Positions 1-64,000 of a DNA stretch of 64,000 nucleotides are shown here, in pieces. The position numbers were made by a program, and so were the translations under genes. Every line of letters starts with the position of its first letter. Position 1 is the stretch's first letter. Source of the stretch: Pirellula sp. (GTDB taxonomy: Bacteria; Planctomycetota; Planctomycetia; Pirellulales; Pirellulaceae); NCBI GenBank assembly GCA_021300155.1, contig JAJTID010000017.1, positions 1 through 64,000 of the forward strand, written 5' to 3'. Under the pieces are notes generated by a model, which saw nothing but the letters and a program-made list of their open reading frames with translations, was not told the origin of the DNA and did no database searches.

Positions 1-9
1 CGACAAAAC

Positions 10-579
10 CTACTTCGATTCAGAAGCGGCAGGAGGCTCCACAGGTGCCGGCGTTGTTGCTGGAGGCGTTGTTGCCGAAGGTGTTTCGGAGGACGGTGTT
101 TCTGAAGATGGTGCTGGAGTCTCAGATCCGGGTTTTTCTGAGGTCGCCGGTTTCTCGCTAATTTCAGGTGTTGATGGAGCCGGTGTTGTTGGAGCCGGCG
201 TTACGGCGGCAGGTGTTGATGGTTCGGACGCTTTTGGAAGATCGATGGTCTGTGGCTTTTTGTCGTCGGATTCAATAGACAATGCTCCAGCGCCAAAAGT
301 TGTCGTTTCGATTTCGAGTTGGGCAGGCAAGTAGAACCAGCAAACAAAAGCGCACAACACGATCCAACCCAGGACCGAGAATGCAGTGATTCGAGTCAGA
401 ATATCGCCCGCCTTGACCCCGAAGGCGCTAGAACCGCCCGCTCCCCCCAACGCACCGGTTAGACCGCCGCCTCGGCCTCGCTGCAACAGGATGAGGAGAA
501 TAATGAAGGTCGAAAGAATGAACAGTAGCGGGCCAAAGATGTACTGGGAGAGTTGAAAAACAGCAAACAGCGAAATCAC
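10..579 (-). CDS. secG: Preprotein translocase subunit SecG with extended Pro/Thr/Ser tail
   Basis: SecG is the small accessory subunit of the SecYEG channel in the inner membrane and aids protein export. Two hydrophobic segments are visible (about residues 12-33 and 64-84). The loop between them has the family signature: LLQRGRGGG followed by a Gly-rich [10 protein letters not shown] stretch. The core ends near residue 95. The remaining ~90 residues are almost only Pro, Thr, Ser, Ala and Glu, with repeated TPAP and SSETP-like units, so the protein (189 aa) is far longer than the ~75-110 aa usual for SecG. The start is GTG (577-579), preceded by a good ribosome-binding site, AAGGAGA in the minus sense (plus positions 587-593). 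Family call is firm; the tail's role is unknown. Confidence 0.93.
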
Positions 580-662
580 GAAAATGTCTCCTTGGCAACC
601 GACGATTCAGGGGAGTCTAAACCACGAATGTAGCAGAATTTGTCGTGCTTGTTGAGTGCCAA

Positions 663-676
663 TTCGAACGTTCGAA
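663..676. promoter_or_regulatory. Perfect 14-bp palindrome, possible operator
   Basis: TTCGAACGTTCGAA reads identically on both strands and lies about 85 bases upstream of the secG start, between two divergent genes. Two-fold symmetry of this size fits a dimeric repressor site, but no regulator can be named and a chance occurrence is not excluded. Confidence 0.3.
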
Positions 677-735
677 CCGCAGAATCTTTGAAAAAGAGGA
701 GATCTCCGATTCGGTCCGAACTGAACTTTGGGGCG

Positions 736-764
736 TTGACAGCCAACTGCAGTCTGGTAATCTT
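736..764 (+). promoter_or_regulatory. Candidate sigma-70-like promoter of the Cys-rich gene
   Basis: A perfect TTGACA (736-741) is followed after 17 bases by AATCTT (759-764), a weak -10 box. It would give a leader of about 175 bases carrying the stem-loop at 847-866. Planctomycete promoters are poorly defined, so this is tentative. Confidence 0.3.
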
Positions 765-846
765 CCGGCTTACGCATTTTACGCAAAGCCCTTAATCGGC
801 AAAGTCAACCAGTCTGGTTAACCCTGGCTGACTAGGTCGCAAGGAG

Positions 847-866
847 CGTCAGAATCGGTTCTGACG
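847..866 (+). promoter_or_regulatory. Stem-loop in the leader of the Cys-rich gene
   Basis: CGTCAGAA (847-854) and TTCTGACG (859-866) form a perfect 8-bp stem closed by a TCGG tetraloop, about 80 bases before the start codon. No T-run follows, so it is not an intrinsic terminator. It may shape or stabilise the leader mRNA. Confidence 0.4.
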
Positions 867-946
867 TGAGTGGTCCATATTTTCAGGATGTACATCGTGG
901 CGTTTGCGTGGATCCAATTCAATGTTCCCTCGGGAGGAAGTTACGA

Positions 947-1624
947 ATGATTAAGGTACGATTGGCATCTTTGGCAATGGCAGCAGTTGCTATGTCAGGT
1001 TCTTTTGCAATGGCATCCTGCGGAGGCCGAGAAGGTCTTCTCTCGAAGCTTCATGCACGTTCCGGATGCGGAGCTCCAGCAGCTTGTGCACCTGAGTGCG
1101 CACCAGCTCCATCCTGCGGCGGCCGAGTTGGCTTGCTCGCTAAACTGCACGCTGCAAAGGCTGCTAAAGACAGCTGTGGTTGCCCAGCTCCAGCATGCGA
1201 ACCAGCATGTGCACCAGCCCCAACTTGTGGCGGCCGAGTAGGTTTGTTTGCTAAGCTCAAGGCACGCAAGGCTTCAAGCTGCTGCGCTCCAGAGCCAACC
1301 TGCTGCCCAGCTCCAGCTCCAACTTGCTGCGAAGCTCCAGCTCCAGCATGCGGTTGCGAAGCTCCAGCACCAGCCCCAAGCTGCGGATGTGCAGCTCCAG
1401 CTCCAGCACCAAGCTGCGGTTGTGCAGCAGCACCAGCTCCAAGCTGCGGTTGCGGCGCGGTAGCTGTTGTTTCGGCTCCTGTTTCCTCCGGTTGCAGCTC
1501 CTGCGGCAGCACTGTAGATACCGGCGCTGTTATCTCCAGCGAAGTTGCAGCTCCAGCACCAGCTGCTGCTCCAGCAGCACCTGCTGCACCAGCATCGGCA
1601 AGCGATGCTAAGCCAGCTGCTTAA
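947..1624 (+). CDS. Secreted Cys/Pro/Ala-rich repeat protein, function unknown
   Basis: The 225-residue product begins with a clear signal peptide (about residues 1-23, cleavage after SFAMA). The mature part contains three copies of the motif CGGRxGLxxKLxA, spaced by Cys/Pro/Ala linkers. It then becomes a low-complexity run of CGC, CC and APAP units and ends in an Ala/Pro tail. I count about 26 cysteines, several as CC or CGC, which would suit a disulfide-crosslinked surface protein. The ATG at 947 was chosen over the longer frame from 866 because it starts the signal peptide and follows GGGAGGAAG at 932-940. A terminator lies 37 bases downstream, so the gene is monocistronic. Planctomycetes are known for Cys/Pro-rich cell-wall proteins; assigning this one to the wall is inference. 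Confidence 0.8.
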   Translation: MIKVRLASLAMAAVAMSGSFAMASCGGREGLLSKLHARSGCGAPAACAPECAPAPSCGGRVGLLAKLHAAKAAKDSCGCPAPACEPACAPAPTCGGRVGLFAKLKARKASSCCAPEPTCCPAPAPTCCEAPAPACGCEAPAPAPSCGCAAPAPAPSCGCAAAPAPSCGCGAVAVVSAPVSSGCSSCGSTVDTGAVISSEVAAPAPAAAPAAPAAPASASDAKPAA

Positions 1625-1660
1625 TTTGATTGCTGAAAGCTATTCTCAACAGAGAACGTC

Positions 1661-1690
1661 AAAACCGGGGACAACATCCCCGGTTTTTTT
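1661..1690 (+). terminator. Intrinsic terminator of the Cys-rich gene
   Basis: AAAACCGGGG (1661-1670) pairs with CCCCGGTTTT (from 1678) around a 7-base loop, and the 3' arm runs into a T tract ending at 1690. This is a textbook rho-independent terminator 37 bases after the stop codon. Confidence 0.9.
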
Positions 1691-1764
1691 ATTGGTTGTG
1701 AGATACTTTCGAATGATTACACTCATCCTAAAGTTCGCCCACCTCCTACAATTTTCTCTTCGTT

Positions 1765-2388
1765 ATGCCATCAACGGACAAACAGTCTCTAGAACTAAGA
1801 TCCCCTACACGGCTGGTAAGGGCCATTGTTAGCCTGCTGGTTGCCGCGCACTTTGCCGCGATTCTTGTAACGTACTCTGCGAATTGGCGCCGTTCTGGCA
1901 TCCAAGACGACACACTTACCCTGGGGCAACCCTACCTTATCGGACTCAATTGGTATGTGGAGATGCTCCCAATCGATTGGAACAGAGCAGATTCTGCAGA
2001 TCTTGAAGCCAGATTGTCGGTTCAAGAAAAAAACGAAACCGAAAGAATTGTTTTGCTCGACTCAAATGCAGACACCGTGGATCGAGCCAAGAAACGTAGT
2101 TTGCTTCGACTGTTGGTTTCCGTCATTGAGGCTGGTGATGATGACGGCGCTGCACTGCTGCTATCCTCGATAATCAGCCATGAACAAGCATCCGCAACCC
2201 GAACCCAAAAGCCAATCGTATCGGTTCGTCTAGAGAAGCTTCTAGATGCGGGGGATGCGAATTACTCGGTGCTATACGAAGCGACGGTTAAGCAAGCGAG
2301 CGACGGTACCATTCAATTTTTGCCGGTGCTCGAACCACAAAGAACGGTGCCTGCAACACGATCGGAAACGAGCGCACCTGCGGCATGA
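1765..2388 (+). CDS. Membrane-anchored protein of unknown function, partner of the HTTM gene
   Basis: A 207-residue protein with one hydrophobic segment near the N-terminus (about residues 17-38, LVRAIVSLLVAAHFAAIL) and a mostly polar remainder predicted outside the cytoplasm. No catalytic motif is recognised. Its stop codon overlaps the next start (ATGA at 2385-2388), so it is translationally coupled to the HTTM membrane protein and probably works with it. Conserved short proteins beside HTTM genes would be worth comparing, but I cannot name this family. Confidence 0.75.
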   Translation: MPSTDKQSLELRSPTRLVRAIVSLLVAAHFAAILVTYSANWRRSGIQDDTLTLGQPYLIGLNWYVEMLPIDWNRADSADLEARLSVQEKNETERIVLLDSNADTVDRAKKRSLLRLLVSVIEAGDDDGAALLLSSIISHEQASATRTQKPIVSVRLEKLLDAGDANYSVLYEATVKQASDGTIQFLPVLEPQRTVPATRSETSAPAA

Positions 2389-3257
2389 AGACAATACGAG
2401 AAACAATTCATCAGTGGAATGGCTTTTGGTTTTGCCCGATGCAGCTGCGCGATGTCGCAGCCACAAGACTCTTCGTCAGTATTGCTGCGTTGACGCTATT
2501 CCTGTTCTATTTTTTGACTTCAAACCAATGGTTTGGATCCACTGGCTGGTTTAACACGTCGGCAGGCCTTCACTTTGCCGGACAAGGAATCGAAGGGACG
2601 GGAGCAAGCTATCGTTGGTCGATCCTGTATCATTTTCCGAACAGCGGGCCGATCATCGCCGGGATCGGAGCATTTGCCTGTCTGTTCGCTGCCTCTGGAA
2701 GACTAGCTCCACTGGGTTGCAGTGTGGCTTGGGTTTGTATGGTTATGTTTCAACATCGAGCTCCATTACTTGTAGGCATCTGCGAACCATTGATCACTGC
2801 TTCGTTGCTCTATCTGTGCCTGGCACCTTCTCATCGGATTGAAGAAAGAAACCAGTCGAAAGTTTCGGTTTTTGGAAATGTCGCGATCCGGCTTGTGCAG
2901 GTCCACTTTGCCTTGTGGATACTATTCAGTTTGGCAACTATGCTTTCCACAGAAGGGTGGTGGACAGGCGAGTCAGTGCGTAGGTTATTAGCAGATGGCC
3001 AAGGCCTATTGCCTCGAACGTGGGCTGTTCCCCACGTTGCCGAAGGCCTTGCACACGGTACGATACTGTTCCAGATTGGGATTTTGGCATGCATCGCGAA
3101 CCCGACGATCCGCTCCATCGGTTGGTGGGTCGTTCTCGCGTTCGTCGCCGTGATGCTCTTGGTCATTTCCGACTGGCTTTATGCGATTGCCATTTTTGCA
3201 ACCGCCTCCTCGATTTGGTCCCCTCCATTTTTTCGCAAAGCGATTTCAACATCATGA
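2385..3257 (+). CDS. HTTM-domain (vitamin K-dependent gamma-carboxylase-like) membrane protein
   Basis: A 290-residue polytopic membrane protein. It opens with an amphipathic stretch and the segment LRDVAATRLFVSIAALTLFLFYFL, which resembles the start of HTTM (horizontally transferred transmembrane) proteins related to gamma-glutamyl carboxylase. About six to seven hydrophobic segments follow, with RWSILYHFP and a LVGICEPLI stretch in between. The carboxylase's catalytic lumenal domain is absent, as in most bacterial HTTM proteins, so no enzymatic role can be asserted. It overlaps its neighbours by four bases on both sides (2385-2388 and 3254-3257), forming a coupled three-gene unit. Confidence 0.7.
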   Translation: MKTIRETIHQWNGFWFCPMQLRDVAATRLFVSIAALTLFLFYFLTSNQWFGSTGWFNTSAGLHFAGQGIEGTGASYRWSILYHFPNSGPIIAGIGAFACLFAASGRLAPLGCSVAWVCMVMFQHRAPLLVGICEPLITASLLYLCLAPSHRIEERNQSKVSVFGNVAIRLVQVHFALWILFSLATMLSTEGWWTGESVRRLLADGQGLLPRTWAVPHVAEGLAHGTILFQIGILACIANPTIRSIGWWVVLAFVAVMLLVISDWLYAIAIFATASSIWSPPFFRKAISTS

Positions 3258-4201
3258 GTCCATCGAGCCCCCTTTTTTCCAGACGCTCCTTTGTAGCTGG
3301 GTCCGCAGTCGCTGCCGGTGCAGTCTTGACGGAATCAACAATCGCACGCGCCGACGAGCCGATAGATGCTGCGAAAAAGTCCATCAAGTTTTGTTTGAAT
3401 ACCAGCACGATCCATGGTGAAGCTGTTCCGATTGTCGATCAAGTGACGATTGCGCAAAAGGCAGGGTACGATAGCATTGAGATCTGGTTACGCGACGTCG
3501 ACAAGTTTACGAAGAGCGGTGGAACGCTTGCGGAGCTAAGAAAAAGAATCGAAGACGCCGGGCTTACGGTGGAGAGTGCTATCGCATTCGCGAATTGGAT
3601 TGTCGATGACGATGTGAAACGAGCAAAGGGTTTGGAGCAGGCAAAGTCCGAGATGGAAACGGTTATCGCTCTCGGCGGGAAGAGAATTGCGGCTCCACCT
3701 GCAGGAGGAACCAATCTCCCTATCCTCAATCTCGATCGCGTTGCCGAGCGGTATCGTGCACTTCTCGAGTTGGGTGCAGCCGTAGGTTGTGTGCCTCAGC
3801 TAGAAGTTTGGGGGTTCTCCAAAAATCTGTATCGACTTTCCGAAGTGCTTTATGTGGCCGCGGCAACCATGCACCCTGATGCATGCATTTTGCCAGACAT
3901 TTATCACCTCTACAAAGGTGGCTCGGACTTCAACGACCTGCACTTCCTGTCGGGCCGAAAGATCCAAGTCTTTCACATGAACGACTATCCTAATATTCCA
4001 CGCGACAAGATTTCCGACGCAGACCGCGTGTACCCTGGAGATGGTATCGCACCTGTCAAGAACATTCTAAAGACTGTCCTGGAAAGCGGATTTCGAGGTG
4101 TACTATCGCTAGAGTTGTTTAATCGCAGCTATTGGGCGCAAGATCCCAACGTCGTGGCAACGACAGGACTGCAGAAAATGAAGGCATCGCTCGCAAGTTA
4201 G
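3254..4201 (+). CDS. Tat-exported sugar phosphate isomerase/epimerase-like TIM-barrel protein
   Basis: The ATG at 3254 overlaps the HTTM stop codon (ATGA) and begins a twin-arginine signal, SRRSFVAGS, followed by an Ala-rich hydrophobic core and an ARA cleavage region. The mature protein has the features of the AP endonuclease 2/xylose-isomerase-like TIM barrel: an early GYDSIEIW strand, a central GAAVGCVPQLEVWGF, LPDIYHLYKGG, VFHMNDYP and a late GFRGVLSLELFN. The D/H/E residues in these segments fit the usual metal site. Such Tat-exported isomerase-like proteins are common in planctomycetes; substrates are mostly unknown. The open frame extends upstream to 3020, but that part lies inside the HTTM gene and has no signal sequence. 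Length 315 aa. Confidence 0.85.
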   Translation: MSPSSPLFSRRSFVAGSAVAAGAVLTESTIARADEPIDAAKKSIKFCLNTSTIHGEAVPIVDQVTIAQKAGYDSIEIWLRDVDKFTKSGGTLAELRKRIEDAGLTVESAIAFANWIVDDDVKRAKGLEQAKSEMETVIALGGKRIAAPPAGGTNLPILNLDRVAERYRALLELGAAVGCVPQLEVWGFSKNLYRLSEVLYVAAATMHPDACILPDIYHLYKGGSDFNDLHFLSGRKIQVFHMNDYPNIPRDKISDADRVYPGDGIAPVKNILKTVLESGFRGVLSLELFNRSYWAQDPNVVATTGLQKMKASLAS

Positions 4202-4309
4202 ACACCGTTGCACAAATCCGTTAGGATAACGCTGTCTCTTCTGCAGGTGGCACGTGCTAGTTTTCTTTGCATAACGGATTTTAACCAACCAAGGGCGATT
4301 CCTCGGATC

Positions 4310-5938
4310 ATGCGATTTCCATTTAGATTCTTGTTGGCCACCCTCGTTGCCCTGCTTGCCACGACGGACATCCAGGCACATTTCTTGTGGCTTGTTCCCA
4401 CGGACGAGAGTGGATCCAAAGTTAATTTGTACTTTGCTGAGGGCCCTGAGCCAGGCAACCCTGCCTTGTTGAAGAAACTGGCCAACGTCAAGGCGACTCC
4501 ATTTCGTAGCAACAAACCATCTACTGCAGTTCCACTTCAACTCACAGAAAACGAAAGCAGCCTAATGGCTCGCGCGGAAGGTGCCACCACCTGGACGCTT
4601 TCACATACGTACGGGACGCATGGACGGGAGGAAAAGAGCCTAATACTCTATACCGCGGCGAGCATGGCATGCGTTCGTCCAGGGATGTTGGATAATGACT
4701 GGATTCCGCTTCCACGCAAAGGATTCACGATCGAACCCGAGTTCAACGGAAAAGAACTATCAATTCGTTTGTTCACCGATGAAAAAGCGTGTAGCGAATT
4801 TGAGTTCGAATTGCAGTCCTCGAACGATCAACGCACGATCAAAACGGATGCCTCAGGGCTAGTCAAAGTACAGGATATCAAGCCTGGAGTTTACGCGGTC
4901 CGCTGCCTGAAAACAGAAGACACCCCCGGCGAGTTTGAAGGTGTCGCTTATAAAGCGGTGAAGAAGTACACCACGATTAGTTTCATCGTTCCCGACCTTA
5001 AGCATGCATCGCTCGTTCCCACTGTTGCAGGCAAAGAGATCGAACTGCCGAAAGCGATCACGAGCTTCGGTGCAACTCGACTGGGGGAATCGATCTTTGT
5101 TTATGGAGGACACACGGGAGGTGCGCATTCGTACTCGAACGACGAGCAGTTTAACGTTCTCGCAACTCTCAATGCGAACTCACCATCAAAATGGGAAAGT
5201 ATCGCAGAAGGCCCTCGCGTCCAAGGCAATGCTCTAGTAGCGGATTCTCAATCGGTAATCCTGGTTGGTGGATTCACAGCCGTGAATGCGAAGGGAGAGA
5301 AAAGTCGATTGGTGTCGCAATCTTTGGTGCAACAATTTGATTTGAAATCCATGCAATGGAAAGAGCTTCCGAGCTTGCCAGAACCACGGTCTTCGATGGA
5401 TGCCATTTGCTTGAATGGATACCTCTACGTTATGGGTGGATGGTCTATGACCGGCAACTCGGATGAAACCAAATGGCTGGATACGGTTTGGCGAATGTCG
5501 CTCGATAAAAAAGATGCTTGGGAGAAAATGGCCTCCACACCTTTCTTGCGTCGAGCGATCGCGCTTGCTGCGCACCAAAAGAAAATCTACGTCATTGGCG
5601 GTATGAAAGAATCAGGTGAACCCACGACCAACGTCGACTGCTTTGATCCAGCTACCAATTCTTGGACTTCGATCGCACCAATCTCCGGTGTTCCTCTTAC
5701 TGGATTCGGAGCTGCGGCAGCCGAAATCGATGGAAAGCTGATTGTCAGTACGGTGGACGGGGCGATACAACAATTCGACGATTCCACTCAAACGTGGCGT
5801 ATTGTTGGGCAAGTAGAAACAGGGCGGTTCTTTCATCGCATTGTTCCAACGACCCACAATGAGTTTGCGATCATCGGTGGTGCGAACATGTCCGTTGGCA
5901 AATTCAAGGAAACGGAATTTGTGAAGTTGTCGCAGTAA
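4310..5938 (+). CDS. Secreted Kelch-repeat protein with N-terminal DUF4198-like domain
   Basis: A signal peptide (MRFPFRFLLATLVALLATT...QAHF) starts at 4310. The first residues after cleavage, AHFLWLVP, match the start of DUF4198-type periplasmic proteins. An N-terminal beta-rich domain covers roughly residues 20-255. It is followed by Kelch blades marked by repeated hydrophobic-GG motifs: FVYGGH, ILVGGF, YVMGGW, YVIGGM and AIIGG. These predict a five- to six-bladed propeller, a protein- or glycan-binding scaffold. The longer open frame from 4208 lacks a signal sequence at its start. It lies 108 bases after the isomerase and could be co-transcribed with it. Length 542 aa. Ligand unknown. Confidence 0.8.
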   Translation: MRFPFRFLLATLVALLATTDIQAHFLWLVPTDESGSKVNLYFAEGPEPGNPALLKKLANVKATPFRSNKPSTAVPLQLTENESSLMARAEGATTWTLSHTYGTHGREEKSLILYTAASMACVRPGMLDNDWIPLPRKGFTIEPEFNGKELSIRLFTDEKACSEFEFELQSSNDQRTIKTDASGLVKVQDIKPGVYAVRCLKTEDTPGEFEGVAYKAVKKYTTISFIVPDLKHASLVPTVAGKEIELPKAITSFGATRLGESIFVYGGHTGGAHSYSNDEQFNVLATLNANSPSKWESIAEGPRVQGNALVADSQSVILVGGFTAVNAKGEKSRLVSQSLVQQFDLKSMQWKELPSLPEPRSSMDAICLNGYLYVMGGWSMTGNSDETKWLDTVWRMSLDKKDAWEKMASTPFLRRAIALAAHQKKIYVIGGMKESGEPTTNVDCFDPATNSWTSIAPISGVPLTGFGAAAAEIDGKLIVSTVDGAIQQFDDSTQTWRIVGQVETGRFFHRIVPTTHNEFAIIGGANMSVGKFKETEFVKLSQ

Positions 5939-6118
5939 GCGACGATTGCAGGTAGCATCTCCCATGTGTGCTTCCTGAATCCCGAATGGTACCGATTAGA
6001 GCTGTTTTCTCAATTGTGGATTTGCCGCATGGGGAACCAATGATATTGAATCGCATTTCGATCGCGCATCTCGATTAGATACACGGTGGAAAAACGCTGC
6101 ACCTAGTCAAGAATTGCC

Positions 6119-9100
6119 CTAGTTGCCTATGGGGTTTCGTGGTGATTGAAACGAGAGGAGCTCGCCATTTTCTAAAGCCACGTAGATATGCCCATCCGCG
6201 TCAACAGCGATTCCACCTTTGACAGCATCACTTGGCAACGGAATCTTCCAAAGCTCGGCACCATCCGAGATTTGAATGGCGGTCAAGAATGGCTGATCGG
6301 GTTGACTTTCTAAATGGCCCGTGGCCAGCAACGTGTTGTTGCATACAGCGAAGCCTGTGCATCTACGGTTTTGCTGGTCGGTCCAGACGTATTGCGTTGG
6401 CGGTGTTTTACCTCGCCTTCGTAAGAATTCCCCGGCCAAGTCTTTCTTCAACTTGGCGGCGGCCCCTAATGGTCGCGGGGGCTCGAGTGATAAGTTACCG
6501 AAGGCACTGCCATCGTAGGCCGCATCGTGACTGAGCACGCTACCATCGGACATTGCTTTTTCGAAAGAAACGAACCGATCGTAGGACGGGTACCAAGGAT
6601 AAAAGGCTGTTCTGTACTCCGAAAATAAATTGTGCTTGGGTTCATTCAGGCAACGTAACGAATCCAAATCGTAACGGGCCATCTCGTAGATGCCACCGCC
6701 TGGAAATCGAAGTTCTCGATCCACAATCGATAGCTCTCCTTGCATGCTGATGCCGCTATCGACTTGTTCCGACAATTGTCCAGAACTATCGTTGCGTGCC
6801 AACAGCTTGCCCGTGACCGCATCCAATGCCACCACATACGTTCCATCGTAGTGTGTGATTCCTGCGGCGGCGAAAACTTTTTCCCCTTCGACCACGACAC
6901 CACCAGCGACGGGCCATCGCGATACGAGCTTGCCATACATGGGGATCCATCGTTCCTCAGGTGCTACTTGAAAGGTCCAAAGGGTCCGACCGGTTTTTGC
7001 TTCCAATGCATAAACGCGACCATCGGCACAGCCAACGAAGAGTCGATCGTTTGCAATGACGGGCGGATAGTAAACGGCTCCTGCTGTGTAAGCTTTCCAA
7101 ACGAGTTCGCCATTGGATCGAAACGCCCGAACGATCCCTGTGCGATCTGCGACAAAGACAAATCCACCGGCGGCAACGGGCGCGGTTGGTAGCTCATCTG
7201 ATACCACCTTTGATTTCCATGCGATCTTATACTCCGATGGCAACTGCACGGGATTCGTATCTGATCGATCGTTGCTCGCGCGAAACGTGGTCCAATCGTT
7301 TTTGCGGATAGGAAAGGACTCAACAACAGTCGAGTCGGGATAAACATCCAGCGAAGCCAATTGCACTCGTGTTAAATTCGTCGGCCCCTCAGGACGGTCG
7401 TTTGCAGGCCTTAAGCCAATGTTGCCATAAAGTGATAGTTGGCAGCCGCACATCCAAGGTCCCCAATACAGATGGCCATTGGAAACAAGGACTCCATCTT
7501 GGCAAGGTGGACGCATGGGTGCAATGTGTTCTCCGCGGTTCGCTTCTTCAGTCATGATGCGAACTGTACCGCCTGTTGCTCGGAAGAAGATACTGTCGGC
7601 ACAGCCTGTGGCACGTGTGCATGCTCGCCGCGCAGGTAATTCGGCAATCATGGAACCGTTCCTATAATCGAGCACCATGCCATGTGTTTTCTCTGGGCCG
7701 GCTGCATAGATTCCATTCTCGCGCAGGACCAATTGCAAATTCCCAACTTCATTCGTCCACTGGAGCTTTCCGTCTTTGGTCGAGGCCACGACCATTCGCT
7801 TGCGTTGTGGTCCCGCAAGAAACAGTGAATCGTCATTGCATTTCATGTAGCAGGTCGTCGAATAGCCCGTAATGTAATGTTGAGCTTTTTCATTTGGCCC
7901 GATCGCTTCTAGGAGATCTTGGTCGGAGTTCTTCCAAACCAATTTTCCAGTCTTCGCATCGAGGCACATTAAGAATTTCTCAGCGCATCCGCAATAAATG
8001 CGATCGTTCTGCATGCACACGGAGCGGGAGTCCAGAAACTCTTCATCCCGGTAACGCCAAAGCAATTTGCCCGTGTTGCGATCCAGCGCGACAAAAGTTC
8101 GGCCGTAGCCAAACGCCGTGCGAGGATCGTTATAGTCATGACCTTTCCACATGCCCCACGGCCAATGTCCAAGTCCGGGTTTGCTCGAACGCACGGTCTC
8201 GATCTCGACTTCGAGGTTGCCGACCAAACCGAATAGAACATCCCCTTGAATCGCCATCCATTTCCAAACGGGGCCGTCCACCAAATCTGGTTGTACAGTG
8301 AACTCTTGTGATGTCTTGCCCGTTTTTGCATCGATCACTTTGCACGACTCATGGTCACCTAGATAGAGCGCATCTTCCGTGGCAATCATGGTGTTGCGGT
8401 GCAGCATGAATCCTTCGCTCAACGGACGCCGCCACAGCCAACTGCCGTTATAGGCATTGATACAAAGCAGCGTATTGAGCATTTCATTTTGATTGGCTTT
8501 GTGAGCGATGTGGCCCATAGCTTTGAACATCCTGCCACCCGCGATGACTGTTTGCTCTGGCATCGGACTGAACATCGGATCAGCGATAAACTGGGTTTCG
8601 AACTGGCCGCGAACAAGTTTGTCCCCAGACTGAGTGTTGTTGTCAGGGCCATGGTAAGGATGACTCCAATCATCGATACCATCCGGGATTGCTTTGCGAA
8701 TCTGTTTCTCCCCCATTAGCCCGATCGCATCCGGTCGCAAGACTCGAAGCACTTCCAATTCCGAGGTTTCCTTTACGACGGAGGGATCGACGATAGCGAG
8801 ATCAGCAAGGTTGTGTGAGAGATGCAAAAACGTCAAACTACCCAAATCAGCGAAGATCCGTTTCCCGAGCAAGCCATGCTGTTCGGCTGCCCTCCGCACA
8901 AGCTCAACGTCGTTTGAGTTGGCCGATTGAAAGTAGATGGTCCATTCCCGAGTTGCAGCTAACTTGGTAACAAAGTCAGGGCCCGTTTTTGGAAGTCCTA
9001 GCACGGCAACAATTCCTCGTTGATCGGGCAATAGACTTAAGACCTGTTCGACGTTCTGTTCCGCTCGTGCGTTAACACAATAGGCGAAGCAAAGAATAAG

Positions 9101-9127
9101 TGTGAGCCAACATCTATTCAGCATCAT
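6119..9127 (-). CDS. Large secreted PQQ-type (BamB-like) beta-propeller protein
   Basis: The 1002-residue protein has a signal peptide (about residues 1-22, ending VNARA). Residues ~30-130 form an alpha/beta region reminiscent of a Rossmann-like or methyltransferase fold but lacking an obvious GxGxG cofactor loop. From residue ~180 onward there are many blades with the PQQ-repeat signature, such as DAKTGK, DRNTGKLLWRY, DAKTGKLVWKN, EAKTGRTLWTF, DAVTGKLLA and a final ISDGAELWKI. The blade count suggests two propellers. No typical PQQ-dehydrogenase cofactor residues can be claimed. Planctomycetes encode many such secreted propellers of unknown substrate. The gene is flanked by a 453-base divergent region and seems to be transcribed alone. 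Confidence 0.8.
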   Translation of the reverse strand: MMLNRCWLTLILCFAYCVNARAEQNVEQVLSLLPDQRGIVAVLGLPKTGPDFVTKLAATREWTIYFQSANSNDVELVRRAAEQHGLLGKRIFADLGSLTFLHLSHNLADLAIVDPSVVKETSELEVLRVLRPDAIGLMGEKQIRKAIPDGIDDWSHPYHGPDNNTQSGDKLVRGQFETQFIADPMFSPMPEQTVIAGGRMFKAMGHIAHKANQNEMLNTLLCINAYNGSWLWRRPLSEGFMLHRNTMIATEDALYLGDHESCKVIDAKTGKTSQEFTVQPDLVDGPVWKWMAIQGDVLFGLVGNLEVEIETVRSSKPGLGHWPWGMWKGHDYNDPRTAFGYGRTFVALDRNTGKLLWRYRDEEFLDSRSVCMQNDRIYCGCAEKFLMCLDAKTGKLVWKNSDQDLLEAIGPNEKAQHYITGYSTTCYMKCNDDSLFLAGPQRKRMVVASTKDGKLQWTNEVGNLQLVLRENGIYAAGPEKTHGMVLDYRNGSMIAELPARRACTRATGCADSIFFRATGGTVRIMTEEANRGEHIAPMRPPCQDGVLVSNGHLYWGPWMCGCQLSLYGNIGLRPANDRPEGPTNLTRVQLASLDVYPDSTVVESFPIRKNDWTTFRASNDRSDTNPVQLPSEYKIAWKSKVVSDELPTAPVAAGGFVFVADRTGIVRAFRSNGELVWKAYTAGAVYYPPVIANDRLFVGCADGRVYALEAKTGRTLWTFQVAPEERWIPMYGKLVSRWPVAGGVVVEGEKVFAAAGITHYDGTYVVALDAVTGKLLARNDSSGQLSEQVDSGISMQGELSIVDRELRFPGGGIYEMARYDLDSLRCLNEPKHNLFSEYRTAFYPWYPSYDRFVSFEKAMSDGSVLSHDAAYDGSAFGNLSLEPPRPLGAAAKLKKDLAGEFLRRRGKTPPTQYVWTDQQNRRCTGFAVCNNTLLATGHLESQPDQPFLTAIQISDGAELWKIPLPSDAVKGGIAVDADGHIYVALENGELLSFQSPRNPIGN

Positions 9128-9580
9128 GATCGCGAATCCTTGAGCATGTTCCTGTCCCGCAAAGGCCGTTTATTATACGGCAATCGCCGGAGTCCATGTG
9201 CTTCTTCGCCGCTGCTACCAGTTTGTTCGATTCTGTAGCTAAACGAACCTTTTCGCGACCTGTCGGACAAGCGGACGAGCCAACTGGGGGGCGGGGAGAA
9301 TCATAAAACAGGATAGAAGCAACTGCCCATCTCTACGAAGTCGTTGTGGATATGCCGTGCGATGAACTCCTTTTTTGAATCACAAATCGAGCGAATCACA
9401 CGATTCTTTGCTATCCTGTATTCCTATTCGTCGTTCGATTTATTCGTGGTCAAATGACTGATGTTGCATGTGAGCAGAGATCGCTGCGTTGTCAAAACAA
9501 AACAAACGCAATATACCTATTCGTTCTTGTTTTCTCGGCGTCATTTCCTTCGAAACACGATACCAAGTGGGAACAGTAAC
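9128..9580. other. Divergent intergenic region of 453 bases
   Basis: No gene is convincing here. A minus-sense TATAAT (plus complement near 9170-9176) could serve the propeller gene. GAATCACA occurs twice in direct orientation (9377-9384 and 9393-9400, 16 bases apart). A 9-base inverted pair, ACAGGATAG (9308-9316) and CTATCCTGT (9411-9419), brackets these repeats. The arrangement looks regulatory, but no known site is recognised. Confidence 0.5.
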
Positions 9581-10540
9581 ATGCGACCAGTTAGTTTGAT
9601 GCTTGCAAGTCTGTATTTGTTCGCTGCACAATTCAGCCTAGCGCAGGATATCGAAGAGCGCTTCGGTACGTTTCTCATTGAGAAAGCGGACGTCAGCAAA
9701 CGTTTTTCTGTGTTCGTTGAGCGAGTTATCATCTCCGAAAGAGCGGACCCAAAAGGATCTGTCGGTGTTGGAACCACAAGAATCCTGCAGCGTTTCATGA
9801 TGGGAAATCACGGGGCATGGCAACGGATCGATGGAATCAACTTTAATCTCATGAGCCCATCCGATCTTTCAGGACAACCCCGAGAGGCACAACTTGTTCA
9901 CGAGAATCAAGGATGGTATTTCTCTTTTTATCCTCGCACTCCTAAAGAGAAGATATCACGATTTCAGGTAAAGGCTGGGATTGTGAATTTCAGGCCAACC
10001 GACTCGCGCAGGAAACACCCTTTCGACATTGCATCAACGAATTATGGTGGCATTCTGGGAGAGGAAGACACTGGGATTGCTCCGTTATCCCCAAAATTTG
10101 TTGACGAAGTGTTGCTAAAGGACGGTCGCACACGAATGACCATGTTTATCCCCAATGGCTTTGTCTACGTTGTGACCTTCAATAAAGAATATACTTGGTG
10201 TATCGAAGAGATCGAATTCCAATTGAAGGAAAACCACGATTTCGCCCCTAACGCACCACCGCTGCGATCGTTGACCAAGGAGATGTTGAAAGAGTATCGA
10301 ACGTTTGCGACCAATCAAACGAAATGGGAGGATATCGCAGGCCACAGAGTACCGATAAGAACAATAATCTCGAGTAACAGGCCAAATAGCAAAGTCGAAA
10401 TGGAAGCTCGATTTTTGGATTGGAAGTTTGGAGACGATGTGGACGAAGAGCTACTCGACGATATCAACTTTACTCCCGAGAAGATCCGGAAGGCGATGGA
10501 TTTCGATAAGTTGCGTCAACGATTCGACGACTTGCGTTAG
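9581..10540 (+). CDS. Secreted protein of unknown function
   Basis: The chosen ATG at 9581 begins a signal peptide (MRPVSLMLASLYLFAAQFSLAQ). The longer frame from 9461 puts about 40 polar residues in front of it. The 319-residue product has no recognised domain. It contains beta-rich stretches, e.g. GWYFSFYPR and GFVYVVTFN, and a charged C-terminal segment with DVDEELLDDINFTPEKIRKAM. It ends 17 bases before the convergent SDR gene. It may act in the cell envelope, but nothing more can be said. Confidence 0.7.
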   Translation: MRPVSLMLASLYLFAAQFSLAQDIEERFGTFLIEKADVSKRFSVFVERVIISERADPKGSVGVGTTRILQRFMMGNHGAWQRIDGINFNLMSPSDLSGQPREAQLVHENQGWYFSFYPRTPKEKISRFQVKAGIVNFRPTDSRRKHPFDIASTNYGGILGEEDTGIAPLSPKFVDEVLLKDGRTRMTMFIPNGFVYVVTFNKEYTWCIEEIEFQLKENHDFAPNAPPLRSLTKEMLKEYRTFATNQTKWEDIAGHRVPIRTIISSNRPNSKVEMEARFLDWKFGDDVDEELLDDINFTPEKIRKAMDFDKLRQRFDDLR

Positions 10541-10557
10541 CTCGGAGATCTTTAGCA

Positions 10558-11361
10558 CTACAGTTTCCCTCGCAGGGTGATGGGGAGATCTGGTTGTTGC
10601 CATGCGTTCATGCCGCCATCGACGTAGATTGTTTGGCCGTGGATATGCTCGGCTTCGTCGCTAAGTAAAAATGCCGCCATCGGACCGCAGACATCTGCCT
10701 CAGGTACTATTCCGTTCGGTGTATGCATCTCCATCCATCGCAACGCGTCTGCATCCTGGCTGAGCACTTGATTGGTCAAAGGAGTTCGGACCAAACCAGG
10801 TGCCATGGAGTTCACTCGGATACCATGCGGTGCTAGCGCTACACAAAGAGAGCGGACCAATCCTGCCACTGCAGCTTTCGAAGCGTCGTAAGCGGTATGA
10901 TCACTCTCCGCCAAGAGACCGTTGATCGATCCAGTGAACAATACACGTCCTCGGGTTCCGTGCGCGATCCAATGGTTGGCAAAGTGCTGCGTGAAAAAAT
11001 AGCCGACCTCGACGTTGAGATGCATCGTCCGCTGAAACGTCGGTACATCCATTTGGAGAAAAGGCTTGTCGATGAAGACTCCAGCGTTATTCACCAGCAA
11101 ATCAATCGAAGGATCGTGAGCCAGCGCCGACTTCGCGACGTTTTGCAACACTTCCTCGATCGACAGATACAAGTCGCTGTAGATCGTATGCACCTTGATG
11201 CCATACGACTGGCAGGCTTTCATCGTCTCGAGCGAATGGTCGTCTTCGCGTAATCCGTGAATCACAAGATTGGCACCCGCTTTCGCAAGCCGCCTGGCGA
11301 TGGCAGCACCTACTCCTTGGGTGCCACCGGTGATCAATGCAGCGTGGCCGCTTAAGTTCAT
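10558..11361 (-). CDS. Classical SDR-family oxidoreductase
   Basis: The Rossmann cofactor motif TGGTQGVG is at residues 11-18, NNAG at 91-94 and the catalytic Ser145/Tyr158/Lys162 set (GSINGLL...YDASK). At 267 aa it has the normal length for classical short-chain dehydrogenases of the 3-oxoacyl-ACP reductase/glucose dehydrogenase group. The C-terminal IYVDGGMNAW is typical. The residue after strand 2 is an HG rather than Asp, which leans toward NADPH, but this is weak. The next gene upstream on the same strand begins 28 bases away. Substrate not predictable. Confidence 0.88.
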   Translation of the reverse strand: MNLSGHAALITGGTQGVGAAIARRLAKAGANLVIHGLREDDHSLETMKACQSYGIKVHTIYSDLYLSIEEVLQNVAKSALAHDPSIDLLVNNAGVFIDKPFLQMDVPTFQRTMHLNVEVGYFFTQHFANHWIAHGTRGRVLFTGSINGLLAESDHTAYDASKAAVAGLVRSLCVALAPHGIRVNSMAPGLVRTPLTNQVLSQDADALRWMEMHTPNGIVPEADVCGPMAAFLLSDEAEHIHGQTIYVDGGMNAWQQPDLPITLRGKL

Positions 11362-11389
11362 GGCCGTTTCCTCGAGCGTGCGATAACCA

Positions 11390-12199
11390 TTATTTTGCGA
11401 ACACTTCGTCGAAGAAGTCTTTCATCGCTTCCCAAGATCTTTTGTCGGCGCTCGCGTTGTATGCGGCTCCTTTTGAATTGTCATTGCCAGCCATCTTTTG
11501 TGTAAAGGAATGGACAGCGCCGGAATAGTACACCATCTGCCAATCGACCTTGGCCGTGTCAAACTCTTTCTTCATGGCATCGATTTCGTTCACTGGAACA
11601 AAAGGATCGTCCGCGCCGTGAAGGATCAAAACCTTGCTTCGAATTTTCTTACCGTCCTCAGGAGTTGGCGAATCCAATCCACCGTGAAAGCTGACGACGC
11701 CGTTAATCGGCGCACCTGATCGTGCCAGCTCCAAGGTTCCCGTTCCGCCGAAGCAATAACCGATGGCTGCAATTTTCGACCCATCGACCAGTGGAGACTT
11801 TTGCAGTTGCTCCAATCCTAACTGCAAGCGTTTACGATAAAGATTGCGGTCCTTTTTGTATTTCCCCGCAAAGCCACCCGCTTCCTGAACATTGGCAGGA
11901 CGCGTCTTCTGGCCATAAATATCTAACGCGAACGCGACATATCCCATCTCGGCCAATTGTGCGGCTCGTCCCTTTTCGTAGTCCGTTAATCCAAGCCATT
12001 GATGTACGATCAAGACTCCTGGCTGCTTTTTTGCTCCGTTCCCATTTACTTTAGTCGTATCCCAAACCATCACTCCCTCTAAGACGGTTTCACCGTCCCG
12101 ATAGATTACCGTTTCGGTTTTTACTTCTGCAGAAGCTACGGTTGCTGTGAGGCACAGGCATAGGAAACACCAGTTCTTGATCATTGTTGTTCTCGACAT
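11390..12199 (-). CDS. Secreted dienelactone hydrolase-family protein
   Basis: An alpha/beta hydrolase of the DLH family, 269 aa including an N-terminal signal peptide (to about residue 24, TVASA). The nucleophile is the Cys149 of GYCFGG, with Asp197/198 in HGADDPFVP and His230 in AVHSFT completing the Cys-Asp-His triad of dienelactone hydrolases. An early VHQWLGL and the LDIYG segment also fit. The signal peptide implies periplasmic action, unlike the cytoplasmic chlorocatechol-pathway enzymes, so the real substrate is probably a different ester or lactone. It could be co-transcribed with the SDR downstream of it (28-base gap). Confidence 0.87.
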   Translation of the reverse strand: MSRTTMIKNWCFLCLCLTATVASAEVKTETVIYRDGETVLEGVMVWDTTKVNGNGAKKQPGVLIVHQWLGLTDYEKGRAAQLAEMGYVAFALDIYGQKTRPANVQEAGGFAGKYKKDRNLYRKRLQLGLEQLQKSPLVDGSKIAAIGYCFGGTGTLELARSGAPINGVVSFHGGLDSPTPEDGKKIRSKVLILHGADDPFVPVNEIDAMKKEFDTAKVDWQMVYYSGAVHSFTQKMAGNDNSKGAAYNASADKRSWEAMKDFFDEVFAK

Positions 12200-12287
12200 T
12201 GCAAGGGAGCAAAAAGGAATAATCTCTCGACCTCCATTTTAGAAGACATCGTAGCCCGTTCAACAGGGATGGTACATAGCCACCGGC

Positions 12288-14051
12288 CTATGGAGCGCTT
12301 TCGGCCAGTTCGGCTGCAGTGGAGTCGAGGCTTTGCCGGTAATACTTGAGGCCTGGGATAAAAAAGGAAAACGCTGCAACGACTCCGTAAAGCAAATGCG
12401 CGATATCCGGATAAGCAATCATGAATCCCGTAGTAACGAACAATGCGAACGCTTGAAAGTAGAACGCTCCACTGAGAATTCCAGCTTTGATCAAGAAGAT
12501 CATTCCACTGATGACCCCGATCAATGGCGTAAGTGTTAAGGGAGGAAGATTAAGTCCCCATTCAATTGGGAACAACATTCCAATGGCGATCATGCTGGCA
12601 CCCCAAACGTGCGCAATTTGGCGTTCAACGAAAGTGACTGGCCCCATGCGTCTGCGAAGAGCCCAGAACACTCCCGCCCATGCACCCAAGCCGACTGTCC
12701 ACAGAAGTGGATAAGACCAGCGGTTTGCACCATTCCATTGCAAAATTTCTGTTAGGACACAGACCAACAACAGGACGAGCGAATGCCACATCCACAACAG
12801 TCCCCAATTCTCAAGGACCGGGGCATGGTGCGTTTCTCGAAACCACCGCGATACCACTTGAGCAAACTGACCAGACCGTGCCGAGATAGGTTCGTCTCGC
12901 AAGAACGCTTGCAGGTCGTCTCCCATCGATTCGGCAGAGCGATACCTTAAATCTTGTGGCTTCTGCAACGCTCGAATGACAATCATTTCGAGGTCCCGAT
13001 CCACGCGTGGAATGATCAATCTCGGAAGGGGCGGATCCTGTTCTAAAATCTTCAGCAAAAGATCGACGGGATTCTTTGATACGAATGGAGGTTGCCCGGT
13101 AATCGCGTGATAGAGAACAGAGCCCAAGCTGTAGATGTCCGAAGCTGGTCCGATGGGGCCCATTTTGCCACTCGCCTGCTCGGGGCTCATGTAAGTTGGA
13201 GTCCCTAGCACGACACCTGTCCGGGTGAGAGAGTCCATGCTGTCTTTTTGTTTCGCGAGCCCGAAATCGGTCAACTTTGCATGCCCCATTTCGTCGATCA
13301 GGATATTGGATGGCTTGATATCCCGGTGCACAATCCCCGCGTCATGTGCCACCTGAACTGCCCGGCATGTTTGTTCCAGGATGCGAGCGGCATCGCGTTG
13401 CGATACTTCTCCGGCGCGAATAAGGTCATGCAACGTTCGACCGCGAATGAACTTCATCACAAAGTAAGGGCGCCCGTCTACTTCGCCTACGTCGTAAACC
13501 GGAACAATCCCTGCATGTTCTAGTTTTGCAGTTGCGCGTGCTTCCGCAAAGAATCGCTGTCGCTCCTGACTAGAAGCTAATTGATCCTTGAGAATCATCT
13601 TGATGGCCACTTCGCGTCCCAAGCTCAATTGTGTGGCTCGGTAAACAACCCCCATCCCACCTCGCCCCACTTCCTCCAGAAGTTCGAAGTCACCCATCAC
13701 ATGCGGAAGAGGCATGCGCCACGAGCCCGAGTCGTGGGGTGAGTCGGATGAAGCCGCCTTGGCATCATCGCTTCCGACCGCTTCGGCAACGACGATCGTT
13801 CCCCAAAGAGATTTCAATTCGTTGGAGAACTCAGGATATCGCCTGCACTCTTCGAGAATATCGATCGAGTCTCCACGTTGCATACGATCGGCAAGCGCAG
13901 ATACGATACCAGCCAGTCGAGGGTCCAGTTCTTCAAGATCGTCAATATCTTCATCCATTGAAGGATCCGTTTCGGGATAAGGACGGAACGGCATCCTGGC
14001 AGGGAGATTGTTGGGGACTCGGTCAGAATTGCGATCAGGCTCTAGGGTCAC
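12288..14051 (-). CDS. Membrane Ser/Thr protein kinase (PknB-type) with C-terminal multi-pass domain
   Basis: The kinase domain lies at about residues 121-385. It has the Gly loop GRGGMGVVY (129-137), Lys151 in VAIK, the catalytic HRDIKPSN (242-249), DFG (262-264) and a PTYMSPEQ activation segment, so all key residues are present. Residues ~410-575 hold five to six hydrophobic segments that would anchor it in the membrane. The N-terminal ~110 residues are acidic and Pro-rich and include a short helical stretch typical of planctomycete kinases. It starts 6 bases after the sigma-factor stop, so it is co-transcribed with that gene and probably belongs to the same signalling unit. Length 587 aa. 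Confidence 0.95.
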   Translation of the reverse strand: MTLEPDRNSDRVPNNLPARMPFRPYPETDPSMDEDIDDLEELDPRLAGIVSALADRMQRGDSIDILEECRRYPEFSNELKSLWGTIVVAEAVGSDDAKAASSDSPHDSGSWRMPLPHVMGDFELLEEVGRGGMGVVYRATQLSLGREVAIKMILKDQLASSQERQRFFAEARATAKLEHAGIVPVYDVGEVDGRPYFVMKFIRGRTLHDLIRAGEVSQRDAARILEQTCRAVQVAHDAGIVHRDIKPSNILIDEMGHAKLTDFGLAKQKDSMDSLTRTGVVLGTPTYMSPEQASGKMGPIGPASDIYSLGSVLYHAITGQPPFVSKNPVDLLLKILEQDPPLPRLIIPRVDRDLEMIVIRALQKPQDLRYRSAESMGDDLQAFLRDEPISARSGQFAQVVSRWFRETHHAPVLENWGLLWMWHSLVLLLVCVLTEILQWNGANRWSYPLLWTVGLGAWAGVFWALRRRMGPVTFVERQIAHVWGASMIAIGMLFPIEWGLNLPPLTLTPLIGVISGMIFLIKAGILSGAFYFQAFALFVTTGFMIAYPDIAHLLYGVVAAFSFFIPGLKYYRQSLDSTAAELAESAP

Positions 14052-14057
14052 AAACGA

Positions 14058-14714
14058 CTACTCCTGCAAGTAATCGTTGAGTCGCGGCATGCTATTGATG
14101 ATCTCTCGGAGTCGCTTGAGTGCGCGAAGGTAACGCATGCTGGCTGCGGGTTCACTCAAACCTAGGGCTTGCGCGATCTCTTGGTTATCGAGTTGTTCGT
14201 AATGTCGCATAAGAATGATTTCTCGGTCATTGTCACGCAACAAATGAACTGCCGATTCGATCTGGGCTGCGAGTTCTTTTTGAGCAGCGGCAGCAGCTGG
14301 TGTCAACGAACCGTCTCGAAACTGATTGGCCAGTTCAATGGTCGATTGGTCGGGCGGCCCCTTGCCTGGCTGGGGTTGTTCTCGATCGATACTTCGCTTG
14401 GCGGATACACGATGCCGACGATGGGCGTCGACGATGCGATCTTTGGCTATTTGTCGAATCCACAAATGGAACGGGATCACCGGATTGGCCAAATAATCCT
14501 GCAATCGACGGTTGGCTTCGACGAGCACGTCCTGGATGACATCGCTAACATCCATGCGTTGGTTGAGGCGCTGGTCCAGTCGCAATTGAATCATTCTACG
14601 CAACGAGTCACGGTGGCGATCCATGAGGTCGTCAATAGCCCTAGGCTCGCCCCCTCGGACGTTCACTAACAACTCAGCGGTCACTTCCCCATCGGGCCAA
14701 ATCGATTTGGTCAT
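14058..14714 (-). CDS. ECF-family RNA polymerase sigma factor (planctomycete type)
   Basis: Region sigma2 spans about residues 24-95, with DVSDVIQDVLVEANRRL and PFHLWIRQIAKDRIVDAHR. Region sigma4 spans about 150-205, with a helix-turn-helix around LDNQEIAQALGLSEPAASMRYLRALKR. Length 218 aa matches the ECF subfamily named after Rhodopirellula/Verrucomicrobium, in which the sigma factor sits beside a Ser/Thr kinase. No anti-sigma factor gene is adjacent, so the kinase downstream may take over control; this is inference from known ECF-kinase pairs. Confidence 0.93.
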   Translation of the reverse strand: MTKSIWPDGEVTAELLVNVRGGEPRAIDDLMDRHRDSLRRMIQLRLDQRLNQRMDVSDVIQDVLVEANRRLQDYLANPVIPFHLWIRQIAKDRIVDAHRRHRVSAKRSIDREQPQPGKGPPDQSTIELANQFRDGSLTPAAAAAQKELAAQIESAVHLLRDNDREIILMRHYEQLDNQEIAQALGLSEPAASMRYLRALKRLREIINSMPRLNDYLQE

Positions 14715-14906
14715 CCTTTTGCGATTTCTCTTTGAACTTTCTGCGTCAAACTCGCTCGATACAACGTTGCTGTTACTTCATTCTAGTGCGCCGACGAGTG
14801 GGAAAGGACCAAACTCTACTTTGGATTGCCCCATCTGTTGGTAATGCTACCATTAGCGGATTGTTTTTGACTCAAGAACACATTTTTTAATTCTGCATGC
14901 CAACTC

Positions 14907-15512
14907 ATGGAACAGCCAGTGAACGATCTTTTTGAGCGAAAAACCGCAATTCGTAAGCAAGCGCACGAGAATAGACGTCAGCAGCAAGAAAAAGACGCTG
15001 TTTCGGAACGTATTGTTCGCCGCTTTATGGATCTTCCGGAGTACGAAAAAGCCGGGACCGTCATGTTCTATGTCGACGTTCGGGACGAAGTTCGGACGCG
15101 GCAAGCACTTCCGGAAGCGTTAGCCAGTGGGAAACGCATTGTGGTTCCATATTGCCTGGACGGTGAGCTCGAATTGTTCTGGTTGGAGAACATGGACGAG
15201 CTCGAGTTGGGGATGTATCGAATTCTAGAGCCAAAAGTAGAGTTGCGTGATGTTGCGGCCAAACGGCTCACCCCGACGAATTTGGATTTAGTGATGGTTC
15301 CTGGAGTCGCGTTCGATCGCAAAGGTGGGCGAACAGGACATGGCAAAGGGTACTATGACAAACTTCTGCAACATGCGAGGAAAGATGCCCCGCTCATCGC
15401 TTTGTCGTTCGAGTGTCAGTTGTTTGAGGAGATCCCAGCGGAAAGCCACGACATCTTCATGGACAAAGTTGTAACAGAAGACGCTGTTTACGTCGGAAAG
15501 GGTAGAAGCTAA
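14907..15512 (+). CDS. 5-formyltetrahydrofolate cyclo-ligase
   Basis: This enzyme converts 5-formyl-THF to 5,10-methenyl-THF using ATP, in the cytoplasm. The C-terminal signature GRTGHGKGYYDKLL, preceded by VPGVAFDRKG, is diagnostic of the family. An N-terminal RKTAIRKQAHENRR provides the basic ATP-binding helix. Length 201 aa is normal. It is the first gene of a compact operon; the next gene starts 2 bases after its stop. Confidence 0.95.
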   Translation: MEQPVNDLFERKTAIRKQAHENRRQQQEKDAVSERIVRRFMDLPEYEKAGTVMFYVDVRDEVRTRQALPEALASGKRIVVPYCLDGELELFWLENMDELELGMYRILEPKVELRDVAAKRLTPTNLDLVMVPGVAFDRKGGRTGHGKGYYDKLLQHARKDAPLIALSFECQLFEEIPAESHDIFMDKVVTEDAVYVGKGRS

Positions 15513-15514
15513 GC

Positions 15515-16108
15515 ATGGTTCGCACCGCTAGTACGATGTTGCCTCTCGGGACAAAAGCACCTGCTTTTGAACTGACGAATATCGACGGGACAAAGGTATC
15601 GTTAGAGCAATTCCGTGGCAAGAAAGCTCTGGTTGTCATTTTCATGTGCAACCATTGCCCCTATGTGAAACATGTCGCCCCCGAGATCGCACGACTGTCA
15701 TCGGACTATTTGCCGAAGGACGTTGGATTTGTCGCGATCAGTTCCAACGACGCAGATGCCTACCCCGAAGATTCATTGGAACGCATGGCAGATGAAGCAA
15801 AGAATCGAGGTTATGCTTTCCCATATCTATTCGATGCAGATCAATCTGTTGCCAAAGCTTATCAAGCGGCTTGTACTCCAGACATTTTTCTATTCGATGG
15901 CAGCATGCAATTGGTCTATCGTGGTCAATTGGATGATTCCCGTCCCAAAAATGATTTGCCATTAAGCGGTCACGATTTACGCAAAGCGTTGGATTATGTG
16001 CTCACGGGTAAATCGATTGACTGGCCTCAGAAACCCAGTATTGGTTGTAACATCAAGTGGAGACAAGGGGCTGAGCCCGAGTACTTCAATCCATCGGGAA
16101 TCGCGTAA
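15515..16108 (+). CDS. Thioredoxin-like (AhpC/TSA-type) protein with CxxC
   Basis: A 197-residue thioredoxin-fold protein. The N-terminal APAFELTNIDG and SLEQFRGKKALVVIF match the AhpC/TSA-Redoxin pattern, and the active site is CNHC (Cys45-Cys48) followed by PYVKH. The conserved cis-Pro region is ACTPDIFLFD. There is no signal peptide, so it is cytoplasmic. This single-domain CNHCP subgroup is widespread and annotated only as a thioredoxin-family protein. It sits 2 bases after the cyclo-ligase and 5 bases before ispF, so it is in the same operon. Confidence 0.9.
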   Translation: MVRTASTMLPLGTKAPAFELTNIDGTKVSLEQFRGKKALVVIFMCNHCPYVKHVAPEIARLSSDYLPKDVGFVAISSNDADAYPEDSLERMADEAKNRGYAFPYLFDADQSVAKAYQAACTPDIFLFDGSMQLVYRGQLDDSRPKNDLPLSGHDLRKALDYVLTGKSIDWPQKPSIGCNIKWRQGAEPEYFNPSGIA

Positions 16109-16113
16109 CGGCT

Positions 16114-16617
16114 GTGACATCGATTCAAAACATTCGGATAGGTCTTGGAATTGACTCGCATCGGATAGAGGCAGGTGGTCCACTGATTCTCGGTGGATTG
16201 CACTTGGATTTGTACCCGATGCATTTTGTCGGTCACTCCGATGCAGATGTATTGCTGCATGCTATCACGGATGCCGTACTTACTGCGGCAGGTTTGCCCG
16301 ACATTGGGGAATTGTTTCCTAACAACCTGGTCGAGAACAAAGGGCGAGATTCTGCGGAGATGCTCGCGTTAGCAATGACTGCTTTTCGAAAGAAAGGCTT
16401 TCAATTATTGCAGGTTGAGTGCGTTGTTGAACTCGAACGACCGAAGATATCGTCTCACAAAGAAGAGATGCGTCGAAGAATTGCAGCCATCGTCGATATC
16501 GATCCTGATATCGTGCACATCAAAGGAAAAACAGGCGAAGGAATCGGCGAGATTGGCACAGGGCAACTAGCGCGAGCTACATGCATTGTTCTCGCCGAAC
16601 GCGTTAGCAAGACCTAG
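16114..16617 (+). CDS. ispF: 2-C-methyl-D-erythritol 2,4-cyclodiphosphate synthase
   Basis: IspF makes the cyclic diphosphate intermediate of the MEP isoprenoid pathway. The N-terminal GLGIDSHRI gives the metal ligands Asp14 and His16, and HSDADVLLHAITDA gives His49. DIGELFP and the C-terminal TGEGIGEIGTGQLARA region fit as well. Length 167 aa is standard. The start codon is GTG at 16114, supported by alignment of the first strand with family members. It is the last gene of the three-gene operon and converges on fliK. Confidence 0.96.
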   Translation: MTSIQNIRIGLGIDSHRIEAGGPLILGGLHLDLYPMHFVGHSDADVLLHAITDAVLTAAGLPDIGELFPNNLVENKGRDSAEMLALAMTAFRKKGFQLLQVECVVELERPKISSHKEEMRRRIAAIVDIDPDIVHIKGKTGEGIGEIGTGQLARATCIVLAERVSKT

Positions 16618-16620
16618 AGC

Positions 16621-16654
16621 TTGCTAAGCGAATACTGCTTGCTAAGCGGATACA
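16621..16654. repeat. Tandem 17-base duplication between ispF and fliK
   Basis: TTGCTAAGCGAATACTG- and TTGCTAAGCGGATACAT-like units follow each other (shared core GCTTGCTAAGCGxATAC; copies begin near 16619 and 16638). The second copy contains the fliK stop codon (16642-16644), so the last codons of fliK appear duplicated just beyond its end. Each unit contains the small inverted repeat GCTT-GCT-AAGC. Confidence 0.6.
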
Positions 16655-18381
16655 TCGAGAGAGCCTTTGGTGCGAACCCACGGCATGGTAGTGTTGGAAG
16701 GTTCTGGTCGTGCTTCAGGATTGATTCGATTGTTGTTGGCTACGGCGAAGCGACTTTCGAAGTTGCGGTCGCTGGAAGAGTTCCTTTGGCCCTGCCGATC
16801 GCCCGTCGAAGAATTCAGACTGTCGTTGACGTCCGAGCGAACCTCCACTTCAAATTTCTGTACCTCAAGCCCTTGTTCCTTCAGGCGATCTTTTAGAACC
16901 TGAGAGTTGCCTAACAATGCATCACGGGCAACACGATTTTCAACCTCAAATTGCGCGGTGACTTGCGTCGCTTCAAACTTCAACGTCATCTGCAACGTGC
17001 CAAGCTCAGGCGGATGGAGTCGGATGCGTACCTGGCCTCCCCCGTTTCCGAGTTGTTCGATACCGCGCAGAACACGTTGCACAAGTTTAGACTCTTGATA
17101 CGGAGTCAAGTTTGCACGACTGGAGCCGGTGGTTTCCCTCGAAGCTGAGGTTGATGTGGAGCCCGAAATATTATTCGTAACGGAGACGGCGCCAGAGGAT
17201 GAAGGAGTCGATGGATTGGAGTTCAATGTTGCATTCGGAACGATACCAGCAGCAATCGAAAGCGAGGCTGGATTGGGTGTCAAATTCGATTGCGGCGCAG
17301 ATACGACAATAGAATCAGATATCGGTGGAGCATTGCTGAACGTCGTTGGTTCCGGTGGAATGTCGGACAGGTTTGTTGGCTCGAAGGAAGCCTCCACCGA
17401 GGATTGATTTTCCAGCCCCACATCTACGCTTGGCTCTCGGTAAGCATCATCGAAAGAGTTGCCTGAATCGAGTCGATTGCGTTCCAAGCGTTCTGAACGT
17501 CGATTTTCTTGCGGCTCGGACTCCGATGTTTGGCTATCCATTGATGGAAAGGCCACAGCCTCTTCTACAGGGCGGCTCTCTTGGTTACTCGCATCGAGAA
17601 CCGGCTTCTCTCGGCTATCTAGATCCTCTTTCTTCAGAACGAATTCGCTTTCGACGTCAGGCTTTGAATCCTTTGTTTGCTTTTTTGATGCTGCGCTGCT
17701 CACCTTTTGAGTGCTTGTGTCCGACTCGAATTGCACGGACTGAGTATCAGAAGTGACAGGTGTTGCCGCAGGGATATCGGAAGGCTTTACCTGCTCTTTT
17801 TCGTTTGTTGGATCTCTGAGACTATCACTTGCTATCTCTTGAACAAAGCCGGCTCCTTCCGGATCAACGATGGCTGGTCCGGCCTCTTCGACGACTGGCT
17901 CCTGGAGAGAAGCTGGATTGCCAGCAATCACTTTCGTCTCCTCGATGGACTGAGGCAGGTCGCCGTTGAGAGCATCGACTTCCAGTTCCTGTGTCACGTC
18001 GGAATCGCTGGCAGCGAGATCTTCTATCGAAGTCTCGGCTGGGATTGGAAGCTGAGGTGCGACGACTCCATAGACATACTCATCAGACGATTCTGTAGTC
18101 TCGTTGGACTCGTCGGTCTCCGATTCTGGTTCAGGCTCTTTGTTCTTCTCGGCCTTCGTGGCTGGCTCGATGGGATGAAGGGGCGAGGCTTCAACTTGAG
18201 TGTCAAAGAACTGAAGCTTTAGAAGCTCCTCTTCAAATGAATTTTGGTTAGAAATTACGTTGTAGGAACGCCGACGTACGTGAGTTGTGTCCTGGCTTGC
18301 AAGAGACCGGATTGAATTCATTTCTGACATAAAGCCCCCTGCTTTTCCCACGTTACGAAAGCTATCGTTGGGGGAGTTCAC
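16642..18381 (-). CDS. fliK: Flagellar hook-length control protein FliK
   Basis: FliK measures hook length and triggers the export switch to filament proteins. Most of the 579 residues are low-complexity, rich in Ser, Glu, Pro and Asn, as in other FliK central regions. The C-terminal domain (about residues 440-520) carries the family signature RIRLHPPELGTLQMTLKFE followed by RDALLGNSQVLKDRLKEQG. It is the last gene of the flagellar operon, 11 bases after the MotE-like gene. The GTG at 18381 follows AGGAG; an ATG at 18330 preceded by GGGGG is an alternative start. Confidence 0.92.
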   Translation of the reverse strand: MNSPNDSFRNVGKAGGFMSEMNSIRSLASQDTTHVRRRSYNVISNQNSFEEELLKLQFFDTQVEASPLHPIEPATKAEKNKEPEPESETDESNETTESSDEYVYGVVAPQLPIPAETSIEDLAASDSDVTQELEVDALNGDLPQSIEETKVIAGNPASLQEPVVEEAGPAIVDPEGAGFVQEIASDSLRDPTNEKEQVKPSDIPAATPVTSDTQSVQFESDTSTQKVSSAASKKQTKDSKPDVESEFVLKKEDLDSREKPVLDASNQESRPVEEAVAFPSMDSQTSESEPQENRRSERLERNRLDSGNSFDDAYREPSVDVGLENQSSVEASFEPTNLSDIPPEPTTFSNAPPISDSIVVSAPQSNLTPNPASLSIAAGIVPNATLNSNPSTPSSSGAVSVTNNISGSTSTSASRETTGSSRANLTPYQESKLVQRVLRGIEQLGNGGGQVRIRLHPPELGTLQMTLKFEATQVTAQFEVENRVARDALLGNSQVLKDRLKEQGLEVQKFEVEVRSDVNDSLNSSTGDRQGQRNSSSDRNFESRFAVANNNRINPEARPEPSNTTMPWVRTKGSLDVSA

Positions 18382-18392
18382 CCAATGGTCTC

Positions 18393-19067
18393 CTACTGAA
18401 CGTTCTCTTTTCGAGGTGCAGGGGGTTGTTCGCTGACATTACGTCCTTCGACTTTCCCTTGCCCTCGAATCTCATTCAGAATCTCGGAAATCATTGCCTG
18501 ATCGGCTTCATCGGAAAACTCCGCCAAGATCTTTTTGAGTTTATCGGCATCGAGCGAGTCTATCATCGAGACAACATCCGCTTTCTTGCCGTTTTGTATC
18601 CAGTTTGATAGTTGTTCCTTAGCCATTGCAGGATCAAGAGCTTCAAGAATTGCGCGTAGTTTTTGAACCGTTTCCAGCTCTTTTGTCTTAATGCTTTCAT
18701 TTTGCTGCAGTTTGAATGCCGCTACGTTTCCATCATGACGTTTCTTTTCCTCCTCTAGAATTCGCGCTTTTTCGTTCAATTGATACTGAAATCGAACGAG
18801 CGCGGCGTGATTCGCGTCTGTCTCGAGCATCGCTTTGTTCTTCGCCGCGAGTACGTCTTCGTAGGACAGGACTGGCGCGTTTCGCCCTTCCTTGATAGCA
18901 TTCGTCAGCCTCTGTCCCTGGATATCAATGCCATTGAGCAAAGCAACAATCTGGGTAAGGGTTCGCATCGAGAAATGTCCCTTGGCCGCCGACATCCCCA
19001 AAATACAGAGAAGGCCCAAGAAGGCTGCCGTACAACTCCACAGAAAGAAGCCGAGTAACTTTTTCAT
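18393..19067 (-). CDS. MotE-like flagellar protein with MgtE-N-type C-terminal domain
   Basis: The ATG at 19067 starts a membrane anchor (MKKLLGFFLWSCTAAFLGLLCILG). A long charged helix region rich in Lys, Glu and Gln follows (about residues 75-150, likely coiled coil). The C-terminal part has the repeated helical pattern LEALDPAMAKEQLSNW...VVSMIDSLDADKLKKILAEF, which resembles the MgtE-N/FliG-N-like fold of MotE, a chaperone for the stator protein MotC and torque generation. Its position between fliJ and fliK is the usual one for MotE/FlbB-like genes. The 20 residues upstream in the longest frame overlap the fliJ end and lack a signal. Length 224 aa. Confidence 0.75.
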   Translation of the reverse strand: MKKLLGFFLWSCTAAFLGLLCILGMSAAKGHFSMRTLTQIVALLNGIDIQGQRLTNAIKEGRNAPVLSYEDVLAAKNKAMLETDANHAALVRFQYQLNEKARILEEEKKRHDGNVAAFKLQQNESIKTKELETVQKLRAILEALDPAMAKEQLSNWIQNGKKADVVSMIDSLDADKLKKILAEFSDEADQAMISEILNEIRGQGKVEGRNVSEQPPAPRKENVQ

Positions 19068-19083
19068 AATGTATCGAGGTTCA

Positions 19084-19548
19084 TTAGGCCTCGTCCTCGT
19101 TTGCATTGGATTGGATGGAGATGGCATGCCTTACGCTGGACCATTCATCCGTACGTTCTTGTTGCTTAAGCAATGCCAGCGTTTCGGCCGACTCAATCCG
19201 TTGATCTCTCAGTTTCTCAAGTGACTTTACCGATTGTTGACATTTCAATAACGACGCTTCTCGTCGCTGAAGTTCCTGATTCAGCTTGCTCAGATGATCA
19301 TCAAGCTGTTGCACCTGAGCCAGCAATATCATTTGAAATCGTTGGGCATCGAGGAGGCTCCGTAGATCGATTGCACCGGCGCTTGCTCCTTTGCGTAAAT
19401 CATTCATTTCGGCATTTTGAGCCATGAGCTCACGCTTATTTTCTTCTACTTTCGCAATGGCTAATCGCGCATCCTGAACCATCTTCGCAGCTTGATCACG
19501 ATCGCGTTTGCGAATCTTCAAGAGTGTTGCAAGCCGGAATTTGAACAT
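19084..19548 (-). CDS. fliJ: Flagellar export protein FliJ
   Basis: A 154-residue, almost wholly helical, charged protein starting MFKFRLATLLKIRKRDRDQAAKMV, which matches the FliJ N-terminus (basic amphipathic start followed by a long coiled coil). FliJ acts as the stalk of the flagellar export ATPase and recycles chaperones. Its place directly after fliI and before the MotE-like gene supports the call, since sequence similarity in this family is low. Confidence 0.85.
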   Translation of the reverse strand: MFKFRLATLLKIRKRDRDQAAKMVQDARLAIAKVEENKRELMAQNAEMNDLRKGASAGAIDLRSLLDAQRFQMILLAQVQQLDDHLSKLNQELQRREASLLKCQQSVKSLEKLRDQRIESAETLALLKQQERTDEWSSVRHAISIQSNANEDEA

Positions 19549-19594
19549 GGATTCTATTCTTTAGCGGGTGCTGGCATCTGTTGTTTACCGCCGG

Positions 19595-21001
19595 TTAAGC
19601 GGCTCGCGTCACCTGGGCATTGTTGGCTGGTGACTGATTGGTTGCTGTTGCGACCTGTGCAAGTTTTAGTAGGTCTTCTTGAGATTTAGCCCACGGAATC
19701 AGTTCGCGTTGCCCCTGGGCAAGAAATGCCTCAATCATCGGCCGCATCTGAATGGCACGATCAATTGTCGGATTGCTTCCGCGGGAATAGGCGCCGATGT
19801 TGATCAAGTCTTCGTTTTCTTTGTAGATGGCCATGAGCGATCGAATCAAGTCCGCTGCCTGCCGAAGTTCAGGGCTAATTAAGTGGGATTGCAAGCGACT
19901 TAAACTGGGCAACACATCGATGGCCGGGTAGCGCCCTTTGGACGCGATACTACGCGACAAATGAATGTGTCCATCCAACAGTCCTCGCAATGTATCACTG
20001 ATTGGTTCATTGGTATCGTCCCCTTCCACAAGAACCGTGTAAAGTGCCGTGATACTTCCCTTTTGATTGATACCAGATCTCTCTACGAGTTGGGGCAGCA
20101 TCGCGAAGACACTTGGCGGATAGCCGCGAGTTGTGGGAACCTCACCAGCAGCAAGACCAACTTCTCTTTGTGCCATTGCGAAACGGGTAACAGAATCCAT
20201 AAGTAAGAGTACATTTTTACCTTCATCGCGAAGCGCTTCGGCGATGGCCGTCGCGGTTTTTGCTGCAAGAATTCGCTTCGGCGCAGGTTGATCGCTCGTC
20301 GCAACCACCGTGACACTTTTTTGGCGTCCTTCTTCACCAAGGTCGCGTTCTAAAAACTCGCGGACTTCACGACCTCGTTCGCCGATCAACGCGATAACAA
20401 CATTATCCGCTTCAGTTCCGCGCGCAAGCATGCCAAGTAGAGTGCTTTTTCCCACGCCGGATCCGGCGAAGATACCCATTCGTTGCCCGCATCCTAATGT
20501 TAAAAACATATCGAACGCACGAACTTGGGTAGGTAGAATCTTGTCTATAGGCGGACGTTGCAATGCAGGGACTGGCGGCGCATCGCAAGGCATCTTTCTA
20601 CCAAGCGTCAGTGGCCCGAGGTCATCCATCGGAAGCCCCGTCGCATCCAAGACTCTACCTATAATCGACGCGCTAACACTCACGGAACGGTATGTTTGAA
20701 ATAGTTCGACTTGATCTCCCTGGCTCACTCCATCCCAGTTATCCAGTGGAGCCAAAATCGTCTTGCCACCGTCGAAGCCGATGACTTCCGCCTGCAAGGA
20801 GTCTTGTTGTCTCCGATGTATCTTCACCAATGCTCCAACAGGAACCGGAAGCCCATCCACCACAATAGTAGTGCCTCGTATGCTCCTGACCCTACCGGTA
20901 ACTCCAAATGGCAGAATGCGTTGTAACGAGTGATTCCAGTGTTTCTTCTGAATCAGCGTGGGAAAGGATTGGAATTGTGGAAACGATGTCGATTCGCTCA
21001 T
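19595..21001 (-). CDS. fliI: Flagellum-specific export ATPase FliI
   Basis: FliI is the hexameric ATPase of the flagellar type III export apparatus, related to the F1 beta subunit. The Walker A motif is GSGVGKST (residues 180-187) and Walker B is LLLMDS (265-270), followed by TRFAMAQREVGLA. The conserved GYPPSVFAMLPQLVERSG and SDTLRGLLDGHI segments are present. Length 468 aa is slightly above the usual ~440, owing to the N-terminus. It begins 2 bases before the end of the fliH stop region, so the two genes are tightly coupled. Confidence 0.97.
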   Translation of the reverse strand: MSESTSFPQFQSFPTLIQKKHWNHSLQRILPFGVTGRVRSIRGTTIVVDGLPVPVGALVKIHRRQQDSLQAEVIGFDGGKTILAPLDNWDGVSQGDQVELFQTYRSVSVSASIIGRVLDATGLPMDDLGPLTLGRKMPCDAPPVPALQRPPIDKILPTQVRAFDMFLTLGCGQRMGIFAGSGVGKSTLLGMLARGTEADNVVIALIGERGREVREFLERDLGEEGRQKSVTVVATSDQPAPKRILAAKTATAIAEALRDEGKNVLLLMDSVTRFAMAQREVGLAAGEVPTTRGYPPSVFAMLPQLVERSGINQKGSITALYTVLVEGDDTNEPISDTLRGLLDGHIHLSRSIASKGRYPAIDVLPSLSRLQSHLISPELRQAADLIRSLMAIYKENEDLINIGAYSRGSNPTIDRAIQMRPMIEAFLAQGQRELIPWAKSQEDLLKLAQVATATNQSPANNAQVTRAA

Positions 21002-21003
21002 GG

Positions 21004-21678
21004 CTACTGTAGTTCTTCCATTAAACGCCGTAACTGAGTTCGAATCGTACGATCGATCGTTGTGTCTTCGGTCTGAAGAATGATTCCAAATCGCCCGACA
21101 GCCACATCTTCTGTTACTTGGATCTGGACGTTGGAGCCCAAACTGTTGAGGATCTCTGCAATAGACTGGGAAAGGATTTCAGCGTCGTCGGGATGAATGC
21201 GAAGTGTCAGATTTCTTTGCCCCGACACGAGCCGCACCGAATCTTGAATCCAATCCAACAGAATGGTTGGATCGCATTCGATTTGTCGGACCAGTAGCTT
21301 CTCTGCGATAGCAATGGCGATAGCGATTGTTTCATGTTGCCATTGTCGAAGCCATTGCTCAGTCGCTGTTTCTAACTCGCTACAAAAACGTTCCACACTT
21401 TGAACGGTGTTTTGAACACGATCATTTGCGATCCGTGTAGCGAGCTGTTGCGCCATTTTCTCCACTTGAGACTGGCTGCCCTTTAGGCCTTCTTGCTGCG
21501 CATTGCTTCGAATGCGTTCACACTCGGACTGGCTTTCCTTCAGCAACTGCTGTGCTTGCTCGCGAACCGTATCAAGGTATAGCTTTGCCCTGGCGGTCAC
21601 GTCCTCCCAGTTGAAAACCTCTGCTTGAGCAGTGTTCGAACCATGGAGCAAGGCTTTCGATTTAAAAACACTAGCCAT
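21004..21678 (-). CDS. fliH: Flagellar assembly protein FliH
   Basis: FliH binds and restrains FliI and links it to the export gate. The 224-residue product has a long helical N-terminal half (EDVTARAKLYLDTVREQAQQLL, then charged repeats) and a C-terminal alpha/beta domain with LLVRQIECDPTILLDWIQDSVRLV and LRIHPDDAEIL, typical of FliH/YscL/HrpE proteins. It lies 14 bases after the FliG-like gene and 2 bases before fliI, so context and sequence agree. Confidence 0.9.
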   Translation of the reverse strand: MASVFKSKALLHGSNTAQAEVFNWEDVTARAKLYLDTVREQAQQLLKESQSECERIRSNAQQEGLKGSQSQVEKMAQQLATRIANDRVQNTVQSVERFCSELETATEQWLRQWQHETIAIAIAIAEKLLVRQIECDPTILLDWIQDSVRLVSGQRNLTLRIHPDDAEILSQSIAEILNSLGSNVQIQVTEDVAVGRFGIILQTEDTTIDRTIRTQLRRLMEELQ

Positions 21679-21692
21679 TCGTTCACCTCATC

Positions 21693-23036
21693 TCACGCAG
21701 CGGATACGAAAGTAACACTTGACAATGCCGAGATTCGCGAAGCAATGATCAGTTCTTCGGCGCGAAGCAGAATATTCGACTGTGCAAGCTCCGATTCGTG
21801 GCTCGTCGCAGTTCCTCGTTGTCTTAAATGCAAACGAAATTTCTTGATATCATTCCGTGGAATAAGTCGTTCGATTCGTTGAATTACACGCTTGGATGCC
21901 CCGCATAGAGCCGTCAGAACGGTGGACTTGTCGCACGCATGAAGCAGTGTAACGAGATCGGTATCTGAAAGTTCGAGCAACACATCGAACTCGTTCGTTC
22001 GATCCTTAGCCAGCGTCGACTCATTACTCTCGTTGAAGTTTCCGTTCGCTAACTTTTCCAAATCGGTCACCACCTCTTCGTTCGACTTCGATTCACGATA
22101 TCGATTGATTGGAACGATCATGCTTTCGTCGAAGATATCGTCAACGACCGATCCTAAAGCTGGAACTGCGGACTTCGATGGAGAAATGGTTTCCATCGCG
22201 GTAGGCTCCACCATCGCCGGTGGCTGCGTTGGATTCTCGATCGCTGATGCCGGCTTGAATTCTTCTCGTGGTTTCAACGCGGATTTCCAGCCCAATTGTC
22301 TGGCCACCGATTCATTTTGTAATGCGATAGAGTCCAACCAAGCTTGTTTCTGCGATTCCCCGAACTGGTCGACGATTGCAGCAAGTTTCGAAATCCCCGC
22401 AATCGTCGCTGTCTTTTGAACGGGGGGTGTTTTTGGAAGCTTGCGATCAATTTCTGCAAGAATGTCCGATAAAATTTGAGGATCGGTCAGAAAGAGATCA
22501 GGGATCGCTGCAAGAGTTGCACTCGCAGTAGTGATTGGCAAATGATCCAAGAGCGATTTGGCTCGTTCGGGCGATAGTTGATTTATGACAGTTGCTATGA
22601 CCGTTGGGCGTTCGTCGGCAAGAAAAACAGCTAAAGAAGCAGGCTCCCACGCGAGCCATGGCGTTTCGGACTCGAGGGTATTTTGCTGACCGATGAAGGG
22701 TGCGCTCGATTCGCTGCGCCGCGTCATCGGGCTGATTTCAATCTGATCAATTGGAGTTGAATTCGAAATAAGGGCCGCCGCTGGTGAAAACTCGTTTGCA
22801 GCGGGATCTGCAGCTACCTGTGGTTGTCCGCGACCAAGGGTGCCGAGAAGCCCCTGAAGCCCTGACATGGCTTGCGCTCGCTCCTTGGGAGTCACGGCCC
22901 CGAGATTTACCATCGCTTGCCGAACGGCGCGAGCCATTTCGGTAGGCAACTGAGCCAACAAACCACGCGAAGTACCCGAGTCCAACGATTGTAGAACGAT
23001 CGCAACCTGTCGAATGCGTTGATCGGGTGCCGCCAT
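21693..23036 (-). CDS. fliG: Divergent FliG-like flagellar motor switch protein
   Basis: FliG is the rotor protein that takes torque from the stator. The N-terminal domain (residues ~5-60, RQVAIVLQSLDSGTSRGLLAQLP) and a middle domain (~150-225, DERPTVIATVINQLSPERAKSLLDHLP) match FliG, but the usual EHPQ motif reads ERPT. A C-terminal domain (~355-440) contains LLELSDTDLVTLLHACDK and LTALCGASKRVIQRIERLIPRNDIKKF, aligning with the torque-helix region, though charged positions differ. A linker of roughly 100 low-complexity residues separates the middle and C-terminal domains, making 447 aa against the usual ~330-340. Upstream position relative to fliH fits the standard fliG-fliH order, but no fliF is present. 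It may be a second, specialised FliG. Confidence 0.75.
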   Translation of the reverse strand: MAAPDQRIRQVAIVLQSLDSGTSRGLLAQLPTEMARAVRQAMVNLGAVTPKERAQAMSGLQGLLGTLGRGQPQVAADPAANEFSPAAALISNSTPIDQIEISPMTRRSESSAPFIGQQNTLESETPWLAWEPASLAVFLADERPTVIATVINQLSPERAKSLLDHLPITTASATLAAIPDLFLTDPQILSDILAEIDRKLPKTPPVQKTATIAGISKLAAIVDQFGESQKQAWLDSIALQNESVARQLGWKSALKPREEFKPASAIENPTQPPAMVEPTAMETISPSKSAVPALGSVVDDIFDESMIVPINRYRESKSNEEVVTDLEKLANGNFNESNESTLAKDRTNEFDVLLELSDTDLVTLLHACDKSTVLTALCGASKRVIQRIERLIPRNDIKKFRLHLRQRGTATSHESELAQSNILLRAEELIIASRISALSSVTFVSAA

Positions 23037-23135
23037 AGATCACTGACGCTTTGGGGAAGTGAGGTAATTGGGGAGATTCCCCTACAATCTCTACACTTTT
23101 TCTAGCACCCAAGTCTAGATCGGATTACCCATCCC

Positions 23136-24317
23136 CTAGCGACGATTCTCGATTTGTTGCAGTCGCGCCTCTAATTGCTGTAGTCGCTGCTGGGTTGTTT
23201 GCAATTCGTTATTCACTCGATCAAGCTCTTGTTGTAAGGTAGCCACATATTCAGGCGTCAACATGTCAGTCGAAATTCCTGACTCGGAATTCGCGACTCC
23301 AGGCAACTCCGCATCGGCTCGAATCAAAACTGCGGATGACTGTCGTAGTGTCGCCCCACGATAATACGATACGGTAATGACTTCGCCTGGAACCGAGCTC
23401 ATGATCGCATCTAGCACATCCTCCGCAGTGCGAGCTTCCTTTCCGTGAATTGCAACAATGCAGTCCCCTGGGCGTAGTCCCGCTTGTTCAGCGGGAGAAC
23501 CTTCGATCACTTCTGTCACCGATGCCCCTCGGAACGTCGGGATGCCAAACTGCCTTCGGTAGGCATCGGACATGTTGGCTACGTTGATTCCGAAATATCC
23601 TTGCCCAGATTGTTCGGTCGTCCATAAACTAGACTGAGTACCTGGCACATTTCCATGAATCCGATTCGCCAAGTTGCGGTCCATCAAGACGGCCGTCACC
23701 GAACTGCTCTTTCCGAGCCGTTCTACAAGAAATCGAACGGGTGTTCCTGGGCTGTAGTGTGACAATTGCTCCGCAAAGGCATCGACGGTCGAAACCGCGT
23801 TTCCTTCAACTCCAATAAGTCGATCACCAACGCGAAACCCGGCCTTCCAGGCTGGAGAATCTGGTTTGACTTCCGCTACCACTAAACCAAACCCACCACC
23901 AGGAATCGATTCGACGGTCATTCCCAAATAGCCTCCACCACCGGGGGCAGGTACAGGATTTGTAATGATCGATGGGGATCGTCTTGCAGAAAGAGGCTTC
24001 GAAGTCGTTCGGCTACTTGGATTCGCTTCGAGCCTTGGTGCAAGTTTCGGACTTGGCAACTCCTCATCATTGGTGTCTTTGCCGGCAGGTCCGAGAAGCA
24101 TAGGAGGCGGACTGGGGGGCTGCGGTGCTGGCAGGTTTTCGGAAGACTCTGTACTAGCACTCGTCGACTCTTGAGGAGGCGATTGCTTCGACTTGGAATC
24201 TTCCTGACGCTTTAGGATCTTCTCTTCGAGCTGCTTCAGGAAATCCTGAGCGAAAAGCGAGGGGGCTGCGGTCCAAAAGAAAATAGCGACGGCAAAAATA
24301 GTTCGATTCAATAGCAT
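23136..24317 (-). CDS. Secreted double-PDZ protein with C-terminal coiled coil
   Basis: After a signal peptide (to about residue 23, SLFAQ) comes a disordered Pro/Ser-rich region, then PDZ1 (~128-212, GYLGMTVESIPGGGFGLVV, GFRVGDRLIGVEGN) and PDZ2 (~239-335, GYFGINVANM, AGLRPGDCIVAIHGKE). Residues ~356-392 form a Gln/Leu-rich coiled coil. There is no trypsin-like domain (no GNSGGP), so it is not a DegP protease; it more likely scaffolds or recruits partners in the periplasm. Length 393 aa. It lies 99 bases upstream of the flagellar operon on the same strand, but functional linkage is unproven. Confidence 0.85.
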   Translation of the reverse strand: MLLNRTIFAVAIFFWTAAPSLFAQDFLKQLEEKILKRQEDSKSKQSPPQESTSASTESSENLPAPQPPSPPPMLLGPAGKDTNDEELPSPKLAPRLEANPSSRTTSKPLSARRSPSIITNPVPAPGGGGYLGMTVESIPGGGFGLVVAEVKPDSPAWKAGFRVGDRLIGVEGNAVSTVDAFAEQLSHYSPGTPVRFLVERLGKSSSVTAVLMDRNLANRIHGNVPGTQSSLWTTEQSGQGYFGINVANMSDAYRRQFGIPTFRGASVTEVIEGSPAEQAGLRPGDCIVAIHGKEARTAEDVLDAIMSSVPGEVITVSYYRGATLRQSSAVLIRADAELPGVANSESGISTDMLTPEYVATLQQELDRVNNELQTTQQRLQQLEARLQQIENRR

Positions 24318-24434
24318 TTAGCAACTCCTGCATTCAAATGTTCGGTCGGATTACGATATCGAATCCACTACGATTCTTGCAACGGAGCTTTCAAAGACAA
24401 CGCATACATTGTCAAAATAACGAACATCCGCCAA

Positions 24435-25673
24435 CTAATCTAATCGACCGCATATCATGGTCGCATTATGGCCGCCAAACCCGAAGCTGTTGTTCATTGC
24501 AATCTTCACCTTGCGATCACGCGGTTGGTTTGGCGTAAAGTCTAGATCGCACGCTGGATCAGGAGTGTCGAGGTTAATCGTTGGAGGAATGACTCCATCG
24601 TAGCAAGCTAAAATGGAGAGGATCATCTCGATACTCCCGCTCGCTCCCAACGCATGTCCCAAATGCCCCTTGGTGCTTGAGATCGCGACGGATCTCGCCG
24701 ACTCAGCGAATACATTCTTTACAGCAACCGTCTCGGCTTTGTCTCCCAACGGTGTGCTGGTTCCATGAGCGTTGATGTAGTCAACATCGGAAGCATTTAG
24801 TTTAGCGTCGCGAAGTGCATTCGACATTGCCCGCCCTGCTCCGCGACCTTGTTCGTCGGGGGCCGTGATATGTCCGGCATCACAAGATCCACCGTATCCC
24901 AAAATTTCGCAATAAATACGAGCCCCGCGTCGTTTCGCATGCTCGTATTCTTCAAAGATCAACACGCCACAACCTTCCGAAAGCACAAAACCATCGCGGT
25001 CGGCATCGAAAGGTCTACTCGCTTTTTCTGGTGCATCGTTCCGTGTCGAAAGGGCCTTCATGTTCGCAAAGCCAGACACACCCATTGCGGTAATGGCAGC
25101 TTCGGTACCGCCGGTAATCATCACGTCGGCATCATCGTATTGAATGGCCTTGAGAGCGTCACCCATAGCATTGTTGCTACTCGCACATGCAGTAGCGACT
25201 GCGAAGTTTGGCCCCTGAAGTCCGTACTGAATTGCGATGTTCCCACCCGCCGCATTGAGCATCATTTTCGGGATGGTGAATGGACTAACTCGATCTGGCC
25301 CTTTGCTAAAGAGACGGAACATCTGTTCCTCGATCTCGTTCAGGCCGCCTATGCCAGAGCCAAGGATGACGCCGCAACGCGTCGCATCCTCTTTCGAAAA
25401 CTCAATCCCACAATCTTTTACAGCGTGATAAGCTGCATACATCGCGAAAAGAGTAAAACGATCAAGTCGCTTTATTTCTTTCGGCTCAACCGCCGTGCCG
25501 GGGTCGAAGTTAGTTACATCCCCGCCAAAACGGACTTTGTGATGCGTGGTATCAATGATGGAAAGAGGATGTATGCCACTCTTTCCATCCAAGACTGCTT
25601 TCCATAGATCTGCAACATCACAAGACAGGGGCGTTACGCATCCTAAGCCTGTTACGACTACACGACGTCTCAT
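24435..25673 (-). CDS. fabF: Beta-ketoacyl-ACP synthase II
   Basis: FabF condenses malonyl-ACP with acyl-ACP during fatty-acid elongation in the cytoplasm. The catalytic triad is Cys163 (ATACASS), His303 (NAHGTSTPLGD) and His340 (KGHLGHALGASG), the same numbering as the E. coli enzyme. The start MRRRVVVTGLG was chosen over a TTG four codons upstream because it gives the family's exact N-terminus and a length of 412 aa. It is downstream of acpP on the same strand with a 45-base gap, forming the common acpP-fabF pair. Confidence 0.97.
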   Translation of the reverse strand: MRRRVVVTGLGCVTPLSCDVADLWKAVLDGKSGIHPLSIIDTTHHKVRFGGDVTNFDPGTAVEPKEIKRLDRFTLFAMYAAYHAVKDCGIEFSKEDATRCGVILGSGIGGLNEIEEQMFRLFSKGPDRVSPFTIPKMMLNAAGGNIAIQYGLQGPNFAVATACASSNNAMGDALKAIQYDDADVMITGGTEAAITAMGVSGFANMKALSTRNDAPEKASRPFDADRDGFVLSEGCGVLIFEEYEHAKRRGARIYCEILGYGGSCDAGHITAPDEQGRGAGRAMSNALRDAKLNASDVDYINAHGTSTPLGDKAETVAVKNVFAESARSVAISSTKGHLGHALGASGSIEMILSILACYDGVIPPTINLDTPDPACDLDFTPNQPRDRKVKIAMNNSFGFGGHNATMICGRLD

Positions 25674-25718
25674 CAAAAAACCCAAAAAACAGAGGTTGTT
25701 CTATCGAAGTGCAAAGGC

Positions 25719-25955
25719 CTAAGCCTGCTGCTTCTCGATGTAATCCACTGCTTCTCCAACGCGTTGGATCTTTTCAGCAGCGTCTTCGGGGATGCTGATG
25801 TCGAACTCTTCTTCAAGCTCCATCACCAATTCCACGGTATCCAACGAGTCTGCTCCCAAGTCGTTCACAAAGTGAGTGTCGCGACCAATCTTGTCTTTCT
25901 CGACTCCCAATTGCTCCGCAACGATATCGATGACTCGTTCCTCAATAGATGCCAT
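25719..25955 (-). CDS. acpP: Acyl carrier protein
   Basis: A 78-residue acidic helical protein with the 4'-phosphopantetheine attachment serine at Ser37 in [15 protein letters not shown] carries growing acyl chains during fatty-acid synthesis. The sequence is close to canonical AcpP along its whole length ([29 protein letters not shown]). It is the promoter-proximal gene of the acpP-fabF pair; the 244 bases upstream hold no other gene. Confidence 0.98.
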
Positions 25956-26117
25956 AACAGGGTGCTCCCCTCAGCTGTATTTCGTAAATCAAAAGGTCAG
26001 GAATAGGTATCTTCACGCGGCCAGAGTGCTGGCGTGGCAGAACGTAACGGATTCTAGCAAAATAGGTCAAGCCATGAAGGGGCTAGAATGGCATTGAAAT
26101 CAGAAGTTTTGTACCTT

Positions 26118-26145
26118 CCTTGCCAAAAGTAGGATTTTGGCAAGG
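26118..26145. terminator. 11-bp perfect stem-loop 3' of the lipoprotein gene
   Basis: CCTTGCCAAAA (26118-26128) pairs perfectly with TTTTGGCAAGG (26135-26145) around a 6-base loop. It lies 55 bases past the stop codon of the minus-strand lipoprotein gene and upstream of acpP. No T-run follows on the minus strand, so it may stop RNA decay or terminate with other factors instead of being a classical terminator. Confidence 0.5.
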
Positions 26146-26199
26146 TTCGCGGCCTGATTTAACTGGTTTGCTTTATCGAAGGACCTAGGACCCATGGTC

Positions 26200-27054
26200 C
26201 TATCTTCCGGATGGTGGCAACCCAGCGGGAAGTCCATTCTGAGGCAAGCCGCCAACTGGTTGGCTAGCAGGCGGTAGCCCACCGGTTGATTGACTTCCAG
26301 ACGGGAAACCCCCTTGCGGCAGCCCCGCTGGAAGCCCGGAATTTGGAAGCCCGGAATTTGGAAGCCCGGAATTTGGAAGTCCAGAATTTGGAAGTCCTGA
26401 GCCAGGATATGTCTGATAGTTCATGGAATTTGCCGGTGGAACTACCGGAGTTGAGGCAGGAACGGCAGGAGCCCCTTGAGGCAATGATGCCATACGAGTT
26501 TGAGATGATTGAGGAACTCCCGTTTCCGGCTGATCTAGTTTTTCGAAGTTGACGACTTCATATTCCTCGCCAGTTCCAGGATCAACCGCCATCCCGCAGA
26601 CTCGCCATCCTGCAGCTTCTTTCCGGAGCTCCCAAACTACTTCCATTTCTTGCGGAACCTCGCCGGGAGTTGCAGGGGGTTCTTTCCAAAGTGAAGAAAC
26701 AAGCATCGCATCTCCCTGCGGCGCTGCATCGCCGATAACGAAAGTCGCTTGTGCGGAACCGGGTGGCTCGATCTTGATGCCTTGCTTCTGGATTTCGGCT
26801 CTCGCATTCGTGGAGAACAATGCAGCCAATTGCTCTCCTTTTCCTTCACGCATTGCATCCAAGAACACTCGGACAATCTCCTTTGGTTCCGATGGCAATA
26901 CTAATTGGCCATTACTGAGTGTTCCATTCGCACCTGGGGTTGATGCGATTTCGCCAACCTTAGCTGGACCACCGGCCGTTTGTTCTGTTTTACTTCCACA
27001 GCCAACAAACATGGCGAACGCTAGGGCTGCAGGTAGGAAAAGTGTCTTCTTCAT
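26200..27054 (-). CDS. Lipoprotein with a C-terminal PNSGL repeat tract
   Basis: The ATG at 27054 starts a lipoprotein signal (MKKTLFLPAALAFAMFVGC), with a lipobox FVGC predicting acylation at Cys19. Residues ~55-185 form a folded domain with EIVRVFLDAMREGKGEQLAALFS and a segment (VVWELRKEAAGWRVCGMAV) resembling small SnoaL-like or DUF4878-type cystatin-fold domains; this is a weak match. The C-terminal ~90 residues are Pro/Gly/Ser-rich and include about five tandem GLPNS units encoded by a 15-base DNA repeat. The longer open frame to 27297 lacks a signal and was rejected. 284 aa; envelope location inferred. Confidence 0.75.
   Translation of the reverse strand: MKKTLFLPAALAFAMFVGCGSKTEQTAGGPAKVGEIASTPGANGTLSNGQLVLPSEPKEIVRVFLDAMREGKGEQLAALFSTNARAEIQKQGIKIEPPGSAQATFVIGDAAPQGDAMLVSSLWKEPPATPGEVPQEMEVVWELRKEAAGWRVCGMAVDPGTGEEYEVVNFEKLDQPETGVPQSSQTRMASLPQGAPAVPASTPVVPPANSMNYQTYPGSGLPNSGLPNSGLPNSGLPNSGLPAGLPQGGFPSGSQSTGGLPPASQPVGGLPQNGLPAGLPPSGR
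26330..26404. repeat. 15-base tandem repeat inside the lipoprotein gene
   Basis: GGAAGCCCGGAATTT occurs three times exactly (26330, 26345, 26360), then as two diverged copies (26375, 26390). It is in frame and encodes the GLPNS pentapeptide repeat on the minus strand. Copy number could change by slippage without shifting the frame. Confidence 0.9.
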
Positions 27055-27310
27055 TATTGTTGATTTCGCTCCGCTCTTGATCGGGTCTAGGGTCTTCCGT
27101 GCCAAACGATTATGGGAATACAGATCCGAACCAGCCAACGTCAAGATGACTTGCATTGCATGCAAACCGCGCGAAGTACTCGTCGCGGAAACGTCCAAAT
27201 TGTTTGGATTAATCCGCAAAATCGATACAGTCCTACCCTTGTCTCGACCGATGCCTAAAACGTGTGTATCTATTTTGCCCGATGGATGATGTTGCAAAGA
27301 TGAGGAATTG

Positions 27311-28678
27311 ATGATGCTTCAAGGTTTCAAGGGAGCTGTCAGCGCCAGTGCGAAGCTAAGTAAAGCACTTTGCTTTGTTGTGGTAACACTCCTCGGATTT
27401 ACCGCATCGTTTGCGCAATCTAACGAATCCTCGATTCGATGGATTGATGACTTCGATACCGCTGTTCGCTATGCGAGTAGTAACCAGCTGCCGCTGATGC
27501 TGCACTTCTATGGAGACAATTGCCCCCCTTGCAAGCTTTTGGAAAAGCGAGCATTTGTGGATCCCGTTCTCATCGACAAGATCAACGGCCAATTGGTAGC
27601 TGCTCGCATCAATGGTGAGAAGCAGAAAGAACTTCGCATGCGCTATCAGGTCACGCGATGGCCCACGGATGTTTATCTCTTGCCCACGGGTGAAGAGATC
27701 CTCCGTTCCGTAAGCCCTCAGGATCCAGCAGTCTATGGTCAAATGGTTGATCGTGTTGCACTGCGCCATCGAGACTGGAAAGCAGGCGAGATAGCCAAGA
27801 GCAAAGGAGAGGAGCACCGCATCGCGAATCGAACATCGACGGAGTTATCACACGCCAGAGCTCCAGGTCCTGGCATCAGTGGATCCAGCTTCACAACTCA
27901 TCCCATATCAACCTCTGGTGCTCTAGCTGCGAAAGTCCAGTCTCAAATGCCAAACGCGAATGTTCCATCTGCCTCTCAGCGGACAATCGCAAATCCTTTC
28001 GTATCCGCTGGATCGATTCAAGTTCCTGCCTCACCTAATCCATCTGTTCCTGCATACGATCCAGTAGAACTTGCTCCGCGACCATATGAAACTGCATCGC
28101 CTGTCGTTGCGACACCGATTGGTAACCAGAAGCCTTGGAATCCTAATCGCTCCACCGATCCAGCTGGCGTGGCCGCCAGAGCACCAGGGGTGACGCCATT
28201 TGCTACGGCTCCTACGGCTTCAGGGGTTGCAAGTGGCGGATCGCAACTCAAGCAGAAGGAAATTCGCTGCGAAACAGTTGGATTGGACGGTTATTGCCCA
28301 GTCAGTTTGTCACTCGGCGTGAAGGCTAAATCTCCGAATAGCTGGGTCGAGGGTCTACCCCGGTTCGCCGTCAAACATCGCGGGAGGATCTACCACTGTG
28401 CATCCGAAGAAGCACGAGAAGCATTCTTGGCTACACCTGATCTGTACGCTCCACATTTGAGTTGCTTTGACCTAATCCACTATGTGAAGACTGGCGAGTT
28501 CGTGGACGGCAAGTGCGAGTACGGTTGTTTTCAGCCAGGCAAGAGTCGAGTCTTTCTTTTCTCCTCTCAAGCGAACTGTGATGAGTTTACGCGAATGGAA
28601 TCGCAATACTCAGAAATCATCGATGGTACTTCCAATGAACTCATTGCGAATCAACCAAGTAGTCAAACGGTCCGCTAA
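27311..28678 (+). CDS. Secreted thioredoxin-fold protein with C-terminal YHS-like domains
   Basis: A signal peptide (to about residue 35, TASFAQ) precedes a thioredoxin domain (~45-155) with the active site NCPPCKLLEKRAF and the later cis-Pro segment RWPTDVYLLPTGEE. A ~150-residue Pro/Ala/Ser linker follows. The C-terminal ~130 residues contain GLDGYCPVSLSLG, RIYHCASEEAREAFLATPDLYAP and a second similar unit (FLFSSQANCDEFTRMESQY), which resemble YHS domains that often bind metal or sit in metal-transport proteins. The combination suggests periplasmic thiol or metal chemistry. The ATG at 27311 follows AGGA at 27303-27306; TTG 27308 and ATG 27314 are alternatives. 455 aa. Confidence 0.78.
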   Translation: MMLQGFKGAVSASAKLSKALCFVVVTLLGFTASFAQSNESSIRWIDDFDTAVRYASSNQLPLMLHFYGDNCPPCKLLEKRAFVDPVLIDKINGQLVAARINGEKQKELRMRYQVTRWPTDVYLLPTGEEILRSVSPQDPAVYGQMVDRVALRHRDWKAGEIAKSKGEEHRIANRTSTELSHARAPGPGISGSSFTTHPISTSGALAAKVQSQMPNANVPSASQRTIANPFVSAGSIQVPASPNPSVPAYDPVELAPRPYETASPVVATPIGNQKPWNPNRSTDPAGVAARAPGVTPFATAPTASGVASGGSQLKQKEIRCETVGLDGYCPVSLSLGVKAKSPNSWVEGLPRFAVKHRGRIYHCASEEAREAFLATPDLYAPHLSCFDLIHYVKTGEFVDGKCEYGCFQPGKSRVFLFSSQANCDEFTRMESQYSEIIDGTSNELIANQPSSQTVR

Positions 28679-28745
28679 GCACGCTTGTTGCACAAACTAG
28701 CTCTGGATTCACGTACAAGCTGCACTCGGCACTCGAAGAACAAAC

Positions 28746-30677
28746 ATGGATATCAAACCTAAGCGAAACAAACGAGGATTGAGAACCCTAGGCACAGCTA
28801 TCGTTTCCGGTTTGCTACACAGCCTTCCCCTGTCCGCGCAAGACGATTTTGTTTATTGGCCTCGGCTGGATTTCGTGATTCCCTTTCAAATAGACTCGAA
28901 TGGTCAGGTACCGCAGGAAGTCATTCTCGAAGTATCGGAAGACGCCGGGGGCTCTTGGAAAACATGTTCGCGAGGTGATACTCGTTCACGCCAGTTCCAT
29001 TACAAAGCGTCGCAAGATGGGGCTTTTCAATTCCGACTGAAGACGGTCGATGCCGAAGGACGCAAGTTCAACAACCCAGGCGAGCCTCTCAAGATTATCG
29101 TCGACACTTCAAAGCCGATCGCAAAACTACGGACGTTCATGGATCAGCAAGGCAAAATGCAGGCTGAATTCCTACTCAGCGATAAAGACCTGGATGTGAA
29201 TTCTATTCGGCTGGAGTATCAAACCGAATCGTTTCCTGAATGGAAATCTATCCCGTTTGCCGTTGAGGAAAGCACAACGATCGGTGAATGGACCGGGTAT
29301 GGTGACTGGAACCTGCCGAACAACGCAAAGCAACTCGTCGTGCGCATCATCGCCACGGACAAAGCGGGCAACACCACAGAAGAAATACGACTTCCCAATC
29401 TCCCAAAGACTGCGTCGTCCAAAAACATGCAACTGGCAAGTCAACTGCGAGCAACTGATCCAGGGCGATTGGTAACCAAAGACTCGGATGCCCCGACTGC
29501 TATCGCTATCGGCTCCGGAGTTTCCAACAACATCGAAGGCCTTCCGCGTGTCGAGGTGGCCGGGCGCCCGGAACTCGCAAATCCCATCGAACCACCGAAC
29601 AAGAACAAGAATAAGCTATCGGGGTCTGGGGAAAAACAAACAGATCCGAACAAGATACGCGCTGAACTGCTCCAGGAATATCAACTCCTTGTGGATCAGC
29701 AACAAAAGCTGCTTCAACAAAAAAGGATCGTCGAGACTCAGCAAAAGCTTGAAATAGAATCCCATATCCCTACGGACTCTCGCGGATTATCCAGCCAAGG
29801 CAGCCCGATTAGTTTTGGCAACAGGGCAACCGAAGGCCAAGAACTAGCGACTACCCCATCGTCAATACTTCTAGATGGCCAACCTTCGTTTCCACGCATT
29901 CCTGCGACCTCGAACGAGTCCACCCACAGTCTACCACCTTTGGATACACAACGATCGAAACCGAACAATGGATTGGATCGACCAGGGGCTATGGGAATAG
30001 ACATGTCTCCATCGAACAAACCAGCAGGTGGTTTCTCCCGCGACATCAAACCGCTCTATTCAAACACCAAGACCTTTAGCTTAGACTATCGCGTCGACAA
30101 CGAACCTGGCGCACCAATCCGAGATGTTGAATTATGGGGAACTACCGACCAAGGCCAAACATGGTCCGTGTGGGGCAGCGACCCGGATCGACGAACACCG
30201 TTTGATATCGAAGTGGAAACCGATGGCCTTTTCGGCTTCCGTATGGTCATCATCGGTTCCAACGGACTCGCGTCAAATCGCCCTCGCAATGGTGATAATG
30301 CCGATGCGTGGATCCATGTTGACACCGATACCCCCTATGCAGAACTAACTTCGGCGCTTTATGGAACCGGCAGTGAAGTGGGTTCACTCATCATTGCATA
30401 TCATGCAAAAGACGAGTATTTTGGTGATCGACCAATCTCCTTATTCTTCGGAGAAACACCAGAAGGCCCGTGGCAAGTGATATCGCGCAGCATCCGCAAC
30501 CAAGGACGATTCGCTTGGCCCGCCGATCCGAATCTACCTCCCACCATTTATCTCAAAATGGAAGCGATCGATGCAGCAGGCAACATTGCGACGTCCATTC
30601 TCGATTTGCCAGTCAACGTCGAGGGGATTGCTCCACGCGGGCGCATCCAAGGCTTCCGTCCGATTCAAAGACAGTAA
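28746..30677 (+). CDS. Secreted protein with repeated Ig/Fn3-like domains, function unknown
   Basis: A 643-residue protein with a signal sequence ending near residue 33 (PLSAQ). The N-terminal half has two beta-sandwich-like domains marked by VSEDAGGSWKTC, FQFRLKTVDAEGR and VRIIATDKAGNTTEE. A similar pair returns at the C-terminus (~430-640) with TTDQGQTWSVWG, FGFRMVIIGSNG and LKMEAIDAAGNIA. Between them is a Gln-rich helical stretch (LLQEYQLLVDQQQKLLQQKR) and a disordered Pro/Ser linker. These look like Ig or fibronectin-type folds used in surface proteins. No enzymatic motif. It starts 67 bases after the thioredoxin/YHS gene and may be co-transcribed. Confidence 0.75.
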   Translation: MDIKPKRNKRGLRTLGTAIVSGLLHSLPLSAQDDFVYWPRLDFVIPFQIDSNGQVPQEVILEVSEDAGGSWKTCSRGDTRSRQFHYKASQDGAFQFRLKTVDAEGRKFNNPGEPLKIIVDTSKPIAKLRTFMDQQGKMQAEFLLSDKDLDVNSIRLEYQTESFPEWKSIPFAVEESTTIGEWTGYGDWNLPNNAKQLVVRIIATDKAGNTTEEIRLPNLPKTASSKNMQLASQLRATDPGRLVTKDSDAPTAIAIGSGVSNNIEGLPRVEVAGRPELANPIEPPNKNKNKLSGSGEKQTDPNKIRAELLQEYQLLVDQQQKLLQQKRIVETQQKLEIESHIPTDSRGLSSQGSPISFGNRATEGQELATTPSSILLDGQPSFPRIPATSNESTHSLPPLDTQRSKPNNGLDRPGAMGIDMSPSNKPAGGFSRDIKPLYSNTKTFSLDYRVDNEPGAPIRDVELWGTTDQGQTWSVWGSDPDRRTPFDIEVETDGLFGFRMVIIGSNGLASNRPRNGDNADAWIHVDTDTPYAELTSALYGTGSEVGSLIIAYHAKDEYFGDRPISLFFGETPEGPWQVISRSIRNQGRFAWPADPNLPPTIYLKMEAIDAAGNIATSILDLPVNVEGIAPRGRIQGFRPIQRQ

Positions 30678-30693
30678 TGAACTTAACGGGTCG

Positions 30694-31914
30694 CTACTGG
30701 AGCTGGAAACGACGACTCAAGTAGCCGTCCTTCAACGGTCGCTCCCCGTCGGTCATCTCTATTTCAAATGGCTTCCGCAGGCTGTTACCAGCCAGATCTT
30801 CCATCGTGCTGCTCACTCGCAGTTCGAAGACGCCGATTCTCCATGCATTCACTGGCTGGAACGCACATTCTGACTCTTGCTCTCTCAGTGAGAATTCACC
30901 CTCCATGGCGGCACCCTGGAAGTATAACTGCATTCCTCGCATCGCGATCGCGTTCTCCAAGGATTCACCAAAACGAATAATCAATGGATCAAGAGACCCA
31001 ATCTTGGGAAATTCCATCTTCCACTCATCGATTTGCGGTTGGCGATGATCCGAATCAATAGCCATAAACTCCTTTCGAAACGAATGAACAAGTGGCTGCC
31101 CCTGAGCATCCTGCAGTCTAGCGTCAATCACCAATTCGTACCGTCCACCTTTGCAAAGAATAGACCCGTTTTCTACATTGGGCACTAACCCGCGTTTGAT
31201 TCTCCCTGGATCTAGCAGTAACGTCAGTCGCTTCCCTTGTTTATCCCATAGCTCTTCGTGGATTTCAAGAAAAGGCTGTACCAACTCAAGGCCCTTTTCA
31301 TCTCGCAAATGAACATGCTCGTATACATTTCGCATAGCCATCGGATTGGAAAAGTGAACATAGAACTTGAGAAGATTTTCCGGTAAGATAGCCCCCGTCG
31401 GGTACACCTTCTCAACAAAGGTGGTCGGGAGTTTCGGTTCCAATGCACGAAATAGCTCCGCTTGTACATTCAACCCATCCAACTGAAGTCTTGCTTTGTA
31501 GCGAATACCATCTTGCAAGGAAAAGCGTGGCTCGAAAAGTAGTCCTGAAGGATTCTCCGTCAACGACGATTTGCCAAGCACTGCAGGCATGCTTGCCTGT
31601 TCATCCGATCTTAAGTCTCCGCTTGGAACCACATGCAGTTGAAAGACTTTCGCAAACTCTGTGCCGTTTCTTTCGAGTGTTTGCAAGGCCTCGAACTGTG
31701 CTGAACTCAATCCTGTAACGCGAACTCCTGACTTGCTATCCTTTATTCGAAACAACTCGAGAACTATCGACTGCGGTTCTTCCGCATTGGAAGTAGGTTC
31801 CCGAGTTGCACATAAGAAAAACAATGCCACAACGAAGGTGCATCCACGCAATGCTGTCGACCAGATGCGAGTGATAGAATTGCTCGGTTTGCGAAACACT
31901 TCGTTTGGAATCAT
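30694..31914 (-). CDS. Secreted beta-rich (Ig-like) protein of unknown function
   Basis: A 406-residue protein whose N-terminus has a hydrophobic signal region (ALRGCTFVVALFFLC) and a possible cleavage near TSNAEE. Segments such as PENLLKFYVHFSNPM and DLAGNSLRKPFEIEM resemble bacterial SbsA-type Ig-like domains. No catalytic residues are evident. It converges with the Ig-like gene to its right strand partner with a 16-base gap, and lies 27 bases downstream of the next minus-strand gene's stop-proximal region, so the two minus-strand genes could form an operon. Confidence 0.7.
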   Translation of the reverse strand: MIPNEVFRKPSNSITRIWSTALRGCTFVVALFFLCATREPTSNAEEPQSIVLELFRIKDSKSGVRVTGLSSAQFEALQTLERNGTEFAKVFQLHVVPSGDLRSDEQASMPAVLGKSSLTENPSGLLFEPRFSLQDGIRYKARLQLDGLNVQAELFRALEPKLPTTFVEKVYPTGAILPENLLKFYVHFSNPMAMRNVYEHVHLRDEKGLELVQPFLEIHEELWDKQGKRLTLLLDPGRIKRGLVPNVENGSILCKGGRYELVIDARLQDAQGQPLVHSFRKEFMAIDSDHRQPQIDEWKMEFPKIGSLDPLIIRFGESLENAIAMRGMQLYFQGAAMEGEFSLREQESECAFQPVNAWRIGVFELRVSSTMEDLAGNSLRKPFEIEMTDGERPLKDGYLSRRFQLQ

Positions 31915-31941
31915 TGCGTATCAGCGGCAGTTAGCTACAAA

Positions 31942-33030
31942 CTAGGGGAGCTTGATGCTAATCAGTTTGTAGGAGTTGTCATCCGCCTTTTGAAGTAAAA
32001 TAGCTTGCCCTTCGCTGAGTCGATCCAGGTGCTCGACGCCTTTGTACTCCAGCGTTTCGTAGGCCAAACCAGCTTTGTCGGCAACTGCATTCGTGATCGG
32101 TGTTACCGATTTGATATTATCGGTCGAAACCTTCATGACTCCTCGGGCGCTATTCGCCAGTAGCACAAAGTCCTTTCCGTCTTTCTTGTAGACAACCATG
32201 TCCAACGGTTTGTTCCTATTGCCTAGTTCTGCGACGGTCGTTCCGCGAATCTTCTTTCCTTCTTGAAGTTCCTTGACAGGAATCGTAACCAACGGTGTGC
32301 AGGTATAAGCAGCCAGCAGGTGTTCTTCACCATCAATCGCTAGTGTTGCAAAGGTTCGCACGGGCGAATTCGTTTCGTATTTGCCATGTGCACCGTGAAA
32401 GATCTCGATTGAAGCTCCCTTAGAAACTCCCTGGAAAGGAAATTGTATGCTTCGTAGATTGGAAGCGAACTCCTCGTTAGACAAACCAGCGACGACAACC
32501 TTGCCATCGGTAAATGCCAAATCGGTTATCGATTCATTACGCGGATTCCCGCGTTTGCCTCCCTCCACCGATTGCGGAGCATTCGGGATCGAAGCGGAAC
32601 TCGATGGTCGCTTGGTGAGATCCACTTCCACCAATTCGCCGGTGGGTTTGATTTGAAGCAGAACGGGAATCGCGTCTGGACCTTTACCACGTGCTACCGA
32701 AGCGTATACCGAATGGCTCGCTGGATTGGTTGCAATGTCGACGATTCGAATCTCGTCCGTCGATGTACCTAAAGCCGAGGCGATCTTTTGATCCAATTTT
32801 TCAATAGAGTACGAGGCGCTTTTGTTGGGTGAAGTATCGCCTGTGGACACCGCAACAATGGTCGCGTTCTTTGGATCTGCAGCTAGCAATACCCCATCCG
32901 GCGCAAAGGCGATGGGGCCTGCACTGCTCAACGAAGCAGCACCAATTTTCATTCCTTCAGTTAAGTCGGCGCGAACAAGGCTCGTGGAAAGGGTGGCAAC
33001 AAGTGCCGCAACGAACAAAGTCTTCTTCAT
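31942..33030 (-). CDS. Secreted protein, propeller-like, function unknown
   Basis: A signal peptide (MKKTLFVAALVATLSTSLVRA) leads a 362-residue product. Segments such as PIAFAPDGVLLAADPKNATIVAV, ITDLAFTDGKVVVAGLSN and LDMVVYKKDGKDFVLLANSARGVMKVS have the alternating strand pattern of NHL- or WD-type propellers. No named family is recognised. It is the first gene of a minus-strand pair, divergent from the porin gene. Confidence 0.7.
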   Translation of the reverse strand: MKKTLFVAALVATLSTSLVRADLTEGMKIGAASLSSAGPIAFAPDGVLLAADPKNATIVAVSTGDTSPNKSASYSIEKLDQKIASALGTSTDEIRIVDIATNPASHSVYASVARGKGPDAIPVLLQIKPTGELVEVDLTKRPSSSASIPNAPQSVEGGKRGNPRNESITDLAFTDGKVVVAGLSNEEFASNLRSIQFPFQGVSKGASIEIFHGAHGKYETNSPVRTFATLAIDGEEHLLAAYTCTPLVTIPVKELQEGKKIRGTTVAELGNRNKPLDMVVYKKDGKDFVLLANSARGVMKVSTDNIKSVTPITNAVADKAGLAYETLEYKGVEHLDRLSEGQAILLQKADDNSYKLISIKLP

Positions 33031-33200
33031 GGTTCACTCCTAAAATGGAATTCGTACAACCGTCTTTCGGATAGCGTCCCTCCAGTCTACCAAATACGAA
33101 TACCGCCTGCATCGAATCGTTCAGAAGTCACCCTCTCTTTCCCATACTGCCAATCCTGCATATAGGTTTAGCCCATTGCACAAAGCGTCCGATAGAGAAG

Positions 33201-34712
33201 ATGATTGGGATGCCAAAGAAAAACTCAATGGCGGACGAACACAGCTTCCGCTCAGTTCGTTCGGCGGAACGCGGAATGCTGTCAAAATCTAGTCTCCATT
33301 CAAAGTTCGCGAGGACTGCACTTTTTTGTGCTGTCTGTTTGGCGTCATGCCATGCGTCTTTGTGCTGGGCACAAGAATTTCCACCTGCCGATGCTCCTGA
33401 TTCCATTTCCTGGCGGGAGGTGACCACCGATTCGCTAGAGATGGAAAGTCGGCTCGATGCCCTAAACGACCGAATCCTCAAACTAGAACAGACGAGCAAA
33501 GAGTCAGGTAAAACCAAAATCAAACCTGCGAGTTCCCCGAGTCCAATCCCATCAGAGAAATGGGGCTCGTCGGATAAATGGAATGTGCAACTGGGCGGAC
33601 ATATTCAAACCGACTTTGTCACCTGGGCAAATGCAGACCCTTCGATTCCGAACACACAAAACTATGCGAATTTTCGAAGACTCCGTTTGTTGGCTGACGG
33701 AGTAGGCTATGACAGTTACGATTTTCGATTGCAGTTGACGCTCGAACCCGAAGGCGAAACCACGGCCTTAACAGCGACCGGACTCGTAAAAGATGCTTAC
33801 TTCTCGCTCAACGACATCCCTGGCCTAGGGCGATTTCGAATCGGCCACTTCTTTGTTCCGTTCAGCCTCGAACAAGTGACTAACGACACGAACAATATTT
33901 TTCTAGAACGATCCATTCCAACACAAACGGTTTTTGCTGCGGACCGCGAAATAGGGGTGGCACTTTACAATCACTCGGAAGACAAACGATTGCACTGGGC
34001 GACGGGTGCCTTCATCGACAGCCATCCTGAAGGAACCAAGAAACGGTTCGATGACAATCAAGGCTTGCGGCTCAGCGGGCGAATGACATATCTACCATAC
34101 TTTGACGAGGCATCCGAAGGACGGTACCTGGTTCATACGGGCATCGGAATACTCCATACCGAAGCCAGCGACCATACGGTTCGTTTTCGGACGAGACCTC
34201 AAATCTCCGAAGGCCCAAGGCTCATCGATAGTGGTGCGTTGTTTGCAGATAGTTTTACCACTGGCAATCTGGAAGGCGCGATCGTCTGGGAACGATTCAC
34301 GATCCAATCCGAAGCGTTTTTGTCGGGTGTGAATTTGAACAACGGTCCTCAAACAACGGCGACAGGTGCCTATGTCCATCTCAGTTGGTTTCTGACTGGC
34401 GAGAGTCGAATGTATGAAAGGTACGGTCAACATGGCTCACAATTTGGAAGAAACCGACCTTTTCGCAATTTCTCGGTCAAACGCGGCGCCATGCAACCAG
34501 GCGCTTGGGAACTCAAGACTCGTTGGTCTCGTCTGGATTTGGATAACTTCCAACGCGGAACCTACAATGACTTCACGTTGGGTGTGAATTGGTATTGGAG
34601 CGATCGGGTTCGCATGATGTTCGATTGGATTCGACCCTATACAAGCAAATCAACCGTAGTCGGGAAAACGGATTCCGATATTCTCGGGCTCCGCTGGGAT
34701 ATAAACTGGTAG
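33201..34712 (+). CDS. Outer-membrane porin of the OprP/OprO family
   Basis: The protein resembles phosphate-selective porins O and P. The mature part has a short coiled-coil-like helix (~75-95, ESRLDALNDRILKLEQ), as in trimeric planctomycete porins. Beta-barrel strands follow: WNVQLGGHIQTDFVTW, NFRRLRLLADG, DFRLQLTLEPEGE, LGRFRIGHFFVPFSLEQ and a C-terminal DSDILGLRWDINW ending in an aromatic residue. A signal-like segment (SKFARTALFCAVCLASCHASLCWAQ) begins about 30 residues in. The true start could therefore be ATG 33276 instead of 33201. The presence of an outer-membrane porin fits a diderm envelope. Substrate unproven. Confidence 0.85.
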   Translation: MIGMPKKNSMADEHSFRSVRSAERGMLSKSSLHSKFARTALFCAVCLASCHASLCWAQEFPPADAPDSISWREVTTDSLEMESRLDALNDRILKLEQTSKESGKTKIKPASSPSPIPSEKWGSSDKWNVQLGGHIQTDFVTWANADPSIPNTQNYANFRRLRLLADGVGYDSYDFRLQLTLEPEGETTALTATGLVKDAYFSLNDIPGLGRFRIGHFFVPFSLEQVTNDTNNIFLERSIPTQTVFAADREIGVALYNHSEDKRLHWATGAFIDSHPEGTKKRFDDNQGLRLSGRMTYLPYFDEASEGRYLVHTGIGILHTEASDHTVRFRTRPQISEGPRLIDSGALFADSFTTGNLEGAIVWERFTIQSEAFLSGVNLNNGPQTTATGAYVHLSWFLTGESRMYERYGQHGSQFGRNRPFRNFSVKRGAMQPGAWELKTRWSRLDLDNFQRGTYNDFTLGVNWYWSDRVRMMFDWIRPYTSKSTVVGKTDSDILGLRWDINW

Positions 34713-34858
34713 CGAGATAGCTGAATCGATCGAATATTGAAACGTACTCCGATGTTGAGTCGCCTCCAAATCACAAACGGTCAGCAAGAAAAACAGAGAC
34801 ACGGATCCGAACTAGAATGGTGACTCCAATTTAGAGAACAATCTTTTTGCATCATACC

Positions 34859-36151
34859 ATGTTACTCACTCTTTCCGTCGCTGTTGTAGCGATTTTCACT
34901 CTGTCGCTTGCGCAATTCGTGTTCGCTTGCGTCTACGCTCGGCTGTTCACCAAAAGTTCGAATCGATATGCCGACCCATCGATCGACAAGACCGTTTACT
35001 GTCCTAAAGCTGCAGTTATCATCGCTCTTCGTGGCGCGGATCCAGGTTTGGAAAAGAACTTGCTATCTGTTTTGGAACTCGATTATCCCGACTACACTTT
35101 CTGTATCAACGTGGATAGCGTCCACGACTCCGCTTGGAAAATCGCGGCCAGAGTTCGCGATGTCGCACCCAGCCGTGTTCAACTATTGACGTTACAAAAC
35201 AAACTTACCACGTGCAGCCTCAAATGCAGTGCTTTAGCCGAAGCTGTTGAGGCGCAACATCCTGACGTTGAAGTAATTGCAATTCTCGATGGGGATGTAT
35301 CTCCACATAAGACATGGTTGCAAGAATTGGTTCAACCGCTCCAGGACCCAACCGTCGGCGCTACAACAGGAAATCGATGGTACACGCCCGCGCATTGTAG
35401 TTGGGGAGCTCTCGTCCGATACTTTTGGAATACGGGGGCTGTTGTCCAAGTGTGGCTGAACGGAATCACATGGGGTGGAAGCATGGCCATGAAGCGAGAC
35501 GTCATCAATCGCACTGGTATGTTAGAGACATGGCGTCGCTCCCTCGTGGATGATGGGGCTGTCGTGCGTGTCCTAAGAATAAATAAGCTTCGCGTTGCCT
35601 TTGTTCCGTCCGTCATGGTACCCAATTGCGAGGATATTCGGATTACAAATTTTATCCCTTGGGCCGAGAGGCAGATGATTGCAGCCAAATCTGCTGCAAG
35701 CGGTTGGACCGTTATCGTTCTTCATGCATTGCTCATCGCCATTTGTGTTCTGTTGCCACCAGCGATTGTTTTGTTGGGTGTCATCCGCAACGACAAGGGC
35801 GTATTGCTTTTGGGATTGGCTGGAGTATTCGTGTACTGGGGCCTGGCTATTTTGTCATCGATTGTGGTAGAACGAGGAGTCATGCAGTCTCTCTTCGTCA
35901 GTCGCGGTTCCGCGAAGTGGATTAATCGTCGAGTCCTGCTGGTGTATCTTCCAGCTTTGGTACTCACCCATTTGGTTTATTGGCGAGTTCTCTGGGGAGC
36001 GTGTCGGCGGAATCGTGTGGGATGGCGAGGCATCGAATATAGGCTGCTGGGAATGCACGACGTCGAGATGGTGGCGTATCACCCGCACAGTCCGACGCTT
36101 TCTACGGAACAATACGACAATGCGCAGTCCACTTTGGAGTCCGTGATTTAG
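34859..36151 (+). CDS. Ceramide-glucosyltransferase-like (GT2/GT21) membrane glycosyltransferase A
   Basis: This enzyme would transfer a sugar from a nucleotide sugar to a lipid at the cytoplasmic face of the membrane. It has an N-terminal membrane segment, a GT-A domain with the nucleotide-sugar region (AAVIIALRGADPGLEKNLLS), the metal-binding DGD (144-146), a VDDGAV acceptor-site Asp region and WAERQMIA in the place of (Q/R)xxRW. Three C-terminal membrane segments follow. The architecture matches GT21 ceramide glucosyltransferases and HpnI of hopanoid synthesis. It is a clear paralogue of the gene at 41431, sharing GATTGNRWYxP, NG(I)xWGGxxAxK and the ending GWRGIxY. ATG 34859 is preferred to TTG 34847. 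430 aa. Confidence 0.87.
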   Translation: MLLTLSVAVVAIFTLSLAQFVFACVYARLFTKSSNRYADPSIDKTVYCPKAAVIIALRGADPGLEKNLLSVLELDYPDYTFCINVDSVHDSAWKIAARVRDVAPSRVQLLTLQNKLTTCSLKCSALAEAVEAQHPDVEVIAILDGDVSPHKTWLQELVQPLQDPTVGATTGNRWYTPAHCSWGALVRYFWNTGAVVQVWLNGITWGGSMAMKRDVINRTGMLETWRRSLVDDGAVVRVLRINKLRVAFVPSVMVPNCEDIRITNFIPWAERQMIAAKSAASGWTVIVLHALLIAICVLLPPAIVLLGVIRNDKGVLLLGLAGVFVYWGLAILSSIVVERGVMQSLFVSRGSAKWINRRVLLVYLPALVLTHLVYWRVLWGACRRNRVGWRGIEYRLLGMHDVEMVAYHPHSPTLSTEQYDNAQSTLESVI

Positions 36152-36441
36152 GACTGCGGCCGCATTGTAACGTGGAAAGAACGTCTGCAAGAGTACTTTC
36201 GCGGACAGTATCTTTGCTTAAAGCCACGAAACGACCCGTTAGCGTCCTGACAACCATTTTCCCAAAACGGAAAAAGCTACGAGTCAAGCCGAAGTGAGGA
36301 ATAAAGAAATGGGACGACACTGGATGCAAATTTTACGACGGACGTTATAAATCGTTGGTTGTCGAGAGAGAGCATTTCGAACGGGATGGTGCTCTAGCGA
36401 AAAAAAGTCGTTCTTGAGTTACTTCGTCGAGGGTTGTTAGA
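36152..36441. other. 290-base gap in front of the thioester-reductase-like gene
   Basis: No gene is visible. The region ends with GAGGG (36430-36434) before the TTG start at 36442. The frame before TTG is closed by a TGA about 27 bases upstream and has no ATG, so a promoter probably lies here for the genes that follow. Confidence 0.45.
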
Positions 36442-37647
36442 TTGTCTAACTATTTGCTTCTAACGGGTGCAACCGGTTTACTCGGGCGTTATTTAGTTCG
36501 GGATCTTTTGGAGAGGGGTGAGCGATTAGCATTGTTGGTTCGCGGCTCCAAAAGAGAGAGCGCCGAGGAACGCGTGGAAGCCATTCTTGCGTACTGGGAA
36601 GAAATCTCAGGACGGCGATTACAGCGACCTGTCCTATTGCAAGGCGACATACGACAACCTCTCTTGGGACTTGGGAAATCTGAAGTGCAGTGGGTTTCCA
36701 AGAACTGCCATTCGATGATGCATAGCGCTGCCTCCCTAAAATTTCTTGAAGACGGATCGGGGGAACCACGACTGACCAACATTGAGGGAACGCGAAACAT
36801 GCTCTCTCTCTGCAATGCTGCCAGCATTCGGCAGTTGCACTATGTTTCAACAGCCTACGTTTGTGGGCTTCGAAAAGGAATCATTTATGAGCATGAACTG
36901 GATTGCCAGCAGGAGTTTCGAAACGATTACGAGAAGAGCAAACTGGAAGCGGAGACGCTGGTTAGGAACGCGGATTTTTTCGATCGGTTAACTGTCTATC
37001 GACCCGCGGTCATTTCTGGTGATTCGAAAACTGGATATACGAACACGTATCATGGAATTTATCTTTACCTGAGATTGATGGCGTTGCTCGTGCCGCGCCA
37101 GCCAATAGGGCCGGATGGCTTACGCCTGACACGATTGCGACTTCCGATGACTGGAAATGAACGACGCAATGTGGTCCCTATCGATTGGGTTTCACGTGTG
37201 ATGACTGAACTATACCTGACCCCAGAAGCACATGGCCAAACATTTCATTTAGCCCCGGAGGAGTGTTTGACTCCAAAGCAAATCATCGACGCAGGTTACA
37301 GTTACTTTAACTCGACAGGTATCGAGTATGTAGGCTACCAGTATATTGACCCCGCGACGTACAATGCTTTCGAAATGGAGATGTTGCCGGGACTTTCCAT
37401 GTATAGCAATTACGAGAGTACGGACCCGATATTCGATTGCACCAACGTAAAGCACTTCGCACCTCATGTTCCTTGCCCGAGAATTGACGAAGCGATGTTA
37501 CACACGTACATTCGCTATGGTGAAGAAGATCGATGGGGGAAACGTAAGACTCCTGCCCGCTCCAAAGAAATCCATAGCCCTGAGGAAATTTTCCCTTATT
37601 CGTATAGGGAACAGACGGAGAATGCCGATTCCAACGCGGTTTCCTAG
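36442..37647 (+). CDS. Thioester-reductase-like extended SDR protein
   Basis: The N-terminal cofactor motif TGATGLLG (8-15) and the LVRG segment match the NAD-binding_4/thioester reductase group that reduces carrier- or CoA-bound acyl chains, or modifies sugars. HSAASLKF, NIEGTRNMLSLC and YVSTAYVCG are typical, and the catalytic Tyr163/Lys167 lie in NDYEKSKLEAE. Length 401 aa. The start is TTG, since no ATG exists between the preceding stop and the conserved motif. No carrier or adenylation domain is fused. It is followed by the exporter gene after 66 bases, so it likely acts on the acyl part of the exported product. Confidence 0.82.
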   Translation: MSNYLLLTGATGLLGRYLVRDLLERGERLALLVRGSKRESAEERVEAILAYWEEISGRRLQRPVLLQGDIRQPLLGLGKSEVQWVSKNCHSMMHSAASLKFLEDGSGEPRLTNIEGTRNMLSLCNAASIRQLHYVSTAYVCGLRKGIIYEHELDCQQEFRNDYEKSKLEAETLVRNADFFDRLTVYRPAVISGDSKTGYTNTYHGIYLYLRLMALLVPRQPIGPDGLRLTRLRLPMTGNERRNVVPIDWVSRVMTELYLTPEAHGQTFHLAPEECLTPKQIIDAGYSYFNSTGIEYVGYQYIDPATYNAFEMEMLPGLSMYSNYESTDPIFDCTNVKHFAPHVPCPRIDEAMLHTYIRYGEEDRWGKRKTPARSKEIHSPEEIFPYSYREQTENADSNAVS

Positions 37648-37713
37648 CATTGGATCGCCCCCAAGGCATTCATAACATCTGGACAACTTCGCTAGCAAAC
37701 CGAGAGTGTAGCA

Positions 37714-40059
37714 ATGAAATCGGAAGGCACCGACGGTAGCAGAGTACCAAACTGGCCTCCGAGATGGCTACCTCTCGTCGCTATCTTGCTCGTCACGGTT
37801 CTTTGGCCGATTGTCATGATCGGCGCACAGCGCGCATGGTTGAAATCCAAGAATCGCGTCGAAGATTGGCTTCCGGATGGATTTGCGGAAACAAAGAGCT
37901 TGCGCGAATTTGAAGAACGCTTCGGAGGCGACGAGTTCTTGATGATCAGTTGGCCCGGTTGCACGCTCAATGACCCACGCGCGGAGCGTTTGACCGAACT
38001 CTTGCGACAACCTGCCGAAGATGGCAAGGTCCTGTTTTTGAGCGCCGACAGTGGCTCGCAAATCGTCGAGTCGATGATACAAACAAGGAAGTTCACCGAA
38101 GAACAGGCCAAGCGAAGATTATCCGGCATCTTTGTTGGAAAAGATGGCCTTCAAACCTGTGTCATCGCATGCGTCTCCGATGTAGGAGCATCCGATCGAA
38201 AAAAAGCCGTCGACTACGCTCGACGTACGGCCGAAAAAGCAACGGAGCTACCTGCGTCGGAAATTCACATCGCGGGGACAACAGCAGATTCAGTAGCAGT
38301 CGATGAGGCGAGTAACGCATGGTTGATTGAACTCAATGTCTTGTCATACTTCGTCTGTTTTGGAATTCTGATTATCTCCATCAGAAACATCTGGCTTGTC
38401 GGAACAGTTTTTTTGACGGCCATGCTCAATCAACAACTCGCACTAGCAGTTATTTATTACAGTGGCGGTCATGTTGATTCGGTGCAACTTCTTGTTGCGA
38501 ACCTAAGCTTTGTATTGACGATTTCGGCGGGGCTGCATTACTTAGGGTACTTTCGCGATGCGATCCGTTCAAAATCTCTGTCACCCGCTCGACTTGCGTT
38601 GCAGCAAGCTTTTCTACCATCGATGCTTGCTGCCATCACCACATCTTTGGGATTTGTTTCTCTGTGCACAAGTGAACTCGTACCAATTCGATCATTCGGA
38701 TTTTACTCAGCAATCCTTGTTCCTATCAATTCGCTGGTCGTTATCACCCTTCTAACCATTCATTCAACTTGGGCTGTCAATCGCAACTGGCGGTTTCAGT
38801 CGATTGCGAAATTGAATGCATTATCGCCGATGGATGACAAACAAGAAAAACACTCGGATGTCTGGTCGAGAGTTTGCATTCCACTCCTGCGTCGACGGCC
38901 TTTAATGATCATATTCGTTTGGGTTACGATCATGCTGACCGCTGGCTGGGGCGTGACCAAACTGACAACGAATGTGGGAACGCATCAGTTGCTTCCTCCC
39001 GATTCAAAGCTCATTAAGGATTATGCGTGGCTCGAGCAACATGTCGGTCCATTGGTACCCGTTGAACTTGTTGTTAGCATGCCTGAGTTGGAGGATCAGA
39101 ATGCTTCCGATCTCTTAATTCGTTTGCAAACACTCGACGAACTCCAAGATCGCTTCCGCGAGGTCGAGGGAATTGAAGGAACGTTTTCGGCTTTGAATTT
39201 GATTCCCGCCTTGCCAACCAAAACCGGTATCGGTGGTTCAGTTCGGCGCTCGTTGATTGGAGCCGCAGTACTGAGATCTGCAGACAAATTTCAAGAAATG
39301 CGATTTTTGTATGAGGATGAACAACGTCAATACTGGCGTATCAGCGGACGAATCTCCGGATCGCGAAATCGGGATTTTGAGGCTTTACTGGCCAATTGCC
39401 AAACCATGATGGATCGCTTCGCTGCAGAACCAGGTCATGAGTCCATGCGTCTCGACTTGAGTGGTGGCGTTCCGTTTGTGTATCGAACTCAGCGACAGCT
39501 ATTGGCAGACTTGCTCAATAGTTTTTCATCCGCATTTGCGATGATTGCACTTTCCATGGCAATCCTCTTTCGAAGTGTCATGGGGGGATTGTTAACGATG
39601 TTGCCAAATCTTACTCCAGCTGCGATCGTTTTCGGACTGATGGGGTGGAATGGGTTAAGCGTGGAGATCGGTACGGTCTTGACAGCAAGCGTGATGATGG
39701 GTGTCTGTGTCGATGATACACTCCACTTAGTCTCACACTTCCGACAATTGAGACAGAAAGGTCTCTCGCACGATGCGGCCGTGAGTGAAGCACTGTCAAA
39801 TTGTGGCGGGGCGATGCTTCAGACGGCGCTTGTATGCGGATTAGGAATGCTCGTTTTCTCGTTGAGTCCCTTCACTCCCGTTGCCCGTTTTGCTTGGCTA
39901 ACGTTCACGCTCCTGATGGTCGGTGTCGTAAGCGACTTGATGCTAACACCTGCGATGTTGTTATCGCCACTCCATCATTTATTCTACTGGGAGCGCCGAC
40001 CCAAAGCCCAACCGAGAGTATCTATCCCGACAACGCATGTGTCCTCTAATGTCGCGTGA
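37714..40059 (+). CDS. MMPL/RND-superfamily lipid exporter
   Basis: The topology is that of RND proteins: TM1 (~18-37), a large periplasmic loop (~40-200), TM2-6 (~200-345), TM7 (~394-412), a second loop (~412-595) and TM8-12 (~597-760). The motif VCVDDTLHLVSHFRQLRQ near residue 660 is the proton-relay Asp region of MMPL/HpnN/Patched-like members. Length 781 aa is within the family range. Known relatives export lipids (MmpL in mycobacteria, HpnN for hopanoids). Overlap with the acyltransferase gene (40037) couples their translation, suggesting that the transporter moves what the enzymes make. Confidence 0.9.
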   Translation: MKSEGTDGSRVPNWPPRWLPLVAILLVTVLWPIVMIGAQRAWLKSKNRVEDWLPDGFAETKSLREFEERFGGDEFLMISWPGCTLNDPRAERLTELLRQPAEDGKVLFLSADSGSQIVESMIQTRKFTEEQAKRRLSGIFVGKDGLQTCVIACVSDVGASDRKKAVDYARRTAEKATELPASEIHIAGTTADSVAVDEASNAWLIELNVLSYFVCFGILIISIRNIWLVGTVFLTAMLNQQLALAVIYYSGGHVDSVQLLVANLSFVLTISAGLHYLGYFRDAIRSKSLSPARLALQQAFLPSMLAAITTSLGFVSLCTSELVPIRSFGFYSAILVPINSLVVITLLTIHSTWAVNRNWRFQSIAKLNALSPMDDKQEKHSDVWSRVCIPLLRRRPLMIIFVWVTIMLTAGWGVTKLTTNVGTHQLLPPDSKLIKDYAWLEQHVGPLVPVELVVSMPELEDQNASDLLIRLQTLDELQDRFREVEGIEGTFSALNLIPALPTKTGIGGSVRRSLIGAAVLRSADKFQEMRFLYEDEQRQYWRISGRISGSRNRDFEALLANCQTMMDRFAAEPGHESMRLDLSGGVPFVYRTQRQLLADLLNSFSSAFAMIALSMAILFRSVMGGLLTMLPNLTPAAIVFGLMGWNGLSVEIGTVLTASVMMGVCVDDTLHLVSHFRQLRQKGLSHDAAVSEALSNCGGAMLQTALVCGLGMLVFSLSPFTPVARFAWLTFTLLMVGVVSDLMLTPAMLLSPLHHLFYWERRPKAQPRVSIPTTHVSSNVA

Positions 40060-41434
40060 CTGGACCGAGCACTCGAAACTTGCATGTACCGCCTTTGAAG
40101 AGCTCATGCTTGCCCAGGACAATGTGGCATTCCCGTGTGTGATATGTTTGCGAATGGCTTTCGATGGCAAGCTACAGCGAGAACTCTTCACGCAAGCGAT
40201 CGATTGGATGGTTGAAACGAATCCGCTCTTTCGAAGCAGAATCGTTCGCGGCAAGCTCGGTCGTCACTTCTGGGAAATACAATCGAAGTCAGACTATCCC
40301 ATCCACTGGGAGCAAACAGAGCGAGAGCCGAATTGGCCCAAAACGAGAACCATCGATCTAAAGTCGACAACAGGGGTTGTTGTCGAAGCCATGGAACTAG
40401 CGGATCCAGTCTTGAAATCAATTCGTACGATCATCTTTGTTCACATCCATCATGCAGTCGCAGATGGACAGGGAATCATGCAAGCGATGCACGAAATGTG
40501 GCTACGATACGATGCCTTGTTCCACTCAAATCCATTGCCCAATTGGGAACGTGTTCCGCAAAAGTTGTCGGCCAGGAATCGTTTTGGATTAAACCTCTCC
40601 AAAGTCGCGAAGATGCTACCCAAACTAAGCGTTGGGCTGTTAGGTGTGCGTCAATATGTGATGCGAACCCCTAAGCCTCTCATGGATACGCTGGATCCAA
40701 TAAAATTCAAAGAGGCGGAGCCGAACATTCATGCAATATCGTTTCGGCTTACAAAAGAAGAATCTCAACGTTTGCGTCAGGCGGTTCAAGTTTGTGAGAA
40801 GACGGTCAATGACGTTGTAGCTGGAATTGTCTTTGAAGCCTGTCTCAAGCTTCTCCAAACGCAAGCAACCTTTCGAGACAACGATTGGCTTCGAATGATG
40901 GTCCCGATTAGCATGCGAGGATCCGAAGAGTATCGTCGGCAAACTGCATGCAACATCGTCAGTTGTGTCTTTCTGGATCGAGTTCCCGCTCAGATCAAGG
41001 ACCGAGCAACGCTCCTTCAAAGCGTGCATGATGAGTTGGAGCTAATCAAAAAGAATCGATTGGCTTTCCTTTTCGTCTTCTCGATCTGGTTGAGAAAGAT
41101 GTTTACCCTTCCTTGGCCAAATGCAACAGGTAAGGTGCCGAGTCGCTGCCAAACCAGTGTTGTTTTTTCAAATCTAGGCCGTGTTTTCTCCGATGGTCGC
41201 GCAGCCACCAGACGCTTTGTTGCTGGGGATGTGACTTTGGAGAACGTTGCTATTCTCGCACCACTAAGTCCTTGGATGATGGCGACTTTCGTTGCGACTC
41301 AATATGTCGGCGAACAGCAGTTAACTTTGCGATACGATAGTCGTTGGATCTCGGAACTGCAGGCTAGATCGCTAGTCGATCATTGTCAACAACAACTTCA
41401 ACAATTCGGCGAACGACCACAAGGTGCTACATGA
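40037..41434 (+). CDS. HHxxxDG acyltransferase (condensation/WS-DGAT/PapA-like)
   Basis: The catalytic motif HHAVADG is at residues 138-144, inside VHIHHAVADGQG. A C-terminal RCQTSVVFSNLGRVF and the later LAPLSPWMMATFVATQY match the second half of this fold, which is shared by peptide-synthetase condensation domains, wax ester/DGAT enzymes and mycobacterial PapA acyltransferases. It is a stand-alone protein of 465 aa, the length expected for such acyltransferases. It overlaps the exporter gene by 23 bases (11 if ATG 40049 is used) and the next glycosyltransferase by 4 bases (ATGA). It presumably esterifies the glycolipid or its lipid precursor. Confidence 0.83.
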   Translation: MCPLMSRDWTEHSKLACTAFEELMLAQDNVAFPCVICLRMAFDGKLQRELFTQAIDWMVETNPLFRSRIVRGKLGRHFWEIQSKSDYPIHWEQTEREPNWPKTRTIDLKSTTGVVVEAMELADPVLKSIRTIIFVHIHHAVADGQGIMQAMHEMWLRYDALFHSNPLPNWERVPQKLSARNRFGLNLSKVAKMLPKLSVGLLGVRQYVMRTPKPLMDTLDPIKFKEAEPNIHAISFRLTKEESQRLRQAVQVCEKTVNDVVAGIVFEACLKLLQTQATFRDNDWLRMMVPISMRGSEEYRRQTACNIVSCVFLDRVPAQIKDRATLLQSVHDELELIKKNRLAFLFVFSIWLRKMFTLPWPNATGKVPSRCQTSVVFSNLGRVFSDGRAATRRFVAGDVTLENVAILAPLSPWMMATFVATQYVGEQQLTLRYDSRWISELQARSLVDHCQQQLQQFGERPQGAT

Positions 41435-42690
41435 GCTGGTTCCTCGCACTGTGTGTCTCGCTTTTCGTCTCTGGGATAAGTCAGTTTCTTTTGGTGGCTG
41501 GGTATATTGCGCGACTACGACGGCCAGCCAAGAAACTTATCGATGACTTCGAAGCACCAAAGGCTACGGTGGTTCTGTGTTTGAGAGGCGGTGATCCTTT
41601 TCTGAAGCGATGCCTTCACGGCTTGAATAATCAAGACTATCCCAACTACCGCGTTACGATGGTCGTCGACTCCGAAGTTGATCCGTCTCGCCGAATTCTC
41701 GACGAGTTTTTCTCGGAAGCACCGCTAACTAACTTTGAAGTAATCTATCTTGGTCATCCACTAGAGTCATGCAGCCTAAAGTGCTCAAGTCTTATCACTG
41801 CACTAACGCCAAAAGTGGATTCCGATGGCTTCGTCGCCTTTGTAGATGCGGATACGATTCCGCATCCATCATGGTTAAGGGAATTAGCAACTGGGCTTCA
41901 GCCGTCCGATGTTGGAGCAGCCACCGGCAATCGCTGGTACATACCAGAACAGCCAAGTCTTGGTTCGATGATAAGGCACGTCTGGAATGGGGCCGCCATC
42001 GTGCAAATGTTTTGGTACGACATAGCCTGGGGTGGTACGCTGGCAGTAAAGTGGGACACCATCCGAAGAGCCAAATTGCTGGAACGATGGAGCCACGCTC
42101 TTTGCGAAGATACGATGTTGTGTCGTGAATTGAAATCGATTTCGCAGAGAATCGCTTTTGTTCCTGGCTGTATGATGATCAACCGAGAAGATTGTACCCT
42201 TGAATCATTCTTTCCATGGGTAATGCGTCAACTCTTAACCGCTAGGTTGTACCACCCCAAATGGTTTGCTGTCGTAGGACACGGCGTCACCTCTGCTGGA
42301 TTGCTACTTTGGGGTTGGCTGAGTTTTCTTCGCTGCCTTTGTATGAGAGAATGGGCATTGGCCTCGATGTATGTAATGGCGATGGTTAGCTACCATGCGT
42401 TGTTAACGGTTATGTTGCCTTGGATAGAGTCTGCGGTAATATCGATTGCGGAACGACGTGGTGAGAGCACTCGTTGGGCGAGACCTGTGGGGTGGCTGAG
42501 ATTCGCAGCGTTTGTCTGGCTCACTCAATGGGTTTACACATGGGCTCTTCTTGGTAGTCTTGGGATGAAGAGAGTCTCATGGCGAGGCATTCAATACGAG
42601 ATTCAAACTGGGTCCCGAATCCGAATGCACGGGTACACCCCATACGAAAAAGAATTCGATTCAACCGATACCACAAAACAATCACTCTAG
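41431..42690 (+). CDS. Ceramide-glucosyltransferase-like (GT2/GT21) membrane glycosyltransferase B
   Basis: Paralogue of the gene at 34859, with an N-terminal membrane helix (WFLALCVSLFVSGISQFLLVA), ATVVLCLRGGDPFL, DAD (139-141), ALCEDTMLCREL, PWVMRQLLTARL in place of the (Q/R)xxRW site, and three C-terminal membrane segments. The ATG at 41431 overlaps the acyltransferase stop (ATGA); the frame upstream of it lies inside that gene. Length 419 aa. The second acidic site, ED, is more canonical than in copy A (DD), so the two may differ in donor or acceptor. Together they could add two sugars to one lipid. Confidence 0.88.
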   Translation: MSWFLALCVSLFVSGISQFLLVAGYIARLRRPAKKLIDDFEAPKATVVLCLRGGDPFLKRCLHGLNNQDYPNYRVTMVVDSEVDPSRRILDEFFSEAPLTNFEVIYLGHPLESCSLKCSSLITALTPKVDSDGFVAFVDADTIPHPSWLRELATGLQPSDVGAATGNRWYIPEQPSLGSMIRHVWNGAAIVQMFWYDIAWGGTLAVKWDTIRRAKLLERWSHALCEDTMLCRELKSISQRIAFVPGCMMINREDCTLESFFPWVMRQLLTARLYHPKWFAVVGHGVTSAGLLLWGWLSFLRCLCMREWALASMYVMAMVSYHALLTVMLPWIESAVISIAERRGESTRWARPVGWLRFAAFVWLTQWVYTWALLGSLGMKRVSWRGIQYEIQTGSRIRMHGYTPYEKEFDSTDTTKQSL

Positions 42691-42856
42691 GCCCAACCAC
42701 CAACAAAAAAACGACAGGAGGTTACTAGCTGCTTTTCAAGACGTGCTTAGCCAAAAACGGGATTGACTCGACCGTACTAACCCCGAGGACCCTGGATAAT
42801 CGAAACAACTTTCGTTTCGGAGCATGAGTCTGTTTGCTTAAACAAACAATTGCACC

Positions 42857-42884
42857 TTGCACTTTTGCATCGAACATCTATGCT
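42857..42884 (+). promoter_or_regulatory. Candidate promoter in the gap before the glucan synthase gene
   Basis: TTGCAC (42857-42862) and TATGCT (42879-42884) are spaced 16 bases and would start transcription near 42891. It could drive either the glucan synthase gene or a short RNA ending at 43011. Only sequence similarity to sigma-70 sites supports it. Confidence 0.35.
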
Positions 42885-42890
42885 AGGGCG

Positions 42891-43012
42891 ACCGCAACAC
42901 TAAATCGGATGACTATATCGAAGAGCGATTCGGCACGAACGGATAGCTAGTCAACAGGTAAGCCGACGACGCAGCGCACCCTTGAGGTCTCGCAGCATCG
43001 TCGGCTTTTTTC
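42891..43012 (+). ncRNA. Putative ~120-nt small RNA or mRNA leader with terminator hairpin
   Basis: A promoter-like site ends just before position 42891 and an intrinsic-terminator-like structure ends at 43011. Between them are short self-complementary stretches (AATCG near 42903 with CGATT near 42928) and an inner hairpin (GCGCACC with GGTCTCGC) inside the terminator loop. It could be an independent small RNA or an attenuating leader of the glucan synthase mRNA. No known RNA family is recognised. Confidence 0.35.
42960..43011 (+). terminator. Intrinsic-type terminator or attenuator upstream of the glucan synthase gene
   Basis: AAGCCGACGA (42960-42969) pairs with TCGTCGGCTT (42998-43007), and the 3' arm continues into a run of six T (43006-43011). 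The loop is 28 bases with its own small stem. It ends 46 bases before the ATG of the synthase gene and 321 bases after the stop of the upstream glycosyltransferase gene. Confidence 0.65.
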
Positions 43013-43057
43013 GTTGAATGATCGACTCATCTACCAAAGAGAGCCCCGATATTCGCA

Positions 43058-46000
43058 ATGGCTGCCACCACAAGTCCGAAGACAAAACACCTTTCCTGTG
43101 TCCTTCCTGGGTCAAAGACCGAGTCTGTTGCTTTAGAACCGCCGTTTCGAGACGAGTTACTCAGCGCCGAACAACTCGAACGACATGCAAAGCATTTGGC
43201 GTCGACGGACAAGCTGGCGGTGGGGAAAGTCGCTGATACGCTGATCAACAGGTTGGCAGAGAATGAGAAAATACTTCAGTTGACGTATGACGAAGTTACG
43301 GCAGCTGTTGTCAAGAATCGTCGGATTGCTCCGGCTGCCGAGTGGTTGCTCGACAATTTCTATCTATTGGAAGAGCAAATTCACTCGACTCGTCGACTTT
43401 TGCCTCGATCTTACAGCCAAGAGCTGCCACGCCTGACGGACGGGCCAGCAGCAAACTATCCGCGAGTGTATGCGATATCGTTAGAGCTGATATCGCACAC
43501 GGATGGCCGCGTGGATGCGCAAGCTTTGGAGGGGTTCATCACCGCTTATCAATCGGTCGTACCGCTACGTTTGGGCGAGCTATGGGCTTTGCCCCTAATG
43601 CTTCGGTTGGCGCTTATCGAGAACTTGAGGAGGGTTGCAGCGCGCATCGCAGTCGCACGAAGGGATCGAAACTTGGCTGCTGATTGGGCCGACCAAATGA
43701 TTGAAACGGTCGAGCAGTGTCCGTCCGACTTGATTCTCGTCCTCGCCGATATGGCTCGTTCGAACCCGCCACTTTCGGGGGCTTTTCTGGCCGATTTGAC
43801 ACGCCATCTTCACGGACAGAATCCCAATTTCGCGATGGTACACGGTTGGCTTGAACATCGACTGATGGATTCGGGATACACCACCGAACAACTTGTGCTG
43901 GACGAAGGGCAACTGCAAGCGGCCGAGCAAATCTCGGTTGGTAACAGCATTACGAGTTTGCGATTTCTGAGTGTTCATGATTGGCCGCAGTTTGTCGCGA
44001 GACAAAGTCTTGTTGAGCAAACGCTCATACGCGATCCATCGAAAGTCTACGAGTTCATGGACTTTCAAACTCGCAATCGTTATCGACATGCGGTGGAAGC
44101 GATCGCAAAACGCTCAAAGGTCTCGGAGTTTGACGTTGCATTTCGAGCGATCCAACTCGCGGAAAACGAACCAGCCGACAACCCCAGTTCAAGGATGCGC
44201 CATGTCGGCTACTATCTAATCGATCAAGGGCGTCCTGCTCTCGAACGACTCGTTCAGATGCGACTCAACACATCTGTGGTTGTCGATAAGTTTCGACGGG
44301 CGTTTCCCTTGTCGATCTATATGACCGCAGTTTTTCTGTTTGCTTTCCTTGGGATTTTTGGTTTGTTTCACTTGAGCGAATGGTCGTCGAACTCCGTGCT
44401 TTTACGTTGCATCATTGCCATTCCTCTTGTGATGTGTGCGGTCCAACTTGGGTTGGGTATCGTAAACTGGCTAGTAACGATTCTTGTGCGGCCCAATGCG
44501 TTGCCTCGAATGGATTTTCGTACAGGCGTTCCGACTGAACATCGTACCCTCGTGGTTGTCCCAACGATGTTGACTGATGTTGATTCCGTCGAACGGTTGC
44601 TAGAGGGGCTGGAGCTTCGTTTTTTGGCCAACCGCGATCCATCTTTTCAGTTCGCATTGTTGACAGACTTTCAGGATTCGGATCAGGCAACCAATGCGAA
44701 CGATCGAGGGCTCGTGATGCATGCACAGCGAGGCATCGAACGACTCAATCAAACCTACTTCGAAGAAGACAGGACATCATTTTTTCTTTTGCATCGAAGC
44801 AGGAAATGGAATGAATCCGAAGGCGCATGGATGGGGTTCGAGCGCAAGCGAGGCAAGCTAGCCGATCTCAATGCGGTGCTACGCGGTGCGACCGATCGAT
44901 TCTCCGACACCTCAGGCAATTTAAGCGACTTGGAGCGTGTGCGCTATGTGATCACGCTTGATACGGATACACAACTTCCTCGCGATGCAGCTCGTAAAAT
45001 GGTCGAGGTAATGGCTCACCCACTGAATCGCCCCAAGTTTGATGAGAAGACTGGGTTGGTCACTTCTGGGTATTCGATCCTGCAACCACGTGTAGCCATA
45101 AGCATGGCGAGTTCGCAGCGGTCGTGGTTTGTTCGGCTTGTAGGTTCCGACCCAAGCATTGATCCTTACACACGTGTAGTCTCCGATGTCTATCAAGATC
45201 TTTTTAACGAAGGATCCTTTATTGGCAAAGGGATTTACGATGTCGATGCATTCGAAAAGTGTTGTGGTAACTTTCCTACCAATGCAATCCTCAGTCATGA
45301 TCTGCTGGAAAGTTGTTTCGGACGATCGGCACTGATTAGCGATGTCACCTTGTACGAAGACCATCCGTCCAGTTACGCAGCCGATGTAAGTCGGCGTCAC
45401 CGGTGGATTCGAGGGGATTGGCAAATCGCCGCTTGGCTTCTACCTCGGGTACGAGGTACGCACTCTTCACCCATCCGCAATCCTATTTCAGCATTGTCCA
45501 GTTGGAAGATCTTTGACAATCTTCGACGAAGCTTGATGCCGATTGCGATGGTAGTTCTGTTGCTCTGTAGCTGGCTGATGACAAGTCCGACCACTGCGGT
45601 GGCGACAACATTATTTGTTGTGTTGGTGGTTATTGCACCCAGGATTCTAGCGGCCTTGATCGATTTCGCCTTCAAACCGACCGATCTGTCAATCGCAACC
45701 CATTTGAAATCCGCGTTAGGTGCGATTGTACGTCCCGTCGCTCAATCCATGTTCACGTTGGTATTCTTGCCATACGAAGCTTGGATAAGTATGGATGCGA
45801 TCGTACGCACGTTGGTGCGTGTGCATTGGACGAAACGGCGGTTGCTAGAATGGCGAACTTCCTGCGATTCCGAACGTTTAGCCCGCACTGATTTCGCTGG
45901 ATTTTACCGAACCATGTGGGTTGCGCCTGTGGTGGCGGCTTCTTCGTTTGCAATCATCGCATGGTTCAATCGACCAGTACTTTCAACTGCTAGTCCTTTT

Positions 46001-49000
46001 TTGATTCTTTGGGTCCTTTCACCTGCGATCGCTTGGTGGTTGAGTCGATTGATCCCGGTGAAGAATGATCGACTCAAAGAGCCCCAACGCCAGTTCTTGC
46101 GTGTCATGGCGCGAAGAACATGGCGGTACTTTGAGGAATTCACGACGGTACAAGACAACTGGTTACCACCAGACAACGTGCACGTAAACCCAAATGCTGT
46201 GATCGCTTCCCGAACTAGTCCGACCAACATTGGGATGGGACTTTTGGCGGACCTGGCAGCATACGATTTCGGATACTGTTCTGTTGAACAGCTTGTGACG
46301 CGGACGAAAAACACGCTCGGAACACTCGAGAGAATGGAGCGATACCGTGGCCATTTCTTCAATTGGTACAACACCAGGACTTTAGCACCACTGCTGCCTC
46401 GCTATGTATCCACGGTTGATAGCGGCAATCTCATCGGTCATTTAAGAGTGCTGGCGGCTGGCTTTGAGCAAATCATCGACACCCCGATCGCTTCTACCAA
46501 TCTGTTCCGAGGAATTCACGACACGCTGGCGATATTGCTACAGGATATAGCTTCGAACACCCCGCAAATTGTCGATGTCGCAACGCGTTTGGTAGGTAGT
46601 GCCACCCACCGGCGTATTGAGTCACAGATGGAGATATTAGGAAGGCAAGAGGCGAAAATCAGTGTTGGACTAGAGATTCTTCCGAAGCTCCGAGGTGAAT
46701 TGGCCGAGCTGAAAGCAACCCTTACGAATCAATCGGAAGCCATTTGGTGGTGCGATGCTGTGCTACGGACTTGTGATGGACAGCTTGCGGAATTGCGTGC
46801 CCTGGGCCAATGGTCCACTCTCGCACTGCCCGACGAATCGTCTTGGGGAGGAGCGACAACTCCTATCTCGGAACTTTTGAAGAAACTTCAAACAGAATTA
46901 GATAGTGCCGAAGCGAACGCAACACTGCGGAGTATCGCTGCCTTTCCTGAAACGGTCTGTCTGCGAATTGATGCGATTCGGCCTCTTCTCATGGATGCCA
47001 ATCGCGATTTGGGAGCGCCATCTACCGAAATCTTGGATTGGTTGAACGCTCTGCATCTGTCGATGACAGAGTCTGCCGAGTTTGCCCTGCATCGAATCGA
47101 GGAGCTAGAGTCTCTATGCTTCAACTGTAGAGAAATTGCCAAGATGGATTTCCAATTCTTGGAAAGCAAGATGCGAGATCTGTTTTCCATCGGATTCAAT
47201 GTCACCGAAAACCAATTGGATTCTGGTTGCTATGACTTGTTGGCCTCGGAAGCCCGGCTAGCCACCTATGTTCTGATTGCCCAAGGACAGATAGGGCAGG
47301 AGCATTGGTTCTCGTTGGGACGATTGCTCACGAATGCCGATGGTGCGCCAGCTCTGTTGAGTTGGAGCGGCTCGATGTTCGAGTACTTGATGCCATTGTT
47401 GGTCATGCCAACCTACGACCACACGTTGCTCGACCAAACGTATCGTGCCGTAGTCTCTCGACAAATAGATTATGGCCGACAACGAGGAGTGCCGTGGGGT
47501 GTGTCCGAGTCGGGCTACCAAGCTTTCGACCTCAATCTCAATTATCAGTATCGAGCCTTTGGTGTTCCAGGTTTAGGTCTCAAGAGAGGGCTCGCAGAAG
47601 ACTTGGTTATCGCGCCATATGCTTCTGCATTAGCCTTGATGGTGGCCCCTGATATGGCATGTCGCAATCTCGAACGACTTGCACGCGATGGCCGTTCCAG
47701 TGCATGTGGATTTTATGAAGCCGTCGATTACACCGCTTCGAGACTACCGCCTGGAAGCAGCAGTGTTACGATCCGACAATACATGGCACACCATGCCAGC
47801 ATGAGTTTGCTCTCTTTTGCATATATCCTCTTGGATAAACCTATGCAGAAGCGTTTCAACCTGGATCTAACGTTGCGTTCAACAGAACTATTGCTCCAAG
47901 AACGCGTTCCGAGAAATACAGTCCCTCTCTTTCCGCACGCCAACGAAGCGAATGCTGCTCGTCCCTCGACCGCAGAAGAGTCGGGGACCATGCGTGTGTT
48001 CTCGGATCCAACGACGGCGGTACCTGAGGTGCATCTTCTTTCTAACGGCCAGTATCACGTGGCGATCACCAGCGCAGGGGGTGGTTACAGTCGATGGCGT
48101 GGGGTTTCTGTCACTCGTTGGCGTGAAGACCCTACACGCGATTGCTGGGGAAATTTCTGTTATGTGCGCGATCTAGACAGCGGTACAGTTTGGTCGACAG
48201 CGTGGCAACCGACAACCACTGCCGCAAAAAAGTATGAAGCTATATTCACGCAGGCCCGAGCGGAGTTTCGCCGCATCGATGAGCAGATCGAGATGCATAC
48301 GATGATCAGCGTTGCATCGGAAGATGACTTGGAGTTGCGTCGAACGAAGCTTACGAATCGATCCGACCGCGCTCGCCGCATTGAGATCACAAGCTATGCC
48401 GAAGTGGTCTTGGCAGCTCAGACGCAGGACGAATCCCATGCCTCCTTCAGCAATTTATTCGTTCAGACAGAGCTATTGAACAAGCAAGGAGCGATTCTGT
48501 GCACGCGGCGACCGCGATCTGCCGAAGAGCAGCCCCCCTGGATGATACATATGATGACTGCAACCGGTAAGCAATTGGACGAAACGTCTTATGAAACGGA
48601 CAGGATGCAATTCATCGGTCGAGGTAGGTCGACCGATTCTCCGAATGCTCTTCAGAGTCGTGGTCCACTTACGAATAGTCAAGGTGCTACGCTCGACCCG
48701 ATCGTGAGCATTCGCAAAGTTCTGCTCATTCAACCGAATGAGACTGTGACGGTAGACTTGATAACTGGGATGGGAGAATCCTGTGAAGTCGCGACCGCTA
48801 TGGTGGAGAAGTATCTCGATTCAAGCCTGGCGGATCGAGTCTTTGAACTCGCATGGACGCGAGGACTGATCATGTTGCAGCAACTCAATGCATCGGAATC
48901 GGAGTCGCTGACTTTCAGTCGCTTGGCCGGATCTGTGATCTTTGCATCGCGGATGCGACGTGCGAAGTCTGGTGTACTCGTTCAGAATCGGCGTGGGCAG

Positions 49001-51862
49001 TCTGGATTATGGAGTTATGGAATATCCGGGGATTTTCCAATTGTATTGGTCCGGATTTGCAATGCTGAAAAGCTGGATTTGGTCCGCGATGCAGTTCGAG
49101 CGCACGCGTACTGGAGAAAGAAGGGGCTAGCTGTCGACTTGGTCATATGGAACGAAGACGACTCGGTTTATCGACAATCGCTTCAAGAATCCATCCTGGA
49201 CATTGTGACGGCCAGTCCTGAAGCGGCCATGGTCGATCGACCGGGAGGTGTGTTTGTCCGTCGTGGTGAGCACATGTCGGAAGAGGATCGCGCGCTCCTA
49301 CAAACCGTCGCACGCATTGTGCTTCAAGATGACGCAGGCACGTTGGTGGACCAAGTCCATCGACGGATGCGCCCAGAAATGGCAATGCCAAGATTCCGGC
49401 CAACCAGGACAATGCTCGAAACGCTTGTCGCACAAGAAACACCCAAACGGGATCTTGAATTCGATAATGGCATCGGTGGCTTCAGTCGTGATGGACGCGA
49501 GTATGTTGTGACACTGAAACCAGGACAAGCGACTCCCGCACCTTGGGTGAATGTGATCGCGAATGAGCAAATAGGCACCGTCATTTCTGAGACAGGAAGT
49601 GCTTACACTTGGGCCGAGAACAGCCACGAGTTTCGATTGACAACGTGGAACAACGATCCTGTTTCGGATACCGCGAGCGAGGCGATTTATCTACGAGACG
49701 AGGACACAGGCAGGTTTTGGTCTCCATCCCCTTCGCCGTGCCGTGGTAACGGAACCTATGTTTCGCGACATGGCTTTGGCTACAGCATTTTCGACTATAC
49801 CGAAGATGGAATCACGACGGAGCTATGCATCTATGTTTCGATCGACGAACCGATCAAGTATGCCCGGTTGAAGGTCACCAACCATTCAGGAAGACAACGG
49901 AATTTGTCTGCAACTGGCTATTGGGAATGGGTGCTCGGTGAGGTCCGAAGCAAATCGCTAATGCATGTGACCACCGACATTGATCCGGCGACCAATGCTG
50001 TGTTTGCTCGCAACTCGTACAGTCCAGAGTTTGCAGATCGCGTTGCCTTTGTAGACTGCAGCGAGCCACAACGAACGATCACATGCGATCGAACAGAGTT
50101 TCTTGGTAGAAATGGACGTCCTGCCAATCCAGCGGCGATGAAGAGTACGAAGTTATCGGGACGTGTCGGCGCTGGGCTGGACCCATGTGCGGCGATTCAA
50201 ACGTATATGACGATCGAGGATGGGCATGAACGAACAGTCATGTTTACCATTGGGGCTGCGAAGAATGAAGAAGCCGCTCGGAAGTTGATTCTCAAAACAC
50301 GTGGCACAGACAATAGCTACAAAGCTTTGGAGAACGTATGGCATTACTGGAGCCAGACACTGAGTGCGGTCTACATTGAGACCCCAGATCCTTCGGTCAA
50401 TTTTTTAGCCAATGGATGGCTCATTTACCAGACCCTTTCCTGTCGTCTGTGGGCTCGATCTGGATTTTATCAGTCGGGCGGTGCTTATGGTTTCCGCGAT
50501 CAACTTCAAGATACCATGGCTCTCATTCACGCGGAGCCCGGGTTGTTTCGAAAGCAAATTCAGCGGGCAGCTTCGCGACAATTCCGCGAGGGTGATGTGC
50601 AGCATTGGTGGCATCCGCCTGTAGGTCGCGGCGTTAGGACTCACTTCTCAGATGATCTTCTCTGGTTACCGTTGGCGCTGTGTCGCTATGTGCAGGTGAC
50701 AGGTGACACTGGATTGCTCGATGAGATGATTCCATTTTTGACATCACGGCTGTTGCATGATGACGAAGAAGCGAACTACGATCTGCCACAAATCTCCGAG
50801 GATGTCGGTTCGGTATACGATCATGCGTTGCGCGCCATCGATCGATCATTGCAATTCGGATTGCATGGTTTACCACTCATGGGTTGCGGCGACTGGAACG
50901 ATGGAATGAATCTCGTCGGACAACATGGCAAGGGCGAGAGCGTCTGGCTGGCGTTCTTCCTTTATGAAGTCATGAACCAGTTTGCGATCCTCGCGAGACA
51001 GCGTAATGATATCGGTACGGCGGATCGACTCGAGTTAGAAGCGGGGCGGTTGCGAGGGAACATTGAACAATCGGCATGGGATGGTCTATGGTATCGACGA
51101 GCGTACTTTGATGATGGAACACCGCTTGGATCGTCCGAGAACCTGGAATGCCAAATCGACTCGATCTCGCAGAGTTGGTCCGTGCTGTCTGGTGCAGGTA
51201 CACAAGACAGGACCACGATGGCGATGGAAAGTCTTTATCGCCGATTGGTGAAGAGCGACGGCCAATTGGTTTTGCTTCTGGATCCGCCATTCGACGAATC
51301 GAATCTCAACCCGGGTTACATCAAGGGGTATGTCCCTGGTGTTCGCGAAAACGGTGGTCAATACACACATGGTGCGATCTGGGCTGCGATGGCGTTTGCG
51401 GAGATGGGAGACACCGATCGAGCGTGGGAATTGTTCTCGCTTATCAACCCCATCCATCATGGTTCGACTTCTACGGGAATAGCCAAGTACCGAGTCGAGC
51501 CATATGTTGTCGCAGCAGATGTGTACGGAGTATCCCCGCATGTTGGGCGAGGTGGCTGGACTTGGTATACAGGTTCGGCTGGTTGGATGTATCGACTTAT
51601 ATTGGAATCGCTACTGGGCCTTCATTTGGATGTTGATAAACTGCGATTCAATCCACTTCCACCTCGCGATTGGCCAACTTTCAAGATCCACTACAGGTAT
51701 CGTGAGACGTTCTACCATATCACAGTTCTTTGCGATGGTCATGGTAATACCATTCAATCCATGTCAGTCGATGGAGTTGAGCAATCGGAGCATTTTGTTC
51801 GTCTCGTGGATGATCGAGGCAATCACGAGGTGACAATAGACTTAGGCAATGAAGTGAAATAA
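43058..51862 (+). CDS. ndvB: Cyclic beta-1,2-glucan synthase-like giant protein (NdvB/Cgs type)
   Basis: At 2934 residues this is the usual size of NdvB/Cgs proteins, which initiate, elongate and cyclise beta-1,2-glucans and release them to the periplasm. A helical N-terminal domain (~1-410) is followed by two membrane segments (~418-475). The GT84 domain (~490-800) has VVVPTMLTDVDSVERLL, the DTDTQLP acidic site (~632) and HRWIRGDWQ as the (Q/R)xxRW-like motif. More membrane segments follow (~827-1000). Next are a glycoamylase-like domain (~1415-1540, VPWGVSESGYQAFD) and two GT36/GH94-type beta domains (~1655 and ~2135 on). The C-terminal phosphorylase barrel has CGDWNDGMNLVG near 2610, with the catalytic Asp. 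No frameshift is seen. Confidence 0.93.
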   Translation: MAATTSPKTKHLSCVLPGSKTESVALEPPFRDELLSAEQLERHAKHLASTDKLAVGKVADTLINRLAENEKILQLTYDEVTAAVVKNRRIAPAAEWLLDNFYLLEEQIHSTRRLLPRSYSQELPRLTDGPAANYPRVYAISLELISHTDGRVDAQALEGFITAYQSVVPLRLGELWALPLMLRLALIENLRRVAARIAVARRDRNLAADWADQMIETVEQCPSDLILVLADMARSNPPLSGAFLADLTRHLHGQNPNFAMVHGWLEHRLMDSGYTTEQLVLDEGQLQAAEQISVGNSITSLRFLSVHDWPQFVARQSLVEQTLIRDPSKVYEFMDFQTRNRYRHAVEAIAKRSKVSEFDVAFRAIQLAENEPADNPSSRMRHVGYYLIDQGRPALERLVQMRLNTSVVVDKFRRAFPLSIYMTAVFLFAFLGIFGLFHLSEWSSNSVLLRCIIAIPLVMCAVQLGLGIVNWLVTILVRPNALPRMDFRTGVPTEHRTLVVVPTMLTDVDSVERLLEGLELRFLANRDPSFQFALLTDFQDSDQATNANDRGLVMHAQRGIERLNQTYFEEDRTSFFLLHRSRKWNESEGAWMGFERKRGKLADLNAVLRGATDRFSDTSGNLSDLERVRYVITLDTDTQLPRDAARKMVEVMAHPLNRPKFDEKTGLVTSGYSILQPRVAISMASSQRSWFVRLVGSDPSIDPYTRVVSDVYQDLFNEGSFIGKGIYDVDAFEKCCGNFPTNAILSHDLLESCFGRSALISDVTLYEDHPSSYAADVSRRHRWIRGDWQIAAWLLPRVRGTHSSPIRNPISALSSWKIFDNLRRSLMPIAMVVLLLCSWLMTSPTTAVATTLFVVLVVIAPRILAALIDFAFKPTDLSIATHLKSALGAIVRPVAQSMFTLVFLPYEAWISMDAIVRTLVRVHWTKRRLLEWRTSCDSERLARTDFAGFYRTMWVAPVVAASSFAIIAWFNRPVLSTASPFLILWVLSPAIAWWLSRLIPVKNDRLKEPQRQFLRVMARRTWRYFEEFTTVQDNWLPPDNVHVNPNAVIASRTSPTNIGMGLLADLAAYDFGYCSVEQLVTRTKNTLGTLERMERYRGHFFNWYNTRTLAPLLPRYVSTVDSGNLIGHLRVLAAGFEQIIDTPIASTNLFRGIHDTLAILLQDIASNTPQIVDVATRLVGSATHRRIESQMEILGRQEAKISVGLEILPKLRGELAELKATLTNQSEAIWWCDAVLRTCDGQLAELRALGQWSTLALPDESSWGGATTPISELLKKLQTELDSAEANATLRSIAAFPETVCLRIDAIRPLLMDANRDLGAPSTEILDWLNALHLSMTESAEFALHRIEELESLCFNCREIAKMDFQFLESKMRDLFSIGFNVTENQLDSGCYDLLASEARLATYVLIAQGQIGQEHWFSLGRLLTNADGAPALLSWSGSMFEYLMPLLVMPTYDHTLLDQTYRAVVSRQIDYGRQRGVPWGVSESGYQAFDLNLNYQYRAFGVPGLGLKRGLAEDLVIAPYASALALMVAPDMACRNLERLARDGRSSACGFYEAVDYTASRLPPGSSSVTIRQYMAHHASMSLLSFAYILLDKPMQKRFNLDLTLRSTELLLQERVPRNTVPLFPHANEANAARPSTAEESGTMRVFSDPTTAVPEVHLLSNGQYHVAITSAGGGYSRWRGVSVTRWREDPTRDCWGNFCYVRDLDSGTVWSTAWQPTTTAAKKYEAIFTQARAEFRRIDEQIEMHTMISVASEDDLELRRTKLTNRSDRARRIEITSYAEVVLAAQTQDESHASFSNLFVQTELLNKQGAILCTRRPRSAEEQPPWMIHMMTATGKQLDETSYETDRMQFIGRGRSTDSPNALQSRGPLTNSQGATLDPIVSIRKVLLIQPNETVTVDLITGMGESCEVATAMVEKYLDSSLADRVFELAWTRGLIMLQQLNASESESLTFSRLAGSVIFASRMRRAKSGVLVQNRRGQSGLWSYGISGDFPIVLVRICNAEKLDLVRDAVRAHAYWRKKGLAVDLVIWNEDDSVYRQSLQESILDIVTASPEAAMVDRPGGVFVRRGEHMSEEDRALLQTVARIVLQDDAGTLVDQVHRRMRPEMAMPRFRPTRTMLETLVAQETPKRDLEFDNGIGGFSRDGREYVVTLKPGQATPAPWVNVIANEQIGTVISETGSAYTWAENSHEFRLTTWNNDPVSDTASEAIYLRDEDTGRFWSPSPSPCRGNGTYVSRHGFGYSIFDYTEDGITTELCIYVSIDEPIKYARLKVTNHSGRQRNLSATGYWEWVLGEVRSKSLMHVTTDIDPATNAVFARNSYSPEFADRVAFVDCSEPQRTITCDRTEFLGRNGRPANPAAMKSTKLSGRVGAGLDPCAAIQTYMTIEDGHERTVMFTIGAAKNEEAARKLILKTRGTDNSYKALENVWHYWSQTLSAVYIETPDPSVNFLANGWLIYQTLSCRLWARSGFYQSGGAYGFRDQLQDTMALIHAEPGLFRKQIQRAASRQFREGDVQHWWHPPVGRGVRTHFSDDLLWLPLALCRYVQVTGDTGLLDEMIPFLTSRLLHDDEEANYDLPQISEDVGSVYDHALRAIDRSLQFGLHGLPLMGCGDWNDGMNLVGQHGKGESVWLAFFLYEVMNQFAILARQRNDIGTADRLELEAGRLRGNIEQSAWDGLWYRRAYFDDGTPLGSSENLECQIDSISQSWSVLSGAGTQDRTTMAMESLYRRLVKSDGQLVLLLDPPFDESNLNPGYIKGYVPGVRENGGQYTHGAIWAAMAFAEMGDTDRAWELFSLINPIHHGSTSTGIAKYRVEPYVVAADVYGVSPHVGRGGWTWYTGSAGWMYRLILESLLGLHLDVDKLRFNPLPPRDWPTFKIHYRYRETFYHITVLCDGHGNTIQSMSVDGVEQSEHFVRLVDDRGNHEVTIDLGNEVK

Positions 51863-51891
51863 TTGCGATAAGACGGACGGGTTGGGAAAGG

Positions 51892-52311
51892 CTACTTGCG
51901 CTTTGGTTCGCGGAAATTGGGAGGTTCAATCAAGGTGAAGATGATGATTTCCTCGCCGGTCAGTGTGCTAATGTCATGGTGGAGGCTGACTGGATTTACG
52001 CCCGTAATGTCCCGAATGATTTCTTCCAATTTAGGTCGAGCGATTTCGATCAACTGCGATCGAACTTGTTTCAAAAGATCGCGTCCTTTGTCGACGGGAA
52101 GTGTCTTTACAAGATGTTGTTCAGCGGAGGTCAACACGCCTTGCAGTCGCACGAGTAACAAATCATGGATTAGATGAGCGTGAATATCTTTGGGACCGCG
52201 TCCCATGAACTCTTGTTCAAACCGGGAAATACACTGACAGATCGCCGCTTCCATCTCACCTTGTGTTTTGGACGGCTCGCTAATTTTGAAATCTCCGCTT
52301 CTTTGGTTCAT
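51892..52311 (-). CDS. DUF2294-family protein
   Basis: A 139-residue soluble protein. Its order of segments, ISRFEQEFMGRGPKDIHAHLIHDLLLVRLQGVLTSAEQHL, GRDLLKQVRSQLIEIARPKLEEII and GVNPVSLHHDISTLTGEEIIIFTL, matches DUF2294. Members have been linked to Na+/carbonate chemistry and to biofilm regulation in other bacteria, but no biochemical function is firm. It converges with the glucan synthase gene, 29 bases from its stop, with no terminator visible in the short gap. No neighbour on its strand is close. Confidence 0.85.
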   Translation of the reverse strand: MNQRSGDFKISEPSKTQGEMEAAICQCISRFEQEFMGRGPKDIHAHLIHDLLLVRLQGVLTSAEQHLVKTLPVDKGRDLLKQVRSQLIEIARPKLEEIIRDITGVNPVSLHHDISTLTGEEIIIFTLIEPPNFREPKRK

Positions 52312-52460
52312 GCTTCTGGATGGAAGATGCTACCGTGCACCCTTGGATAAAGCAATCAAACCACTTGATGAGTTTCCTGCGGTTTCGTTACTTGGTTTGC
52401 CACAACAAGAATACATCGATTAACTCCGATCGCGAAAACGATGGCGGATGTAATGAATAC

Positions 52461-54470
52461 TTATTTTTTCGGTAGCTCGGTTTTTTGCCAGCCCCAGCGA
52501 TGCAGATTGCGAGAGTCGGAATACCTAGCTGCCGATCCAGTCGATCCGAGTACAACCACAATTAGTTTCTTGCTATCGCGCTCACTGCATGACACGAGAC
52601 ATGCGCCTGCGGCATCGGTTGTTCCTGTCTTGACTCCGATGAATCCGTCAATACCCAACAGCTGATTGGTGTTGCGCCAAGCCACATCTCGCTTGTAGCC
52701 GGATACACCGTGAACTGTGCACTTGTATTCTCGCGTTCCAACAATCTCTCGAAGTAATGGTGACGACAATACGGTGTTTGCTAGCTTCGCAAGATCCACG
52801 CAACTGCTTCGGTGCTCTGCATGAGTCAATCCATGAGGATTAACAAAATGGCTTTGATTCATTCCCAGTCGCAACACTTCTGCGTTCATGGCTGCGATAA
52901 ACATGGCGAGTGGGTCCGTTTCATTACAACCATCGGGGCGCAGGCGTTCTCCAAAATGCTCCGCGAACGCAACGGAAGCATCGTTTCCTGACGGTAGCAT
53001 CAGACCAAAGAGCGCGTCCTTGACCTTTAAGGATTCGCCAGCTCGAACAGTCGATGTCGATCCGATGGTATCATCGGCTCTTCGGGAATAGAGCAGTGAT
53101 TCCTCCAAAATCTTGGGATCTTTGGCAGCCTCTTTAGCAATCAACCAAGCGGTCATCATCTTCGTGGTGCTTGCAAAGTCCAACTTCTCATCTTGTTCAT
53201 CGCCATCGATTATTTCTCCTGAATCGCCATCGACGATTACCCAAGCTTTGGCGGACACAAATGGCCGACCCTCGATCTCGTCGCGAGGTTCTTTGCCAGG
53301 TAAGGGTAAAGAGTCTTCCTTGGCCTCAGGCCCCAATTGAATCGAGCCAAGTTTGGCCCACGTGGCTGCATCTACTTTGCCTGTCGGTTCTAGATTTTGT
53401 CCCAATTGAAATTTTTTCGTGGCAGCCTCGGTCATCGAACCAAAATCTCCATCGACAGTTAGATTTGGAGAAGGGGAGATCTTTGCATTGAGAGCGCGCT
53501 GCAATGACTCCACCAACTCGCCAGTAGAACCGACTTGAAGAACCGTGGGAACAACCGCCTCTCCGGTACCTGGAGGATTGAACCAATCGTGCGCAATCTT
53601 GCCAATCCTTCCACAGAGTAGTTCTGCGGCGTTGTCATCTGTCCAGCGTGTGTCTTTATTCTTCGATGTCAACACAACCATCGCCAGCATCCCTTTTGGC
53701 GTTTTGAACAAACCGGCATCGGTTCGTACGTCCGAGACAGCACCAGTCTTGTTGTAGGACTTTACCGATTTGGGGAGCATGCGACGTAGTTTTGTATCGT
53801 CATCGCAAGCAGCCAAATGCAGTAGCATTTTCTCAGAAGCATTGGCGGACACGAGCGTTTTGGCATTCAACTGCTCCAGTAGTTTAAGCATGTCCCTTGC
53901 AGTGGTGCTCCCGAGACCATATGCCTGGCTCCGTTCAGGAGCAATCGACGATTCTCGCCGAAAGACTTTGGCATGGAGTTGTGTTTCTGGCATCCCCATG
54001 TCTCGCATGGTGCTTGCGGTACTCGCAAGCCCGATCTGGTCGACAACCAAATTGGTAGCTGTGTTGTCCGAGTATCGAATCATCAGCCTCGCAGCGGTTT
54101 CTAACGACAATTGCATGCCGCTTTGAAAGTGATCCGTCAAGATTCCCGACCCGGGTACTTTGTCCGATTCGTGGAGTGTGACCATCGAATCCAATTGGAC
54201 ATTCTTCAGTTCTGCTTGGCGATAGAGCTCGATCAATACCGGGAACTTGATCAAGCTCGCGGTAGGCATAACTTCGGTTTCGTTGTGCAGGTACGTTTCA
54301 CCTGTCTCTAGATTCTTGATCGCCACAGCGACGCTTCCCGCATGCGCTTCGATCACCGGTTTCAACTCGTTGGCCAGGTCCGCGCGAACACCCGAACGGA
54401 GAATCAACAGTGCAAGAAAAAATAAAGAAAGGCAATACTTCGATCTCGGTATTTGATGCGCAAGCAACAT
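52461..54470 (-). CDS. Serine hydrolase fusion: class A beta-lactamase-like, PG-binding and D,D-carboxypeptidase domains
   Basis: The 669-residue secreted protein has a signal peptide (to ~30, GVRA). Domain 1 (~40-295) has the serine-hydrolase set S72-x-x-K75 (SLIK), S134-D-N136 and K241-T-G243 of class A beta-lactamases. It lacks the ExxLN omega-loop motif, so deacylation of beta-lactams is doubtful. Residues ~312-375 are a PG_binding_1 domain (VGSTGELVESLQRALN, DGDFGSMTEAATKKFQ). Domain 3 (~405-655) is a peptidase S11 D-alanyl-D-alanine carboxypeptidase with STTK (434-437), SGN (494-496) and KTGTT (614-618). Two penicillin-binding-type active sites in one chain is unusual. It presumably trims periplasmic peptidoglycan. 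The longest frame start at 54470 was kept. Confidence 0.88.
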   Translation of the reverse strand: MLLAHQIPRSKYCLSLFFLALLILRSGVRADLANELKPVIEAHAGSVAVAIKNLETGETYLHNETEVMPTASLIKFPVLIELYRQAELKNVQLDSMVTLHESDKVPGSGILTDHFQSGMQLSLETAARLMIRYSDNTATNLVVDQIGLASTASTMRDMGMPETQLHAKVFRRESSIAPERSQAYGLGSTTARDMLKLLEQLNAKTLVSANASEKMLLHLAACDDDTKLRRMLPKSVKSYNKTGAVSDVRTDAGLFKTPKGMLAMVVLTSKNKDTRWTDDNAAELLCGRIGKIAHDWFNPPGTGEAVVPTVLQVGSTGELVESLQRALNAKISPSPNLTVDGDFGSMTEAATKKFQLGQNLEPTGKVDAATWAKLGSIQLGPEAKEDSLPLPGKEPRDEIEGRPFVSAKAWVIVDGDSGEIIDGDEQDEKLDFASTTKMMTAWLIAKEAAKDPKILEESLLYSRRADDTIGSTSTVRAGESLKVKDALFGLMLPSGNDASVAFAEHFGERLRPDGCNETDPLAMFIAAMNAEVLRLGMNQSHFVNPHGLTHAEHRSSCVDLAKLANTVLSSPLLREIVGTREYKCTVHGVSGYKRDVAWRNTNQLLGIDGFIGVKTGTTDAAGACLVSCSERDSKKLIVVVLGSTGSAARYSDSRNLHRWGWQKTELPKK

Positions 54471-54603
54471 GAGGAGCTCATCGGTTCGCGATTAACTTAG
54501 TTGAAAGTCAATATGTTAATCGCTCTGCTCGCAAAGGAATACGGATCGCGAGGAGAAATCGTCGCGACGAAAAGGGACCTTATTCAAGAAAGATCAGATA
54601 AAA

Positions 54604-55086
54604 CTAGTTTGTTGCTCGTGCGATCTTCATGCATTCGAGAAGGGCGTTTGCTGACTCTTCTCCTTTGTTGCCCATGTTGCCGCCAGCTCGCTGAATCGCT
54701 TGTTCCAGAGAGTTGACGGTTAAGAGACCGAGAGCGACGGGCTTGTTGTAATCGAGAGATAGCTGCATCAATGCCATGCTCACTGCACGATTAATATGCT
54801 GGTCGTGAGATGTTTCACCACGGATAACAGCTCCCAATGCGATGACTCCTTGGCACTTTGGATTGGTGATGATTCGTTGCGTTCCGAACGGCAGTTCCCA
54901 AGCTCCCGGAACTCGAACGATAACAATCTGTTCATCGCTCGCTCCAGCGGAGAGAAGTGTGCGGACAGCACCGTCGCATAGTTTTCCAGTGATGTGATCG
55001 TTGTAAGTTGAAACAACGATAGCCACTTGGCAGTCTTCGCGATTGCTTTGGAAAAGCTGTGTTGGCAGGGAAAGTTCTTGAGGCAT
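54604..55086 (-). CDS. ribH: 6,7-dimethyl-8-ribityllumazine synthase
   Basis: RibH condenses 5-amino-6-ribitylamino-uracil with a four-carbon phosphate in riboflavin synthesis, forming cage-like assemblies. The active-site segment GAVIRGETSHDQHI contains the conserved His residues, PGAWELPFGTQRI is the family's substrate region, and GLLTVNSLEQAIQRAG is diagnostic. Length 160 aa is normal. It starts 19 bases after the rho stop codon on the same strand, so it is transcribed with rho. Confidence 0.97.
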   Translation of the reverse strand: MPQELSLPTQLFQSNREDCQVAIVVSTYNDHITGKLCDGAVRTLLSAGASDEQIVIVRVPGAWELPFGTQRIITNPKCQGVIALGAVIRGETSHDQHINRAVSMALMQLSLDYNKPVALGLLTVNSLEQAIQRAGGNMGNKGEESANALLECMKIARATN

Positions 55087-55105
55087 TTTAATGAAGGAGT
55101 TCTGT

Positions 55106-56509
55106 TTACGAATGATCAGGGCGGATGCCCAAAAGGAATTCTGCGTTTGTTTGAGTTTTCATCAGTTTCTGTCGCAGATACTCCATGGCATCGGTTGGGC
55201 TCTGCTCCGCTAAGGCTTTGCGCATCAGAGAGATGCGTTGATATTCTTGTGCGTCCAGCAAGGCTTCTTCTCGGCGCGTACCTGACAGATTGATATCGAT
55301 GGCTGGCCAAATTCTTCGGTCGACGAGGGATCGATCGAGGACAATTTCCATGTTGCCAGTCCCTTTGAATTCTTCAAAGATGACATCATCCATTTTGGAA
55401 CCGGTTGAGACAAGCGCCGTTGCAATGATTGTTAAGGAACCGCCTTCTTCGACCTTTCTCGCGGCACCGAAAAAGGATTTCGGCTTTTGCATCGCGTTGG
55501 CATCTAACCCGCCTGTGAGCAATTTCCCTGACTGAGTGCATTCACCATTCCAAGCTCGCGCCAATCGCGTGATACTGTCCAAGAAGATAACAACGTCGAT
55601 TCCGTCCTCGACGAGGCGTTTGGCTTTTTCCAATACCATTTGGCTTACTTGGATGTGACGCGATGCAGGTTCGTCAAATGTACTGCTTACGACTTCGCAT
55701 TTGGGGCCGCGCACTTCTCGCTGCATGTCGGTTACCTCTTCGGGTCTCTCGTCGATCAGCAAAATAATGACATAGGTGCTTGGGTAGTTTTCGAGCACCG
55801 CTTTCGACATCTTTTGAAGCAAGATGGTTTTGCCTGCTCGTGGTGGCGAGACAATCAAGCCGCGTTGTCCGAATCCTAAGGGAGCGATCAAATCCACGAC
55901 GCGCGTTTCGATTTTGTCAGGAGTGGTCTCCAGTACGATTCGCGTATTTGGATGAAGCGGTGTAAGGGAATCGAATGGCTTGCGACTTTTGACTTCGTTG
56001 GGGTTACGGTGATTAATCGCTTCGACCCGGAGCAGTGCGAAGTAGCGCTCGTTTTCTTTCGGAGGACGGATTTGTCCCGAGATCGTCATTCCCGTGCTCA
56101 AATTGAATCGACGGATTTGCGATGGTGAAATATAGATATCGTCAGTACACGAAACGTAATGATGGCTTGACGACCTCAAGAATCCGAAACCATCATTCAA
56201 TATCTCTAGCGTCCCCTCCCCGTAAAGGATACCGGATGAGAGGAGTTTTGCCTTGAGAACTTGATAGATCAGTTCTTGCCGATCAAGAGACTCTGCATTT
56301 TGAATACTCTCGGACCTCGCCAATGACAAAACATTCTCAGTCGACATTTGCTGCAGGGTTGCAAAGTCAATGGGCGATTCTCCAGCGGAACCGCGAGTTG
56401 CGTGTTGCCGGTCTTTGTAAAGCTCTTCGGAAAGCGACAGCGGTTCTTTGTCACGACTTTGAGAAGAATTGGAGCGACGGGGTGACCCGTTATGTTCGTG
56501 GCCGTTCAT
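55106..56509 (-). CDS. rho: Transcription termination factor Rho
   Basis: Rho is the hexameric RNA-dependent ATPase that ends transcription. The N-terminal ~85 residues form a polar extension and a helical domain. The RNA-binding cold-shock-like domain is at ~90-165 ([32 protein letters not shown]). The ATPase core follows, with the P-loop [12 protein letters not shown] (221-232), [26 protein letters not shown] (Walker B) and [11 protein letters not shown]. Length 467 aa is longer than E. coli Rho (419) because of the N-terminus. It is the upstream gene of the rho-ribH pair. Confidence 0.97.
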
Positions 56510-56783
56510 GAAAAGTTGGATGGGAGGCTCGGGTCCCGTTGTTGGAGTCGTTGTTGGTGACTCGAAGCGAGCGATGGCATGAGATGGTGGGGAAAGAAGA
56601 GTGATGAGCCGCAGCCCAAGCGTGCATTATAGAACGCAAAGCTACGACAACGCAACGGTGTAATTCAAAGGAATGCGTTTTGAATCCGCAGTATTTCAAT
56701 TGATTGTAGGTTGGTAGCACCGTGGCAGGCACTGACGACTCCGTCTGGCTGTATTGTTGGAGAACGCCCCCAAGGCGACAGAA
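56510..56783. other. 274-base gap between rho and the GT2 gene
   Basis: No gene, tRNA or strong hairpin is visible. It must contain the rho promoter on the minus strand. A short ORF here (to 56732) lacks coding character. Confidence 0.45.
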
Positions 56784-57410
56784 TTAGGGAGCTTTGGCCG
56801 TTGATGCTGCAGCAGCAAGTTGGTTGGTCGCCATTTTGGGCGGAGAAATTCTCCGATGAGATTGGTGCGTGACTTCCAGGTCTTCTAGAGAATCTTTGAC
56901 TTGCGACAGAGATGTGACGCCATCACGTCGCATCATTTGAAGACCATGGGATACTGTACGAACGGCGGGCCAGTTGTCTTCCAGTTTGCGGCCCCAGTCG
57001 TGCAATCGTTGCAGGAGTTGCTGATCGATTCGCCGAACGCGTGTTGCTGCCCTCGCGATAACGAGTTGTTCGTCTTTTCGCAACTTCCACAAGTGGAGTA
57101 CTTCTTCGAAGTCGATATCGTTGTAGGACTGGTGGAGGAAGATAAAGTCCCCTTTGGCTTGATACAACACCGACTCGACGGACTGTTCAGGACCGACCGT
57201 TTGTTGCTTTCGAACGACATCGAGCTGTGGGTACTTCCGCCTCAAGTCATCAAGAACTTCTGGTGTGGCATCCGACGAATGGTCATCTACCACGATGAGC
57301 TGAACATCCGTGGCCAGGTCGGTAAGCAACTCAAGCAACCGCTCGATCCGATTCTCGATCTGGCTTTGAAGGTCGCGAACAGGAAAAATGATACTCAGCG
57401 AGTCTTTCAT
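56784..57410 (-). CDS. Short GT2-family glycosyltransferase
   Basis: The N-terminus has the GT-A pattern: SIIFPVRD, then IVVDDHSSDATPEVLDDL. The expected DxD region, AKGDFIFLHQSYNDID, is altered, with HQSYND in place of a standard DADD. The protein is only 208 aa and lacks a C-terminal extension or membrane segment. It may be a reduced or non-catalytic family member. It is divergent from the WcaJ-like sugar transferase gene, 244 bases away, and may act in the same polysaccharide pathway. Confidence 0.75.
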   Translation of the reverse strand: MKDSLSIIFPVRDLQSQIENRIERLLELLTDLATDVQLIVVDDHSSDATPEVLDDLRRKYPQLDVVRKQQTVGPEQSVESVLYQAKGDFIFLHQSYNDIDFEEVLHLWKLRKDEQLVIARAATRVRRIDQQLLQRLHDWGRKLEDNWPAVRTVSHGLQMMRRDGVTSLSQVKDSLEDLEVTHQSHRRISPPKMATNQLAAAASTAKAP

Positions 57411-57502
57411 ACAGCCACTCGTAGGAATACATGCAAAAGAGGATCCACCAGTTGAGGTTGTTTCGGCGTGGCGTACATGCGGGGTTGAATGACTGCCAAG
57501 AG

Positions 57503-57530
57503 ATTCTGACTGTAACGATTATTCTGACTG
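57503..57530. promoter_or_regulatory. Direct repeat ATTCTGACTG in the divergent promoter region
   Basis: The 10-base unit occurs exactly twice, at 57503-57512 and 57521-57530, 18 bases apart, midway between the GT2 and sugar transferase genes. A TTGACA follows at 57544-57549. The spacing suits a regulator binding two sites, but none is known. Confidence 0.4.
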
Positions 57531-57654
57531 CGTCGTCGATACCTTGACACCTCGATCGAAGGTCGCGTCAAAATTTCGTCGTGTGTCGCGATCATAATCT
57601 AAGGCTTAAGGTCGAGCTGATTGATTCGTCCTCATTTCTCAATACAAAGTCTCT

Positions 57655-59052
57655 ATGTCCCCCACTGCAATACGTCCCACGCGAATGCTATTACCGGTAG
57701 TTCTGCGTGTTGTTGACTCTATTTTGTTATGCGCGACATTGCCTTTGGTGCAATGGCTAACAAGCCAACCTCAGAATAGCCTTACGACGATTGCGTGCCT
57801 AGTTTCCTGTATCGCGTTGTTTGTGGTTGGCGAAGCCTGTGGAATCTATCGCCCAAGTCGCGGTCGATCGGCGGACAGTGAAGTAGTCATATGTACTCTC
57901 GCTTGGTCATTAACATGCATCATGCTTTTGCTGGTAGGTGTGTTCACCAAGCAGATCGATTCCTTTGCAAGGTCGAGTATGGTGCTTTGGTACGTGATCT
58001 GCGGACTTCTACTGATAAGCAGCCATATGACTGTCCGGGCTGTACTGGAGTCGATGGGAAAGCGAGGCGTCGGAATGAAGCGTACTGCAATTATTGGCGC
58101 CAATCGACTCGGCTACGACATCGCCAAGAACGCAGCTCAGTCTACCGATAGCGGCTTGTCTGTGGTTGGTTTTTTCGATGATCGAGGTTGTGAACGACGA
58201 CTCGCAACCGACGTTGATTTGCCGTTTGTCGGAAACACATCCGATCTGCTTGCCATGGTCCATCGAAACGAGATTGATCACGTTTTGATCGCTTTGCCCA
58301 TGCGAGCGGAGAAAAGAATACAATCGTTGCTGAATGAGTTCGGTAATACAACAGCCTCTGTCTACATTGTACCGGACTTCTTTGTTTTTGAACTACTTCA
58401 TTCTAGATGGACGCACGTCGGTGGTTTACCTGTCGTGAGCGTGTTTGAGTCACCGATGTATGGTGTCGATGGCTGGGTCAAGCGGGCGTTAGATTTGACT
58501 CTGAGCCTCGCGGGAGTCGTATTGATTTCACCTGTGTTTGTTATATGTGCATTGCTCGTCAAGTTTTCTTCGAAGGGCCCGGTGTTCTTTCGTCAGAAAC
58601 GATATGGTTTGGACGGGAAAGAGATATTGGTTTGGAAGTTTCGCTCGATGTTCACGTGCGACAATGGTCCCGTGGTAAAGCAAGCGACCAAGGGAGATCC
58701 TCGAATTACCCGTGTCGGGGCAATACTTCGCAAGACTTCTCTGGACGAATTACCGCAGCTGTTTAACGTAATCGAAGGCAGCATGTCGCTCGTAGGTCCT
58801 CGGCCCTTGGCGAACGCCCACAATGAGCACTTCCGGAAATTGGTGCGTGGCTTCATGATGCGTCATAAGGTAAAGCCAGGAATCACTGGGCTCGCCCAAG
58901 TGGAAGGCAGTCGCGGCGAAACTGAGACTGTAGAGAAAATGGAAGCGAGAATTGCGCTAGACCATCGCTATATCCGCGAATGGTCCGTTTGGATGGATAT
59001 CAAGATATTGATCAAAACGTTCATGGTTGTCTGGAAACAGGACGCTTACTAG
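57655..59052 (+). CDS. Polyprenyl-phosphate sugar phosphotransferase (WcaJ/PssY-like)
   Basis: This enzyme starts exopolysaccharide synthesis by moving a sugar-1-phosphate to undecaprenyl phosphate. Four to five N-terminal membrane segments (to ~125) are followed by a CoA-binding-like Rossmann domain (~142-260, [17 protein letters not shown]) and the C-terminal transferase domain (~275-460). The latter has [56 protein letters not shown] and LVGPRP, ending with the typical [15 protein letters not shown]. Length 465 aa is normal. Other genes for the polysaccharide are not in the window, apart from possibly the neighbouring GT2. Confidence 0.94.
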
Positions 59053-59112
59053 GCGACTGTCATGGCCCACAAAAAGACTGTTTAAGATTTGCAGCAAAAC
59101 TCGGTTGTCGTT

Positions 59113-59138
59113 AGACTTCAGGGGAACTCTGCAAGTCT
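59113..59138 (+). promoter_or_regulatory. Stem-loop in the leader of gcvT
   Basis: AGACTTCAG pairs with CTG-C-AAGTCT (one bulged base) around a GGGAACT loop, about 65 bases before the gcvT ATG. It lacks the conserved core of a glycine riboswitch and no T-run follows. Its role is open. Confidence 0.35.
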
Positions 59139-59203
59139 GAATACAAGACGCTTGGAGTCAATCTACGCATTATTCCGACCGTTGAAAAGGTAACGTTTGC
59201 CCC

Positions 59204-60328
59204 ATGAGTTCCCAACTCTCGTCTACTCCATTGCATGCTTGGCACAAGTCAAACGGGGCGAGAATGGCCGAGTTTGCCGGCTTCGAAATGCCCATTCAGT
59301 ATGACGGAATCGTCGCGGAGCATATAGCTACTCGCACCGCCGCGGGTTTGTTCGACATTTCTCACATGGGCAGACTCCGTTTCGACGGACCGAGAGCTGA
59401 TCAACTGCTGGATCATCTACTCACTGCACGCGCCACTGATATGAAGATTGGGCAGGTGAGATACTCTCTCATGTGCAACGAAGAGGGTGGCGTTTTGGAC
59501 GACGTACTCGTTAGCTGTCTCGAAAGCCCCAGCGGCAAGGTCTATTTTCTTTTGGTCGTTAATGCGGGGAATCACGCCAAGATCGTGAAATGGATCCATC
59601 CTCATTTGGCGGACTTCCCTGATGTGGAGTATCACGATGTGACAAGCCAGACGGCGATGATCGCTGTTCAGGGGCCCAAGGCGTTGGAGATCTGCAAACC
59701 ACTTCTCCCCCCATCAGCCTTAACGCTTGGCTATTATCGAGCCAAAGTCACGGAGCAAATGAGCAAGCCGTGCGTGGTGTCGAGAACCGGCTACACTGGC
59801 GAGGATGGTTTTGAGCTGATCGTGAAGGCGGAGGATGCGCCACGAGTTTGGGAGAATATCCTCATGGCGGGCAGAAACCTTGGGGTTCGAGCGGCTGGAC
59901 TCGGAGCTCGCGACACCCTCCGACTAGAGGCTGGAATGCCTTTGTACGGACATGAACTAGATGAATCGATTGACCCATATCGTGCTGGTTTAGGTTTTGC
60001 CTGCAAGCTTGCAGATCGGCAGTTTTTGGGTCGTGAATCACTGTCCCGAATAAGTCAATCACCTCTCGTAGCAAAACGAGTTGGTTTGATTCTCGATGGC
60101 AAACGAGCAGCCAGGCAGGGTGCGTCGGTTTTGGACGCAGATTCTCGAACCGTTGGTACTGTAACGAGCGGCAGCTTCTCCCCGACACTTGATCGCCCTA
60201 TTGCTATGGCGTATGTTGAGCCTTCAATTGCGTTTGAGCAATCGAGGCTGGATGTTGATATTCGCGGTTCGCGTGTTTCCGCGACGATTGTTCCACTACC
60301 ATTTTATAAGCGTCCTACTTCTAAATGA
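59204..60328 (+). CDS. gcvT: Aminomethyltransferase (glycine cleavage T protein)
   Basis: GcvT releases ammonia from the aminomethyl group on lipoylated H protein and makes methylene-THF. Family segments are seen throughout: LHAWHKSNGARMAEFAGFEMPIQY, GLFDISHMGRL, VGQVRYSL-like QVRYSLMCNEEGGVLDD, MIAVQGPKALE, RTGYTGEDGFELIV and AAGLGARDTLRLEAGMPLYGHEL. Length 374 aa is normal. Its stop overlaps the gcvH start by 4 bases (ATGA at 60325-60328). Confidence 0.97.
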   Translation: MSSQLSSTPLHAWHKSNGARMAEFAGFEMPIQYDGIVAEHIATRTAAGLFDISHMGRLRFDGPRADQLLDHLLTARATDMKIGQVRYSLMCNEEGGVLDDVLVSCLESPSGKVYFLLVVNAGNHAKIVKWIHPHLADFPDVEYHDVTSQTAMIAVQGPKALEICKPLLPPSALTLGYYRAKVTEQMSKPCVVSRTGYTGEDGFELIVKAEDAPRVWENILMAGRNLGVRAAGLGARDTLRLEAGMPLYGHELDESIDPYRAGLGFACKLADRQFLGRESLSRISQSPLVAKRVGLILDGKRAARQGASVLDADSRTVGTVTSGSFSPTLDRPIAMAYVEPSIAFEQSRLDVDIRGSRVSATIVPLPFYKRPTSK

Positions 60329-60711
60329 GCATTACCCCTGATCAACTTCGTTTTTGCGAATCTCACGAATGGGCTCTTGCTCAAGATGGAATCGCGACCA
60401 TTGGTATATCCGCATTCGCTGTCGCAGAATTGACCGACCTCGTATTCATGGCATTGCCAAAAGTCGGCCAAACGGTGGTCGCCGGAAAAGAGTTTGGCGA
60501 AGTGGAAAGCGTGAAGGCGGTAAGCCCAATGTACAGCCCAGTCTCTGGAGAAGTCGTTGAAGTTCACGATGCGCTGGTAAACCAATTGGAAATCCTGAAT
60601 TCCGACCCCTATGAGGCAGGTTGGATTATGAAGGTAAAGATGAGCGACCCAAACGAGCTGAATAAGCTGCTGAGCTGGACAGATTATCAATCGCAATGCG
60701 GCGGTAGCTAA
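60325..60711 (+). CDS. gcvH: Glycine cleavage system H protein
   Basis: The 128-residue H protein shuttles the aminomethyl intermediate on a lipoyl arm. The lipoylation site is Lys64 in EVESVKAVSPMYSPVSGEVVE, and the N-terminal FCESHEWAL is diagnostic. It is coupled to gcvT by an ATGA overlap and followed after 46 bases by a lipoate-protein ligase that could lipoylate it. No gcvP follows. Confidence 0.97.
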   Translation: MSITPDQLRFCESHEWALAQDGIATIGISAFAVAELTDLVFMALPKVGQTVVAGKEFGEVESVKAVSPMYSPVSGEVVEVHDALVNQLEILNSDPYEAGWIMKVKMSDPNELNKLLSWTDYQSQCGGS

Positions 60712-60757
60712 TTGTTTACGTCCAGTCAGCTCGGCAACGCTGGATCTGGAAAAGCAC

Positions 60758-61555
60758 ATGTACTCGTACTGCAATTTCTTCATGGTCGCCAGGCTGCTAG
60801 ATTCTCAAATCCTTAGTCAAATCGATTCACCGAAGCCTGGGTTAGAAAACATGACTCTAGATGAGTCAATGCTGGACCGCATTCCCGCAGGCATTACCGC
60901 CATGCTTCGAGTATACCGATGGAGCCAGCCCACTTTGTCGCTTGGCCATTTTCAGACAATGCCAGAGGGCAATGTAGCCCCATGGAGCAACTTGCCTCGC
61001 GTCACTCGAAAGACAGGCGGTGGGGCAATCGTTCATCATCATGAGATAACTTATTGCATCGCTATTGCAAGTAGCTCTTTAGCCAGCAAGAAAGGCCATC
61101 ACGAAAAACTTTATAGAGCAGTTCACGACTCGATTGTTGATGCTTTGAGAGGTTTGGGCTGGAACGCACAATTATCGGAAAACTGCACGTGCAATATAAA
61201 TTCTGGTATTGGACGTTCTCCGTTTCTTTGTTTCGATCGAAGGTCACCTGTCGATGTCGTTATTGACGGAAAAAAAATTGTGGGTAGTGCGCAGCGACGG
61301 ACCAGTCAAGGATTAATTCAGCATGGCAGCATTTTGTTGCGAAGCTCAGTTCACGCCCCTCATCTGCCAGGTATTTTGGATATAGATCGATTCAATTCTT
61401 TGGAAAAGTCGAAAGTGAGTTTGCGGGAAAACGCATTTCCTGACGCAGAACCTGTCAAAGCAAAGGATGCAACGCCGAGCTGCTTGGAGTCTCAGCTCAA
61501 TGAAGAATGGTGTGTTGAAATTGTAAACAGAGGACTCTTTCTAGCACTTTCCTAA
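60758..61555 (+). CDS. Lipoate-protein ligase A/BPL-family protein
   Basis: The biotin/lipoate ligase fold is recognised from RVTRKTGGGAIVHHHEITYC (from residue 81, the lipoyl-AMP loop) and the catalytic-lysine region VIDGKKIVGSAQRR (Lys172/173). An N-terminal NMTLDESML and WSQPTLSLG are typical of LplA/LipM proteins. Length 265 aa is that of a single-domain transferase. The position just after gcvH suggests it attaches lipoate or octanoate to the H protein. ATG 60782 is an alternative start. Whether it uses free lipoate or octanoyl-ACP cannot be decided from sequence. Confidence 0.87.
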   Translation: MYSYCNFFMVARLLDSQILSQIDSPKPGLENMTLDESMLDRIPAGITAMLRVYRWSQPTLSLGHFQTMPEGNVAPWSNLPRVTRKTGGGAIVHHHEITYCIAIASSSLASKKGHHEKLYRAVHDSIVDALRGLGWNAQLSENCTCNINSGIGRSPFLCFDRRSPVDVVIDGKKIVGSAQRRTSQGLIQHGSILLRSSVHAPHLPGILDIDRFNSLEKSKVSLRENAFPDAEPVKAKDATPSCLESQLNEEWCVEIVNRGLFLALS

Positions 61556-61743
61556 ATCGCGAGCAAACGCTACCATTCATTGGCTCTTTTTCTGGCTACC
61601 CAACGCAGATGCGGTGCAATGATTGTCCTCTGCAGTGTCCTTTTTATTATTAATTTTTGATGGATTTTGGTTACCGCCCTAGTAGTTTGGAATTTGGTGC
61701 TCACAGCATCGAGTAGTTAGTCGAGCGACGAGAGGTATTCGCA

Positions 61744-62421
61744 ATGAAGGTCAACCTAAAGGTTTTGTCCGGAACTCACGAAGGAAAAAGCATCCCAATC
61801 AAGGACGAGAAGTTCTTCATTGGACGGAGTGATTCTTGCCAACTGAGACCGAAAAGTGAGTCGATAAGCAGGAAACATTGTGCAATCGTCCAAAAAGATG
61901 GTCGCGTCTTGCTGGTGGATCTCAAAAGCAGGAATGGGACTTACGTTAATGAAAAACAACTGTCCCCGGAAAAGGCCAAGATCCTTAAGTCGGGTGACAA
62001 GATTCGATGTGGTCAGCTTGAGTTTGAGATCGAAATTGAAGTCGGCATCGCTAATTCCAAGCAAGCGGAAGTAGCAAATGTAAAGCAAGCGGCCGAACGA
62101 ATCACCGAACAGTCCAGCGGTTTCGATTCGAAGGAAAGTTTCGATATTAGCTCTTGGCTTCTAGAGGCGGATCAAATCAACCGCACTATTCCTACGCAGC
62201 AACCTGTTGAACAAGAAACGCGTCAGTTCACCATGGAAGATACTACGAAGATGGAGTCTTCGGTTCTTTCGGAAGAGTCCAACGCAAGTGAAGAGCCTAA
62301 ATCGAAGCGTCCAGAGAAGAAGGAGCCCATGAAACTGCCAAAAATGAATGAAGGGCCTTCGACGAAGAACACCAAAGATGCAGCGACAGAGACGCTCAAG
62401 AAGTACTTTGGTGGAAGATAA
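61744..62421 (+). CDS. FHA-domain protein
   Basis: The N-terminal ~100 residues are a forkhead-associated domain that binds phosphothreonine peptides: FFIGRSDSCQLR, SISRKHCAIV and LKSRNGTYVN carry the conserved Gly-Arg, Ser-x-x-His and Asn residues. The C-terminal ~120 residues are charged and disordered and end in the compact motif TETLKKYFGGR. There is no membrane segment. It is a candidate reader of Ser/Thr kinases such as the one at 12288-14051, though nothing links them directly. Start ATG 61744 is preceded by GAGAGG. 225 aa. Confidence 0.92.
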   Translation: MKVNLKVLSGTHEGKSIPIKDEKFFIGRSDSCQLRPKSESISRKHCAIVQKDGRVLLVDLKSRNGTYVNEKQLSPEKAKILKSGDKIRCGQLEFEIEIEVGIANSKQAEVANVKQAAERITEQSSGFDSKESFDISSWLLEADQINRTIPTQQPVEQETRQFTMEDTTKMESSVLSEESNASEEPKSKRPEKKEPMKLPKMNEGPSTKNTKDAATETLKKYFGGR

Positions 62422-62483
62422 GATCGCGGGTACTTCCTGTGAATTTAACGGACACCATTTTTGCGAGCAACAAGGGTTTAATC

Positions 62484-63515
62484 ATGGTTCGATACTTGGC
62501 CTGTCTACTCGGATTCTGCGTCATGTGGCTCGAGCTGAGCATTTCACAGACCGTTGGAGCGGACCGCTTCCGCGCTGACGTAAAGTCTGATCGCGTCGAT
62601 ATTTTCGATGCGGACAAACTAGTCACCACGTATCACTTTCGATCAGGCAGCAAGCCGATTTTATGGCCTTTGATGGGACCAGACGGCATGCGATTTTCCC
62701 GCGAGTACCCCATGGTTGCGGACTCGAAAGATGAAAAGCATGATCACCCACATCATCGATCGATGTGGATGACTTTTGGTGAAATCAACCAATACGACTT
62801 GTGGGCGGAAGGCAAGGGAAAAGGGACCGTTTGCCAGGTAGGAACGCCCGAGATATCTATATTCTCCGATAGCCTTAAATTATCCGCAAAACACCTTTGG
62901 AAAGGTGGAAAAGCGGATGTTTCAAGCGTTTCTAACGAGCTTGGGGCTGGCTGCGATGGTGATGCAGAGCCTTTACTGGAATGTGACGCAATTTTCACTT
63001 TTGGCGGCTCCCACGAACGAAGAACCATTGATTGCCGATACAAGTTGGTTGCGAAAAAGGACATTCACTTCGGAGACACAAAGGAAGGCATGTTCGCTAT
63101 CCGTGTCCCTGAAGCGATGTGCGCAGACAAGCGTGGGGGTCAAATACTCACTAGTGAGGGACGCACGAACAAGGATAGTTGGGGGTTCCCGGCTCGATGG
63201 GTTGATTACTCCGGCAAAGTGAACGTAGAACAGTCTCAGACTTATGGTATCGCCATATTGATTCACCCGACCAGCTACAACGCCGCCGGTCGATGGCATG
63301 TTCGAGATTATGGCTTGTTCGCTCACAACCCGTTCGGAGTGAAAGATTTTCCAAAGATGGAGAAGCCACCTGCCTCGGATCGATTGGGTGGACACGACTT
63401 AAAGGCTGGGGCTTCGATGGAATTCTACTATCGAGTGATTTTGCACAGAAACAGCTTGAGTGCAGATCAAGGCGAGAAACTCTGGCAAGAGTTCTCAGTC
63501 GTAAAAGACAAATAG
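62484..63515 (+). CDS. Secreted PmoA-like (DUF6807) protein
   Basis: The ATG at 62484 begins a signal peptide (MVRYLACLLGFCVMWLELSISQTVGA). The body has the PmoA-like pattern: TYHFRSGSKPILWPLMGPDG, DHPHHRSMWMTFGEIN, and late RWHVRDYGLFAHNPFG and AGASMEFYYRVILH. Members of this planctomycete-enriched family are named after methane monooxygenase subunit A only through weak similarity and are now treated as unknown-function secreted proteins (DUF6807). A GTG at 62439 would add 15 polar residues before the signal and is less likely. It converges on rex, 47 bases away. 343 aa. Confidence 0.87.
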   Translation: MVRYLACLLGFCVMWLELSISQTVGADRFRADVKSDRVDIFDADKLVTTYHFRSGSKPILWPLMGPDGMRFSREYPMVADSKDEKHDHPHHRSMWMTFGEINQYDLWAEGKGKGTVCQVGTPEISIFSDSLKLSAKHLWKGGKADVSSVSNELGAGCDGDAEPLLECDAIFTFGGSHERRTIDCRYKLVAKKDIHFGDTKEGMFAIRVPEAMCADKRGGQILTSEGRTNKDSWGFPARWVDYSGKVNVEQSQTYGIAILIHPTSYNAAGRWHVRDYGLFAHNPFGVKDFPKMEKPPASDRLGGHDLKAGASMEFYYRVILHRNSLSADQGEKLWQEFSVVKDK

Positions 63516-63562
63516 TCCAAAACCATTGTGGCCGTGGTGAATTTGATTTCAGCGGTGGACGC

Positions 63563-64000
63563 TTATTCTTTGGACTTCATTACCGCAAAAGCTAATCGCT
63601 GAAGTTCGACAGCCAGGTCGACGTTAACAACGGTAGTACTGCTTTGCGGTTTGCTAACTGTCACAGGAGCAAAGTTAAGGATCCCTGTGATGCCTGCCAT
63701 TTCCAGTCTGTGAGCAACACTCACCGCAGCATTCGCCGGCACCGAAACAATCGCCAGTTCGACGTCTTCGGATTGTACGAGATCATCAATCTCCTCCAAC
63801 GGACGAATCGTTAGCAGGCCAAGTTTCGTTCCAATTTTGCCTGGATCTGAATCAAAAACTCCTACCAGTCGAAACCCTTGTTGTTCAAACCCTCGGTAAC
63901 CCGACAATGCTCTCCCCAAATTACCGACGCCTACCAGAATCACATTCCACGACCTATCACTGCCAAGTGTGTTTTGAATCGTTTGAATAAGCCCTTTGAC
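63563..64000 (-). CDS. rex: Redox-sensing repressor Rex, C-terminal part (gene continues beyond right edge)
   Basis: The visible 145 or so residues include the Rossmann motif VGVGNLGRALSGY, the following FEQQGFRLVGVFDSDPGKIG, and AIVSVPANAAVSVAHRLEMAGITGILNFAPV, all characteristic of Rex, which senses NADH/NAD+ and represses fermentation and respiration genes. The frame stays open to the last base (minus-sense VKGLIQTIQNTLG...), so the N-terminal winged helix lies outside the window. The stop is at 63563. No Rex operator is visible in the window. Confidence 0.93.
   Translation of the reverse strand, partial: VKGLIQTIQNTLGSDRSWNVILVGVGNLGRALSGYRGFEQQGFRLVGVFDSDPGKIGTKLGLLTIRPLEEIDDLVQSEDVELAIVSVPANAAVSVAHRLEMAGITGILNFAPVTVSKPQSSTTVVNVDLAVELQRLAFAVMKSKE

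Follow-up and report, generated by a model that had tools for sequence, protein, structure and literature searches.

Five genes in the 64,000-nucleotide stretch of Pirellula sp. DNA analysed here (the window) seem to encode a module for glycolipid tailoring and export, in which a long-chain alcohol made by a reductase (SDR) would be glycosylated, acylated and exported; we assign this reading a probability of roughly 0.47. It builds on the observed gene families, the motifs of the SDR and the acyltransferase (AT), the predicted folds of the AT and the exporter (MMPL), the linkage and co-occurrence of the SDR with a glycosyltransferase (GT), and the clade formed by the exporters. From these we infer substrates, aglycone, sugar, order of steps and direction of transport. 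The SDR may take acyl-CoA or acyl-ACP from the ordinary fatty-acid pool and reduce the thioester, giving a long-chain alcohol. At the inner face of the membrane, the hydroxyl of this alcohol would then receive one or two sugars through GTB, together with GTA where present. A further acyl chain would be placed by the AT on a sugar or lipid hydroxyl, and MMPL would carry the completed glycolipid from the inner towards the outer membrane. In this scheme the SDR and GT steps would be the conserved heart, and the AT and MMPL steps optional, lineage-specific additions.

All five open reading frames were found on the forward strand at 34847-42690, where an earlier note on this DNA had placed them, and its family calls were confirmed: two GT21-type glycosyltransferases, a thioester-reductase-type SDR, an MMPL protein and an HHxxxDG AT. 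The frame of GTA, a GT21-type (HpnI-like) membrane glycosyltransferase, spans 34847-36151 and opens with a TTG at 34847; its start is probably the ATG at 34859. After a gap of 290 nt follow the tightly packed genes of the SDR (36442-37647, TTG start), MMPL (37714-40059), the AT (40037-41434) and GTB, a GT21-type glycosyltransferase whose frame runs from a TTG at 41383 to 42690. The most likely start of GTB is the ATG at 41431, near which most aligned relatives also begin; it lies within an ATGA that overlaps the stop codon of the AT. The physical overlap of the last three genes claimed in the note was confirmed, with 23 nt between MMPL and AT, provided that the AT starts at 40037, and 4 nt between AT and GTB with the start moved to 41431. 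Its description of all five genes as one unit applies firmly to SDR-MMPL-AT-GTB and more loosely to the more distant GTA. A promoter and terminator scan gave counts similar to those from shuffled sequences (11 versus 9.2 sites and 9 versus 10.5).

The SDR scored 160.3 bits on PF07993 (Pfam cut-off 20.1) and 147 bits on TIGR01746, under the subfamily cut-off of 213.35, and its best PDB match was MxaA (E 8.6e-36). The T-Y-K triad is intact, with T137, Y163 and K167 invariant among seven aligned sequences. Judged by its sequence, the protein is a Rossmann-fold enzyme of the thioester-reductase type, with acyl-thioester reduction as its predicted activity. A related SDR+AT pair sits with Pfa-/PKS-type synthase genes in three genomes of the same genus (G002, G008 and G012), and the SDR family is therefore tied to long acyl chains. 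The window SDR is without the C-terminal extension carried by most relatives (a tail of at least 80 aa in 66 of 80). An SCP2 lipid-binding domain in these tails was considered and rejected: two of eight tails reached 18.4 and 13.7 bits against a cut-off of 21.3, SCP2 was absent from the PDB search matches of the tails, and the genome to which the window belongs yielded no SCP2 protein over threshold.

Gene neighbourhoods were compared for the best 80 of 157 SDR relatives from Planctomycetota, near-identical strains included; many contigs are short, with flanks longer than 3 kb on each side of the SDR in 52 of the 80 loci, and several loci lie on the same contigs as other loci compared (e.g. 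L079 and L100). Of these best 80 of 157, 37 loci have a GT21-like gene no more than 9 kb from the SDR, and in 29 the distance is at most 300 nt. A GT is found within 3 kb in 23 of the 52 loci with longer flanks. As 60 genomes hold only 28 GTB-like genes at E<=1e-30, this linkage is above chance. GTA orthologues adjoin the SDR in L079 and L080, and GTB is likewise linked to it in relatives. On the SDR tree, the GT label changes 12 times, compared with a mean of 26.3 after shuffling. Furthermore, counts over the 60 genomes, our own included, gave both genes in 9, the SDR only in 1, GTB only in 2 and neither in 48 (Fisher p 3.6e-8, uncorrected for kinship and with bit thresholds set after the tables had been seen). 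A point against the main reading is G022, where the SDR is present and the best GTB match reaches only 226 bits.

MMPL occurs near the SDR in 12 of the best 80 of 157 loci, omitting one weak match (L136, 86 bits), and the AT in 7. The order SDR-MMPL-AT-GTB is also present in L103 and L106. The conserved heart is the SDR with a GT21-like enzyme, and MMPL and AT are optional; a fixed five-gene operon is ruled out by the variable gene content of the SDR loci in relatives. The earlier note had named a lack of conserved gene order as an argument against its unit, and this was found in part, because the orientation of the GT and the accessory genes vary. Acylated-glycolipid assembly and export, as it proposed, still accounts best for the families, folds and linkage, but not as a fixed five-gene block. 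That MMPL and AT are missing from most SDR loci speaks against our main reading, as do the 40 of 80 loci, many on short contigs, with neither GT, MMPL nor AT within 9 kb. In a marked clade of 24 rows in the SDR tree, no GT is found within 3 kb; hence the SDR can act without a GT.

GTA and GTB are paralogues with 33% identity. GTA scored 51.6 bits and GTB 25.1 bits on PF13506 (cut-off 21.7), and GTB 46.3 bits on PF13641. The reference pattern of GT21 enzymes comprises catalytic aspartates and a (Q/R)xxRW motif; in an alignment of nine sequences D96, D155, D157, R282 and Q283 are invariant, and the RW part is inexact. For both proteins the best NCBIfam model is HpnI (TIGR03472), with 77.4 and 68.0 bits, far under the cut-off of 310. 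This match would fit a C30 isoprenoid core (a triterpenoid, or a C30 carotenoid that is glycosylated and acylated) whose oxygen function would be the target of the SDR. The genome encodes HpnC (290 bits, over cut-off), an HpnD-HpnE-type fusion with the HpnE half over and the HpnD half below cut-off (189.2 versus 278.6), and an SHC-like protein with a DSDDT motif. In addition, squalene/phytoene-synthase-family and LytB genes lie a few kb from the SDR in 16 of 80 loci, 15 of them with a GT, which counts against our main reading and favours an isoprenoid core in those loci. However, all 16 belong to a single clade of 21 rows in the SDR tree, with alternating strands, and the isoprenoid genes of our genome are on another contig than the SDR. 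The SHC-like protein reached 84.4 of the 431 bits required. The HpnI acceptor depends on HpnH. No HpnH over cut-off was found in the genome (best 48 versus 225 bits), and because of this absence the hopanoid HpnI pathway was rejected as the main reading. We regard an isoprenoid core as rather improbable.

The best PDB match of the GT profile, ceramide glucosyltransferase (E 2.7e-15), points to another candidate core. A 1178-aa frame in the same genome (C260:4427-7963) carries AMP-binding, ACP and alpha-oxoamine-synthase-type domains (FAAL-ACP-AOS fusion). It might make a long-chain 3-keto amine that the SDR reduces and the AT acylates, with the GT21 enzymes glycosylating it in the manner of ceramide glucosyltransferase and MMPL exporting the product. 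Spt-like proteins have been reported in 138 Planctomycetota MAGs, according to excerpted text of PMC11334938. Such a ceramide-like or sphingoid core seems unlikely. The fusion was matched in 59 of 60 genomes at E<=1e-60, in some cases partially, and failed as a discriminator; the SDR reached at least 400 bits in 10 of 60, so the two do not co-vary. Furthermore, the AOS half fits BioF (350.2 bits, cut-off 426.45) better than serine palmitoyltransferase (304.5 bits, cut-off 640), and the SDR fits thioester reductases. A polyketide core made by the genome itself was also rejected: one Pfa-type KS query detected no Pfa-type synthase, its three matches lying in frames of 420-446 aa, of which the one tested was FabF. 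The earlier note had seen no synthase adjacent to the cluster and considered that the core may be new. No lipid-core synthase was indeed present among the 25 window frames scanned, the only KS being an ordinary FabF at 24435-25685 (611.6 bits, cut-off 493.75). Given the fusion and the HpnC, HpnD-HpnE-type and SHC-like genes elsewhere in the genome, known cores are nevertheless possible, which weighs against the main reading.

MMPL scored 89.4 bits on PF03176 (cut-off 20.5), with matches in both halves, and its predicted structure (pLDDT 81.7) resembled MmpL5, MmpL4 and MmpL3 most, followed by NPC1-type proteins and HpnN. The model indicates that it is a member of the MMPL superfamily with an RND fold. 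The likeness to MmpL and HpnN proposed earlier is thus borne out by the predicted fold, whereas sequence models favour HAE3 (TIGR00921, 140.7 bits, cut-off 351.9) over MmpL (TIGR00833, 67.8 bits, cut-off 874.7) and HpnN (TIGR03480, 28.4 bits, cut-off 751.85), all scores being below cut-off. SDR-linked exporters form a mostly distinct clade. Eleven of the 12 rows in the marked set holding the window exporter are SDR-linked. The tree excludes identical rows, rows shorter than 550 aa and L110 (an MMPL fragment 6 kb from the SDR), and L034 is labelled 'other' in it although the fuller contig L069 has an SDR beside the exporter. The twelfth row (L033, G032) has as its neighbour, in L068, a frame of 2790 aa or more that matches KS.

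The AT carries HHAVADG at residues 138-144, and H138, H139 and D143 are invariant among eight aligned sequences. It reached 21.0 bits on PF03007, below the cut-off of 23.6; this and the scores below the MmpL, HpnN and HpnI cut-offs are further points against the main reading. Its profile matched NRPS condensation domains in the PDB (PvdL, 3.8e-17), then 8s6l (9.4e-15) and PapA5 (1q9j, 2e-10), and the predicted structure (pLDDT 76.6) has the fold of condensation domains and PapA5. On this model it is an HHxxxDG acyltransferase of the condensation/PapA fold (condensation/PapA/WS-DGAT), with acylation as the predicted reaction. Its best NCBIfam model is WS/DGAT (TIGR02946, 55.7 bits), and the SDR resembles acyl reductases; the two might therefore make wax esters from fatty alcohol and an acyl donor, with the GTs and the exporter serving something else. 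This is quite improbable, as the AT scores below the WS/DGAT cut-off of 309.95, condensation domains and PapA5-type proteins are better PDB matches than WSD, the AT lies near the SDR in far fewer loci than the GT (7 versus 37 of 80), and in the window the AT gene overlaps that of GTB.

The next gene, NdvB-like (43058-51862), encodes a 2934-aa GH94/glucoamylase-domain protein, which could place the unit in the synthesis of a polysaccharide or cyclic glucan rather than a lipid. Lipids are the substrates of the GT21, acyltransferase and MMPL families, however, and the NdvB-like gene is 367 nt away and no homologue of it was found in the 80 SDR loci, whose contigs are often short. This explanation is already disfavoured and very unlikely.

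Mycobacterial acyl-trehalose, sulfolipid and PDIM clusters combine PapA and MmpL. The window shares with them a condensation-fold acyltransferase beside an MMPL exporter with a predicted structure closest to MmpL5/4/3, but its unit has a reductase and two GT21 enzymes instead of a PKS or FAAL, and its proteins fall short of the MmpL and PapA5 model cut-offs (24.7 of 396 bits on NF006787 for the AT). The description 'mycobacterial-style' is apt as an analogy, not as membership. In the heterocyte glycolipid island of cyanobacteria, as outlined in excerpted text of PMC11804610, a thioester reductase, an aglycone glycosyltransferase and a dedicated exporter are likewise found together. The window differs in its GT21 enzymes, the added acyltransferase, MMPL in place of ABC, and a genome in which one KS query found no Pfa/Hgl-type PKS. 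Relatives have SDR+AT clusters with a PKS (L064, L065 and L067/L179), and no GTA or GTB homologue was recognised in them. Type III PKS (alkylresorcinol) clusters of Planctomycetota offer a further parallel, since at C204 in our genome an MMPL paralogue is combined with a type III PKS and lipid-type enzymes; this exporter belongs to a different clade, and the stretch holds no homologue of SDR, AT, GTA or GTB.

It is conceivable, though doubtful, that a so far unrecognised class of surface glycolipids is made by Planctomycetota. These lipids would be acylated glycosides of a reductively released long chain, built by an SDR-GT21 core to which an MMPL exporter clade of its own and a PapA-like AT were recruited, and would be an independent counterpart, made without a PKS, to heterocyst glycolipids. 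Should the main reading be true, the heterocyst-glycolipid logic of 'reduce, glycosylate, export' would operate without a polyketide synthase. In the open-access literature searched we found no paper describing an SDR-GT21-MMPL-AT module; the recurring SDR-GT21 pair and the exporter provide named genes for a glycolipid not found described. For genetic work in planctomycetes, deletion of a gene in Stieleria maiorica is reported in excerpted text of PMC10896814. A named isolate in which to look for it is Bythopirellula polymerisocia Pla144 (L111), where MMPL, SDR and GT genes occur together.

ORF calling confirmed all five genes of the cluster proposed in the earlier note, and Pfam and NCBIfam supported their families. 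These are two GT21-type glycosyltransferases (GTA, 34859..36151; GTB, 41431..42690), a thioester-reductase-type reductase (SDR, 36442..37647), an MMPL exporter (37714..40059) and a WS-DGAT/condensation-like acyltransferase (AT, 40037..41434), all on the forward strand. SDR, MMPL, AT and GTB form a compact block, and 290 nt separate the end of GTA from the downstream SDR. Judged from the sequence, the most likely starts are 34859 for GTA and 41431 for GTB, the latter in an ATGA junction with the AT stop. GTA and GTB are paralogues (33% identity), and a GT profile matched ceramide glucosyltransferase in the PDB (E 2.7e-15). Immediately 5' of GTA a phosphate-selective porin O/P family protein is encoded (PF07396, 142 bits, 33201-34712, forward strand). 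The source genome comprises 6.46 Mb in 260 contigs, the window being contig C71, with tool estimates of 99.99% completeness and 3.96% contamination.

The proposed cluster is real and glycolipid is its best reading, but this reading was narrowed by our data: only SDR and GT21 make up the conserved unit, to which AT, the exporter and the second glycosyltransferase are additions. In a sample of 60 genomes, the source genome included, SDR was detected in 16 at E<=1e-60 (10 at >=400 bits), GTB in 16 at E<=1e-30 (11 at >=290 bits), and AT-like proteins in 22 (E<=0.001). At the levels of 400 and 290 bits, which were picked after the tables had been seen, both SDR and GTB were present in 9 genomes, only SDR in 1, only GTB in 2 and neither in 48 (Fisher p 3.6e-8, which overstates independence since the genomes share kinship). 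Both genes share one contig in 8 of the 9 double-positive genomes, separated by no more than about 4.1 kb; in the ninth (G017) the SDR contig stops just beyond AT.

A GTDB contig search and the SDR tree placed the closest relatives of SDR in Pirellula-type Planctomycetota. Among the best 80 of 157 SDR relatives, a GT21-like gene was located within 9 kb of SDR in 37 loci and within 300 nt in 29. MMPL was found nearby in 12 and AT in 7, and 40 had none of the three. On the SDR tree the presence of a GT within 3 kb required 12 changes versus a shuffled mean of 26.3, and one clade of 24 rows completely lacked a GT within this distance. The order SDR-MMPL-AT-GTB is shared by the window and two related loci (L103, L106). 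GTA-SDR-AT-GTB without MMPL occurs in L100, with the L099 contig ending after AT, SDR-AT-GTB in L101, SDR-GTB in L102 and L104, and SDR alone in L105. MMPL-SDR was found in L111 to L118, and the contigs of L111 to L116 additionally carry a GT21-like gene. The exporter tree placed the MMPL of the window in a group of 12, of which 11 are linked to SDR; the remaining one (L033) adjoins a KS-matching ORF that spans at least 2790 aa (L068). Two further exporters (L166, L034), each beside an SDR, were placed outside this group. Together with the variant gene orders, this indicates that SDR and not the exporter is the anchor. We found no paper on this module in the open-access library searched.

The predicted exporter model (pLDDT 81.7, 12 sequences) best matched the folds of MmpL5, MmpL4 and MmpL3, followed by NPC1-type proteins and HpnN. 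Sequence models scored HAE3 above MmpL or HpnN, all below cut-off. Across 12 relatives the DD pair D667/D668 does not vary, nor do S271 and H275 at the site of the N-terminal half that corresponds by eye. From the sequence, the two halves may be unequal in proton relay.

The T-Y-K residues of reductive short-chain dehydrogenases are present in SDR and unchanged in 7/7 aligned sequences. In the PDB the SDR profile matched MxaA, a reductase domain (E 8.6e-36), together with carboxylic acid reductases and entries for a type I PKS and for NRPSs. A C-terminal tail of at least 80 aa is present in 66 of the 80 related SDRs (e.g. L102-L107, L111-L116, L157), typically with a GPGGGQWT-like motif and only weakly SCP2-like; the SDR of the window has no such tail. 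In AT, H138, H139 and D143 of the motif HHAVADG are invariant in 8/8 aligned sequences. NRPS condensation domains were its top PDB profile matches (PvdL, 3.8e-17), followed by 8s6l (9.4e-15), PapA5 (2e-10) and WSD (2.5e-4). The AlphaFold model (pLDDT 76.6, 8 sequences) likewise matched condensation domains, 8s6l (TM 0.72) and PapA5 (TM 0.62). The entry 8s6l was annotated as phthiocerol dimycocerosyl transferase in one search and titled AzeD in another.

Three further genomes of this genus (G002, G008, G012) each hold a related SDR and a distantly related AT in the company of KS-bearing genes. The G002 locus encodes a 3059-aa protein that combines KS, acyltransferase, KR and DH domains (PfaA 548.7 bits, under the cut-off of 1010). 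It also encodes a KS protein of 929 aa, along with a triple-ACP and a 3HCDH-KR protein. An FtsX-type permease follows AT in G012 and has a homologue at the equivalent place in G008; the 240-aa gene in between appears ABC ATPase-like by eye only. These loci resemble the heterocyte glycolipid island, in which genes for a thioester reductase and a PKS are grouped with those for a glycosyltransferase and an ABC exporter (PMC11804610). Pfa-like synthases have previously been reported in two planctomycetes (PMC3098273). From the PKS-linked sister loci we infer support for a substrate class of long acyl chains in this SDR family.

Given the gene content of the source genome and the surroundings of related SDRs, the simplest candidate for the lipid core is a reduced fatty chain. 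A Pfa-type KS query gave just three matches in this genome, in frames of 420-446 aa, and the one checked was FabF. The chief rival is a ceramide-like core. The source genome encodes a 1178-aa FAAL-ACP-alpha-oxoamine-synthase-type fusion (C260:4427-7963) that was matched, whole or partially, in 59 of the 60 genomes. It is a near-core enzyme that possibly makes sphingoid bases; the neighboring genes look ribosomal by eye. An isoprenoid core is a live third candidate. HpnC, an HpnD-HpnE-type fusion (HpnE half over, HpnD half under the cut-off) and a DSDDT-bearing SHC-like protein are encoded in the source genome, although the latter scores far under the SHC cut-off and a search of this genome found no HpnH. 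In 16 of the 80 loci (L140, L141, L145, L147, L149, L152, L156-L160, L162, L165, L173, L176, L178), SDR has both a squalene/phytoene-synthase-family gene and LytB no more than a few kb away; 15 of these loci also have the GT, and all 16 fall within a single SDR-tree clade of 21 rows.

Downstream of the cluster, a 2934-aa protein (43058-51862, forward strand) combines two supersandwich stretches and one catalytic domain, all of GH94 type, with a glucoamylase-like domain, and we take it to be similar to NdvB-type cyclic beta-glucan synthases. It had no homologues in the 80 SDR loci (best 80 of 157). Elsewhere in the genome, contig C204 (L061:2436-13379) encodes a type III PKS, an FAD enzyme, methyltransferases, a YceI-like gene and an MMPL exporter. 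Type III PKSs of Planctomycetota were tied to alkylresorcinols in a 2024 paper, the main text of which does not contain the terms MMPL and RND (PMC10896814). In the exporter tree, the C204 exporter belongs to a different clade from that of the window.
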